Notes under the pieces: model-generated | What the model was told of the DNA's origin: nothing | What the model saw: only the letters and a program-made list of their open reading frames with translations | The model's database searches: none | Translations under genes and position numbers: made by a program | Part shown: positions 1 through 64,000 of the stretch, in pieces | Numbering within the stretch: the first letter of the stretch is position 1 | How the letters are laid out: the number at the start of each line of letters is the position of its first letter | NCBI RefSeq assembly: GCF_002078875.1 | Contig: NC_034420.1 | Location: forward strand, 2,975,814-3,039,813 | Length of the DNA: 64,000 bases | Direction of reading: 5' to 3' | Source of the DNA: Numida meleagris | Lineage: Eukaryota > Chordata > Aves > Galliformes > Numididae

Positions 1-3000
1 AGCCCCTGCCCACAGAGTGGGATGCCCGCTTCCCACAGGGCACGCCACCGAGCTTTCAGCACCGAGCCCACCAGCACTTGCACTGGGATGTTCTAGTGCC
101 CATCAGGAAAGCTGGAGCTCTGACACACCAGCTCCCCTCAGCTTCCAGCACTACTCGCTGAGACCGTCCCCGCTGCCCACCAGCGCGGCACAGGAGGCCC
201 AAGAAACTCCTTGAGCAGCAGAGAACTTCAATGTCTTTGTTCATGCATTGATATGACATGATTCTTACTGAAGCACATTTCCAGCCGATGCCTGTGACGC
301 CATCCAAAGCATCAGGAAATCTGCCTTTATGATTGCAGTCAGGCTTGCAAAACCAACCCCAGAAAAATCCCAGGACCAGCATCATAACTGCTACCAGACT
401 TTTATCCTGCTAATTACTTGGTAAGCCCTAACATCTGCCATTTTAATTGTTACTTACAGTTAAGATGACCAGAATTGTTACAGAAACCGAAAGGTTTTGC
501 CAAGGAACTGATTACTGCTATTTTGAAGACTAGTCAGGTAGTGGAATCTTGATTCAACGACAGCTCTCATGTATTTTCCCATTTCCCTCTTGTTCTCTAG
601 CTAATGTTTAAACATTGTTAGCTATAAAATGAATGAAAAAGAGAAAGGTATTTTCCTGAATGTCATTATCAAGTCATTTACTTTTCTGCTATGAGGTGAT
701 CATGCTGACTTTTCCTTTCTATCACAAGAGAATAAGGACAGAGGGAAAAAGAGTTTCAAATGTTTTCAAAAACACAAGATATTATGTTGAAACTATGCAT
801 GCAGTTAGAAAATTACAAATCTCTGCCAAGAGGTTTTCACAGCTAAGAAAGCATTACAGGGGAAATAAAAGATCTACAGGTTTATAAAAATGTATGCAGA
901 ATTAAAATTAGCGAGAACTATTGTCCTTTACCTCGTGCACACCGAAAGAAGTAATGATCTTACAGAATCTGTGTTTAGCTGGATGTAATGTTTCCTCTGT
1001 TCCTTAGCTATAGCTTTCACGCTAGCTCAGAAGATAACAGCAGTGATTTAGCATTGCTTTCTGACAGGAGAGAAAGAGATTGTCGGTGTGATCTCAACAT
1101 CTCGGCAGTGTGCCTGTATCACCACTCCTCCTGAGACATGAAGGAAGCACATGTTATGCATTGGGGTCACTGACTGCAAATGCATTTTCTTCTAATTTGT
1201 TTCAGTCTGTTTTCTGCTATGCTCTCAGAATACCACTGGGTTCAATGAATGTCCAAAAAAACCCGGAGGTGGCAAGAGTGGGCATTGCAGACGGCGTCAC
1301 AACCTGGAGAATGCTGCGTTTGGACTCTATGCCAAACCGTGTTTCTCTGCAAGTACGAATGTCAGGGATCATGAGCTCGGCACAGCCCTGGGGAATGGGG
1401 AATGGGAGCAGCCAGCTGCAACTCCTCGGCTCCCTGCAGGTTACCCCAACTGAGAATGCAGCCCCTGGACCATGATGGTGCCCTACAGAAGTTACCAGAC
1501 GGATTCAGTAAGGCCTCCAGTCCCTGGCAGGTACTGCAATCCAAAAGAGAAATATTTCCTGCTCTTGGTGGCTTGTTACCCCCACCACTGGCTGCACAGC
1601 AGATGAATTTCAATGCAAAACCCACCCTTTCTGCATGGAGAGGGGACGGCCAAATATAATCTCACAGTGATGCTGGTTCAAAAAAAAAAAGAGCTATTAG
1701 CATTAAATTATCTGCTCCCGGATAATTTCCCAGATGAATCTCTGAAATGGTCTCTTGCTCTTTTTCTCTGCATTCAGGTCTTGAGGAGCTGCAGTTTAGG
1801 ATTTTATCTGCGTCAGGGCATTGTTTGCAGCGGTGGATGGCTGTGCCCTGCAGCCTGCTCACTGCTCTCAGGTCCCACTGGCAGGGCACATCCTTTTGTG
1901 CCTAGCAGAAAGGAGTTAGGAAAGTGAGGTCTTAGCATCCACAGAAAGCCATGGAAATAATTACAGTGAACAAATGCTGTGACACTGAGCTCGGCACTGT
2001 GCAAGAGCAATGGGGCTAATTCTGATCTCCAGGGTGATGCTGAGTACTGCTGATTTGATGCTGTGCTTGAAATTCCAGCAGCCACCCCAAGAAGCAGAGA
2101 TACAGACACAACCCCTTCTGCTCTAGGTGCATGTGCTTCTTTGCTTTCTACTCTGTAGTTAATAAGGCTCCTACCAAGTTTATATTTTTTTGAACCTTGT
2201 CTTTTTCTGGGGACTGAAAAAAAAAAGAAAAGCCAGACCAAGACTTTGCGATAGAAAGCAATAAAAGCTGTAACAAAATTATTGATAAATAAGCACACGG
2301 TTGTTAAAGAAAAAGATTTTTGCCATGCGTTACCTTTCGTCTTCTCACATCTAAGCGGACTTAAGGCAGGGAGCAGGGACAATGTCACACCAGGTAAAAA
2401 TGGACTGATCCAATTTTCCTTTTTTCCCAGTGCCTGAACAGTGCAGCGTGGTTTCCATGCAAACATTACAGACGGATCACGCCCATAAAGCCAGAGAGGA
2501 ACGGCTTCAAGGTCAGATGGCAGAACCCAGGCCCAGTTCCGTGCCGGCTCCTTGCAAGAAGGTTACAAGCAGGACTTCATACGTGGCCCCATTTCTCCAG
2601 CCCCTTTCTCCAGCCTTGGCGCAGCCCTTTGCCAGCAGTGCAGCACGAGCACTGCAGCACGCTGGGCAGCACGGAGCAGGAATTTGGGTCTGTGACCACT
2701 GCTCACAGCCTCATACACCTGCGGGGCACCAAGCGGAGTGCCACTCGCTGCAAGGTGCTGAGCTGTGCCTCTTCATCCCAGAGCACTGGCAGTGCCATCT
2801 GGCAGCAGCTCGTGCCTCCCTGATTCTGTGCAGTTATAAATGGATCAGGGACCTGTCAGGCTGCCAAGTGAACCATCATTATCATTCACAATATCATTTA
2901 GCACATACTCCACATGGCAGTCAATTGCTTGCGTTATAATCACCTCGTAAAACTGTGACTCCATAGATAGAATATCCCTGTGAGACAGACTTTACCTGTT

Positions 3001-4978
3001 ACATTAAACTTACAGATATTTAAAATGTCAGAAGATCTTTCATCAGGATTGTGCTGCTGTCTAACGCAGTCAGTCAGCCAGCTCTGGAAGCAGGCTCCTG
3101 GTTCTCAAGAAGGAAGCAGGAGGAAGATGCTTTCCTGCATTTGTTCACAGAGGTCTGATTTGTCTTCAGATGGGAGAAACCAATCTCGCTGTGTGCAACC
3201 TTCTGATATTACACTGCTACCTCTGGGAGATCTTGTGAAGACCAAGCAGCTTGTCAAGGTGCGAAGCCTTCTCTTTTATGTTGTCTTCACTTTCGGTATT
3301 GACAACCTTCATTTTAAAGTAAGATTATTCTGAAAATAATTGTTGACAATTTTTTAAAAAGTATTTTTCACTGCTAGCATTTAGAGTATCAGAACTAGTG
3401 TGGTTACAGAGCAGAAGAGCCTGGTTCATCATCTATAGCAGCATCCAGAGAAGACAAAGCTGCTGCTGTTCCCCTTTTCTTCAAGGCTAGATGACAGAGA
3501 TGACAAGTATGGCTTTCTCCTCCAGAGCCTGGCCTCTTTTTCAAACAGGATTGCTGATCTCTCCACTCTTTTTTTCCTGGTACAAACATGCCTGCATTTG
3601 TGGAGGAGTGCCCACACCACCAGGGCTCCCTGTGCTGACAGGCAGCTCAGCGAGCAGAGCCATCACACTCCCATTGCCACCCTGATGGCTACAGGTGGAG
3701 CAGGTCTGTCCTGCAGCTTTGGCTGAGGACCACTATTCTCCTTCTACACCTGCTATGCTGTATCTCTCACGTGGCCGCACAGCCTGCTGGCAAAGCAATG
3801 CCACAAGCCGTGCTGCCAGCACGCACTGGCGTGGGCACAACTACTCTTACAGCCCTTGGGCAGAGCGCAGCCCCTGCAGGATCGTCCCACTGCCCGTGGC
3901 ACTGGCTCCCCCTCCATGTTACTCACTGTGGTCTGATGGGGGTCCCCATTTGCAGATTAGCCCTTATCACCAACCCTGCACAGAAGCTGCAAACTCTGCG
4001 TGTCCACTTTGGGAGCTTTTATCACACCAACTCACTCATCTCCCGTTGACCAAGATCAGTGTGACAGCTGCAAATCTAAGCCAGAAGAAAGTCCGTGCCA
4101 CAGTGCAGAATGAGGCTCTGGCACTCAGTGTCACAAGGTCTCAGTATCACTTTGAACGTTCATGTAGAGAAGGTAATCCAAGGAAGAAGACACACTGGCT
4201 CAGCAGCAGTACTCACACTGATGAGTTCCGCTCTAGCTCCTGAGCAGCCCCGTGGGCAGCAGGTGATGTGCAGCACCTCACAAAGCCTTGCACCCAGCTC
4301 TTGTCCATTTTCTCTTCCCAATTCCCACAAATGGTTAATCAAGTTAAACAACTTAGCGAGGCATCTCCAGATCATGGCACAGGGATCTCTGTGCATCTTA
4401 CATCATGAAAAACATTTTACATTGGCCATAACGTGGCTGTGACAATACACTATTCTAAATCTAGACGAGGAAAAGAATTTCCATGAGGAGTCTTGGTCAA
4501 AGAGATGGAAGTTGCTGCAATTTCAGAGCACTTACAAAAAGAAATAGAATTACTTACATTTTGCACAACATGAATGGGAAATTCCAGCCATGGACCACAC
4601 AACTCCTATAGCTCAGCTATGGGCTCATCAACTTCAGTTCTCTACTGAGCACACCACCTCAGCGAAGCAGAAACTAACACATACATACACTCTTACTCAG
4701 CTAAGCCTGTAAGCATTAATGCTTCTGAAATCCCTGGTAGTCTTTGTTTAAGTCCTTGTTTAAGGAGGAAACATTTCCCCCCAAGGGACAGGGACTGGAG
4801 CCAGCTCTCCAGCCACGTTCTGGTAGCAGTGTTTTCTTTGTCCCCTGCACCGTTAAGCAAAGGAAATCAGAGATTAACTGCTTTTAATACTTTCTGTATT
4901 GGCTATGGAGAAACCATTGCGAGCTAAAATAATTGGCGTCTATTGCTATTCTGGCTGGCAAGCTCTATCTTCAGAATA
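1..4978. other. Intronic unique sequence, no gene recognised
   Basis: This block is unique non-coding sequence with alternating AT-rich and moderately GC-rich parts. It has an 11-A run at 1680-1690 and an A run at about 2218-2226. Open frames of 100-217 codons on both strands here show no family resemblance and no exon structure. Nothing else was recognised. Confidence 0.5.
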
Positions 4979-5258
4979 GCAATAGGACTAGAGGGAATGG
5001 CCTCAGGTTGCACCAGGGGAGGTTCAGGTTGGACATTAGAGAGAATTTCTTCTCAGAAAGAGTGGTAATGCATTGGAACAGGCTGCCCAGGGAGGTGGTG
5101 GAGTCATCGTCCCTGGAGGTGTTTAAGGAAAGGGCAGACATAGCACTTAGAGATATGGTTTAGTATTTAGTATGGCAGTATTGGTGGTAGGTGGATGGTT
5201 GGACTGGATGATCTTAGAGGTCTTTTCCAACCTTAATGATTCTATGATGATTCCATGA
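4979..5258 (+). mobile_element. CR1 non-LTR retrotransposon, 5'-truncated, 3' end intact
   Basis: The segment matches the 3' end of avian CR1. It starts in the C-terminal part of ORF2, whose translation reads like the common CR1 tail ([14 protein letters not shown], then [18 protein letters not shown]). It continues through the 3' UTR (ggttggactggatgatctta, then tcttttccaacc) and ends in the typical gattctatgat tail. About 280 bases remain of a roughly 4.5-kb element, the normal 5' truncation. A small internal duplication (tttagta twice, about 5159-5172) disrupts the 3' UTR. It is a dead copy without a promoter or a complete ORF, inserted antisense to KCNIP1. Confidence 0.95.
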
Positions 5259-8200
5259 AATGAAGCGCGGGGGCTTCCCCAGCACAGAGCAAGGCACCAA
5301 GTGCGAGGCTGCCTGCGCCCGGCTGCTAGAGATGCCTTGAGCTGCTGAGCCTCCCACCAGGACAGCCTGGTCCCCAGCCCATGGCATCAAGATGCAAAGA
5401 CCTTTATTCCCAGCAACAGCTCGTCCAGAGAAATGAAACTCATCTGAGGCCTCCTTAGGCTTTGTGCTGAAGAGCAGCCCAGACACCTCTGTGAGTGGTT
5501 TATGCCTTTTGTACCCTCTTATCCTTGATAGGGAGCTCAGTTTTGACAGTGCCAAACCTCAGATCAGCAAAATGTTAAGTACAAGGGTAGATCAAGTCCT
5601 TGAGCCACCTCCATATGCCTGAGAATGCAAAGCACATCCATAAATACCCAAGTTTATCCAGGAAGCCTTCATAAAAACAGAGGAGAGTCTGACCCTGCCA
5701 GGTTACTTCGTGCAGATGGTTCCACTAACCCGAAGCACTTGCAAGTCCTCCCTGTTTTGTTACTAACCTCTAAAACATTCAAACTCACTTTAGATCTTCA
5801 ATGTTCAGCCTAAGCCTCTGAATATACAAGAGAGGATACAACCCCCAGATACTCTGCTGATGAAGCAGAGTGCCATGCCCAAATCTCCATCTGCTTGACA
5901 TCGGAGGACATCCTCCATCAGCAGACCCCAGCCTGAGTCCCTCTTCAGCCTAATTGCCATTCCCCACCCCAGCAGGGCTTGGATCCTTAAATCCAAGTGT
6001 TGTCCACCTTGTCTCAGTAAAGGCATGACCTGCAGCGCATGGTGGTCCCCCAAGGACCTCAGTCCCTGTATCCTGTGCTGTTGGCACCGCTTCAGAGACC
6101 ACAAAAGCAGGTCGAGATGCTCCTTCCCTAAAATGAAATCCGACACAAATAGCTATAGCTGGGTCTTTGTCAGCAGCTCCTTGCTTCCTCCTGCCCAGGG
6201 GCAAAGCCATAAATAAGGTCCGTGCTCTCAGGAAATGTGACAGTTATTATTCAGTAACTGAATTATAGGCTCATTCTTGAAAAGAAATAACAGCAGGCAG
6301 AAAGGGAAGGGAAGGAGGTGTCTTGCTTTACAGGAGCTGAAATACCTCAAAGAAATATTAAATCTGTGATAGGAAACACTGGTAAGCATTTTGGCAACTT
6401 TCTCTCATTTTGGTATTACCGCTTTCAGTGGTTAGAAGTGTTTGTGATGAACAAAACACGTGACAGCAGGCGCATTAAAAATGCATTTTACTGTCACGCT
6501 GCATCTCCACAACGTGCAGGAGGTGCGGGATACGGGGGCCAGCAGGAGGGCTGCACCCGCGTGCTCCTGCCTCACGTCCAATTAAAACCCAAGCTCCCGG
6601 CTTCTAAAGCATCTTCAGTATAAGTCAAGCTGTTTGGAGAGAAACGGCCCGTGCTAAAACTCTTATTATCCGTAGAAGGAAATCAGCCAGCGTAATGAAA
6701 TGGATAGAAAAATTCCTTATGCACAGAAAATGATCATTGCTTTAGAGCAGGGAATGGCAACAGATCTAAAACTGAAGATATTGTTAGTTGTGATCATTAT
6801 AGAGAGACAGTCTAATAAGGCACTGCAGACAATAATGACGAGGCACAAGCTCTTCAACTAAACAGACTCATTTAAACAAAACAGCTTGACAGAGAAATTA
6901 GGAAATTAGAGGTGTAGGTAAGCTATGAGGAGCACTGTCCTACTGCCGCACGCTAATTACCATCTCGGAATTGCACTGAATTAAATGACAACAAACAACA
7001 CTTTTTTTCCCCATTAAAGAGTCCTCTTTGAAAATCAGAGGCTTTCCAATAATTAGCTAGGATGTGTTTCTCTTGTTATCCAGTTTTCTACCTCCCCGTT
7101 CGTGTTGCAGTTTTCTCGTAGGTCTTCCCTTTTGGGCATTCTTTTTTGTCTTTTATAATTGCTTTTGGAAACTTTTGCCAAGCCTGATGCACGATCTGCA
7201 GCTTCCTCCACGCAAGCACAAAGACTCACGTAGGAGTGTGCACTGACACACCAACAAAAAAGGGGAAAACAAGAAGGAAGAATCACACCGACTTTCCAAG
7301 AGGCGGGCAGGCAGGAAGCACTGCCTTCTGTCCCAGGTATCACCACGCTCAGGGCCCTGTGACCCAGCGAGCCCCACGCTGCACACAGCGCATGCACTCG
7401 CACAGGTGAGCACTGACAACTGCAGGCTGTGCATCCCTGCTGCCCCTCAGGAAGGAGGCGTGGGGCAGATTTGGGAAGGGATGTGCCCGCCCGAAGTCAG
7501 GGCTGGGAGCCCCTTCCCCCTTGAAGGGGTCGTGCCTGGAGCAGGGCTCTCCCCTCCCCTCCAGCTGCCATTTTCTACCAGTTTACCAAGTGCATTTTCA
7601 GTCTCATCTGAATCCCCTCATTTTCAGTGAAATGCAAGAAGTGGCATCCTTTTACCTCAGGAGCCCCTCTGATTGCCCTGTGTTCTTCAGATGGCAAAGT
7701 ATCCAAAAAAAATAGTGATGCCTGAGTCACTCAGCAGCATTTTGAAGTGCCAGGAGCCCTTCAGAACATTACGAAGCACATTTTCCCTGGGCTGTGCCTT
7801 TCCCATCTCTGCTGCCTCCATAACCACTGAGTTTCCATGGAAGTCAGTGGCCAAGGGGCACAGCCGGGATGCAGAAACCTGGTCCTGCAGAGCCAGGAGC
7901 CACAGCTGCTTCCATTCACAGCAATTTGCACTGCCTCCGGATCTACATTTCGATTCCTGTGAACAATGTTGAAGAGCTTTTAGTGGAAACAGAATTATTG
8001 ACGGTAACAGTAAAATTATTTTATCTACAGCAGCCAGAGACAGCGCATAGTCTATCAGGTGCGTTTAGGCTGCCACAGAGATTAAAACACTTTTGTTAGA
8101 AACAGCACTTAGAGCATTACAGAGTTGGAAACAGCACCCTGAACTGATCTGTCACGATAAGAAGAATGTTTTCTTCTTCCTGTTCGCCTTTGTAAACTCT

Positions 8201-8859
8201 ACGAACATAGTGGCAGCAGCTCCCAAGGCAGGCACGGAGCTGATGGCCACGCTCAGCATGTGCTCTGTGCTCCTCGTGCTCCGGGCAGGGGGACTCATGG
8301 ACCCGATAAGCTTCTCCTCCCCAGGAAGAAGCAAGCATGCTGGGCCGCAGTCACAGCCCAAGACAAATTCCAGTAATAAAAAAGTCACAACATGGGAAGA
8401 GAACCGCCGCGTTGCTCACAGGGGAGATAAATAGGATGCGAGCAGCAGGGGCGTAAATCAATGCGATGGCTTTGACAGATAGACTGCAGACAGCAAGTCC
8501 TGAGTTGCAATGCAGAGGTAAATGTAGCGCAGAGGTCAGGATGAAATAAGCAAAATAACTTGGGAACTTAAATTCGTTGTTTTTTATTTCTGCAGGCTGA
8601 AATAATTTAAATGCATTTTCCTGAGGGACTGTAGGTGTCTCTCTCTTCAGCCTGCTCCCCTCTAACAAACACCCCCTCCCAATTTTCCCTTGAAATGATG
8701 CTGCTACTCTGGTGCAACAGATTTAGTGTTGTAGTGAGTACATCCTCCAAAGGTACTGCTTTGAGCAAAAGGAACTAGTAACCTGACTCACTGGTAGAGT
8801 TGAAACATCCCATGAGCTTGGCTTTGAGCCTGATCCTGTGGTTTTCCATCCATTCTGAC
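5259..8859. other. Intronic unique sequence between two CR1 copies
   Basis: The block is non-coding. A purine-rich gggaa repeat lies at 6301-6318, and an AT-rich candidate regulatory block at 6640-6990 is listed separately. No exon, RNA gene or further transposon was recognised. Confidence 0.5.
6640..6990. promoter_or_regulatory. Candidate conserved non-coding element
   Basis: This AT-rich, low-complexity-free block contains repeated homeodomain-type cores (ctaattacc near 6953 and gaattaaatg near 6979) and two tgatcatt motifs (about 6731 and 6791). It has no open frame and no transposon signature. Composition of this kind is typical of deeply conserved enhancers in long introns of neural genes. 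Conservation cannot be seen from one sequence, so this is a weak inference. Confidence 0.25.
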
Positions 8860-8898
8860 TTGGATGTCAGGGGGAAGTTTTGGACGTCAGGGGAAGTT
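8860..8898 (+). repeat. Tandem duplication at the 5' edge of a CR1
   Basis: ttggatgtcagggggaagtt is followed directly by ttggacgtcaggggaagtt. The second copy is in register with the rest of the CR1 and the first is the extra one. It may date from the insertion (template switching at the truncated 5' end) or be later slippage. Confidence 0.8.
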
Positions 8899-9120
8899 CT
8901 TCGCAGAGAGAGTGGTGAGGTGCTGGCACAGGCTGCCCAGAGAGGCTGTGGGTGCCCCATCCCTGGAGGTGCTCAAGGCCAGGTTGGATGGGGCCCTGGG
9001 CAGCCTGGTCTAGTGCCAGATCTGGAGGTTGGTGGCCCTGCCTGTGGCAGGGGGTGGAACTCGATGATCCTTAGGGTCCCTTCCAACCCAAGTGATTCTA
9101 TGATTCTATGATTCAATGAT
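8860..9120 (+). mobile_element. CR1 non-LTR retrotransposon, 5'-truncated
   Basis: About 260 bases of CR1 3' end are present: ggcacaggctgcccagagag, ccatccctggaggtgctcaa, ggttggatggggccctgggc, then gggtcccttccaaccc and three tail units (attctatg attctatg attcaatg). The 5' edge is unusual because the first 20 bases are duplicated in tandem (8860-8879 and 8880-8898). The wording differs from the copy at 4979, so it belongs to a different CR1 subfamily. There is no coding capacity. Confidence 0.95.
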
Positions 9121-11579
9121 CCTCCCGGCCATGCTGGCTCTGCACACACACAGATACCAGCCCCAGCAGAGACGTGTCCTCTAGCAGGGCCCTGGCTCCC
9201 AGCCCTGCACATGCCCTCCAAACCAGGGAGCACCCTGTGGATGAGGTCAGCATTGGCCTTCAAGTACCAAATAGAGGAGTCTCGAGCTATGGCTCAATGG
9301 GCTGACACACAGCTGTACAGGAGTTCCAGCTAGTTCCTATGCAGTAATAAGTGCCTTGAGCCACGTAGAGAAAAGATGTAGGTCCAAGTATGGAAGGTAG
9401 AATATGTAAAAGTAAAAATGATGTTCTGGGAAATTATTTTATTTTGTCTGGGAGCTACATTTTCTCTTAAGAAAATAGCTTAAATGGGGAATTCTCAGCC
9501 AGCTCTCCCAGATGTGTCATTACTGGATAATATCTTGGGGCTGCTCTTTGCACAGCTGAAAGGGGACCATCTTCACAGTGAAATGCAAACGTATCTTCCA
9601 TTTCTTAAACCCATTTGTGATATTTTAACTCGCTTCCAACAACCCTTTTCCACATACCAGCCATGCTCTGCCGCCTTTTCCATCAGCTGAGAGCTAACCA
9701 AGAAGCACATTCAACTCATTGTCTCAAGACAATCGAGTTGGCCTCCAAAAATGCCTGTTTTCTTCTGCAGCTTCTAAAGGAGCCCACAGAGGTGAGCTTA
9801 ACCAGCACATGTAACATTTAAAAGCACTTTGCTGGTGTCTGTGAGTCATCCAGGCTCTTTCTACACCAAGGAGAATAAAAGCGTGTGATTCATCCCGTAC
9901 TGAAATAGGTGTCCAAGGCAGGTGGGATGCAGACTGGCTCTGAGCTGCCTCTCTTCCAGGCAGAACCAAGAGCCTCCCTGACGGGCCCAGTCACAGCACA
10001 CAACATTTACATCGCTAATGTATGCAAGATTAATTATGCAGAATGAATTAATACAAGCAAACCCAGCCTTTGCAAATTATTATCAAACAGAACAGGGAAC
10101 CAGGAATAAAACCAACTGACAAAGAACAAGGCAATTAAAAATTCACCTGTGTTTTAGAGGGCAACTGGAAGAACTGAGCGGAGGACTTCACTTAGACCTG
10201 TGAGCAACGGGTGCCCACCAGAAGGCACTCAGCACCCCAGCGGCTGGCACAGCACCAACTTCTGAAGCACCTGGAATTCTGACTGTCCTGAAGCCTCGAG
10301 CCTTAGTCGAGAAATATGAACAAGATGCTACTTAATGAGAAGGGGTGAGCTCAGAACCAAGGCTAATTTAGACATGGCTCAGAGGTGCACGTACTGTGCA
10401 TTGCTCTGACCTCCTGTCATCCCACCAGTGCTGGCAGCAAAATGCTTTTTTGCTCCTCATTTCACCCCCGTAAATGGAATACAGCTGCTTTAACTCCTGG
10501 ATCTGCAACACTAGATCTGCTCCTTAATTGCACCCCTATAAGCTCACGGAGGTCTCAAGTTCACCCGAATACAAAATTAATTCACATGCTAATATCTCAT
10601 TACTCTGGTTCCAGACAGCCATTCCTGCGCTGTTAAGCATTCCGCCCCGACCCTTCCCCTTGCAGCACTAGGTAGCACCAGAGGAAAGGTACACGCAGTT
10701 GTTGCTAGTGGTAATAAGAGTAACAAGATGATGATTAAGAAGTATACAGCCAGTGTTCCTTTCAATTGCCATCAGGACAGCGATTTGCATTTCTGCTCAG
10801 CATAGATGGCACCAGAGCGAATAGTTAAATTTTCATAGTGCTAGTGCAAAGTAGAATATGGGAAAGGAGCGGTGGAAACGGTTATCCACCTGCACTGTCA
10901 CTGAGAACAGGGTAAATACTGATCACACTCACCTACAACTGCTGCAGCATTAAAAATGACTGCACAGGTGGAGTAATCAAGAAGGAAATACAACAGAGAA
11001 ATTCTCAAGCTCTTCCTTTCCTGACTTGGGCTCAGACATTCAGCAGTTCCCAACCTTCTGCTGTTTTCCCTTTGCACCTGTGCCAACACCCTACATGCTA
11101 TAGCAATTTTATTCATTAGATCTTGGTTTAATATTGAATTAACACTGTCATATACAGGGACAGACGCCATTTGCCCCAGGCGGACAAATAAATTGGTACT
11201 TTATAATAATAGGTATTTTTGAACCAGAGTGAGAGTCCCTGGTTACCATTCACATCCATTTATACATGGACAGACTGAAACCACAGAACTCACTTGTAAG
11301 TTTTCTGGCAGCCCCTGTACCCCCACCACACAGCAACAGCCCAGTGGCACTGGTACCAGCACAGGACCACATCTGAAAGTGTTCACCTGGTCACGCTGAC
11401 ACTATTTGGTTTCCAGTCGCTCATTTGAGGAAGAGTGCTGGGTTGATTTCCTTGGTTTGACTCTTGTAGCTCACATTTTTGATCAGGCTTCTCAGTATAA
11501 CGCACTTGCTCTCCTATGGAACGGGCACCAAAGATCTTCCCGAGATAAAACAGCTGTCTGAAACATGAGTTCATGCCTA

Positions 11580-11890
11580 TGTTCCATTTTTTTCTTCCTA
11601 AATTAAATTCTAAACCTCAAACGGCGATACAACCGATCCTATTACTGCTTGATTATTACCTCAAAGAGGAACAGTTGTGATCAAGTGCAGAGCATGCTTT
11701 TCAGATGTTACAAAGCAATTTAATTCATTTATAAAGGATTTCAAACTGTCAGGACAACATCTAAAACGATAATCTCAACCCTGAAGAAGACAGACAACAT
11801 CACCAAACGTGCATACATTATGGATTATTCCAAAGCCTCGTGAATAGGGTAATTGGAAATCATTAAAAATTAAAGAGAATACTGTGGAAT
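11580..11890. promoter_or_regulatory. Candidate conserved non-coding element
   Basis: This AT-rich block has many TAAT/ATTA cores (ctaaattaaattctaaa, gcaatttaattcatttata, attaaaaattaaagag), tgcttgattattacc, and a tttataaagg sequence. There is no repeat signature or coding frame. It is proposed as a regulatory block on composition only. Confidence 0.2.
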
Positions 11891-13809
11891 AGAAGCAGGA
11901 AGGGCACATTTTGCTCCGGGCTCTATGACTTATTTCTCTGCTGTAGAGCCCACATTGTTTTGTTGCAAAATTAGAGGAAGAGAGCTAAGGAACTCCACAC
12001 GGTCTATTGCTCATGGAGCTGCAAGTCCCACTGCCATGACCTCTGCTCAACTGCAAGGACCCGGAGCAGGTCTGCAGGCTGTCCCATAGCGGCCAGCAAT
12101 CTGCAGAGATGTCCCTCCTCTACCATTTCCCTTCGGAGCTCTCTTCCAAAGGTGATTCTGACCCACCCGCATACAGGACTTCTGTGCTGCATGGTCACTG
12201 AGGACATGCATCCTGCGCTCACAGGAAAAGCTGCTGTGGTCCCTTCTTATTGTTCAAGGATGATGTGCCAAGCAGATTTTTCTCAATAGCAAATAAAGTG
12301 TTTGAAAAACAAGGGTCATTTTCACAAACTTTCCTGTGTGTATTTCCTAAGGATGCTGTGGTTCTCAGCCCTCCCTAGTGCCTGTCCCCACAGCCCATGC
12401 ATTACCCACTCCCCATGTTATGCAGATCCTGGGAACGATTAGTTTTAAATCCTCTCTTTGTAGAACAAAACTGTGGCAAGGACCCGAAATTGCAGTTGTA
12501 TTACCCAAGTATTCATGAGGCCATCCCGGTAATAAAACATGTCCATCTGGAGATGGTACCAGCTCAAGAAAAGGCTTTTAACTGACATTTAAATGTCAGG
12601 CTGCTATGCTGAATATTATGGGCACATCTCATTGCTCAGCCCAGGAGAAGCATGAACACAGCAAAAGCTCCTTTATTAAGCCACATTAAATGTTGATAGA
12701 CTTTGGCACCTGGAAAGGCAACAGCAGATGACATGTTTAACCAGAGCTGATGGATATCTACCTAATTCAGCAGCACGAATGCAAACCCACACACATCTCC
12801 AGTAGACCACAGGGAGTCTATCAAAATAATTATTTCAAGGATAATGAGTTCATTCCTTCAGAAAAAAAAATCCTTTTCCCAGAGATTCCTTGTGTCCTAT
12901 TCACTGCGAGCCTGACCTTATCTTAGTGATACTGAGTCTTAAGGACTAAAAACCAGTGAAAATTTGCTTTATTGACCGTAAGAGAGAGCAGGAACTCACT
13001 GTCCACAGCCATGTGTTTGCCTAGAACATCACCAGCTCCATTTGCAATCTACAGATATCTGAAATGATCCAGTAGCCTCGTACATGTAATTCAAGAAGGA
13101 TATGAACAATAATCTCTCTGAATTAACACACTACAACCCAATAAACTCTTTGAAAGGTACTGCAGGAATAAGTCAGGCCTGGCAAACCCAACAACATGTC
13201 CTTCAAAGCTGCAAATCTCGGCTACATAAAGTGAAGAGCTGATAACAAATGTAAAAATGCTGAAGTCACCAAGGGAGTAATGAGAGATTAGATCAGTGTT
13301 CAATGTTCCCCAGCCCCTCCCCAGAGAGGCTGCCATGGCTGTCAGATGATGGATCACAACAGCAATCACAAGCAGGGTATTTGCTAATATTTGTTAGCGT
13401 TTCTTAATATTGCACAGTTATTTCTGGGAGTAAAAGCAGTGTGTCAAATTGCTCATTTTCAGTAGTCAGAGATGTGCTACCATAACTGCTGGCCAAAGAT
13501 AGCCAGCTCTGCAGCCTCAGCCCCTGCAGAGAGGGGAGCAGTCACAAGGAGACATGTAGATGTGTGAGCACCTTCAGCAGCTCTGCACTGCTCTGCTCAT
13601 GCTCTGATACCTTCTGCATAACCCTACCTCCTCCCGTGCGCTTCTCGTGCTTCACAACCGGAGTGATGGAGGAGAGGAGAGAGGTGAGCTCAGAAAACAG
13701 GCCAAGGTCTGCAGGCAGCCCAGACACGCGGCCTGAGGGCAGCAGCCTGCACCAAGCAGCTGTCCTTCCTTCTCCCCACCCTGACACTAGCAGTCACAGC
13801 CAGGGCTGC

Positions 13810-14060
13810 AGTCGTTCATTATGACATAATAACAAACGCCAGAAGAAGGATATTATCTAAGAAAGCGAGCTGGGTTTCCTACTCCACTAGGAGGACAAAA
13901 AATAATGAAAGTATCGAACGTAATTAAGACATGTAATCTTCCTAATCTTCAGAGCTATGCAAATGTAATTCCTGTCAAATTAGCAGGAGGTGCATACGCT
14001 GGTATTACTGGCTGAGGATCTATGTGAAGATTGCCTTATGATTAAAGAAGTAAGCCACAC
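13810..14060. promoter_or_regulatory. Candidate conserved non-coding element with octamer site
   Basis: This AT-rich block holds an exact POU octamer ATGCAAAT at 13957-13964, a dyad-like cattatgacataataac at about 13817-13833, and taattaagac with cgtaattaag near 13920. It has no open frame and no repeat. Octamer and homeodomain motifs together suit a neural enhancer, but conservation is not shown. Confidence 0.27.
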
Positions 14061-14268
14061 TTTTCTGAGAAAAGGTTGAACTGATGCTAAGAATTACAAG
14101 AAGATGTAACAAATGAGTTGGTACCAGGCAGCTGACATCTTTCCCAGCAACGAGCAGTGCTCATCTCAGACGTAGCAGAGGTGCTGGATTTAAAATCCAC
14201 CTCCAGTACAGCCACTGATAAATGACTGTATCACAATGAGCACTGAACCATGCATCACTGGGGATGTG

Positions 14269-14322
14269 ATGCTTTGCCAAGAACTGAACAAGCGCATGCT
14301 TTGTCAAGAACTGAATGACTGC
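14269..14322 (+). repeat. Tandem duplication, 27-base unit, two diverged copies
   Basis: The unit atgctttgccaagaactgaa plus seven bases is followed at once by atgctttgtcaagaactgaa plus seven. The first 20 bases differ at one position and the last seven differ more. It is an old local duplication in non-coding sequence. Confidence 0.85.
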
Positions 14323-15389
14323 TTTCTATACATTGTAGGGGATCAGAACGTTACAGAATAGCCTTTATGGCAGAGATCATCTGCCAAGAAGCACTGTTCC
14401 TGGGACTCCTTTTGCATCCTGTTAAAACATCACTGCATTACAACACAGCAGCACATGCAGCTAATTCTCTAGCACTAGCCAAGAAATCTAGCAAATTTAA
14501 CATGGGTTTTCTATCAATAGCAGGAGCTGGCAGTTGTCACACGGACAGTTAATGAAAGCTGTGGCTGGGGCAGGCAGAATCCCACAAGTGCCATCAGCCA
14601 TCAGCTCCGTTTTGACAAGTGAGGCAGGATTATTATTCTGTACCTATGCCCAAGTGAGTAATTAAGCTGTAATCTTAATGATTACAGTTGATATTATTGA
14701 ACAGAAATGCCCAGAAGATTTATGTAAGCCTTGCATGCACATCACTAGCTTTCCACGCCCTGGCTTTCTCATGACAATATCCAGTGCGGAAAGCTACACC
14801 TGGTCATTCTGGTCTCTGCTACAAGCTCACCGACAAAGACCCCGCATGAACACTGACAGCAGCATGCAAAAATAAGAGTATTGAACAGAGATGAAAGAGC
14901 CCCGCTCCTCCTCCTGCCGCCTGTAGGAGATGCCCACGCAGGGCTGCTGGAAGCAAGCGGAGCTGCTGGCCGTGGGAGCACGCAGCATCCCTGCAACCTC
15001 ACCTCCTGGCAGGACAGCCCGCAGGCAGCGCCCACCGCCAGAGCTGGGCAAAAAGTTCAGTACAACGCAGTGCTGCTCCTGTTAACAGTCCTTTCATTCT
15101 GCCTTGGTCAGGCTAAATTTCTCCCCACTAATTCTCTTAATGCTTATTAGCACTCCTACGTCTGTTTGCAGGAAGAGGTTGGCTCCTAAACGGCAGCTCG
15201 AGGCTCAGATTTCCCCAAACTGCCTTCTGGCGCGGCCATGTCAATGCCTTAAGTATGGACAACCTTTTAATATTTTCTTTCACAACAGTGAAATGCCACT
15301 ACAGAGACAGTTCATTGCTGGCTACTTAATTTAATAGGATTCTCCTGTTACAGGCAGCTCTGCCCTCAATTACCAGTGGCTATTGGAAA

Positions 15390-15900
15390 CCCCTTTTCTT
15401 TTTGAATGAACGCCTTTGAATAGCGTTTGAAATTCCTGTTTGAAGCCCCAAAGCCCAGCCCTGACATTTTCCTTGTGTATATCAATTCAGGACCGCTTCA
15501 GGACTAATTAATTAATGACGGACAAAGCTTGATAATCAAACTGCGTTTCTTTTCACTCCGTAATTTTTTCGATCCTGTTTACATTAATATTAGCATATAT
15601 ATTAAAAAAATAAAGCCGCAAATCAGTTCCAGTATTGACTGCATTCATCTTTCTTAGTTTCTCAAAACTATTCATCTTTGATTACAGAAATGCTCACATC
15701 TAATTGGGTTTGCTAATAACTGTATGTATCCAGCCATACGGCTGTGATGCAGAAGCAGAACATAAAGCTGGCAATAAAACTTTTTTACTGTCATAAAGCT
15801 ACGGTTTCGGTTAGATAAATGGGGCAATTAATTACATCAGTTGCAAAATATCTACTAGGATTTCAGCGGTTCAACAGCATGTTTTAATTAACAGCTAAAC
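15390..15900. promoter_or_regulatory. Candidate conserved non-coding element, strongest in the window
   Basis: About 500 bases of AT-rich complex sequence carry a triple homeodomain core (ctaattaattaatga at 15504-15517), further cores caattaattac (about 15825) and ttttaattaac (about 15882), a forkhead-like tgtttac (about 15577), and a TCF/LEF-like ctttgat (about 15676). There is no open frame or transposon signature. The motif density is well above that of flanking sequence by eye. Enhancer function is inferred. Confidence 0.32.
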
Positions 15901-16028
15901 AGCAGCTCTAGCACTGCAGGCACCACTGCCAGGTGGCGTCCTGCTGAACCATCCGTGCCCAAGTCCTGCTAAGCAGTTAGATCTGTTAAAACTTTGACCC
16001 CAATTATCCTGAATTTTCTGTCATCCTG

Positions 16029-16047
16029 AAAAATCATGATGATTTTT
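16029..16047. repeat. Perfect palindrome, 9-bp arms, 1-base centre
   Basis: AAAAATCAT (16029-16037), G, ATGATTTTT (16039-16047). It is AT-rich and lies 200 bases from a second, longer palindrome at 16248 and close to the candidate element at 15390-15900. Confidence 0.88.
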
Positions 16048-16247
16048 TCATTCTAAGAAATACGATGATTGAAACAATTTGTAAATAGCTTGTCCAGCAC
16101 ACACGATAAAGCCACCTTGAGCTTCGAGAGGCAATGAGAAGCGATCATCTCACACACGTAATGGGAGCAGAAAACATTGAAGGTATATTGGGAAGAGCAG
16201 CACCAGTGCTGTAGCTACAGTACCTTGCCCCTGGTTCACTTTGCTTA

Positions 16248-16270
16248 TTTTTGTCTCCAGGAGACAAAAA
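16248..16270. repeat. Perfect palindrome, 11-bp arms, 1-base centre
   Basis: TTTTTGTCTCC (16248-16258), a single A, then its exact reverse complement GGAGACAAAAA (16260-16270). Perfect arms of 11 with a 1-base spacer are rare by chance. The sequence could be a dimeric protein-binding site or a cruciform-prone spot. Confidence 0.9.
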
Positions 16271-18060
16271 CTGGGGAGAAAAAATATTGATTGCACAGTG
16301 TGGTGTCTCCATTAATCCAATTATCTATCGGTTGTTCCAGATTCTGCACAATCAGAAATCTCCCCGTAACACGAGAGTAGAGGACAGTATGCAAAAGGGA
16401 GCCAGAGAGAGAACTATTCTCGAAGCAGTGCATGTCTCTGTGCTTTCAGCGTGTGTGTAATTATAGCCAAGCCTTTTGAACATTCAATGCATCTCACAGA
16501 AAATGAGACATCCACATATTGTGGCTTAATGAAAAGAACTGAAGGAAATGTACCAAATTATTGGTTAACAGGCAGCTGCTTCATAAATGCTCTCTCCCAT
16601 CTGTTTTCCCCTTCTCCTTCTATCAGCTCATTCAATCCAGTGCCTATGAAGTGCTGAGCCTGATGTCTCAGGGCTCGGAGCTCTCCTGGAGGTGGCACTT
16701 GGTGGCTCAAGGACAGGGGCTCAGCCAACATCAGCCCAATACAGCACTAAAGGAAAAGCAAAACTGTGAGCTGTTACAGCAACGCCAAAGACCTGCCAGC
16801 ACAGCTGCTCTCCCACCTCTCTCTTACCTCCCTCACTTCCAGATGCTGCTGAGCGACAACATAGAGGCACATTAAATGAATGCTCCATTCCTGAGTGCCC
16901 CACAGATGGCAGCTCCCAGGAGAGCCGTTAGGGTAAATGCTCTGCCAGTGGCACACAGTACATCCCAGCATCACAGCCGGGGCAGGCTCCTTCTGGGAGA
17001 CCTCAGGCACTGGCTGCTGGCAAGGACTGCTGCTGGCCTTGACGTGAGTGGGTCCGCCATGGCCCAATCATCTGCAGCTTTTTGAGCAAGACGAGGAGCA
17101 GCAAATGGACACGGCAGCACACGCAATGCACCGACCCATCTGAAAGGTCTGCCATGGAAAGCTGGTGGGGAGCAGCTTGCTGGCCAGAGATCAGCCATGC
17201 CTCCTCAGGGACTGCAAACCTGCAGGAGCTCACAGGTGGGGGGACTTGTTGGATTTTCTTTCCCCAAAGCAATAACAGTGATTATATTTTCCTTCATTCC
17301 AACTAAGACTGCTGTCATAAAATATTCAGCTCAGCCATCTAGTTCCACAGTGTAATTGCCTGCCCAAAACTGCTAACAGATCAGCTTCTGCCATCAACAC
17401 GAAGCTGGCAAATCCTCTGGGAACCTCTTTTTAATTAAACACCTAATACAGTATGATAAACATTGAAAATATGTGCTGCTCCTCTATTAAGAATGTGGCT
17501 TGATTTCTGAAGAGCACCTAATCAATTCAAGTGTAATATTTACTGTGGCAGCAAATCTTCAGGGCTTCATATTTCAGGTAAAGCTTGTTTTAGCTATTCT
17601 ATTAGAGAGGGAATGAGCGGGGACAAATAAAACACAAAATCTCAATTCAGTGCGATGGTTTACTCATCAAGCCTTGGGTCTCCCTCCTGTGTGCTCACAC
17701 TGCTTGGTGTGCTCAGCTCCACTCCTTCACCCCTGCTCCTGACCTGCACTGCTGCTTTTCAGTGGTGGCATTCCCCCAGTGATGAGGGAATGAGCTGCAG
17801 AAGCAAATGAAGCTGTCAGGAAATAAGGACATCTTCCCTCTGTCAATAGCAGAAGCCCCACATTTCTGATTCTCCTTGCAGGTGCGCTCATGCATTTGGC
17901 ACTGAAATCAATGAGACTTGAACTTATAGATCCCAGTGTACATTTATGGATAAGCTGCAACGATTCTGAAAAAGCATTAAAACTGCACGAGGCCAAGGAG
18001 GCTCTGAAATCACCTTCACGTCTTTCTGTAACCACACCGAGCAGCAAACAGAGAGCACCC

Positions 18061-18090
18061 CCAGGATGAACACAGCCAGGATGAACACTG
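18061..18090 (+). repeat. Tandem duplication, 15-base unit, two copies
   Basis: ccaggatgaacacag is followed directly by ccaggatgaacactg. Fourteen of fifteen bases match. This is a small slippage duplication. Confidence 0.85.
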
Positions 18091-18543
18091 CAACAGAAAT
18101 GTGCCCGATGAGGAAAAGAATAAAAAAAGATAAAAAGCATTTTTTTTCAGGGAAAATATATTAAGATGGCGTGTACACGCCTTCCTTTTAATTTCTCTTC
18201 CAATTCTTCCACCATTTCTCTTAAGTGAGACCATTTCTCCTGGTGTTGTTCTGGCTGCTGGCATCAAAGTGAGCCTGGGTATGAGAGCATCCCAGTGCAG
18301 CCGCAGTAAGGAAGCCAGGCTCCTGCAGCTGGCATCAGCCTGGGCTTCAGAAGGAGGTGGGACGGGGACGCCTGCCCCTCTCCCAGAGCTGTGAGCCCGC
18401 TAGCAGCACACAGCACGTAATAACAAGGAGAAAAGGATCTACCGGTCCTCAATAAATCCAGAAGTGCTGTTGTAATTCTGCGTTTATGGAAATGGGCAAA
18501 TGAGGAAAATTTAGGTGTAAATAAATCGTTCAGCAATTAAGAG

Positions 18544-18557
18544 AAAAAAAAAAAAAA
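18544..18557 (+). repeat. Poly(A) tract, 14 bases
   Basis: There is an uninterrupted run of 14 A. No retroposed sequence or target-site duplication was recognised next to it. Confidence 0.9.
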
Positions 18558-21500
18558 GCTCACAGATAGAATCCCCTCTGTTCTCGAAGCACTAAAGCTC
18601 TATTAGGATCCTTTTATGTTTCAGCAAGACACAGGCACCGATACCCATTTTTGACCCAACCAGCTGCACTGCGTTCCCAGCCCAGTGAGAACTACACCAA
18701 CCCAATGGCACCATCCCATTTCTGCTCCATGTAATGGACAGAAGCTGCCCCCCACCTCCCGCTGCTGCTCCTCCAATGCTGCAGGAGCTCGCCCTGACCC
18801 ACAGCAATTTGTAGCAACCTGACTGCTGACTGAGGGCCATGATAAAAAACCCCTCCAAAAACAATAATAATTCAAAGGAAGGTTTCTTTCTCACTGCTGT
18901 GCTTTCTCAAGCCTTAATGGGAAAGCATTTTCTACAGGAAAACATGATGAAAGCCAACACGGGGTTGTACGTGAGCCCTTGTCTGCAGTCTCGGTGCCAA
19001 GGCAGAAGGGCGCTGCCTGCAGGTGGGTCAGCCCACACCCAGCTCGTTCCAGCGTTCATTGGCCTTCTCTGTTCTGCTCCAGGACCGCGTTCTGCCTTTT
19101 CCTGGTAAAATAACGCTGACTCTTCTACATTTAGACAATAATCAATTATTTAAATCCTCCGTGTAAAACGAAGCATCAGCAAAAAGGAAAAAAGGGCAAG
19201 AGGAGGAAGAAGGCCCTAACTCAGAGCTATGAACTTCGTCCTGCCTGCGGTCGGGCCTGCGTCCCAGCAGAGCCAAGGGCAGCCCTGAAGGCCCCGGCCC
19301 CGCCGCGCTCCCCTCTCCCCCCACTCCCCAGACAGGCTGTGTGCTGCAGGGCGACGCTGCTGTCAGTTAATTAGCCCAGGTCATGTTGTGAGAACAAGTT
19401 GTAAAATGAAATTATCATCGAATTAACAGGTACGCTACCGCTGGGAGGGCAGGATGCGCTGGTCTGTGTCTGATCAATGGCAAGCAAGGACAGACAGCTG
19501 AGATCTTCCAGCAAAACAGCACCGATATCACTCTTCCTATGTGTCCTATAAATAATGACCTAATTCAGCTTATCTTTACACCTCGGTATACCACCAGCAC
19601 AACACAGTGTGCAGAGCGTGTGACAAATGCAAACATAACAAAGTGAGCTCTGGATCCGGTCACACAAGCACAGAATGCTGCTATGGCTTTTAGCAACGTG
19701 GAAAATGAGCGTCCCTGTGCTCAGGCCCAGTGTCCTGCCAACCCCTGTCTTCATGACACAGCCTGGCAGCCTCTTGTTTGGCTGTGCCTTCTCATCAAGC
19801 ATTGCAAAGCGCTCGTTATGCCTTTCATCAACTTAGATTTTGAAGAAGGAATCCTATTGCTACCCTGGCTGCCATATTGACAAAAAATTGCATTGAATCA
19901 ACATCAGAAAACAAAAAGCTCTCCCCTGCTGCTCCGTGCCAAACCAAGCCAAGAAAGAGAAACTTAGGAAATTCCCAAGCCCTACTACCTGTCCCTAGCC
20001 CTGGCCCCACACCACTGCAGCAGTGCCAGCTCCTGACCCCATTGCCTTCCTGCTGACTATGGCACAGACAGCAATGCCAAGGTCCCAGACAGAGCCTTGT
20101 TCTTGTGCTTCTCGGTGAACGTTAAAAATATTGGGCACCATACAGATTTTAAGCATCGCTCTTCAATCAAGTGAAATCCTAAAGCCAAAACTAATCCAGT
20201 GGCAGGCAGTAAGCGCTGGGGGACCCTGCTTATCTAATTTGCTGTCATCTGCAGTAATTTTTGCTATTAATATCACTAGGAAGAACATGTCAAAAGCCTA
20301 AATTCATCACTTCAGCTGGTCATTCAGGGAACGTGTACCAGCAGGAGTGATTATTCCTCTTTTCTCTTCAGCCGTTGTTCTGAATATTGAAACCCCAACC
20401 GCAGTGCAGTGACCTGCACAAAACACCCACCCGAGCAGCGTGCAAGGCGCGCAGCCATCAGAGACCGGTGGGGAACACGCAGCAGAGCTCGGGAAACACG
20501 TGGGCGGCAGGGCCCACCTTCATGCAGGCAGGGAAGCTCACCGGTTTGGGAGGAGAGAACTGGATGTGGGTGCAGCTGAGCAGGGGTCTGCACGGCACAC
20601 AGCCCTCAGGCGGGCAGCACAGCACAGACCGTGATGGAGATCACAGGAGCCAGCCCAGCGCAGCCGCCACTGCACACACTGCACCACCACCTCCATTTGC
20701 TTTGCAGCACATGGAAGGGCTTCCAATCAGACAGCTGTGCCTCACCCCGCACCCTTCCAGGCGCATCCTACCACTGTTGGTACTCCACGTCATCCTAGGT
20801 ATCAAACTGTTCTGTATGCTCTGACATCTGCTCCCAGTTAGGCCTTCCTTCCTCCCATGCATTCCTTTCATTTTATCTAATTTAATCTTTCTATTCCTTA
20901 TTGGATTCCCTGACCTAATAAGATAGCAGTACTTTATAAAGCAGAGGACAGCAAATGGCAGCTAAATAATGTTGCTATTATATCAAGGAGAATTGAAACG
21001 TGGAGAAAATACTTAAAGACCGTGCAAAGGATCCTCCATCAGCTGCAAGCACAAGCATCCCCGGCTGCCAACAGATGGTGCGTGATGCTCTTCAGCACTC
21101 ACATCCCTGGCGTAGCACTGGAAGAAGGGACAGGGAACCCAGTTCAGCATTACTCAGCTGCTTTTGGGTGTAATCCAAGAGAAATAAGCCATAGCTTATC
21201 TCATGGAGGGACCACATCACTGTGCACTAACCCTTTCTTTATCACAGAGAGACAAGAAAAGCCCCGAGAGAATCCCAGCCACAATCAATTGCCATCTCAA
21301 GGCACTCACAAACTGTACTCAGTGCTCAGTCACCTTAACACCTCTCGCTGTTACAGCCGTGATGCACAACAGCAACAAAACAGGAAACATCAGGTCTGCG
21401 GCTCATGAAAGGAAGCCCAGCTTGTGCCAAATGCTTTCAGGTTCTGCATTATTTTTTCATATTTTGCTATTTGGTTAGCTTTTTATTAGCATTCAGGCTG

Positions 21501-22388
21501 AAAGCAAATCAGTCAGTAATGAGAAGTCAGTACAGAAGACACTCAGCTCTTCGCTGGTGGAGTCTAATGCTTTCCTATCATTACATTTACTATGCACATT
21601 AAAGCACACAACGCTTTTCACTCACTTTTTCACTCTTTGGCTTGTCAGCCTAATGAATGTACGAATCTATTTACCACCAGCAGAAAATAAGAGTTTGTGA
21701 AATGATTTTTTTTAGTTCTTCAGCACTATTTTCCACTGCCCCACGCTGCACAATGTTAACCGCATCTTCCAATGCCATTAAGAATTTTTATCAAGTGTTT
21801 CAATTAATAATCATTATGAGCCTGGATGTATCCCAAGCCGTGAGATGGTGAATGGGGATCGGTGCCAGTGAGGTGACACCTTCATCAGAGAGAACACAAA
21901 GAACAGAAGCCTGAGAAGCCGGGAGCAGGCACCCATCAGTTGGCTGACAGCTTGTGAATAGTTGCTTTCCGTGGGAGAGAGAAAAACTTTTATTTCTAAC
22001 CTCTCAAACATGCAAAATATCCACATTTGCTTCTACAGTAACACTTTGAGCCTATCTTGAGTTACATTTCTTTGAAGAAATAGAGCCCAAAGATGAACAA
22101 AAAGACAAGGTGTATGAGTCTCATACAAGGTGCCTGGCTTTGCACTGTTTCAAATCAGACACAAAAAATAACTTGTTCTTTGTTTTGTTTCTTTAAACTT
22201 GATTCCATTCCATAGCACACAGAGCTTAGACTTCCCTGAGAAAATTCCCCAGTCTTCCCTTACATGCATTCTCCAGCAGACTTTCAATGACTTTCCTATG
22301 GTTACGGAAGAAAAAATTACTACGAGGCTGATTAAGATATTTCATAACATCATGCTACACTCAGAATGCAATGCATTCATGTTCCAGG

Positions 22389-22408
22389 TTTTTTTTTCTT
22401 TTTTTTTT
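22389..22408 (+). repeat. T-rich tract, T9-C-T10
   Basis: A T run with one interruption. On the KCNIP1 strand it reads as a poly(A)-like tract. Confidence 0.9.
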
Positions 22409-23940
22409 CTGTGCTTCATAGCTCATTGGCACCCACAAAGACCTTCACAAAATCTGCAGGACGAGTTTCCAGAAAGGAGACCTTGGGCAAATTGACTGTG
22501 ATCATCTTTGTGCTGGAATGGTGCAAACCAAAATGCATCCTGCGTCAGAACTTCCAACAACAGAAGGACTTAGGGACTTAAGGAGGGAAGAAAGAAAGAG
22601 AACGTCCCCTGGTAGAGATTCACACCCGAGAAGTGGATGCCACCTCTATCCAGCAAGCTGCCCCGTGCCCAGCAATGGGGTGTTGGCCTCTCCTTCCCCG
22701 CTCCCTTCTGCAGACAATATCAAGCAGCAATCCACATGTGCAAGGACAATCATTTCTCAGTTACCTCATGAAAGAAATACCAGCCTGGTCTGCAGTAGAT
22801 TATGTGCGACAGCATGTAATACATTCCCAGCAAGTTATGACATTGATTCATTCCTTGGATTGAATTTGTTCACAGTAATGAATGTATTACTTTTTCCCTG
22901 AGGGCCCCAGTCTTTTCTCTCACCTTTATTGATCAATGCTTTATAGCTTTGAGACTATTTGCAAAAGTGATTAATGAAACTTACTTTCCAGTCTTAAAAA
23001 CAGCACAAGCAATTAGGGTTCAAGCAGCAATTCCTTGCCAGTGCAGAAGTGAGCTGCAGGAACCAGTGTGTTATGTGACACATCAGCCTACGCCTCAGCG
23101 CAGCAAACAGAAAAGGTTACATCAACACTGCACCAAAGTACATTCATCTCTCTGAAATCCCACTGTAAAACATGGAGGATGGGCTGAGAAGAATTAATGG
23201 CTCCTGCAAAGTCTCTGTATAATCCGCATGAAAGTAATGGGAAGAGTGCAATTCTTAATCAAAAGCAATAGCGTGATTTCCAGCTAACAAGAGACAGTCA
23301 AAAATTATGAGGGCTTCTCCAAAAACCATGCTTCTTATTATGTCGGCCCACGATGTCAGAGGTGGATGTGGGTGGGATAGCAGCGGAGGTTGAACCTTCC
23401 CATCCATACTCCATTACACTGAGATGCCGTGTGACAGATGGCAGCAGAGGGGCAGTGTGATACAATGGCTCGGACATGGAAGTGCGTATGAAGCACAGGG
23501 GTGGGACTGAATTCCTCCATGTGGAACAAAAGTGGCAGCCACTGACATCCATTGACACTGGCTGAACGTTTCTGGAGACAGCCCGTGGATGTGAGCACGG
23601 TGAGGGCCAGGCGGCACGTTTCAGTGGGTCACCTCTGCTGGTGCAGATGTTTATGAGCACAGCATGCAGGGTCTTGTTCATCAGTGGCGAAAATGCACAG
23701 CTACTGGTGGTGAATATGTTGAAAACCAGTGTTTTATAGCTGAGAATGTGCTCTATCAAATAGTGTTACTGAGCTCTTTCTACCTGTTGTAGTCTCCATG
23801 GAAATAAAAAGGAGGCATTACTTTCAGAGCAACCTACATATTCATGCAGTTGTTTGGGAAAGATAAAGGAAGATGAGCTGAATGAGACTTCATAGAGACA
23901 GGTACCACTTACCAGCAATACACAGGTCAAATTGAAGGAC

Positions 23941-24130
23941 GGAGAGGCTGTGGATGCCCCATCCCTAGTGGTGTTCAGCACCTTGGTTCATCCAACCAAG
24001 GTTGGATGGAACCCTGGGCAGCCTGGGCTAGTGCCAGATCTGGAGGTTGGTGGCCCTGCCTGAGGCAGGGGGTTGGAAATTGATGATCCCTGGGGTCCCT
24101 TCCAACCCAAGTGATTCTATGATTCTATGA
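23941..24130 (+). mobile_element. CR1 non-LTR retrotransposon, short 3' fragment
   Basis: About 190 bases of CR1 3' end are present, from ggagaggctgtggatgcccc through gcctgggctagtgccagatc to gggtcccttccaacccaagt and two attctatg tail units. It resembles the copy at 8860 more than the other two. It carries a small internal rearrangement at 23981-24001 that creates an 8-bp inverted repeat (ccttggtt / aaccaagg). It is non-coding. Confidence 0.94.
23981..24001 (+). repeat. 8-bp inverted repeat inside a CR1 fragment
   Basis: ccttggtt, five bases, then aaccaagg. CR1 relatives usually read ...gttcaaggccaggttggatgg here, so the segment looks altered to give a small hairpin. Confidence 0.75.
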
Positions 24131-25900
24131 CTCTGTCACAGGGAAGCAAGTTGGAGTAGATGAATGTCACTCCTGAACCACACTGTAATTTCTTACAACA
24201 AAGCACTGAGTTGGGCTACAGCCAGCAGTAGGGATCTGTACAGCCCGGCCCTTCACCCAGGTCCTAGACCATACAGAAATGCTTGGAATGTGAGTGGAAT
24301 TTTTTATTTTGAGAATTGATGTTATTGGGGTATGGCTATTCCAGATGTTGTTATAATAAGACCTGTCTGAAAATGACAGACAATTTGGAAGAAAACTGTC
24401 ACAAATCACAGCCATGAGATGGAGTGAAGGCATCTGGATAAAAACAAGTGCATGAAGGAGGCAACTGCTCGGCCAAGCCAGCAGCACTGGGAGAGACGTG
24501 GCTGGGCAGCCAGCAAGCCTGAGCTGAGACAGACATGGCCACGCCTGGAATGCTTTAAAAAGCATGGAAATGGAAATGGAATTACATCAAATCACACAAA
24601 AAATGGGTCTCTGTAAAGCTGCTGTATTCGTTCACATTTGAAGAAGGGCAACAATCTACAGATGTTCAATTCACATATGAAGCATATGCACAGTGACATT
24701 ACTGCAAAATCTACTGTAGGTCAGGAAGCAACAGCTCATATCTAAGTAACATTTTCAAATGCGATTAACTTCAAGGAATATGTGCTGCAACCAGGATTGC
24801 ATTAAAAATTGTCACTCCTTAAACTGGGTTGCTTTTTCTTTTTTTGAACAGTTTTTCTGTTTTGTATTGTATTACATGTTTGTAGAGCAATAGATATCAG
24901 TTGGATAGTAATTTCTATTTCTAATTACAGGTAATTAGGGTGGAAGTGGTCTCTGAACAGCAGCATTTATAATTGTAAGGGAAAATAGTTGAGAGTAGCA
25001 AAATGAAAGCAATGGAATAGTGCAAGGGTGCTAGACAGCACGCATTTCTCTTTTAGGAAATTTATCTATTATTTGCATCTTAATCCCAATGTCAGCTTTC
25101 AAAGGGCATGGCACTCCACCTGAAGGGATGAGGGAAAGCATTCAACGTGAGAATGGCCCCAAAGCAGGGACCAGGCTGACCAGGGCTGGCTCCAGCTTGG
25201 ACCAGGGAGGGCTTCTGCCATGGCTTCAGGCATGCAATGCTCCTCATGGTTTTGCAGATGGTTTTTCATGCAAACATTTTCTAATGCTCTTGTAGTCTTT
25301 TAGGGGTAAGTTCCATAGCTCCCCGGCGTGCAAGGCTCGTAGTTCAAGAGCAGGACCAACAAAAAAAATCAATGCAGCACTGGTAGGAAAAACTGCTGTG
25401 GCGTACTCTTGCAGCTGGTGTGAATGCAGAACATGACCAGCGCTGAGCTAAGAGGACAATGCACGGCACCGCTCAGAAGAGCAAGCTCTGGTGTGGATTT
25501 TTTTCAGTGAAAGCAGAGGCAAGCACACAACACAGCCGAAATTCTCCCCACGACGACCTTATCTCGGGCTGTAGATGCACCAGGAAAATGCCGGGTCAAA
25601 ACATATTTCCCTGACAGCTCGTCCAAATCCTCCTGGGGCAAATTAGTCATTAGCACAGCTCACTTTAGCTTACAGGGATTACATGAATACACACCGGTGC
25701 CTCTCTGACAACGTGAAGTAACAGCAGGAAAATCCCCATCTGAGCAGAAACATTTGGCACTTCTGTGTTCACTAAAAAGGTTCACTACCTGAAACGCTGC
25801 TCCATGTGTGCGTGCTTCTTATTGGAATAGATGTTGTTTTTTAAAAAAACTCTAGGTTTATTTACCAGCAGTGAATTGTGAAGTTAGAAAAGCCAACAGT
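24131..25900. other. Intronic sequence between the last two CR1 copies; nothing recognised
   Basis: The stretch has short GGAAAT repeats at about 24564-24580 and otherwise ordinary sequence. No exon or RNA gene was recognised. Confidence 0.5.
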
Positions 25901-25965
25901 CATGGTTGGACCGGATGATCTTGTAGGTCTTTTCCAACCTGGCTAATTCTATGATTCTATGATTC
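25901..25965 (+). mobile_element. CR1 non-LTR retrotransposon, very short 3' remnant
   Basis: Only the last 65 bases of a CR1 are present: catggttggaccggatgatc, ttgtaggtcttttccaacct, then attctatg attctatg attc. It is closest in wording to the copy at 4979. Such very short copies arise by early termination of target-primed reverse transcription. Confidence 0.93.
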
Positions 25966-28910
25966 ATTTCCTGAGGTTCAGCCTTTGCCCTGGTTAGGCT
26001 GTAACTACACCAATTTTGCTAGTTGCGAGCACGAGTAGGATTAGCAGAATTAGTAGGAAGAGTGATGAACCTGAGCCTGAGAGAAGAAGCAACAGCATCA
26101 CTATCTGCAAGCAGAAGTCCCACACATGGAAATCTGAGGGCTGCAGCCATGGCACAAGGCAGGGATGGCCTGAGCACCTACAGGGGGCAGGAAAATCAGG
26201 AAATCAACTCCAGGCAGTGGGGTTATGGGCACTGAGGGCAAATGGGGGATCTGGGCTGAAAGCAAAAGCAGGGTGCAGGGTACGTGCTGCTGCTAGTGCC
26301 CGTGCGTGGGGAGCACTGGTTTCTGTGTCCTTTCATGTGTTGCTTCCACAGGCAGCGGGGAACACAAACGGGGCACTACTGATGCCAGCACAAGTCAATG
26401 GGAGCGATTAACCACAGCATGTAGGGAGGGAATCAAGATAATTCGTTTAAAAAATAAGATTAGCTTGAGAGTAAACTAGAAGCTAATATCTGAAATCTGC
26501 ACTTACACGCACCTATGCATATTTCTGTAAGTTCCCCCCCTCTCACACCTCATGCCACGGTTTCTGACTTGCTCCTTTAAGTGCAAGGCACAGGCACAAA
26601 TCACAGGGGACAGCCAACTGCAGCGATGAGCGGGAATATTTCGCTCTTTGCTTTTGAAGCCATTGAACCCTGCAGGTTGTTCAGCTGGCGGCAGCACTCC
26701 TGGCTGGGTATGTGGGTCACGGACTTCCCTGGGAGCTGTTTTCAGGAAAGAATTAAGCCACAAAGGAAAATACAGACCTCACCTAGGGAGCTTCCCTAAA
26801 TCCAAATTCCAAAAAAAGGAGTGGAGGGGTCCTTGGGACGAATGCGTCTTTTTCACTAAAATCAGACGTTTCTTGAAATTCAGATCAAAAAAAGAAACAT
26901 CCTTTCTTCAGTTTGGAGAATTGAGATCACTTGGAGCACTTACTGCTGCAAAAAGAAACGCATTCTCTAAGCCTAGTGTACCAGGTATCTGAAATGGTCC
27001 TGGCCAGAACTGGCTGGTTTTTTTTTTGCTTGGAGAATGAAGTCTGTGGCTTGAGTTGCAACCTGAACACACAACTCCGCTGAATAATGCCCAATTTTGA
27101 ATGAGTCAGCAAGCAATCACCGGCTGAACAAATAATTGAGACTGAACTGCCTCCAGAAAGAGCTCGTTTTCCTCCACACACGTAAGAGCAGCCTGCCAGC
27201 CCGGCACACGGCCATGGAGCCCGGAGGGAAGCTGCCCAGCTCCCAAACACAGGATCCTACTCCACCTGTCCTGTGACAAATTGTTTTGATTTTAATCGCT
27301 GTGTCCTCAGGAGCTCTAGAATAGATTGCTTCTGCGCTGGCCACATAAGAAGAGCTCTGAAGCCTAATGTTAAATGCTGCTTTCAAATGGGGAAATAAAA
27401 GCAATGGTCACGTATTAGTAAGAGGCACAGCAGCTCCCTCAGGTACTGGGGAGACCCAGCTCCATGCTTTCTAGCCACCTGTAGCACAGTCTGAGGCCAC
27501 AAGCATCCTCTATCCCTTCAGTTTTTTCTTTGGGATTCATTTCTCTTATTTTGCCCACCAAAAATTTACGGAATGTATCTCAAGAACAGTCAGGGAAGAG
27601 CAATAAGCAATTCATCACATTTCCTTTTGACACACAGCTTGCCCTTTGGAGAGACATATCACTCCCCGTTGACTGTAACTGGGCCCTAGAGTAAAAGCTG
27701 ATCTAAACATCTACCTTTCTGGCAGCTGGAGGGAGGGAAGTGAGTCATAGCAGGGTATTCAGGCAAATACTACAGGGATAAAAAAGGGAAAAGAACCGAA
27801 TGGCTGCCACTTGGAGGTAATAATCATTTGGGGGCTGCTGCAGCTGCACACTTTACATTCAAGTGATAGACATTCTCTGAAATTAGCACCTACCGTTCAA
27901 ATACAAGTCTGAATGGGTAATACCTACCAGATGCCATAGACAGAATGAGTTTGAACTAGAAGGGCAATTTGTATCTAAAGCCATGTTCAAACAGCCAGCA
28001 GATCAAAAAGCCTTCAAGTCTGCATTTAAAAACACTCGCTATGAAAGACGTAAGTGGAGCGGATGCAGCCAATCGCAGCAGTAATTTGTATTTTCTAAAG
28101 ATCAATTCCCAGGTTTCCTGGCATGTAAGTGATAAAACAGACAGGCTTAGGAAGTGCCCGTGGGGGTGAGCCCAGCCCCGGGCAGCAGGGCAGGGCAGAG
28201 CACAGCACACCATGTACCTCTCACCATGCCTGCACACAACGCCAAGCTGACAGACAGAGGTGTGAGAGGGATGGAAACAACATTTCTACGAATAAAAGAT
28301 TTTGACTTTCAAGGAATGCAGATGCAGAGCCCCTTTAATGGAGTGGGAAATCTGATTTAGATCTAAATCTGCTGCTGATAGGGTCCCTTCAATTCATTAT
28401 CTAAATTTGGTTGTTGCTTTCAAGTTCTGCAGCGATATGAAGATAAACAACCAAAGCATTCACAACAAGTCGACCCCGCAGACTACAGCTTGTTTATCAA
28501 TCACACACCATATGAAATTACAGGAAAGTAAAAGCAGCAGCGCCTCTGGGAGTCTTATGCAACAGCTCACCCCCAGCCCAAGTCATTAAAGCTCTGAGTC
28601 AGATGGGACTGAACACGACTCACATGTCTGCTCTGCACGGATTGCAGCTCACTCCGTCGTTCCCGGGCGGCTGGGTGACCGGCTGCACACAAAGGGACAC
28701 GTGGGAGTGACCTGGTTCTCTTGGCTGACATAGCTGCTATGATGTTGGTTCACTGCCCAAACTTTTATTTACCCCACTGATGCTCACGCAAGAAAGATGC
28801 TTCAGAAAAGATTTTAGAGGACTACCTCTGATATGGTCACATTCACCCAGAATTCACCTGAAGTCCTCACCTGCTTGCCCTTCTCCAGCTTCTAGGATAA
28901 CTATGAATGT

Positions 28911-28928
28911 ATAAAAATACATTTTTAT
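28911..28928. repeat. AT palindrome followed by a duplicated ATGCATT
   Basis: ATAAAAAT-AC-ATTTTTAT forms 8-bp arms. Immediately downstream (28931-28947) ATGCATT occurs twice in tandem. The sequence is AT-rich and probably fortuitous. Confidence 0.8.
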
Positions 28929-29412
28929 GTATGCATTATGCATTATGCTGTCTCCCAGCCCAGCCAGAGCCTCCAAGCTCTGCTCCAAACAGAGGCATGA
29001 ACCCTGTGCTGTCACACTGATGTTACTCCTGCTGTGAATATTCTGATTTCACTTCTCTGAGCACAGGGTTGTCCCTTGCTCCGTGCCGAGGCAGACATAC
29101 AAAGCTTTGACTGCTCCCTAGCTGAGCATTTCTTAAAGCTTCAGCCCACAGCTGGAATGCTGCTTCACCCACCCATGCTGGGAGCTGTCTGCTTCTGTAG
29201 GACACTCTGCTTTGAGATCTGTGAAGGGAAGGAAGGGCCATCTGTCTGTAGATAAAGAAACGGGGAAGATGCTCTATACATGCTCTAAAGCTAAGCAGCA
29301 CAAGGCTTTTTATCATAATTTAAAAGTTAACAATATCTAACAGAGCTGCAGGATTTTTTTGAGTGAAAAGTACAAATGTCAGTCATCTACGATCCTTCTT
29401 CCCAGGGTTTAA

Positions 29413-29425
29413 TTTTTTTTTTTTT
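29413..29425 (+). repeat. Poly(T) tract, 13 bases
   Basis: An uninterrupted T run without recognisable flanking retroposon. Confidence 0.9.
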
Positions 29426-30076
29426 ATTGGAGTCTTTGGAAAAGGTTTTCTGGTGTCAGCAGCCTTATTTATAGTTATGAGAGCAAAGCAGCACATGCTG
29501 ACTTTTGACAGATACATTCTGAAAAGACAAAGCTGCAGGGAGGCACAAGGGTAGCACAGCTGCAGGGAAAGACCTGCCTTGCTGTTTTTCTCAGAGTAAA
29601 TGAGTGCCTGAATAGCTCTGAGGAACCACTGGGAGATAGTTTTCCAAATATTAAGCTTTGATGCCGCCATAGGAAAAGCCATGAGTTATACCAGAGCCTC
29701 CAGGGGCTGATTCGGAGCTTGCCTCCGGCTTCTTTCCTAAGTCCATCCATCAGCCAGTATCTCTCTGGTGCTATGAGCTGACCTGGTGTAAAGGTTTCCT
29801 CCAGCACCTGTTACATTGCCCTAACCAGGAGTTATGGAGCATGTCAGGAATGGAATTGCAGGCAGCAATTGCAGAAAAGGTCCTGTACTCAGCGCTCTCA
29901 CTGCCTACATGTTTCAGTCAGCTGCAGACTATTTGAAAACAAAGGCAAAGTAACAGAGCTGACATGGTAGCTGTTTGCATGACTCTAGGAACAGAAGGTA
30001 TATAGATTTGCCAAAAGTAACCCCTATCCCGAGGTGATTAGAACCAATACCTTTGAAGTAACGGGTGGATGCTCCG

Positions 30077-30107
30077 ACAATAGCCAAGCTTTTGTAGGAG
30101 CTATTGT
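30077..30107. repeat. Hairpin-forming inverted repeat, 8-bp arms, 15-base loop
   Basis: ACAATAGC (30077-30084) and GCTATTGT (30100-30107) are exact reverse complements around a 15-base loop. The surrounding 150 bases also hold a short tRNA B-box-like gagttcaaactc (about 30152). No full tRNA or SINE structure could be drawn. Confidence 0.8.
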
Positions 30108-31607
30108 AAAACTGTTGATTTGTTGTTCAGAAGTGCTGAGTTCAAACTCTGGGCACTGCAGCATCATTTAAAATTACGAGCACCTTTTATTCAGAGAGTA
30201 ATGTCATCACTTTTATTTTCTCACCCAAGTGTAAAGTTGAAATGCAAAAGAATTCAAGGTTTATTTTCTTACTGGTCAGACTGAAAGTTCAATCTGTATT
30301 TATATAAAGAAATTCAACAACTCTATCGTAAGCACCTGGTTGTTTCTGTAGCTAAAATAACAAAATACCATATATTTTAACCTCCTCTGTATTTGCAAAC
30401 AGGGGAGGTATAAAGAGGATGGCCAAGGCCATCACTAAGTCCGTTGAAACCATTTGTGGTGCTCTGGCTGGGGGACTGAGCACACGCACAGTCTCATACA
30501 CCATGCAGGAAATCCCCTGTTGCCTTCCCATCCACGTGTTACACAAACAAGATAGGAAATGCAGTCGATGACATCTCAGAGATAGCCTGGGAGGTCTCCC
30601 AGACAGCCCCAGGGCTTAGCAAAGATGTGGACTTCCCACATGCTTTACATCTCCTGCGTGGATTTCTGAGACAGGCAGCCTTTGGCATCAGCTGCACTTG
30701 TCCTTATGAGGTGCCTCTCTGCAGTGCTAGCACAGAAAGCCCACAGTTAATTATTAGCTCTGCTAGACATCAGCCACATGTACAATTGCTAACGTATTAT
30801 TATACCACATTTTTTTCCCATTTTTTTTAAGATTCTTAATTCTAAGAACATTTGCTATATGCATAAGGAGCTCCATTTTTGAAAGGCTGCTCGGAACATC
30901 GTGGGCACCCGTCCCCCCTGCCGGCCCAGTGCCTCTCCCCAGCACCCAGTGGGGCTCCCATAAACATCTTCTGGGTATGGGACTGAAGAGGAAGAAGGGG
31001 ATAGGGAAGAGTAGCTTTCTGGTTTAACTAATATGGGATAGAATAACGCTTCTCCCGTTACAATGAAATGTAAGCTTCCCCAGTAAAGGCGATTTTTGAA
31101 AAATTTTGAAAATTCTGCTGAAAACAGACAGTGTACGACCATATCACAAGGGCTTCGTACCAAGCATATGGCCAGCTCTGAATTAACAAGCAGCCACGGC
31201 CAGGAGCACACGGGGCTGAGCCTGGCCCCCACTCCAGCTGGAGCCTCAAGCAGAGGGCAGAGAGCGCAGAGGTCTGGGAGACAAAAGGACCCCATACCTG
31301 GTCCACACCTGGACCACATCATCTTTCCTAGGTACAAATCACACTTCTCTAGGCTTCCAAAATCAGTGACGGTTCAAGACCAAGCATCTGCCCAGCCCAT
31401 GCAACAGCTCAGGCAGCTCTATTTCTAACTCCCAGTGAAAACCAGCAACCATGATTGGGCTCTGCCAATGCTAATTAAACCAGCTGTTAGCCTTGGGTAT
31501 TTAAACATAATCAGAATTCCTCCGAAAGCTGCAGCTAGCATGAACCTCATCGTATCACCTCTACACTGAAATTAATATTATTTAAGGCGAAGCATAGGGA
31601 AACATGA

Positions 31608-31626
31608 ATATAATAATAATAATAAA
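31608..31626 (+). repeat. TAA trinucleotide microsatellite
   Basis: About six TAA units in tandem, ending in aaaag. It is the clearest trinucleotide repeat of the left half. Confidence 0.88.
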
Positions 31627-34239
31627 AGTTCTGGAGAGTGAGAGACACAATCACAGCCTTATAAACTGCCCTAAAACTAAGGATTTTATTTTTTCAATAA
31701 TCCATGCAAATCCTTTCGATATTCTGTTTCAGGACGCTGTCCTGTGGCTGCAGGATGGTGCGATCCATACGGGCTGACACAAAGACTCACTTTGGCTTCG
31801 GGGGCTTGGATCCAGTCCCTTCCATACATATGCAGTAACACCATTTAATAGTGACGGAATCAAAAAGCAACACACAGGAGTGGAAAACAGACCAACTGGA
31901 ATACAATGAAAACAAATTTGATTCAGTAAATAAAGCAACCTGATGACTTTCCGTAGAACTGTGGGAACTGAATCCTACTTTCTGCTGTGAGGATTACTTT
32001 GCTCCTTTGATTTGTGTGTGAAACAGTTAATTTTCCATTAGCAGCAGCCTCCTATTTCACTCCTAAGGCTTTCTACAGTCTAATTCATCCGCTAAATGCT
32101 CTCCAGCTCTGGACAGAGGTGTGATTACCAGCACTGCATTGCTCTGAATTACCTCTTTATGACTCCGGCAAGCTAAACCATGCTTCAGAGAGCAAAGAAA
32201 TTTCAAATATGTTTCCATTTGCTCTTTGCTTAGAGAAAGTTCTAAGGAACCTGAATCTGTGCACCAGAGCAGCTGTGATGCAGTGCAGGCCTCTGGCAAG
32301 AGCCAGCAGTGTGGCACAGAGGGCCATCCCTGAGCCTAACTGTGAAGCACAATGATGAAGCTATAGGGAGATCTGTCCCTACATTCGTGCACAGCTTAGC
32401 TGCATCAGACGTTGCTTTTCCCATCCATTCCCATCGTACTAAAGCTGCTGTCTGCAGGTAACACACTCCTGTGCAGGCCCCAGGGGGTCAGGTGCAATCC
32501 TGCGTCGTTCTTAGGCAGGACCCTGGCTTTATCCCTTCAGAGGGGACAGAAGAGCTTTGGGAATGAAATCGCAGCTGTAGCACTGGAAGGTAGAAGGGAG
32601 GAAGAGGAACGGATAGTCTCAAACTGCAGGTACCATTCTTCTGGATCAGAGCAGAGGTGAATCTCTAATTGCAGAAATAGTCACTAATTGCACATTTGTC
32701 ACTGGGTGCTCAGCATGGATGCTAGGAGTTGATTTGTAAAATGCTGAGTACTCAATAGCTTCAGCAGAAATGATGCAAACTCTGCTTTGATCTTCTGTAG
32801 CACTACAGCTCCTCCCAGCACAGCCCAGCACCCTGTGAAGGTAACGAACCCATCATAGCAGCTTTCCTGAGCTACAGAAATCAGTGTCAGTCCCTGTCTG
32901 GAACTGCTCCGGGTTTACCCCGAAACAAGAATAAGAAATGCCATTCTTGGACACTTTCTCCCCAGCAAAGTGCAGATTTCTCATCACGTATCAGAACAAA
33001 ACTCACAGAAGAACACTCCAACCTTGCATTAACTGTGATAGAGGTACAGCTTCAAACCCACTGTGAAGGGCTGGGCACTGCAGGCAGCAATGGAGAAGCT
33101 GGGGGACACATGCAGAGGACACAATGTGCCTCCAGCATGCTGACAGCATTCCTCCCTGATGTTGCCCTGCCCTGTGGGGTATGCAGCCTGGGGCTCGCCT
33201 GCACCAGGCAGAATTAACACCTGAGGCAAGAGAATGCACCTTTTCCCGTGCCAAGGACTGACGCCTGCTACACCTCCACATCCTGACTCAAACATGTCCA
33301 TGTCGCACTGCAGAAAATCAGGAATCCTTCCTGAGAATACAGCTGGGACGCTCTTCTAAAGGACCGAGGTTATGCCACAGAGGAGCTCAAGAGGGTGGTC
33401 CATGTTTTTAGGAAGCCTTCCTCCTACTGCTCTCGTTGACCAGCAGGTGAGAGCTGCCCAGAACTGCCCGTCCCCAGCGTGGGCAGCGGGGCAGGAGGCT
33501 CCTGGGGGAAAAACACCAGGCTGGAGGAGAGCACCACAAGTGGAGCTGTGGGGCCTCTCTGCCCCGCTCTCTTCCACTGTGTCACAAGGCATTTCAGAGT
33601 TTATTATTTTTAAACCAGATTCTGCAGGGTATGTTTTACCCACTATGAGTACATCTATTTTTGTTCCCATTCTGATGGATCCGAGGACTCCTGGAACACC
33701 CCGCTGTCCCATTTCTCAGCAGACAGCTCCTTCCCAGCTCGGGCAGCAGGAGCGCTCTTCCCAGGCTCCCCAAACACCCGCTGTATCTTTCCAGCCTTTG
33801 TCCTGTATTTATAATACAGCCACAACAAACCTCATGCATGCTGCCCAAGTCCCAGTGCCCACCCTGTTGTCATGGCACCTCCCAGGCTCGCAGCGCTCGG
33901 GGCAGGGAATCAGTGGCTGGTTTAGGAAGCGCACACACAGCAGATTGGCATGCCTTTAAGCATCTCTGCCCCACTGCGTAGGATGTGATTCTTTTAACTA
34001 AGAGCTGGGTTTGCATCAAGTGAGTGTACACACGTAACCCCTACCTTTCTGCAGCACAAGCCCCCAGCCGTGCCATGAACTCAGCCATGGGAGGGGCACC
34101 TCGCTGCCTCCATCCTCTGCCTTGTGCCCAAAGCTGAGCAATTCCTGTCCTGAGCACACAACAGGAGCCAGGAGCTCCCAGGCTGCAGATTACAGCCTGT
34201 ACACAGCAGGAGGGGAGCAGCGTACCTGCTGTGTTTGAG

Positions 34240-34257
34240 AAAAAAAAAAAAAAAAAA
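34240..34257 (+). repeat. Poly(A) tract, 18 bases
   Basis: An uninterrupted run of 18 A with no recognised retroposon body upstream. Confidence 0.92.
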
Positions 34258-37200
34258 GATTTCACACTTCCCCAGTGACTGGGTAAGAAACACATATCAA
34301 TAAAGCAAAAAAGAATCATTTTGACGAATCACGCTCCTCTCTAATGGAGCTGCAGTATGAGGCAGCCCAGCAGGCTCACCGCATTAAGCATGTTGCCTGC
34401 CTAGCGTGCTGGCACTGCTGCTACGGGTCCAGGGCTACCTGGGAGCACGAGGCTACGGGTAGGAACCCAGCAGTAAGCAGCAGGCGGCTGCTCAGAAACA
34501 AGACAGGGAGATGGGCTCCAGCAGGGACACGGCTCTATCGGCTCACCCAGGACCCTGGCAGAGGGCTCTGCAGGATGCATCAAACCGAGGCACAGGGCCA
34601 CAGTGAGGTCACCTCCTCCTCTGCAGCCTCCTGCCCTCCCCACCTCGCCCTTCTCCTCTCAGAGGCATGCCATGCCTTTCTCAGAAGCTGTGTCCCACAG
34701 CTGAGGCTGTAAGAGCTTTGGAGACCAACATTTCCTAACTCTGGGGAAGACTCCGTCAGGCTGGACAGACCCTCAAAGGTCTGCTTTGCATCAAAGGGCC
34801 AGCAAATGGCCTTCTCTTTTTCACCAGACACGGGCACACAGAAACAGGCAAGAACTTTGCAGCAGCAGATTTCACCACAATGAGCTCAAATCGAAGACCA
34901 AAAATTCACCCTGGAAATTGCATCGCTGAAGGTTACCTTTCTACTATATTAAGAGGTAATGGTTTCAAAACAAGCAACAGAAATGTATTTGTAAGGGAAT
35001 ATGGTGATTCTGTTCCTTGGCCAAAACACTGCTTGCAATTCCTTACAGCAACTCAGGAGCTCAGAGGTACACGTGTGTTACCCACACTGTCCCTGACACT
35101 GATGCTTCCTGACATTTTGAGTATGCCAAAATACACGCACTGCTTGTGCAGGAGACACTGAAATCCCACCCAAAAGAAGAAACAAAGACACAGGAACGTA
35201 TTTAATAGACCAAAATGAGGTTAAGAAATGCTTTGGAAAGAGCACAGAAGCAAGGGAAATACACAGCTGTGCCTTGCCAGGCTCCAGCTGTTTGCAATTC
35301 TTGACCTAGAATGCCACTGCCTCTGTATTTAAGGAAGCCCATTTCGACTCCTTGTAACTTGCAGCTTCATTCTGCTGTGGCAAATGCTCACCGAAAGCAG
35401 CAGCTGATGTGCAGAGCAGTAAGATGTGCAGTGTCATGCAGCGTCCCCACAGCTGTCATTTGCTGTCACTCGGTGTCCCCACGTTGCATTAACTGGACAC
35501 GAGCAGCACACAATGACTCTAAGCCTAAACCATCTCTGCACGTCACGAGCCAATTCAGCAAGGCACGTCATAGAAAAAAGTCCCTCATACTCAGAATGCT
35601 GTGTTAGGCATCTAAGAATCTGTAAAATGAAGGAATTAATCATTGGTATGGGAAATGCCAATGCCAAGAGTGAGTATGTTATAGTTATGGAGAACTAATT
35701 TGTCCAATCCCATACAAAGCAGGAACACCAAGCTTCTCCACCGCGGTTTGAGGCTGCCAGGAAGACGTGCTCGGAAGCAGCTCACATCCAGCCCCAAGAA
35801 CACCAAGCTGTTACACCAAACAAACCACACAACCTCAGTCAGATTGAAGCGCTCCAAAGGCCCCGGGCTGGCACCCAGCTGACTCTGCCTGCATGGCCCA
35901 GAGCTTCACACACACAGTGCAGGTACAGCTGCTCAACAGATCATCACCACAGGGCTCTGCAGGAAGAATGAGACCTGAGTTCGTTACCGCTTTTGTTCAT
36001 TTACATACCTGAAATCCCATTAACAAGCAGAGCTCCTGCAGTGAGGGAGAAACCAAACCTGCACGGAGGTGAAGCCAGGAGCCATCTGAACGCTGCACAA
36101 AGGAAGCGAGGGCAAACACAGAGGCAGCAGTGCAGAGGAACTCACCTCCTGCCGCAGGGACAGAGGTGGAAGGAGCAAAAAAGGCCAGAAAACGTGAGGA
36201 TCGGGACTGTAGATAGGGAGAAATGAAGGAGAATCACGTGGCAGGAAAAAAAGTAGAAAATGAAAAAGAAAGGTTTAGAAAAGAGCAGGATTCTGAAATC
36301 AAGAAGCAATTAAAATAATCAGTGCCGAAATGCCTGGAGGGCAGCCCGGGGGTTTGGCAGCAGGACAGCAGAATCTGCATCGGGAGCAACTTCCTCACCA
36401 GGGCCCTTTTATTATTCCAAATACAGCAGGTTTGAAGCTGGAGGAGCAGAAGGTGCTTAAGTGCTTATTAAAGGCCCCGGGGATGCCTCGGGCAGCTCGC
36501 AGCGCCCCGATCCTGCAGGGAAATCACGAGAGCCCAGCTGGGCTGTGCCAGCGAGCCTAGGCCACAGCGAGGGGAGCAGCCCAGCCCCCGAACGCGGTTT
36601 GGCAAACCTGTGGCAAAACCCTCGTGTCTACATGGACAGGAACGCCCGGAGAATTTCTCCTTGGTAATTCTTAGCTTTGCCAGAAAAAAGCATGAGCTTT
36701 GGTGCCTGCAGGATGTGCCCAAGTTCAGGAGCTGAGGAAAGAGCTGAGGGGACTGCACTGCTTCCCAGATGGCAAAGGACAGCGCTGGGAGGGGGCGGGG
36801 GTGGCACATCAAGCTCAGCAGGTAAAGCTTTTGAAGGATGAATCTCAACCTTAACTTTTTAGGTTAACTGCTGTGCGCTGAGCACGGTGCACAGAGTGAG
36901 AACAAATAAAGCTGAGCAACTTGGATTACAGGGTGCAAGTTCTGGCACATGGGCGGTACATGTGCTGTGCTACGTGCTGCAGGCCCAGGCAGCACGCCTG
37001 GAAAAGGCACACAGCTCACTGCCGTGCCCGGCAGCTGCAGTCCCCACCTGTCCCATCTCACACAGCTCCAGACAAGAATAGACCTCAAGGTTTCCAGCAC
37101 CCAAATCTTCTCTTTATACAGGGCAATGCAATAGCCCAGCCTACATCAGTCACCGCCTTTCCAGAGAGCTCCTCGCTTCTGGCACATGAGGCAGAGTGCT

Positions 37201-37352
37201 CAGAATAACACCAAGTGAACAGTGAGAAGCAGCGAGATACCGGCCACAGGGGCTGCTTCCCTCCCCAGCTGCAATCCAGCCCCAGGGCAGAGTTCCAGCC
37301 CGGCCAACCAAGCACTGCCACTGCCTGCCCCAGCCCTCCAGCACGCTCTTCT

Positions 37353-37378
37353 TATATATATACATATATTTTTTTTTT
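37353..37378 (+). repeat. TA repeat joined to poly(T)
   Basis: Alternating TA with one C interruption runs into ten T. This is a composite low-complexity tract likely to vary in length. Confidence 0.88.
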
Positions 37379-38171
37379 CTGCATTTTCCTTTTACAGGCT
37401 GCTACCTAATAACTATTTCCTTAATTAAGAATGGAGAAAACACAGGAATGATGTTGATACTGGAAAGTCATACCGACCTTTTAAAATAGAAGTAAAGTCC
37501 TGCTTCTCCCTTGAAGTGATCTGCTTGTATTAGTACAAAATGCTAAGCTGGTTGGGTAGCATCTGTTGTTAGACTGTATTTAAGCTTATAAACATGTGCA
37601 AATGCTGGTGAGGCAAAGGTGGCTGCCCTAGCAAGGGGCTAACATCATACGCAGCAACCCAACACCTGGGCTCCTGCTGTTAGCTGCACGCTCGTATTCA
37701 CAGATGCGGTTCCTTCTCTCGTCACTGCCCCTCATTACTCAGTCCCTCCTCTCTTACACACTCCCAGGACAGCCCCAAGCAACCCCAGCTGGAGCTTCTT
37801 CCCCTTGGGTTGCCTCCCCAAGCAGCTCGGCTCCAGCACGGCACCCAGGGAGGGAAAACACCTTTTGCAAGGGGCAAAAACCTAATTCCCTCATATTCTT
37901 GTCTTAGCTTCTTCCCAGAGCTCAGAAAGTAAGGACAGCCCATCCTGCCAAGTGAGGCCTGGGGCTGGACTTCAGACTTCTTTTTGGGAGCTTAAACTGA
38001 GCCTTCGGCTCCAAAAGGCTTAATGGCTTGAGCCCAGGCAAAATCTAATCTGCTTATTCCAAAAGATGAAATGAAGAAGCAGAATACAGGACAGGACTTG
38101 TGAAGCTTTCTAGCTACAGATTTTTCTCCCTAGCAATCACTCTTATTCCTACCATGCCTGCTTGAAATTAT

Positions 38172-38200
38172 AAAAGAAAAAAAAAAAAAGAAGAAGAAGG
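38172..38200 (+). repeat. Poly(A) joined to an AAG repeat
   Basis: An A-rich start with 13 consecutive A is followed by three to four AAG units, making a 29-base stretch that is nearly all purine. Confidence 0.88.
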
Positions 38201-41200
38201 AAAACCTACAACCTAGGACAAAGACCCAAAACCTGCCACCTACCCACAAAGGCTGCATTACAAATAGACAGGATCTTTGGATGAATGCAGTAGAGCTTTT
38301 TTCAAGTAATAACTTACTTCTGACTTCACAAACTGCACAAATTCGGTGGGCTCGCTCTGTCACAGCACCGTGCGGTGCAGGGAGCACCCAGCAGCAGCAG
38401 CGAGAAGCTGAGCTCAGACTGGGAAAACCCACAGGGCTTCACCCTGAGCACCTCTGGTGCTGGAGCTAATGACCCATCCAACACATGGCTGTTAGCGAGC
38501 CGGTGTTTGCCTCTCACTTGCCAAAACAGGCTCCCTCCCACTTCACCACAATAAAACAATCCAACCTGCTGCAGTTGACAAGGGAGCTAATATTTACAAT
38601 TAATTACTGAAAATATGTTAAGTTTCGCGGATGATTTCGTGGAAGACAACCACTGCGGACCAAGTTGCAATATAAAACCTGAGACACGATGCACAACGTT
38701 CCTCAGAGAGCTGCTATCTGCAGATATTTAAATCGCTCCGTAAATCATACAGACACTGCACATGCAAATGCTCTTTGAAAACAGCTGATCCAAGGGATTC
38801 CACCTCGCGAGGGAGAAAACAGGCCCATCAGATGGAGCCGTGCTCTCCTCGGCCCACACAGGCTCCACAGCTGTCAGTGCCACGTGTGCTGCTCTGCGTT
38901 CTCCTCTGTGCTCTCCTGCCAGTGCTTCTGCACCATCCCTGAAGAACCGGGCCCAGGGAGGTGCAAACACCCCAGGCCTCGTCACCTGGGAGGACGCTGC
39001 ATTGCTGCAGCCCGAGCAGCTGCCACTCCTTGAAGTAGGTTATTGCCACCAAGGGGAGCGAGAGCCTGTGAATTACTGAATTAACATGCACGTTAATTGT
39101 CTCTCTGCCTGCCTGCAACACCAAGGTGTGCAATTACAGGAGAAATGGAAGTGGGAGGAGACTCACCAGCCCCAAACTTCCCGGCCCGAATCCAGCTCCA
39201 CCGGAGCTGGCATCTTGCTGGGCAATCGCTTTGTGCCTTCCAGCTTCCCTCCTACACCGAGACGGTTCTGCAAAAGGCAGGCTCACGTTTTTCATCTGCT
39301 TGATGAAGTTTAGAAGCCGAGGCTTAGGGAAAACAAGATGCGTGCCAGCACGAGATGCTGGAACGGAGAATCCTACATATGCTCCAACAGGGAAACAAGG
39401 AGATTTTATGGGCAGGATTGTACAAATCTGCGTTTCTATTTTATGGAGGCGTTAAGGTGGCTAATTGGAGCACTGCAGAAATAAAGCTGCCCAGATTATT
39501 TCCAGTGCTCCCCGCCAGCGCCACGGGTCAGCGGGTTTAGCACCCACGGCTGTTCACAGAGATCCCCCTTCTGTAACGGGATGTCAGCAGCAAACTGCCT
39601 AGCACTGAATGTCAGCAGAAGACACCAGCACCAGCAATGTTCCTCACGTCTGCGAGCATTTTCATTCTGTAAGTCTCTTCTCTCCCATTTCAGTCCAATG
39701 AACAGCGCTGTAACTAAGATGGAAGCAGCGAGCCAGTGAAAACTCATCTCTGATTTTGAGACAGCTTATTTACAGGAATCAAAAACCTCCTCTAGAGTTG
39801 TTCCACTAAATTCTCTTTAATTCTGCAAGTATCTCACTTATACTAATGCTTGAGGTTGTCTGCTTCAAAGCTCCATAAGCCTGCAGAGACTCCGAGCATG
39901 TGCATCTCCTGCATGCTCCACGAGTGCGTGTCCCAGAAACGCATAAGCATGAAAGTAAAAAGCAAGCAGCAAGGGAAAAACATTTTGCTGCCTTTTCTGG
40001 AATGCCTACAGTGAAAACAGAGGAGGGAAGGAGACAAATTTGGCAGCTTTTCCACGTGGACGGTGAAATGCAAATCAGCTGGAGACTCTTTTAGTAATAC
40101 CATAAATATTCAGTTAACAAATGTGTTATTCTCTGGGCACCAGACCCAGAGCCCACCGCCCCGTTAACTTGGATGTGAGGCGTACACCCTGCACAGCACC
40201 TCCGCTGCTCCTCGTACCATCTCCCACAGCAGAAAATGGGTTAAAATCCCAAACAAGATTTATTGCAAGACTGGATTCAGAGAATCAGGGGACAGGGAAA
40301 GAGGAGAACAGAAATATGTGCGTTAGTTCTCCCCATTGCTTAGCTTCAGGTAACTTCGCTTTGACTTCGGGTGCGTCGCCCTGGATTGGACGAAAGAGAC
40401 ATTTCAAAATGCAGAGAGATTTCAGAGTACTGTAATTATTAGAGCAGTAACAGCTGAGCTCTGTTGACTCTGCAGAGCATTTTATGGTAAATAACAGCTC
40501 TCAGGAAGGAGATGCTGATCTCCACGCACACGTGCCCAGCCCAGCAGTTTCCCAGCTTCCTCTCTCCATTCCCGCACCAGCCAAAGGATGCGCTCAAATA
40601 TTCCCACTTCTTGATGGCCACAAATGCTCCAGCTGCTGCCCTACCTCTGCTGTCCACAGCTGCTCCTGCTCTCACCGTGTCACTGGAGGAAACACCCCTC
40701 ACTGCAGGAGGGGCATCTTCCCAGCTACCCAGCGCAGAAGTCTCATCCCTCCTTCAGGATGTCCCCCGTATTCCTCCTGACCTGACAGAACAGCACTGGC
40801 CTTACCACATTTGTCTGGTGGAGATGGAGACAGCCAATCTGCGACACTGCAATGTTATTTAACTTACCAGTGATACAGGAGCGACCTGTCCTGACCTCCT
40901 TCAACCACAACAGATAAAACCGCTTCGTTCTCTTCTGTCCACACGTGCAGCAAAAGATTCCTTAAACCCAATGGGTGCACGTGAGATTAGCTCTTCCAAA
41001 CCACTAGAAAGAATCCTATTCCTCGCACTGATATAGGAAACAAACCTTTCCCTGCCCACTTTGGGAAGAGAGCAGGAGCGCTGCTCACCAGAAGCAGCTT
41101 ATCTAGGTAAAGGTGTGCCGAGCAGCTGCTTGCTATCAGCCTTGCCCTTGCCCACTGCCAAGAGCCACGAGGCACTCTGAGCCGGTGCCCCCCCGAGCTG

Positions 41201-44200
41201 AACGCCCCAGCTGCAGGCAGCCCTCGTGCCCCTCTGCTGCCTGGGGTGCCCCACAGTTTGCCTCTGCACCGACAGCCACTGGGGGACAGCCCCCACTGAA
41301 CAAATGGCAGCACCTTAGCTTCAACCTCCCAGCTCCCAAAATCTCATCCCACTGGGGAGCAAGTGCAGTATTTAACAAAATACAGTAAAATCAAACCACA
41401 GGCAAATGACAAGCAATTGAGACAGCAAAGCTGTGCAGACGTAGTAATGACTGCACACAAAAGCACAGCGTGCTGCTGCGGCTGAGCACCACAGCTTGGC
41501 ACCAGCACATCCCCACCCAGCCCAGGCTGAGCTGCCCCTCCTGCAGCAACAGCCCCAGGTCAGCCCTCCTCAGAGGTTTGATCTACAGGGAGACAAAGCT
41601 CTTGGACCAGATTGCTTTACATCCCAGCTAATAGCAGAGAAATGCAGCCGTTAAGTACATGGGCGCAGCTTGGCTGCTCTGCAGAGAAGCACCCCTTCAC
41701 AGAGCCATGGGAAGGTGATGGAGGGCTTGCTGGTCACTTCTTGCTCTTTCAGGAATTCAGCAGAGTTTGAAACGTTCTTGCTGGTGGAAAATACTGCCAG
41801 GTATGCAAATACATTTCATATTTGCTTATGTTTTAGATACCTTTGCTCATACAATTCAAAAAACACAGGGCTCGACCACAAACTGTGCTGAGCATTTTAT
41901 GGCACCGGTCTGCAAGCAGGAGCGTGTTCCTCAGAAATGAGGGATGCTGATATCAAAGCCAGGATGCCGAGCTGCACCTGCGCCTCTCGGCTCTGCCAGG
42001 GCGATGGGCTTGGCCACGGCCCCAGCACTGCTGGAGCCCAAGCAGTGGGGTGGAAGGTGCAGCTGAGGCTTGGAGAGGTTGGAGTGATCAAAACTGGCAG
42101 CAGCACGGGGTGGAACAGGGCAGGAGCTGTGGACTTCATGCCCCTACAGCACCCAGTCATCACCTGTCCAGTTTGGAGCAGGATGGATGTGTTTAGGAGC
42201 CTTGGTCTTAGCAGCTAATTCCTCAACAATAATTTCCCCGTGCAATAACTCTCAAGGGACTCTCTGTCTGAGTAAAAACAATGCAGAGATGTGACGAAGT
42301 TTGTTCCAAGTCTGAGCATTTCCAGACAAAGCATTTCTGTGACCATTTCAGAAGGCACGCTGCATCTCTCCTCCATGCTGCCCCCCAGCCAGCAGCCTGG
42401 GAGAGAGCACTGCTCCCCCTGTCCCACACCATGTCATCTTCTCAACCATGTTCCATACGCTACCCCCATCAGCAGTCAGGTCAGAGGGAGGAGACAAGGT
42501 AGCATTAGCTAAAAAAATGCAAACGAAGCCATGTCAAGTGCTACAGCTGATGGCATCGCCCAGAAAACAACTGATCAGACACTGCTTGTTTTCTTGCTTG
42601 TCTGTGGTGAGCCACGTGCGGCCCAGAGCTCCATCACAGAGGTGACTGCAGGGCAGCAGCTCAGCTGCAGTTTCTCCCTCCAGCTAGCAGACTCCAAACG
42701 GCTCAGCATCCCACTGGGACAGCTCCTTTTTGATGTCCTGAAGCCATGGAAAGGAAAAGGCGCCTGAAGAAGGAGCAGTCTCAGGCTGGCTTTACATCCC
42801 AGCATGTAACATGCTCGCTGACGCCATGGGGAGGAAGGGGCCACACAGGCTCAGGACTGCAGACCCCACTTCTGCCCGTCCTCCTGCACAGATCAGCGTG
42901 CACCCGGGTGAGATTTCCCCCCTGCTCTGATGCAGCCATTTGTCTGGGTGCCTGCAGTCTGGTTAGCTCTGCATGCGCAGCACTGCAAATCAGACCCTCT
43001 GTCAGCTCACGTGTTAGAATACCAGACGAGAACAAGCGCTGTGTCACAGAGGCTCAGGCCCACACAGGGTGGTGTTCCACTCCCCGGGGCACTGCTACGC
43101 AGCCCAGGGTCACGCCTGACTATGGCCACTTGCCAATTTGCAGCCCAAAGAACAAACTTTGGGAGGAGAGAGTTTTCCTGGAGCAAGAGAAATGCAAACA
43201 CTGGCACGTGCAGAGCGGTGGGTGTTGAATATGTCAAGAAAGCACTGTTTGGATTGAGGAACTGCACTGAGCCTTTCTGCATTACTGTTCCTTTATGTCC
43301 CCTGTGCAGTGATTTTTAGTAAGAAAGACAGCACACACCATAAGCACCCAGGGCTTTCCCCAGCGTGACGGAGGAAGCACCACTACAACCCAGACACATG
43401 CCAGTAAAGTGCCCTGCCAGTCCTGAAATCGTGGTCAATAAAACACTGACACTCAAAAACAAATTCACTTCATTTTGGGAAAAAAAAAATATTGTAAACC
43501 TTCAGAGTTTGTAATAAAGCTTAAATAAGTATGAAAAGAAATATTTAAAAATGTGGTGACGTTAGCCACTGTGAAGCTGGGGCTTGGCCAAAACCTGTGC
43601 TAAATTAAACATGAAGTTCAAAGCTTTTCACATCACGGAGTCACATGTTTTAACTGAGAAAAATCCAAGTGCATGGCAGTGCTCATTGCAGCCACCAGAC
43701 AGGTACCCCGTAACTCACACTGGAACTGCTGATAAGGACAGAGCTTGGACGATTACCGAGGCTGGATGTTACAGGTTGGCAAATACTTCCTTTTTTACCC
43801 TTCTGGATTATGGTAAAACAAAAACTTCAAAGCATTGTAGCTTCATGGCTGTGTGTGCACCGCCAGAGCCACACGGAGCCGTGCCAGCGGCAGGGAACAC
43901 GCACACACCCTGGATGCTAATGCGCTGTAATATGCAGCGTGCTACGGGATGGACTTTCCCCCATCCGTTTTACTTTCTGGGTCTGACTACAGCAGTTCAG
44001 GCAGGAGCTGTACGTGCGTGGGAAGCAATCAGGGACGCGCACGGCTTCTTTTAATTTAATCAGTGCTATCTGCTCTTAAGACCAGCTATTTGAGATCACC
44101 TTCCCTCACTGGCAGGAGCTGAATTTATGGGGAAGCAAGAGCAAGGGGAGGTATTTAGAGCAAGCCGCCACACTGGAGCTAAATACGCTTGGGCTGAACC

Positions 44201-47200
44201 ATGGGGAGCAGGGACAAGAAGTAGCTGTAGGTCTGCAAGCCCCTTCCTATGTCTGCAGCTCCTAGCACCCAAGAAAACACCCCGGTCATGCTTGCTCTGA
44301 CACTGTGCAGACGTGCAGAAGTGGGGTGCAAGCAGTTCCTGTGCCCCCATGCCACCTAACAGGCATCCCAGGGACACTGGGTGACAGCAGCACCAAGGGC
44401 CTCCCATGCACTCTTTGCACCAGGGAGACACCACAACGTTTCACACAGATAAAGCAGCACATACTGATGAGCACGTATCGGTCAGCAGGATTTTTCCATA
44501 TCACTTCTGAGTGATGACATCAAACAGCTTTGTTACCAAGTGCTGCTTTAGACACCCATTACAAAGGTACTTCCCTGGAAAAAGCTGTTGCTGTGAAATC
44601 TTCTGTTTTCAGTGCAAACAGCTGACCAGGTACTGGACCCGCAGAACAGGCTGCAGCAGGTGACAATCAGAAAAGACTAGGGAGAGAGAATGCCATATCA
44701 ATGCAGATTATTGGCTTGCGGAGAGCCAAGAGAAGTGAAACCAGCCAATTCCATGGCCTCCAGCACCTGCAGCACAGGGCTGTGGAGCAGAGCAGGAGGG
44801 ATGCTGCCCTACTCCAGGAAGTGAATGGGTGGGAAACCGAAAGCATTCTCTGTGAATGAAGTAGCCAGGACACAGCTGTACGGTCTTTAGGACATGCACG
44901 CTCACCTCCAGAAGCAGTAGGCTGACAAGTTTCTCAGAGGAGCAGAAGCAGGAGATGGGCAATTTATTTTGTAAAGGTACCTAGCAGGCAAAGTGAACAC
45001 CAGGGCAGTTCCCCTGCCCAAATCTATCACCTCCGCACTACAGGTGCAGCGCTGAACAAGACTGGCTCCCTGCAACACCTCTGAGTGCCCCTGAGCAAAA
45101 GAACAGGTTGTTCTAATGCTGGCACTAATGCACTGATCCAAGACAGTGTCACCACTGCCTTATTCAGATTGACCCATCAAATATCACATAACGGTTTTCT
45201 GGTAAGTCATGCACTTGAAAATATGGCTGGTGAGACTCAGAATCCGATGCTTTTGGACAATGAGCCATTTCATAGCAAACTTTACTTCAAAACTAATTAC
45301 TGACATTTCAAGCCAAGTGAATTCATAGTTAGCTCTTGCAAAATTAAACAACTATTTTGGGGCCCTCTTGATAGTTTGGGTTTGAGTGACACTGGATCAA
45401 AATACAGTTACTTGCACTCAGCAAACTCTGATTCCCAGCCTAGAGCTGTACTTTCTACTGGTGTATCCAGAGTAAGAGCTGGGCTTGCATCTTCAAGGCC
45501 AACAAGACAGAGGTAATGGAAATATCTGAGCTATATTTCACTTTCACTGGGGGTGGGAGAGAGAAAAGAAAGAACAAACACAGCTGATGCCTTATTCCTC
45601 GACCTTTCTCATCTACTGGAATTGAATTTGCCCACAGAAGGAAGTGTAAATATCCCCACTGCACAGGGGGACTACAGAACGCAGCCAGAACAAGAAATCC
45701 ACCCTGTTGAACAGATCTGCTAATCCGAACGTTTCCATGACAAATACGGACATGGCTGATTCTAGCCACAAATTTGGTCCTGATTGGCTGCAGACGGTAA
45801 AAACACATGAGAAATCTCTACTTCAGCAGTGCGTTAAAAACAGAGATGCATTTGTGCTGTGCATTATCTGCTGTGCTGGCCCTCCGCCTCTTAGTGTTGG
45901 TTTTGTTGTTTTTTTTTTTCCCTTAACTCATTTACCATTTTATTGCTCGTGTTTGCTGGAGGATATACAAGCAACTTGAAATTCTCAAAGTCCATCTTCG
46001 TCTTGTATCTAGTGCTAACCGCTAACGTGCTAAGAGAGGGCCGGGAGCTCCTCTCGGCTTCACAGGTGCTGGGTGCACTGAGCTCCCAGCGGTTCCTACC
46101 ATCCCCGGTGTCTCCAGACCCTTTTTTCTGTGGGCTGGAAAGGTGACAGCAGTGCCCCAGCGCTGAGGACACGTCGGTGGCTCGGGCCCCACAGGCTCCC
46201 TAGGATGGCTGCGAAGCTTTGCTGATGTAAGGTCAGGAGTGACCAGGTGCTACCTCTCGTTAGGCCAACTCATGAAGCTGAAGAAGGCAGGCAAGAGGAA
46301 TCCCGACCGGGAATGAAAATAAAATGCCATCAATTCAGGTGATCAGAGGAAAGAACTTGTAATGAAGCGTACAAACAACCTGTGGAACTACCCAGCGCCA
46401 CTGCAGAAGCCAACAGCTCGTCTCATTGACTAACTGCAGCTGTCCCAGACACCAGGGAAAGCTTCTGCAGCTTTGCTGCTAGGAACACAAATCTAGGAAA
46501 CAGAAACCGTTATCCCCAAGGAGAGGCCGCGTGGCCCACAGCCTGCCTAGACAAAACACCCAGTTACACTGCACTGGGTTCTCACGCTCAAGCCAAAAGT
46601 GTGATCTCCTCTACAAACAGCACTGCTCACCCCCAGAGAAAAGGTCCCGCACCTGACGGACCACTGCTCTCAACTTTAAGGCAGCTTCCAGCTCCACGTG
46701 AGGAGCGAGGGACAGAAATACAAGCCATGTCTTCTGCACCACGCCACGAAGGGCTCAGCACTGAGCTCCTCAGCCCGGGCTGTCAGCACCCACCTCCTCA
46801 CTTATGGATAGCAAACTCCTGGCTTCAGATACCACCTGCTTCTTTTACCTGTTCTTAAAATAAGATACTTGTGTAAGTTTTGCTATTAGTTTATTACACC
46901 AAAGCAGCTTAAGATCTGTGTGTAAGCTGCTTGGCAAGACAAAGCTGCACAAATTGTCTTCCATCTCCTCGGAAGAGCACACAGTTAGCAAGATTATAGC
47001 ATATTCGCAGAGGCGTGGAGCTAGTCCCACTACAACTATTTCTTCAAGCTCTTGTTTTGGCAGTAGTACTTAGCTTCTATATTAATCCTGAAATACCCAA
47101 ATAAACACACAAAACTACCAAAAACCAAACAGGAGATGAAAATCTAGTAACGAAACAGATCACAAGCACTTCGCTCAGTAAAAGACAATGCTGCCAAACA

Positions 47201-49180
47201 GAGCAGCTAACCCGCGTGCCCCACAGCCCAGAAGGCAGAGCCAGCACGGGCTGCAGCAGCAAACGCACACCTTGTCCTCTGTGAGCGTGTGAGAGCTCAG
47301 CCAGACTGCAAAGACGAGGTGGGATCCTTGGAGAACTGCTCGAGGAACAGTGCAACTGGCTGAAGTCAGCCAAACCAACAGCAGTGGTCCACAGTGCTCC
47401 TTCCTGCCAGGTGAACAGCGAGCTAAAGGTGTGACATCCCTCACTGGCTTTGGAAATATCCAAGAAAATCAAAGGGATTTCTTCCAATCTACTCCCTCCA
47501 ACCGAGTATCCTACTAATTGACAGCAACACTTGGATAACACATCGGAGCCAAGAGGAGATAACTCTGGGAACACGAGGTTTGATAAATGTAGCTGAACAA
47601 CCAAAGCCAGCAGCAGGCATCAGCAAGATTGAATCCCAGCATACACGGCAAAATGTGTGACCAGACGCTGCATTTTTACTGCCCGTGAATTCCAGCAACA
47701 GCAATTTCTTCCATCCATTAGGGAACTGAGCCAATCGGAAGACAGCAGTGTAGTGGAGAACAGATACATCCAGCCAAAAATGATCTACATGCAATGGAAA
47801 TTGGACGCAGCCTTCAGACTTCAAACAGGAGAATGGGATCCTGCCTGCTGCCACCACAGCCAACGTGTCCCCACAGCGGGCTCAGCCACTTGGCAGTGCC
47901 CAGCACCATTCCGCTCCATGTGAGACTCAGGGTCTCAATGGCCAGACAGTTTTGCCTGTACCATAAAGAATATCAAACATCTCAGATAATGATACAGTTA
48001 TGGTTGTATTACGAATAACATAAAAAGATAAACTGCAAACCACGCATACACACGCGCTAATGTAAAATTTTACCCTACCAGGTCAACAACTTGTCTTGGA
48101 CCAGGAACGCAACATTTTACACTTGCTCACAAACTTGCACAATTAAATACCTTGCACAGTCCTTCCCATTTTTCTCCTTATAGCAAGTACTTGAAGTTTC
48201 ACATTTCCAAATACGCTATTTTTTTTCCTTGGAATTGCTAGAAAATCCATACCAACTTTCACTTCAAGAGCATACATACGAGTGAGCAATAGATCCAGTG
48301 GAAATAGAGACCTACCCTAGAAATACTGATAGACTGCTAAATGCAGACGTTCTGGCAGGGAATAATATTTCCAAACAGCAGACAGACTTGCCAAAGTTTC
48401 GAGGTCTTTCTTTTTGGTGCTCTCTAAGCAATACTCATTCTGTATCGTACAGTGCTTTCAACTTTCTGCTCAGCAGCACTATGGAATTTTTGAATTAACC
48501 CTGAAAGAAACTGAGCAGAGCTCAGGCAAATACTATACAAACCAGATCTCCTGAAAAAATCAGCGTTTTGCAGCCAGTATTTATGGATTTAAGGATTTTA
48601 ATCCCTGGGATCGCTGCTCGCTTTCTCTATAATTTTTTCCATGAGCTTCTCCTCCTCTCCTTCCATATAAAAATATCCGAATATTTTTCCTCTTGGTAAT
48701 CTTCATAAAACACACATCATTAGCACTGCACGCTTGGTGTTGGATTACTGAAATACAACATTACCTCTACCAATACTTTCTGAGAAAGAAACCACAAGGT
48801 ATTGGGAAGAATTTGCTGTGCATCTGCATTTTATTCCCTCCTCAGTGGATTTACAAAGCATGGGATTTGGGAATAAACAGGTCCCTTCTGCAAGAGCTCT
48901 GCATACGGAGCCACTGAGTTTCTCCTCCTCGTCCACGCCTGTACGAAGGATTACAAGATTTCAGATGGTTTTCTCCTCCAAAGCCCCTCCACAGCAATTT
49001 CCTGGTGCCCACACGTTTCCTCCACCACCTCACAACCCACTCTCCTCTCCTCTGCAAATTACAACTCACATAAACACTGCTGGCTTACTTACAAGTGGCA
49101 CATGTTCATTTTCTCCTCCCTTCCCAATACTAATTTTTATCCCAGCAAATACACAGAAGGGGCAGGAAAAGCGAAGCGGG

Positions 49181-49190
49181 TCTTACCTTT
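49181..49190 (-). other. KCNIP1: Splice donor of KCNIP1 exon 1
   Basis: On the minus strand the exon ends AAAAG and the intron starts GTAAGA, with the GT at 49186-49185. Seven or more positions agree with the consensus donor. The site leaves one base of a codon in the exon (phase 1), as expected for the junction before Asp in KChIP1. Confidence 0.93.
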
Positions 49191-49247
49191 TGATGGTCTT
49201 CTTTGTTTCGTTTGTAGAGAGGAGAACGTGCCCATTACAGCACCCAT
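49187..49247 (-). CDS. KCNIP1: KCNIP1 (KChIP1) first coding exon, MGAVMG isoform, 20 codons plus 1 base
   Basis: Read on the minus strand from 49247, the exon gives MGAVMGTFSSLQTKQRRPSK and ends with one base (G) of the next codon before a splice donor. I recognise this as the N-terminus of Kv channel-interacting protein 1. KChIP1 is an EF-hand calcium sensor of the neuronal calcium sensor family that binds the cytoplasmic N-terminus of Kv4 channels and promotes their surface traffic and gating. Gly2 lies in the known N-myristoylation signal that targets this isoform to membranes. The start is supported by a G at -3 and G at +4, and by an in-frame TAA twelve codons upstream (49281-49283). The phase-1 end fits the Asp that follows Lys20 in KChIP1. 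The EF-hand domains are encoded by later exons not seen here, so only about a tenth of the protein lies in the window. Recognition is from memory of the family, but a 20-residue match with a correct splice site leaves little doubt. Confidence 0.95.
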
Positions 49248-49392
49248 TGCAAACGCTACTCGGGAGTTTTTGTGGAGGATTTATTTTGGCTGGGCTTTTT
49301 TTTTTTGATTCTTCTCACTCCCCTCCCTCCCACCGCCGGTGCACAAAATCTACATGAAATGCCCACGAGAACCAAACAAAACAGAGGAAGTC

Positions 49393-49429
49393 GAGGGAAG
49401 AAAGAAAAGAAGAAAGGAGGAGGGAAAAG
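49393..49429 (+). repeat. Homopurine tract, 37 bases, in the KCNIP1 5' region
   Basis: Thirty-seven consecutive A/G bases lie about 145 bases upstream of the KCNIP1 ATG. On the KCNIP1 strand it is a CT tract. Such tracts are common in vertebrate promoters and can adopt triplex forms. Some parts are mirror-like (gaagaaagaaaagaagaaag). Confidence 0.9.
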
Positions 49430-49475
49430 CGAAGCACTGCAGCTCAGCGTTCAGCAAGCGTTAAGCTTGGAGGGC

Positions 49476-49490
49476 TTTTTTTTTTTTTTT
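49476..49490 (+). repeat. Poly(T) tract, 15 bases
   Basis: An uninterrupted T run between the CpG island and the KCNIP1 coding exon. It would be A15 in a KCNIP1 transcript that starts upstream of it. Confidence 0.92.
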
Positions 49491-49507
49491 AGTCAACACA
49501 CATGCAC

Positions 49508-49514
49508 TGACTCA
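49508..49514. promoter_or_regulatory. AP-1 consensus site (TGACTCA) near the KCNIP1 start
   Basis: An exact TGACTCA heptamer, the Fos/Jun binding consensus, lies about 260 bases upstream of the KCNIP1 ATG, between the CpG island and the coding exon. A 7-base match occurs often by chance, so function is only suggested by its position. Confidence 0.25.
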
Positions 49515-49619
49515 CAGCCGGCTGCACCGTTATTATTCAGAACAGCTCCCCATCAAAATTTAAATGCTAGGTAGATTCCCTTAGACCAGAGCTGGCAGCG
49601 GATGCATCAAAATATTTAC

Positions 49620-49906
49620 TGGAGCGCAGCCACACAAACACACAGGGTAATTCTTCCTCCCGCTCCCTGATGGCTCCAACCAGCAGCCTGGAGGTCTACG
49701 GGGAGAGCAGCAGCGCATCCCTCCCAGTGAATGCTAAGCTGGCGTCCCGGAGGCGCGGTGAGGGGCGGGGGGGTGCCAGGGCTGCGGGCTCCGCACCAAT
49801 CCGGAATGAATGGGAACCTTCCGAGCGGGAAGCGGGAGCGTGTGAGCCGGCAAAGCCCCAGCTGCCGGGACTGCGTGCCCCTGCTAACGAGGAGCCTGAC
49901 AGAAAG
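49620..49906. promoter_or_regulatory. CpG island, likely KCNIP1 promoter
   Basis: The segment is much richer in G+C than its surroundings and holds about sixteen CpG dinucleotides between 49740 and 49890, against very few in the neighbouring kilobases. It has an Sp1-type GC box (GGGGCGGGG, 49762-49770) and a CCAAT box on the plus strand (49796-49800). It begins about 370 bases upstream of the KCNIP1 ATG, the usual place for a CpG-island promoter of a brain-expressed vertebrate gene. Promoter function is inferred from composition and position. The plus-strand CCAAT and a donor-like AAAG|GTAGGA at 49903-49912 leave divergent transcription possible. Confidence 0.6.
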
Positions 49907-50671
49907 GTAGGAAACAGCAACCTCTAACATTCATCTCGAGCACAAAAGTCAGGCGGAAGATAAAGCGTAACGGGAAAAAGGGGTAAAAAACGTCACTACC
50001 ATCCTGCCTCCTTGCATGCTTGCTCACACAGCAGAGGCATTTGCAAGACTGTTATCAATAACTTATTTTTCTGTGAAGTACATACACGTCCTTTCTGGAG
50101 ACATGAAAGCAGCAAACTGATGAACAAAGCCCTGCAAACGTTTGGTGGCTCAAAGCATGTTGCACAACTCTCTGTTTTCGTCAGTTAATATTTCAAAATA
50201 CCCACGGCGCATCTTGTTATTTCTTCTCAGCAGGTGGAAAGGACAAGTGCTCAGGTACAGAAGGAGTTAAAGTCAGGAAGGCAGAATTAATTTGCTGTTT
50301 GCTCACGGGGACTTCAATTAAGGCAGCATCTGCGCAAACACTGCTTTTATCTGAAGAAACTCATTCCCACACTGGAGACCAAAGCACCACAACAGGTTTC
50401 ATCAGCTTTCCTCTAACTTTGGAGAACAATTTCACCAAACCCATCTCCAGAGCCCCAGAAATCCGAAGCCACAAAGCGCTGCTCTCCCGCAGCGAAGCCC
50501 TGTGTCTTCCCCTGCTCGCAGCCGGCCAGCAGAGCAGCACCGGCATGCGGAGGTGCCTTTGCATCCCCTGTGCATACCAGCAAACAGGGCTCAACCAGCT
50601 TCTACTTGCAACAGGCTGTGGTGTAATGTGGAATGCATTTTTCTTTTTCCATTTTATAACTCAAAATACAG

Positions 50672-50700
50672 GGTTTTTTGTTGTTGTTGTTGTTTGTTTT
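50672..50700 (+). repeat. GTT trinucleotide microsatellite
   Basis: Six T are followed by about five GTT units and a T-rich end. On the KCNIP1 strand it is a CAA/AAC repeat, probably variable in length. Confidence 0.9.
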
Positions 50701-53601
50701 CAGGAATACTGTAGTAACACAATGTTTTAATGCTGCTGAACTCGCACGCAGCAGCTTGCAGGTGGGTGTGAGGCTCCTGGCAGGTGGGGCACTGCCCTGT
50801 GTCCCCCCCCCTGCTCCCCAGGCTCCAGGTAAGGGCTTTCCCCAGCCTCAGGCTGCGGTCATCTCCAGAAGGCTCTGAAGAATTCTGAGATTAAGCTCCT
50901 TTTCATCCAAACATCTATAGCATCTATTTGATTAATATTTTATTTGTACCCACAATATCAAAACATGAGACAGGTTACAGCATGCACGTGGAAAACCACC
51001 ACTCTTGGGCTTTCTGCCTGCAAGAAAGGCCAGAGGAGGACCAGAGGCTTTGGGAGATGCATCCTCACATGGCAGCAGCTCCTCGGCACCAGGTGTCTGG
51101 CTCAGCCACCTCCATGCCAAACAGGAGCAAAGAGGGGCTCCTGCAGTGCAGGTGGGTCCATGCCCCCTGTGCTACTTTTGGGCACATATGTGACTGCCAG
51201 CGTGGGAGATATATAGGAAAAAGGAATACAGGAAGACAAAACTGCACTCCTGATGCTGCACTACTGTTTACTTGAAGCAGCACGGTATATGGAGTCAGAG
51301 GGCATGCGTGGATATTTGGTTTTCTTTGAGACTGGAAACAAAAAACGGTTTGTCCTGGCTAGGAGCCAGCACTGGCAGATCCCTGTGAAATCATGGGAAT
51401 CGCTCACTGCGTGCATTTCTCTTGGTATGACTAAAATATGCAAAACAGGAACGAGAGGAAGAGCTGTATCTGAGTCTGGGCGAAGAGAGCGGAGTCCCAG
51501 ACCACGAGTTCACCACCAGATGCTTTCTCTCACAGCCAAAAACCAGAGGAACAGAAGAGTTGTAAACAATAATGAATCAGTGTAAGTGACACCACATGCA
51601 GGAATTTCCTTTCCCTGAAGATGACCATCCAGGTTTATCAGGCTAAGAGGTAACACTTGCTTGGGATGCAAGAGATGCTGATGGTCACCTCTACACGAGG
51701 ACCTAAAATCTTTCCAAGTATTTCTGCTAGAATTGAGAAGGCTTCTGACCTGAGCTCAGTCCTGGACTCTGACATCCCCAGACCTGGCTGCACGGGCTGT
51801 GCATTCGCCTTCTGGGTAAGAGCTGCCATGGTAGGATGAAAAGAGCCTTGGGGACAGGAGGGAAGGGGTACACCAGCCTGGGCACAGCCATTTGGATGCA
51901 GTGCTCTGACTCGGTGACTGCTGTCACCACCATACCAGCATGCTCGAGATGGGAGCTTTCCCTGGGGTAGCAGGTATGTGCTGTGAGGTGAGGACATGGC
52001 CCTGCACACACGGCTCCCATCCACGTACCCAGCGTGTACCCTGCTGGGTACATCCCCAGCCAGCAGAAGCCTGGGTTCTAATCTGTCACCCCATATCTGT
52101 GAGATGCATGTGCCCCATGGGCTCCTGCTAATTATCACTGCTGTCTGCTAGCAATTAAACCCCATTCCGCTACTTTACCATTACAACACACCATATAGCA
52201 GAGAGTGGTTTTGTTTGGCATGCAGCAATGTGGATCCTCGCCAACAGGAAGCAACCTCCCAGAGCACTGTACCGAGTGCCTGTGAGTTATCAGCCATCTT
52301 CTCTTTGTAAAGCAAAGCTACAGCGCCCACGTTTAGGACTAGCAAGGAAAAGTCCCAAAAGCACCCAGATTTTGTAAGGTATGGCACTAGTGAAATTCAT
52401 TCTGATGTTCTTCTTTTGTTTGGTCTCCCAAAGTACAGCATGGAGCATTTGTCTAATAGTAACACAAAATCAAAACGCGATTGTTCATGGCAAGCCCTTG
52501 TCCTTCATTCTGCAGCTCTCAGCTTGGAGTGCTCCCAAGTAGGTTCTCCTTCAAAAAGGCTCAATTAACTTTACCAATTCTTTCTCTCTCCTGGCTATTC
52601 TGAGACCCAAGCAGCACTGACCAGTGTTTCTTCCAATTAAAAATTCAGGAATTTCATTTTCCGTATTCCCACAAATAAAATTTGCTTCAGGGACACAATT
52701 TACACCTAACCAACACCGACAGCTTGACTCAAAGCAGAGGGGATTTTCCCTCAGCTCCTGCTTTTCTTTAGCCTGTCTGTAAACCAAGTCCTCTAGCAAA
52801 AAATGGGGAACGTATGAACAGCAGCCAGGGAGCTGGGCTCCAGCACAGAAATGCCAAGACCCCACTTTCATGCTGTGGTCAGATGGCTGCAGTTCAGACC
52901 CCTGAGAATAGCCCAGGCCCCGCTCAGCACTCCTCCAGCTGCAGCGATGAGCCGGGCCCCATCACGGACCCTATGGCCGTGCCCACAGATCCCTCCCCAA
53001 GGCAGATGCTGGGGAAGCACAGCAGTTGCCCTGCAGACACAGCCGTACACCACGGGCACTGCCCACAGGCCCATGCCCTCTCTTCCAGCTCTGATTTTTA
53101 AAACACAACATGCAGAGAACTGGCTAGCTAGGAGAAAAAAAAAATAATCCAAAGCAAGAGGAAAAATGTTCCTTTTCTACGAGAATGAAATGAGAGTTTC
53201 TGTTGCTTAGCAAATTTTTAACCAGTTGCTGTCCTCAGCTGTCAGTGCCAGAACACCCCAGCCCCTGGCAAGAGCTCCTCAGGAATGATTCCTTGATAGG
53301 ACCGCTCAGGTTTCAACTATACTAGCCCATACATATAAGGTGTGTTTGCTTATGAGGAATACGCATCATTAATTCCCTGAAATTGGCCCAGCTTGAAGCA
53401 GAAATACAGATTGCTAAGGAAAGTCCTCCCACCGAGCAAACAAAGCCATCTTACAGACCTACGGGGATAAATGGGAGCAGCATGGGATGATCTGCTGTGC
53501 CACAGGGAAACCAGCTGGGCGACAGGGACCATGCTGAGGCTGGTTTTGCTGTTCTATACCTGTAAAAATTGTCTGGGGATCGTTAGGGCCCATCACTTGC
53601 C

Positions 53602-53820
53602 TTTTTTTTTTTTTTTTTTTTTTTAAACAAAGTTCCTCTTATAAAAGGGACAGTTCCTTTAATGAACATATTCAACGTGAAAGGCTTTTTTTTTTTTTTT
53701 TTTTTGTCATTGTAAGAACACAGCAAGTCTTGCTACTTTGGATTTTCACAAGAATTCACCACTCCTGTGGGTTTGGCTTTGTTTCTCTGTTTTTTTTTCC
53801 CCATATTTTTTTTTTTTTTT
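53602..53820 (+). repeat. Cluster of long poly(T) tracts
   Basis: Within 220 bases there are T23 (53602-53624), T20 (53686-53705), T9 (53790-53798) and T15 (53806-53820). No retroposon body was recognised on either strand, so independent slippage growth in a T-rich region is the simplest reading. Confidence 0.9.
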
Positions 53821-56024
53821 AATTTTTCTTCCAAAACAGCAGAACCTAATTCTGCACCCTCTTCTTCTCCACTCACGAGCCATTACAATACACCAGGATG
53901 TTTTCAAAGAGACCTTTCTACCCCGGGTAAGGACAAGGCAGAGCAGATCTATTAAAAGATTCATTGCTGCACCTCTATGGGCCTAAAGCAAATTCTCATG
54001 CTAGTTAGTTTTGCCAGATCCCGAAAGGCAGAGGTCCTCCCTTTCATTTTGCAGGAAATATATTTTTCATTACATGAAAGCCAGTGAATAATAATGCTGA
54101 GAAATCGGACGGAATACATGAGACTTGAAGCTTTGGGATCATCTAGATAGTCATGCAAATACAGCACCGGCAGCATTAACTGAAATATTAGGAAGCCGCT
54201 TGCTTTCCAGCCTAGAGCATATAGAGCTATGCAAAATCAAACCAAATATAAAGGCCAGTGTCACTCCGTGCCACCAAGCAGGGAACGAGAAACCAGGTGC
54301 TGGGGTCTGAGCAACGAGGGGTGCTCTCCTGAGGAGAGCAGTGCAGGGCTGGCACTTGGCACCCCAGCGCGGAGCAGCAGCCCCTCCTGAAACACAGGGC
54401 CAGGCGTCGCTGCGCGGCTCCGGCCGTCCTTCCTGGAGAGAGAGTGCCCACACACAGACATCTGTGCACTCCAAGAAAAAGCAAAAGGAAGATGGAGGTC
54501 TTGTTCTGCCTATATGAGTCAGCGCAGAGAGAGCTGGAAATAAAACTGCATTACTGTCTGCTGGTTCATCTTTGGTTTAGTAATAAAACTGAGCAGGACT
54601 CCACAGAGCAGACCTAGCGCTTGCCCTAAGGACATCACACTTGAAAACATATAGCTGAGCGCTCAGGAAGGGAATACTTCACATTTCTAGTGACAACTTC
54701 AACAAAACATGAGGCAAACACTGCTTTATGTCGTCGGCTGGATTATTTCTTCTATAAACAGAGAGAGAACATTTGCAGAAAAGTATCAAAAAAGCAGGAG
54801 ACGAGAGCCAGGGGCTGGGAGGGGAGAGCCAGGCAGGGCCCCAGCAGCAGGAGATGGAGCTGGGCACTGTGCAGGCAGCAGCCAGGAGCCCGTTGCTGGG
54901 GAGTGTCATAAAAGAAGCTGCGTGGGGGGAGGAGGCCTGGGGTCAGTCCCGAAACAGGGCTGTGGAGCAGGAGTGCTCAAATGGAGAGTGCAGCCGAGCC
55001 AGGGCTGCAGGCAGACGAGCACGAAGACGAGCTCCAACCTTTGTTTCTCAAGATGCTATTACGGCAAAGCCCGGGGATGAATAAGATCATGTTTCAGTAA
55101 TGAAAATCATGTATTATCCCATGAAATGTGTTTGAACGTTGTGCCAAGTGCAGTCTTGCCTTTCAAAATTATAAAATTCATACAGGAGAAACTGCACAGT
55201 GCTCTGAAGCTGGAGACCCCGAGGGATGGGTACAGAGTAGTGACACCACATAGACTCTGGGTACCAGGACAGCACCGCGCCATGCCAGCAGGAGCTCCTG
55301 CCCTTTGAAAAGCAGTATGTGAACATAAATGCAATGCATTAAAGCATCTCCTACACAGGGAATGAGGGGACAGCTTTTTAAGGGAATTTTGGCAGTCAGC
55401 ATAGCAGAAAGTGCCGCAGAGCCGTGCCCCAGCTTCCCTCCCTGCAGATGACCAAGCTGCGCCCTGCCACGTTCCACCAGTCCGACCAGAACAGCCCAGT
55501 GCAGGGGACCACAGTAACCGTGTTGGCAGCTCTGGCAGCGGTGAGGGCAGCAATCACCACATGCTCTGCTGCTAGGAACTGCAAGGAGCGGCCAACGCCG
55601 GGTACCAGGCGCACGCGCAGAACCCAAATTCAGTAAACAATCCTTATATCTCAACCTATACGCATTTCTTTTGCATCAGCAGCCTCTGTGAATAGTACAG
55701 AGGGCGTGCAGAGCTAAACTAACAAGCTCACAGCGACACACAATGTGACCAGGCAGAAAAAGACCCCGGGGAAACGTGTCCTAGCTGTGCACACGATGCC
55801 AAGGACACCTCTGCCAGCAGCTGGGACCGCCAGCACCAGCATGGGGCACGTGTGTGCTCGCTGCTCACACCTGGCTGAGGTTCAGAGTAAGTGAGCTGAG
55901 GGACAGAGCTCCGTGGGGTTCTGTTGTGTCAGAACGGTATAAAGAATGTGAACAAGAAATGTCAATCCGAGCTAACAACCGGTTGCAATTCTTTCTCACG
56001 ATAATGGTCAAAGGGGTCTTACTG

Positions 56025-56047
56025 AAAAAAAAAAAAAAAAAAAAAAA
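56025..56047 (+). repeat. Poly(A) tract, 23 bases
   Basis: An uninterrupted run of 23 A. No target-site duplication or retroposed gene was recognised beside it. Confidence 0.92.
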
Positions 56048-57451
56048 GCCATTTGTAATTACTTTGTATTTCCACAGACGACCGATAAACTGACTCCAAG
56101 CATTCCTACAGTCACTGAGTTCAACATCGCGGAGGAAAAGAGAGAAGAGCAGACGTTCAGATGATCTTGGGTCTCTCCTTTCGTTTTGCTTTAGTGCACT
56201 TTGAAGAAATGTGCCAAACTAACCACATATAATTCAGGTCATTGAGCAGATGCACACACACTGTAACTAACGGGGATATTTAACCGGCTATTTTTGGTTC
56301 GCATTTCACTTCCCACCATAGGGTCTTGTAAAAGAGAGCAAGAGCAGCCATTACACACCTCTAGGTAAGCTCAGCTTCTGTCAAGTCAAATCACATCAGT
56401 GCAAAGCAGGCTAAATAAGACAGTGCTCTGTCTGTACATTTGAGCTGCTGCTTTCTGGATGTGCGAGGGCGCTCCTGGTGGGGTCCTGCTGGGATCCGCT
56501 CTCCAAGTCACAGCTTTTGTTTTCCAATCATTAACAGCAACACACTTTAACTGAGATGACATACAGCATTCATTGTATCATTTCATAACTTTAGAAGCAT
56601 GACTTTCTTAATGAAGATTCATAAGTTTCATGTTCTACGCTGCGATCTCCTCTGCCAGAAAAAAAAATACGATGGGAATATTCCACTACAGCTTGCTGTT
56701 TGCAGCCACTACAAATAATCCATTAAAATGGAGATTAGTTTGGCAAGTTTCATTAAGATGAGCATCAACACCTCCCAGACTCATAACATCCTGTGCACCG
56801 AGCAGACAGCTCTCTGACTGTTAATTTCCCATCCTGTGAATGCGCACCTTCTGATGCTCCACCTCGACAGACTGCTTGCAGGAAAACAATTGTTTTCAAT
56901 ACAAAGATCCCCTCGGCACATCAGCCCAGCCTAGCATATTGCCTGGGAATACTTTAATTCACTGCTAGCATGTACTGAACTACACCAGTTCTGCGCGAGA
57001 TGGAGCAGACCCTGCTGTGCACCGGGCATGAACAGGCTTTGAAGACAGGATTTGGTGTCTGCCCCAAACAGGTAACTAAAGGCAGATTATGACCCATTCC
57101 CTGCTGCTGCAGCAGCAGCCCCTAACACAAGCTGGCTTAGGAACCAATTTCAAATGTGAGCAGGGCAGTGGTTTACCAGTATCTGTGCAAGCAATCATGG
57201 GGAATCACATCGTCCCTATGGAAACCTCAAGGTCTGTGACATGCACGGTGATTACTGCCAGTGGTTAATACACTGAAATCATTCACAACATTAAAATGAA
57301 GACTGAGTTGCATCAGAAGCCAAATTTACAGGTAAATGTAAATAAAGCAGGATTAGTGGTGACTAAGCAGTGTAATGGTGGGATCTTCAGATGGAAACCA
57401 CCATGGGACCCACAGACAAAATAGGCTTTGCTCTACAGAGACTTTCACAGC

Positions 57452-57471
57452 AAAAAAAAAAAAAAAAAAAA
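57452..57471 (+). repeat. Poly(A) tract, 20 bases, followed by GAAA units
   Basis: Twenty A are followed by gaaagaaat. No retroposon body was recognised. Confidence 0.92.
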
Positions 57472-59519
57472 GAAAGAAATGATTATTTCAGGTAGCTCCC
57501 AAGCAGCTGAAATCACTGATATTTTTCCCTTCCAACAAATGTTTTTGGGATTGATCTTGAAATCATGATGGAAGCCAAGCCCTGTGCCTGCAGCCCAGCA
57601 GCAGCACTCCCAGCACACCCCGAGGATGCTACTGGATGCCCAGCTCAGCAAGCAGAGCAGAGGAGCAGCAGGCCTTCCAGCCAAGGAGAAGCACTGTTTG
57701 GGGAACAGCAGCTAGTTCTCATGTAAATTCAGGTGCAGTACTACATGGCACAGCTGCGTAGAACTACAAAGAGAAGATGTGAGAACCAGGTAAGGCACAA
57801 ACGACTGTGACAAGTTTGGAGGTGAGTGCATTCTGCAGAGTTATCACTGGGCTGGGGCAGTAACCGCAGTGCCCTGGTGATGTGCTGCTCCCTGCACTCC
57901 CGATGTGTATTTCCATCTATAACTCCACCGTAACTTTGTTTAAGCAAGAGAATTCACATTAAGGTTACAGCGGATGAAGAATGCTTCCAATAAAGGGATG
58001 CATGTGCTCCTGTAGTGCTGACTGCTGGTCTGAGTTATTATCATTACAACTTGAAGGCTGAAGCGCTCCCCAAATCACATCATCAGTGATAGCTACCATC
58101 AAATTCTGTCCAGTACAGCAGCCGAGATATTGTCTGGTCTCATTCACTAATTACCCATATTCCATTTCAAGAGGTACCAATGCAGGGCGGGCACAGCACC
58201 GAGTCCCACTGCTGGCAGCAGGCTGCTGCATGCAATAACCCCAACCAAAGCAAACAGACCCCACATTTGAACGTAGATGTTCGGTCAGAGGGCTTTTCTT
58301 TTTCATTTTCCCGGGTGAGGGTATTTTGGAACTACTGGCCTGCACATCCACCAAGAGCAGGCACTGATCTTCAAGCAAGCCAGGTATCTGCCACAGCAAA
58401 TACATTACTGGCCATTGTCTGACCTGCTTCACGTTCTTGCAAATAAGCGGGTGATTTATTTCTGCACTAGACAGTGAAAAAGTGATTAGCTTTTGCTTTT
58501 TCAGTAAAATCTCTGCTGCTAATCCATGAGGAGTGGGAATGTCTATCAGTGCAGAGCAGCTGTGGGTACCTGCGGATGCTCCTGGTGGAAGAAAAGGCAT
58601 ACAAGCCTGTGCCGTAATGTGAGGGGTACCTTAAAAAGTGGAGACCTGTGGCACTGGCAACTTTCTGCTGAAGCTGATGAACAACTTCTCATCAGGTGCA
58701 GATCTTTAATTTCCAGGCAGAGCTCGGTTTTCTTTCCAGGTCCTCTCAACAGAAGACTTATTGCTTGTTTCACATTCAATTCTTGCCAAGAGGATGACAG
58801 CAAAAAAAAAATAAAAAATTATCAAACCTATAGGAAACAGATCTTCAGCAATCCTCCTTCGTAAGCTATGAAAATTGTCATCAAGATTTCATCAATCTAA
58901 GATAAAAAGCCTGGGCAGAAAGCAGCCACCAGAAATGGAAAACCTGCAGTGTGTGCCCAGGTCCACGGGGTGTGAGGGCAGCTCAGACCCCCAGCCCCAC
59001 TGCCTCATCGAGGTGCCCCTGCACAGCCCCCACATGTGCTGGGCTGTAAATGCCAGACACCATCAGCTGTAATGCAATATGCAAACCCTACCTGGCAAAC
59101 ACAGCACAGCGATACAGAGGACACCATTCTCCCACTGACTTTCAGGCTACAGGGCCATTTTAAATATATAGTATCTTCTCTCTTTGATGAGTCTAGATTT
59201 ATTTGGAAGTCTCATACTTGCCTGCCCTTCTGTGCAAAAAGATTTTAAAAAACCTTCTGAATTCACCCAACAGCACACAGAAATAAAGGGGATTATAGTT
59301 CTCCTGCTCCTGATGTTAGTGGAGTCCCTGGCCTCATTGCTTTAAGATACAGCAGCAAAAATCAAGCCAGTCTTTGTTCCTGCTCTGGATATCGGAGCAC
59401 TCCAGGAACACAAATCTGAGGCTCACCAAAGCACTGACAATAAAACACCCATGGGGATGCACTGACCTCTCCTGTCCTTCTAACGTGGGGCTGACACTTT
59501 CAACAAAGAAATACATGGC

Positions 59520-59563
59520 AAGAAAAGGAGGGGAAAAAAAGAAAGAAAAGAAAAAGGAGAAGA
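59520..59563 (+). repeat. Homopurine tract, 44 bases
   Basis: Forty-four consecutive A/G bases with GAAA-type subrepeats. This is the longest pure purine run noticed in the window and a candidate for triplex structure. Confidence 0.9.
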
Positions 59564-60109
59564 TCCCCTGCACACCAGGACTGGCCATTTTCTATCAGAA
59601 GGGATTTTGGAGAAAGTCACAATGACAATTCCATAAACCACTGAAATCTGAACAAGTGTCAAGCATATTCTCCGACTTTTCTTTTTCACCCTAAACACAT
59701 CTGTGGGCAACAAAACCAGCTCCTAGCTCTCCTAGTTTCTGAACCATCATTCTTTAACCACCGAGCTGCTTCCACCTGCTTTCTCCTGAGAACAGCAGGA
59801 TCTCATGTCCTGTCCCCTCTGGTGTCACCTTCTGCTGCAGCTCAGCGCTGGCACCGCTGTGCTCCCCCCCAAGGTGCCGATCTAAAATCCTTCCCCTCTG
59901 CATGGAATTCGGTGTCCGCCGAAACAAATCTCTGCGGTGTTAACTCTCCCAAACCCTTCTCGGGCTACAAACTCCATGGCAGACAGGCACAGAGGAGGCA
60001 CCTGAAATGAGGCGCTGGGGCCTGGAGCACAGGACCACGTCAGGGCTCAGCTGAATTTGAGACAAGAGCCAAGTCCACAGGGGCTGTCCTACTCATCTCT
60101 GGTTTGCAA

Positions 60110-60500
60110 GGCAGCTCAATGGGATGGGCGTTATAAAGCTCCAACATGACGCATTTTATAGCAGAAGGAAACAAAAGCGCGTAATGAAAAGCATTCCTCA
60201 TCATTTTATTTCTTTTCATGCCGGCAAATATGCAAACCTTTCCAGCTGCAAATCCCTGCTAGTTACAGAAGTGAAGCACCATAAATCTAAAATGCTGGGA
60301 CTCGCATTCTGCTTGTTATAAAGCTGTTCAGAAGCCATTTCTGCATTGTTTCTTGATTAGAAGTATTTGTGAAAATTATTTTTCATACATTCCTGTCACA
60401 GGCAAAATAGCTGTGCCTAGCATTTAAATTACAGCGTTCAGCAACTTTGCTTATGTTAATTAATACTAAACATATGAACAAGATGTGGATTAGCATAATG
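60110..60500. promoter_or_regulatory. Candidate conserved non-coding element upstream of KCNIP1
   Basis: This AT-rich block contains aaatatgcaaac (octamer-like, about 60225), three ttataaag or ttttatag motifs, and tgttaattaatac (about 60453). No repeat was recognised. It lies about 11 kb upstream of the exon 1 ATG, so it could be a distal regulatory element. The evidence is composition only. Confidence 0.22.
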
Positions 60501-63500
60501 TAAGTATTCACAGGTTGAAATGACAGGTCCAGACAGAAGCAAAGGAGGTCTCCAGCAACACATGCATTTTAAATCATGCCATCAGTACACCCAGTCCAAC
60601 AGCAACAGCTTTAGAAAGGGATGTCATACACAAGGTGCACTGAACCGTGTAATGCATGCACCTGAAAAAGGGCTCACTGCTTTGGTGATGAGCAGAAAAT
60701 CTCTCCATTGGATGAAGTTACAGAAATTCATGGGCAGTGAGGGCAGAGACTTGAACTACAGCTGAGAAAAGCTGTTTTCTGCAGAGGGCTCGCACGCTCT
60801 GTGCCTGTAAGATGCTGACTACAGCGGGAAGCTGGGGAAGGATCGGGTCCAGCTCTAGAAAGCAAACTCACATAAGCAGATAAACCACTAGGAGCAGAAA
60901 ACTTGAAAAAATTCAGGTAATTTCTGCTTGTGAATCAATACCTCCTCATTCCACTGGCACCAATATCAAATCTTTCCTCCTTTCCTAATGAGTATCCGCA
61001 TACCTAATACTCATTTTCTTTATGTTGTGCTCAATAAATAGGAGCATATCAAGCCCACATTGTGGAGCTCCCCATGCCCCTGCCATACTCCACGCCCTCA
61101 GTCATGCAGCCGTACAACTGGAAGTCAAGAAGGACCAAAGGCAGCAGAGGGAAGGAGCAATCAGAGGGGCCCACGAATGGCAACAGCTTGTAATAGTGAT
61201 GTTGTGGAGGGGAAGAGAGAGAGCAGACACCAAATGTAAGAGAATCGGGAGAGAAGCATTTGAAATACATCTTAAATGATTTGATCCTTTGGTCCACTTG
61301 AAGTTAATGAAGCATCGCTTCAAGAAAACAAGGAGGTGCAGAGGATGCAGCCGTCTCTTCTGGAGGCTGTTACTGCAGCTCACTGGCAGGCAGGCATCAC
61401 AGGCTTGGTGCTTTTTGGCTGAGCATTCCTCCAGCATTTCCTCCCCTCCTCATGGGAGATTTCTATCATTCCAGTTTCTGTCTTCCACCTTGCCAGGTGA
61501 GCACCAAGGCTGGGAATTCATCAAATCCTCCTTCGAAGCGTCTGCTGCTTTTGTCAATAAATTACTTCTTGCAGGCCTGCTGAATTTTTCATTGACCTCT
61601 TGTTCCTTTTGTATCTGAAAAATCTCAAGTTAGTTAACTTCTTCAATCTTCTTTTCTTCCTCCAGCTTTCCTTTGTAGTAATTTTGTACATTGTGCTCAG
61701 CCTTGTTCTTTGATCCTCCGATCCTTCTTTTATAATTAGACCTGATGCCTCCACTCACCCAAACCTGTGTGAAGCTGTTATTGGAGTTTGAATTTTCTTG
61801 ACAGATCAAAAAAATAAAGAGATCAGTGAGCTATCCTTTAAATATGTGGTTATCTATAACTCAAAGGTGCGGAGCAATTTCTGGGTAGAAATGCATTCTG
61901 TACTGAAAGGCGTTTATCCTTTCCACATTAACTACAATTCCTTAAATCTGGAGCTTTCAGAAAGAGCTCTTGGCTGGTGCTTCTGAAGCCAAGAGCGTAA
62001 GGACTTCACCCTAGAAGAGACAAACTAAAAAACCATTGAAATAAAAATAAATAAAATTGTTTTTCAATTATTAATAGATACAAAAGATACCATTTTGAGC
62101 CTGTGGTGTGCTATAAGAAAACGCCTCATAACTATTCTCTTTGAACTTTTGTCTTTATTAAAGAAGTGAGATGTGGGTATCTGGAGCAAACTGACTTGAG
62201 GGAGCAACAATCTGAAAGGACGTGCTGAAACAACAGTCATGATGCAGTAAGTTAAACAGCAGGAAGGGGAGTGGAAGCTTTAGTGATAAAGAGCTCAAAG
62301 AATTGGAGACTTTTTTTTTTTCCCAATCTCCAAACCAACATTTTTTGTCTTATTGACTTACTCCAATGGGGAATGGCTTTTTCAGCACCCAGCTGGCCCT
62401 CCCCACCCTGACTGCAGCCGTCCCACAGCACAGCACTGACAGCCCCACCTGAGCAGCAAGGTGTGGGAGAGCTGCTTTTCAAATTGGAGCTACAAACCAC
62501 ACTTATCGCTACTTCAAATTCAATTCCAAAGGACACCTAAAATCCCCTTTAATTTCCATGCCTGCAACAGACTTTTATTAGCTGCTGGGGATTACAAACA
62601 GGAGATCACGTTAACACAACTCACCAGATGCTGATGTATTTACACAGCATGACTCAAACATGAGTTTGTGCTGTAGCAACTCTCACACAAGCTAAATCAA
62701 TTCCGTAGTAATTCATACAAGTGGGGATGGCTCAGGTTAATTCTGCAATGAAAATATAGCCCACAGGACAGTTTACGTGAACGTGCTTCAGGAGAGAAAG
62801 TGAATAAAACCCTTCTCTATGGGTAGATGAGAGGGACTTCTCCCCCCAAGGAGATGATGTTCCAGCCTTGAAATACCTGGAAAGGGGACCTGACTGGGGA
62901 AAATCTACTTTTCCCTGTAGAAGCAGAGGAAACCCTCACTGTGGCCTCATGGCAGGCAGTTCCCATTCACATAACATGCGATTGTTTGTCCAGCAAGCCT
63001 GCAGGCATGTGGCCAGAAAAGCTAGACAGAGCCTCTGCACAGTCAAAGTCAACTAGGGAATCACAGGAAAACATCAGGAATGCAAAGCACTGCTAGCTTG
63101 ACCGCATAAATACAAGTCTCGGACATGCCCTGCTTTGCCCTCCTCAGTGTAGGAGGCTCCTCATGCAGAAAGCACTGTTCTTCTTGGCTGCTTAAGACAG
63201 TACAAGAGTAATGAGAGCTGCTGCCTCCAGCCCCGCCGGATCCCAAGCCAAAGATTGCCACCCACAGGCACGTCCCTTCCCAAGGAATGCAGCCCTGACC
63301 AGCAGTAATGCTACAAGAAGCCCTATTTTTCCTCCCAAATGCAAACATAATCAAATATTCACTATCATTTTATATATAACGATCACGATGCCAACAATTT
63401 CAAAGAACTATTTCTGTTGTAATGTTTTCTAATTGTTTCCCTCAGGAGGTGGAAAGACTAAGCAGATGTTGTATCACAGCTCCATCACTGCTTTGAGGTA

Positions 63501-63558
63501 GATAAAATGCAACCTCAGATGTACCACAATTATTCCCTGCAATTAATACTTCCCTTTT

Positions 63559-63579
63559 ATTTTTTATTTTTTATTTTTT
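63559..63579 (+). repeat. ATTTTTT minisatellite, three perfect 7-base units
   Basis: Three exact ATTTTTT units in tandem, preceded by a partial tttt. It lies in an AT-rich stretch. Confidence 0.9.
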
Positions 63580-64000
63580 GCTGTTTATATCCATTTCCTA
63601 CAATCTATTTAAGTGCTGCAGCCTACGTTTGTTCCATTATTGATGAGCTACTGAGTAAGCCAGTAAAGCTGACCAACATAACTCTGCTTTTCTGTAGTAC
63701 TGAAGCTTTATAGTGATTTAATTGTAAAATATCTGGACTTGCTGGTTATGAGCTGGTGAGTGTTGCAGGCCTAGGGATGCTGGGATCAGGTAGGACTGCT
63801 CCTGCAGATGGGTTGTTACCTCTGCTCCAAAGATTCTGCTTTATCTCCAGCTTGGCTTGCTATGCACTAGGCATGCACTGGGTTACTTCTCACAATGCCC
63901 ATCAGTCTGAGCCGAAAGCATCAACACATAAATAACAGACAGGACCTTGCACTCTTCACTGCACACACCCAACAACAAAGCCTGTCACATTTACAGGAAC

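What the first reader, a model, noticed from the sequence alone, without database searches (positions are those of the whole stretch)
49187..49247. A 61-bp KCNIP1 coding exon is the only recognised coding sequence in 64 kb
The exon encodes the full MGAVMG N-terminus of KChIP1 with a consensus donor in the right phase and an upstream in-frame stop. It is far too short for ordinary open-frame detection and lies inside a longer meaningless frame on the opposite strand (48818-49357). It fixes the gene, strand and identity of the whole window.
Basis: partly seen in the sequence, partly recalled or inferred. Interest (0 to 1): 0.75.

Follow-up and report, generated by a model that had tools for sequence, protein, structure and literature searches.

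The report
First exon of guineafowl KCNIP1
The 61 bases are the protein-coding part of one of several alternative first exons of a well-known bird potassium-channel helper gene (KCNIP1), giving the start of the KChIP1 protein that carries a fatty-acid anchor in mammals; it is real, conserved and ordinary.

Summary
Minus-strand 49247-49187 encodes MGAVMGTFSSLQTKQRRPSK, identical to KChIP1 N-termini in the PDB. It has a phase-1 GTAAGA donor, an in-frame upstream TAA and one match in the 1.04-Gb host genome. KCNIP1 exons 2-8 lie on the same contig and strand; joined across a 186,494-bp intron they give a 216-aa KChIP1a frame ending in a stop. The window's strongest CpG cluster lies just upstream, as expected for a promoter.

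Two corrections. The 61 bp are only the coding part; a 5' UTR must precede them. And the gene starts further up: another first exon (MSGCSK type) lies 129 kb upstream, with a BK-beta gene (probably KCNMB1) on the other strand between. A KChIP1b-type mini-exon lies 179 kb downstream.

Verdict: known gene biology, low interest. A side observation outside the window is more interesting: the KCNIP1 locus also holds two transmembrane-type first exons absent from the tmKChIP lists in the papers I could search.

The parts
49187..49247 (-). Coding part (61 nt, phase 1) of the KCNIP1 first exon encoding MGAVMGTFSSLQTKQRRPSK plus the first base of codon 21
   Evidence: Translation; identical to PDB 7f3f, 1s1e, 7w6n N-termini; in-frame join to exon 2
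49181..49186 (-). 5' splice donor GTAAGA
   Evidence: Read directly; joins in phase to exon 2 at C17:2838505 and to the mini-exon at C17:2846070
49245..49250 (-). Start codon context GCAATG (followed by G), G at -3 and +4
   Evidence: Read directly; that this is a favourable Kozak context is recalled
49281..49283 (-). In-frame TAA stop, 11 codons between it and the ATG
49501..50000 (.). CpG maximum of the window (28 CpG in 500 bp, o/e 0.69, GC 0.57), just 5' of the exon: probable promoter region (inferred)
   Evidence: The nine top-ranked of 1271 sliding 500-bp windows start between 49351 and 49751 (the ninth ties at 24 CpG with one at 18951 and ranks by o/e); 1 kb upstream has 42 CpG against 17 in the 1 kb downstream
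1..49186 (-). Start of KCNIP1 intron 1 (49,186 of 186,494 bp to exon 2)
   Evidence: Exon 2 at C17:2838381-2838505
49248..64000 (-). 5' UTR and promoter flank of this exon, and intron of the distal MSGCSK-type KCNIP1 isoform whose first exon is at C17:3154229-3154316 (inferred)
   Evidence: no transcript seen

Best explanation
This is the coding part of the alternative first exon of KCNIP1 in Numida meleagris that makes the N-myristoylated KChIP1a/1b proteins. Transcription starts on the minus strand in the CpG-rich stretch just upstream (inferred). The ATG at 49247 opens a 20-residue N-terminus whose Gly2 is the myristoylation site in mammalian KChIP1. The GTAAGA donor splices in phase 1 either across 186 kb to exon 2 (KChIP1a, shown to be an open 216-aa frame) or to a 33-nt mini-exon 179 kb away that adds 11 residues, DPARWFYVYQR (KChIP1b; frame shown, use inferred from the chicken protein). 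The EF-hand core from exons 2-8 binds the Kv4 channel; the lipid-anchored N-terminus directs KChIP1 to post-ER vesicles and is thought to help Kv4 traffic (literature on mammals; inferred here).
For: Identity of all 20 residues to PDB KChIP1. Exons 2-8 in order on C17 minus strand with AG/GT borders and matching phases; 648-nt frame then TAA. The spliced protein hits KChIP1 chains best: E 4.3e-141 for 1s1e, against 4.7e-110 for KChIP4 and 8.4e-105 for KChIP2; 206 of 216 residues identical to 1s1e. EF-hand Pfam families. The identical 20-mer is in 41 of 120 listed database proteins, among them chicken P0027, where it is followed by DPARWFYVYQRDKIEDEL. The mini-exon in this genome gives the same peptide. 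CpG peak just upstream. Myristoylation of Gly2 in KChIP1a/1b: passages of PMC3973911; an N-terminal myristoylation motif in KChIP1: passages of PMC10377897.
Against: No RNA evidence from this species. P0048, the only Numida-named row among the 120 listed, starts in another exon (C17:2897849-2898115), though clustering at 90% identity may hide other Numida isoforms. 60 of the 120 listed proteins have neither an MGAVMG nor an MSGCS N-terminus. Two passerine models, P0059 and P0061, read the exon in a different frame.
Confidence: 0.97

Rival explanations
1. The exon is a relic: present and conserved, but no longer used as a first exon in this species, which starts KCNIP1 from other exons.
For: The listed Numida protein P0048 starts in a different exon.
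Against: Intact ATG, frame, donor and phase, with 20 of 20 residues unchanged; CpG peak just upstream; chicken has a database protein starting in it (P0027).
Confidence: 0.02
2. The exon is read mainly in another frame as part of a longer N-terminus, as in the zebra finch X1 and Prinia X2 models.
For: P0061 and P0059 align to minus-strand 49408-49186 in other frames (46-70% identity).
Against: Those models need an extra linking segment before KIEDELE. In the guineafowl the frame that ends at 49186 opens after a stop at 49317 and holds no ATG before the donor. The MGAVMG frame is identical in PDB KChIP1 chains and in 41 of 120 proteins.
Confidence: 0.01
3. Chance resemblance or a retro-/pseudogene fragment.
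For: None beyond the small size.
Against: Score 99 against 25-29 in 5 shuffles; one genomic match; real intron boundary and downstream exons on the same strand.
Confidence: 0.001

Closest known systems
KChIP1a (Kv channel-interacting protein 1 isoform 2; PDB 7f3f, 1s1e)
   Same: Same 20-residue N-terminus, same junction to DKIEDELEM; 206 of 216 residues identical to 1s1e
   Different: Ten core substitutions against 1s1e; avian; 186-kb first intron
KChIP1b (11-residue insert form; PDB 7w6n, 7w6t)
   Same: Same N-terminus with an optional 11-residue aromatic insert between exon 1 and the core; a matching mini-exon is present in this genome
   Different: Insert reads DPARWFYVYQR here and in chicken, DIAWWYYQYQR in 7w6n
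KCNIP1 distal first exon (MSGCSK type; assignment as a KCNIP1 isoform first recalled, then seen in listed KCNIP1 proteins such as P0030)
   Same: Same gene, phase-1 donor, same core
   Different: Lies 129 kb further upstream, beyond the BK-beta gene; a different kind of N-terminus (palmitoylation type, recalled)

Membership tests
KCNIP1 / KChIP1a | N-terminus MGAVMGTFSSLQTKQRRPSK | tested here: met
   20 of 20 identical
KCNIP1 / KChIP1a | Gly at position 2 (myristoylation site in KChIP1a/1b) | tested here: met
   Residue present; role from passages of PMC3973911. The modification itself is not testable here
KCNIP1 / KChIP1a | Phase-1 splice to a seven-exon EF-hand core, giving DKIEDELEM after K20 | tested here: met
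   Exons 2-8 with AG/GT borders, 648-nt frame then TAA; EF-hand Pfam hits. This bird reads DKIEDELEMTT where 1s1e reads DKIEDELEMTM
KCNIP1 rather than KCNIP2-4 | Core closer to KChIP1 than to paralogues | tested here: met
   PDB E 4.3e-141 for KChIP1, 4.7e-110 for KChIP4, 8.4e-105 for KChIP2; other matching loci on C5, C8, C26 and further contigs
KCNIP1 locus | KCNMB1 within an intron of a longer KCNIP1 transcript, as in human | tested here: met
   Three CaKB (PF03185) pieces at C17:3124381-3126632(+), the first with one TAG inside the match, between the two first exons. That this CaKB gene is KCNMB1 rests on its position; it was not compared with KCNMB2/4. Human overlap from a passage of PMC4048279; the human strand is recalled
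KChIP1b | 33-nt aromatic mini-exon compatible in phase | tested here: met
   C17:2846038-2846070(-), TTTTTCCTAG|...|GTAAAA. Patterns from the mammalian sequence missed it: no match, none on C17, none on C17 among its listed places (only the first of 643)
KCNIP1 expressed first exon | Transcript from this species starting in the exon | not testable with these tools
   No RNA data held

The most novel reading that the evidence does not exclude
The exon in the window is one element of an ordered array of interchangeable phase-1 first exons in vertebrate KCNIP1. That array also holds two transmembrane-type first exons (MNLEGLEM and GESEGLQT types, C17:2919360-2919458 and 2866964-2867071), in the same order as similar exons at the related KCNIP loci on C5 and C8. 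KCNIP1 would therefore make tmKChIP1 isoforms that oppose the myristoylated ones, although the tmKChIP passages I read list only KChIP2x, 3x, 4a and 4e.
Probability: 0.5. Interest if true: 0.4.

Novelty: already known. Interest (0 to 1): 0.12.

Why it matters
It settles the identity of the window: KCNIP1 intron and promoter-proximal sequence of the helmeted guineafowl. It also shows that a 61-nt exon can be recognised from sequence alone. It adds no new biology by itself. The locus map is useful because it places this exon among alternative first exons with different membrane anchors (lipid or transmembrane), a point of regulation of Kv4 A-type currents.

Tried and rejected
Mini-exon with the mammalian sequence: one search gave 0 matches and one search gave 5, none on C17. 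One search gave 643 matches, close to its reversed-pattern control of 516, and listed only the first places. The exon was found only after the chicken peptide was used. A scan of the window for mini-exon-like AG...GT stretches gave nothing convincing (305 candidates, best score 20).

KCNMB1 inside intron 1 downstream of this exon (my first expectation): rejected, the CaKB gene on C17 lies 99 kb upstream.

RNA genes: 0 tRNA or tmRNA (bacterial-code ARAGORN) and 0 Rfam matches at gathering score. Tandem repeats: 3 short ones.

The KChIP1 sequence that I recalled gave 205 of 216. The chain 1s1e has V where I recalled T at position 177; against 1s1e the count is 206 of 216.

No vertebrate DNA other than this genome was used, so nucleotide-level constraint (dN/dS, UTR conservation) was not tested.

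Full report
What was claimed.

The observation. Translation gives MGAVMGTFSSLQTKQRRPSK. The exon ends CATCAAAAG|GTAAGA. The coding part is 61 nt long, so the donor is in phase 1. The start context is GCAATGG, and an in-frame TAA lies at 49283-49281 with 11 codons between it and the ATG. The antisense ORF 48818-49357 (+, 179 aa) is there. A PDB search returns three sequences, all KChIP1, identical over all 20 residues (E about 1e-7). The best six-frame 20-residue score in the window is 99, the self-score; the next is 29, and the best in each of 5 shuffles is 25-29.

Where the window lies. The assembly G000 has 1.04 Gb, and the window is C17:2975814-3039813. C17 is 17,892,257 bases long, exactly the contig length listed for the NCBI protein 'Kv channel-interacting protein 1 isoform X1 [Numida meleagris]' (P0048). 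The first 89 residues of P0048 match C17:2897849-2898115(-) at 100%. I conclude that the species is the helmeted guineafowl (taxonomy). A 201-base query around the exon has one match in the genome.

The rest of the gene. A KChIP1 query finds seven further segments on C17 minus strand between 2838509 and 2825659, and matches on C5, C8, C26 and other contigs (47 matches in all, E up to 10; the two highest-scoring single matches, 47% and 45% identical, are uninterrupted segments on C3 and C2). The internal exon borders carry AG and GT. Exon 1 joins exon 2 (C17:2838381-2838505) across 186,494 bp, completing the codon of D21. The eight coding pieces give 648 nt with no stop, followed by TAA. The 216-aa product matches KChIP1 chains best (1s1e, E 4.3e-141, 206 of 216 identical), ahead of KChIP4 (4.7e-110) and KChIP2 (8.4e-105). 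It has EF-hand Pfam domains. A database search found 1835 relatives and listed 120. Of these 120, 41 contain the identical 20-mer; by N-terminal type, 39 start with MGAVMGT[F/L]SS, 11 have MGAVMG internally, 10 carry MSGCS and 60 are other.

Alternative ends. A distal first exon encoding MSGCSKRCKHGIVKFAQTIFRLITGTLSK lies at C17:3154229-3154316(-), 129 kb upstream, also phase 1. A BK-beta (CaKB) gene lies on the plus strand at C17:3124381-3126632, between the two. By position it is KCNMB1; it was not compared with its paralogues. A passage of PMC4048279 says that human SNPs lie in intron 1 of an alternate KCNIP1 transcript and in intron 1 of the smaller overlapping gene KCNMB1. Chicken protein P0027 has DPARWFYVYQR between exon 1 and the core. 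In the guineafowl this is a 33-nt exon at C17:2846038-2846070(-) with good borders, and in-silico splicing gives ...RRPSKDPARWFYVYQRDKIEDEL. I read it as the bird form of the KChIP1b aromatic insert (an 11-residue insert rich in aromatic side chains, passages of PMC12823592). So the window exon is one alternative first exon with at least two possible downstream partners.

Promoter. In 1271 sliding 500-bp windows the nine top-ranked by CpG count start between 49351 and 49751, just 5' of the exon (28 CpG at the peak; the ninth, with 24, ties in count with one at 18951 and ranks by o/e). The 1 kb upstream has 42 CpG, the 1 kb downstream 17. The distal MSGCSK exon has 82 upstream, while the first exon of P0048 has 9 and the GESEGLQT-type exon 13. 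This is inferred promoter evidence, not a transcript.

How it works. From passages of PMC3973911: KChIP genes have a common 3' core preceded by alternative promoters and optional exons; Gly2 of KChIP1a/1b is myristoylated, KChIP1 then localises to post-ER vesicles, and this is hypothesised to help Kv4 traffic. That the guineafowl protein does the same is inferred from identity.

Is it the only coding sequence? The KCNIP1 and CaKB matches other than the exon itself lie outside the window. A local tblastn of 70 KCNIP1 N-termini gave extra window hits for P0046 (E 3e-6 and 0.001, in repeat sequence) and for P0081, P0083, P0089 and P0105 (E 0.012-0.033), which I take as chance. Pfam on 115 frames (the exon's own frame and 114 of the 150 longest; 485 frames are 60 aa or more) gave a single weak match (HJURP_C, E 0.0015; which frame was not shown). 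Shorter frames were not scanned, so the statement is supported but not proven.

Against. No RNA from this species. The listed Numida protein starts elsewhere. Zebra finch X1 (P0061) and Prinia X2 (P0059) read the exon DNA in other frames. In the guineafowl the frame ending at 49186 opens after a stop at 49317 and has no ATG before the donor, so I judge these passerine models artefacts or lineage-specific (inference).

Side observation. The KCNIP1 locus also holds two hydrophobic, phase-1 first exons: MNLEGLEMIVVLVIIVGFVKALEHLGLLEGNYE at C17:2919360-2919458 and MWTEGESEGLQTLGIVVVVCSSLKLLHYLGLIDLSD at C17:2866964-2867071. Similar exons occur in the same order at the C5 KCNIP locus (MSGC at 81174951, MNLEG at 81281332, ESEG at 81378154, core from 81430250) and at the C8 locus (MNLEG, ESEG, core, on the minus strand; no MSGC match there). 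Not all of these are clean: my script found no donor within 60 bases for the C8 ESEG match, and neither the C5 nor the C8 ESEG match includes an ATG. Among the 120 listed proteins, 8 have the ESEG type by my reading, among them chimpanzee, lizard, frog and shark, and 2 the MNLEG type (P0085, P0121). Passages of PMC3973911 and PMC7269670 list the transmembrane KChIPs as 2x, 3x, 4a and 4e. A search for 'KChIP1x' found 0 papers, and 'tmKChIP' with 'KChIP1' found those same two. The 2008 paper on transmembrane KChIPs (PMC2602920) is not held, so this is not proof of absence from print.

Verdict. Real, correctly read, ordinary: a known exon of a known gene.

Noticed in passing
C17:2919360-2919458 (L058) and C17:2866964-2867071 (L055), outside the window: Two transmembrane-type KCNIP1 first exons, both phase 1, with similar exons in the same order at the C5 and C8 KCNIP loci; the tmKChIP passages I read do not list a KChIP1 member.
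   Followed up: partly
C17:2846038-2846070 (L049), outside the window: KChIP1b-type 33-nt mini-exon gives DPARWFYVYQR in guineafowl and chicken, against DIAWWYYQYQR in the mammal protein P0023; turtle (P0065) and snake (P0002) forms differ again. An arginine replaces one of the aromatic residues.
   Followed up: partly
C17:2897849-2898115 (L052), outside the window: First exon of the NCBI Numida KCNIP1 isoform X1 (MVIAIT...), in a CpG-poor setting (9 CpG in 1 kb upstream); its conservation was not examined.
   Followed up: partly
window 49186-49408, minus strand: Zebra finch (P0061) and Prinia (P0059) KCNIP1 models read the 5' UTR and exon 1 in other frames, then use a linking segment ending ...FQSVWQVL(L/P)ED before the core.
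   Followed up: partly
window 8892-9120, 4982-5248, 23335-23508, 23999-24134, 25899-25965: Interspersed repeats matching other held loci of the genome; the stretch 8880-9040 has 40 scored matches, its own place included, out of 2956 candidates. Probably CR1 LINE fragments (label recalled). A piece of a cormorant KCNIP1 model (P0046) aligns to two of them.
   Followed up: partly
window 18951-19450 and 55351-56050: Secondary CpG-rich stretches (up to 24 and 22 CpG per 500 bp) with no gene assigned.
   Followed up: no
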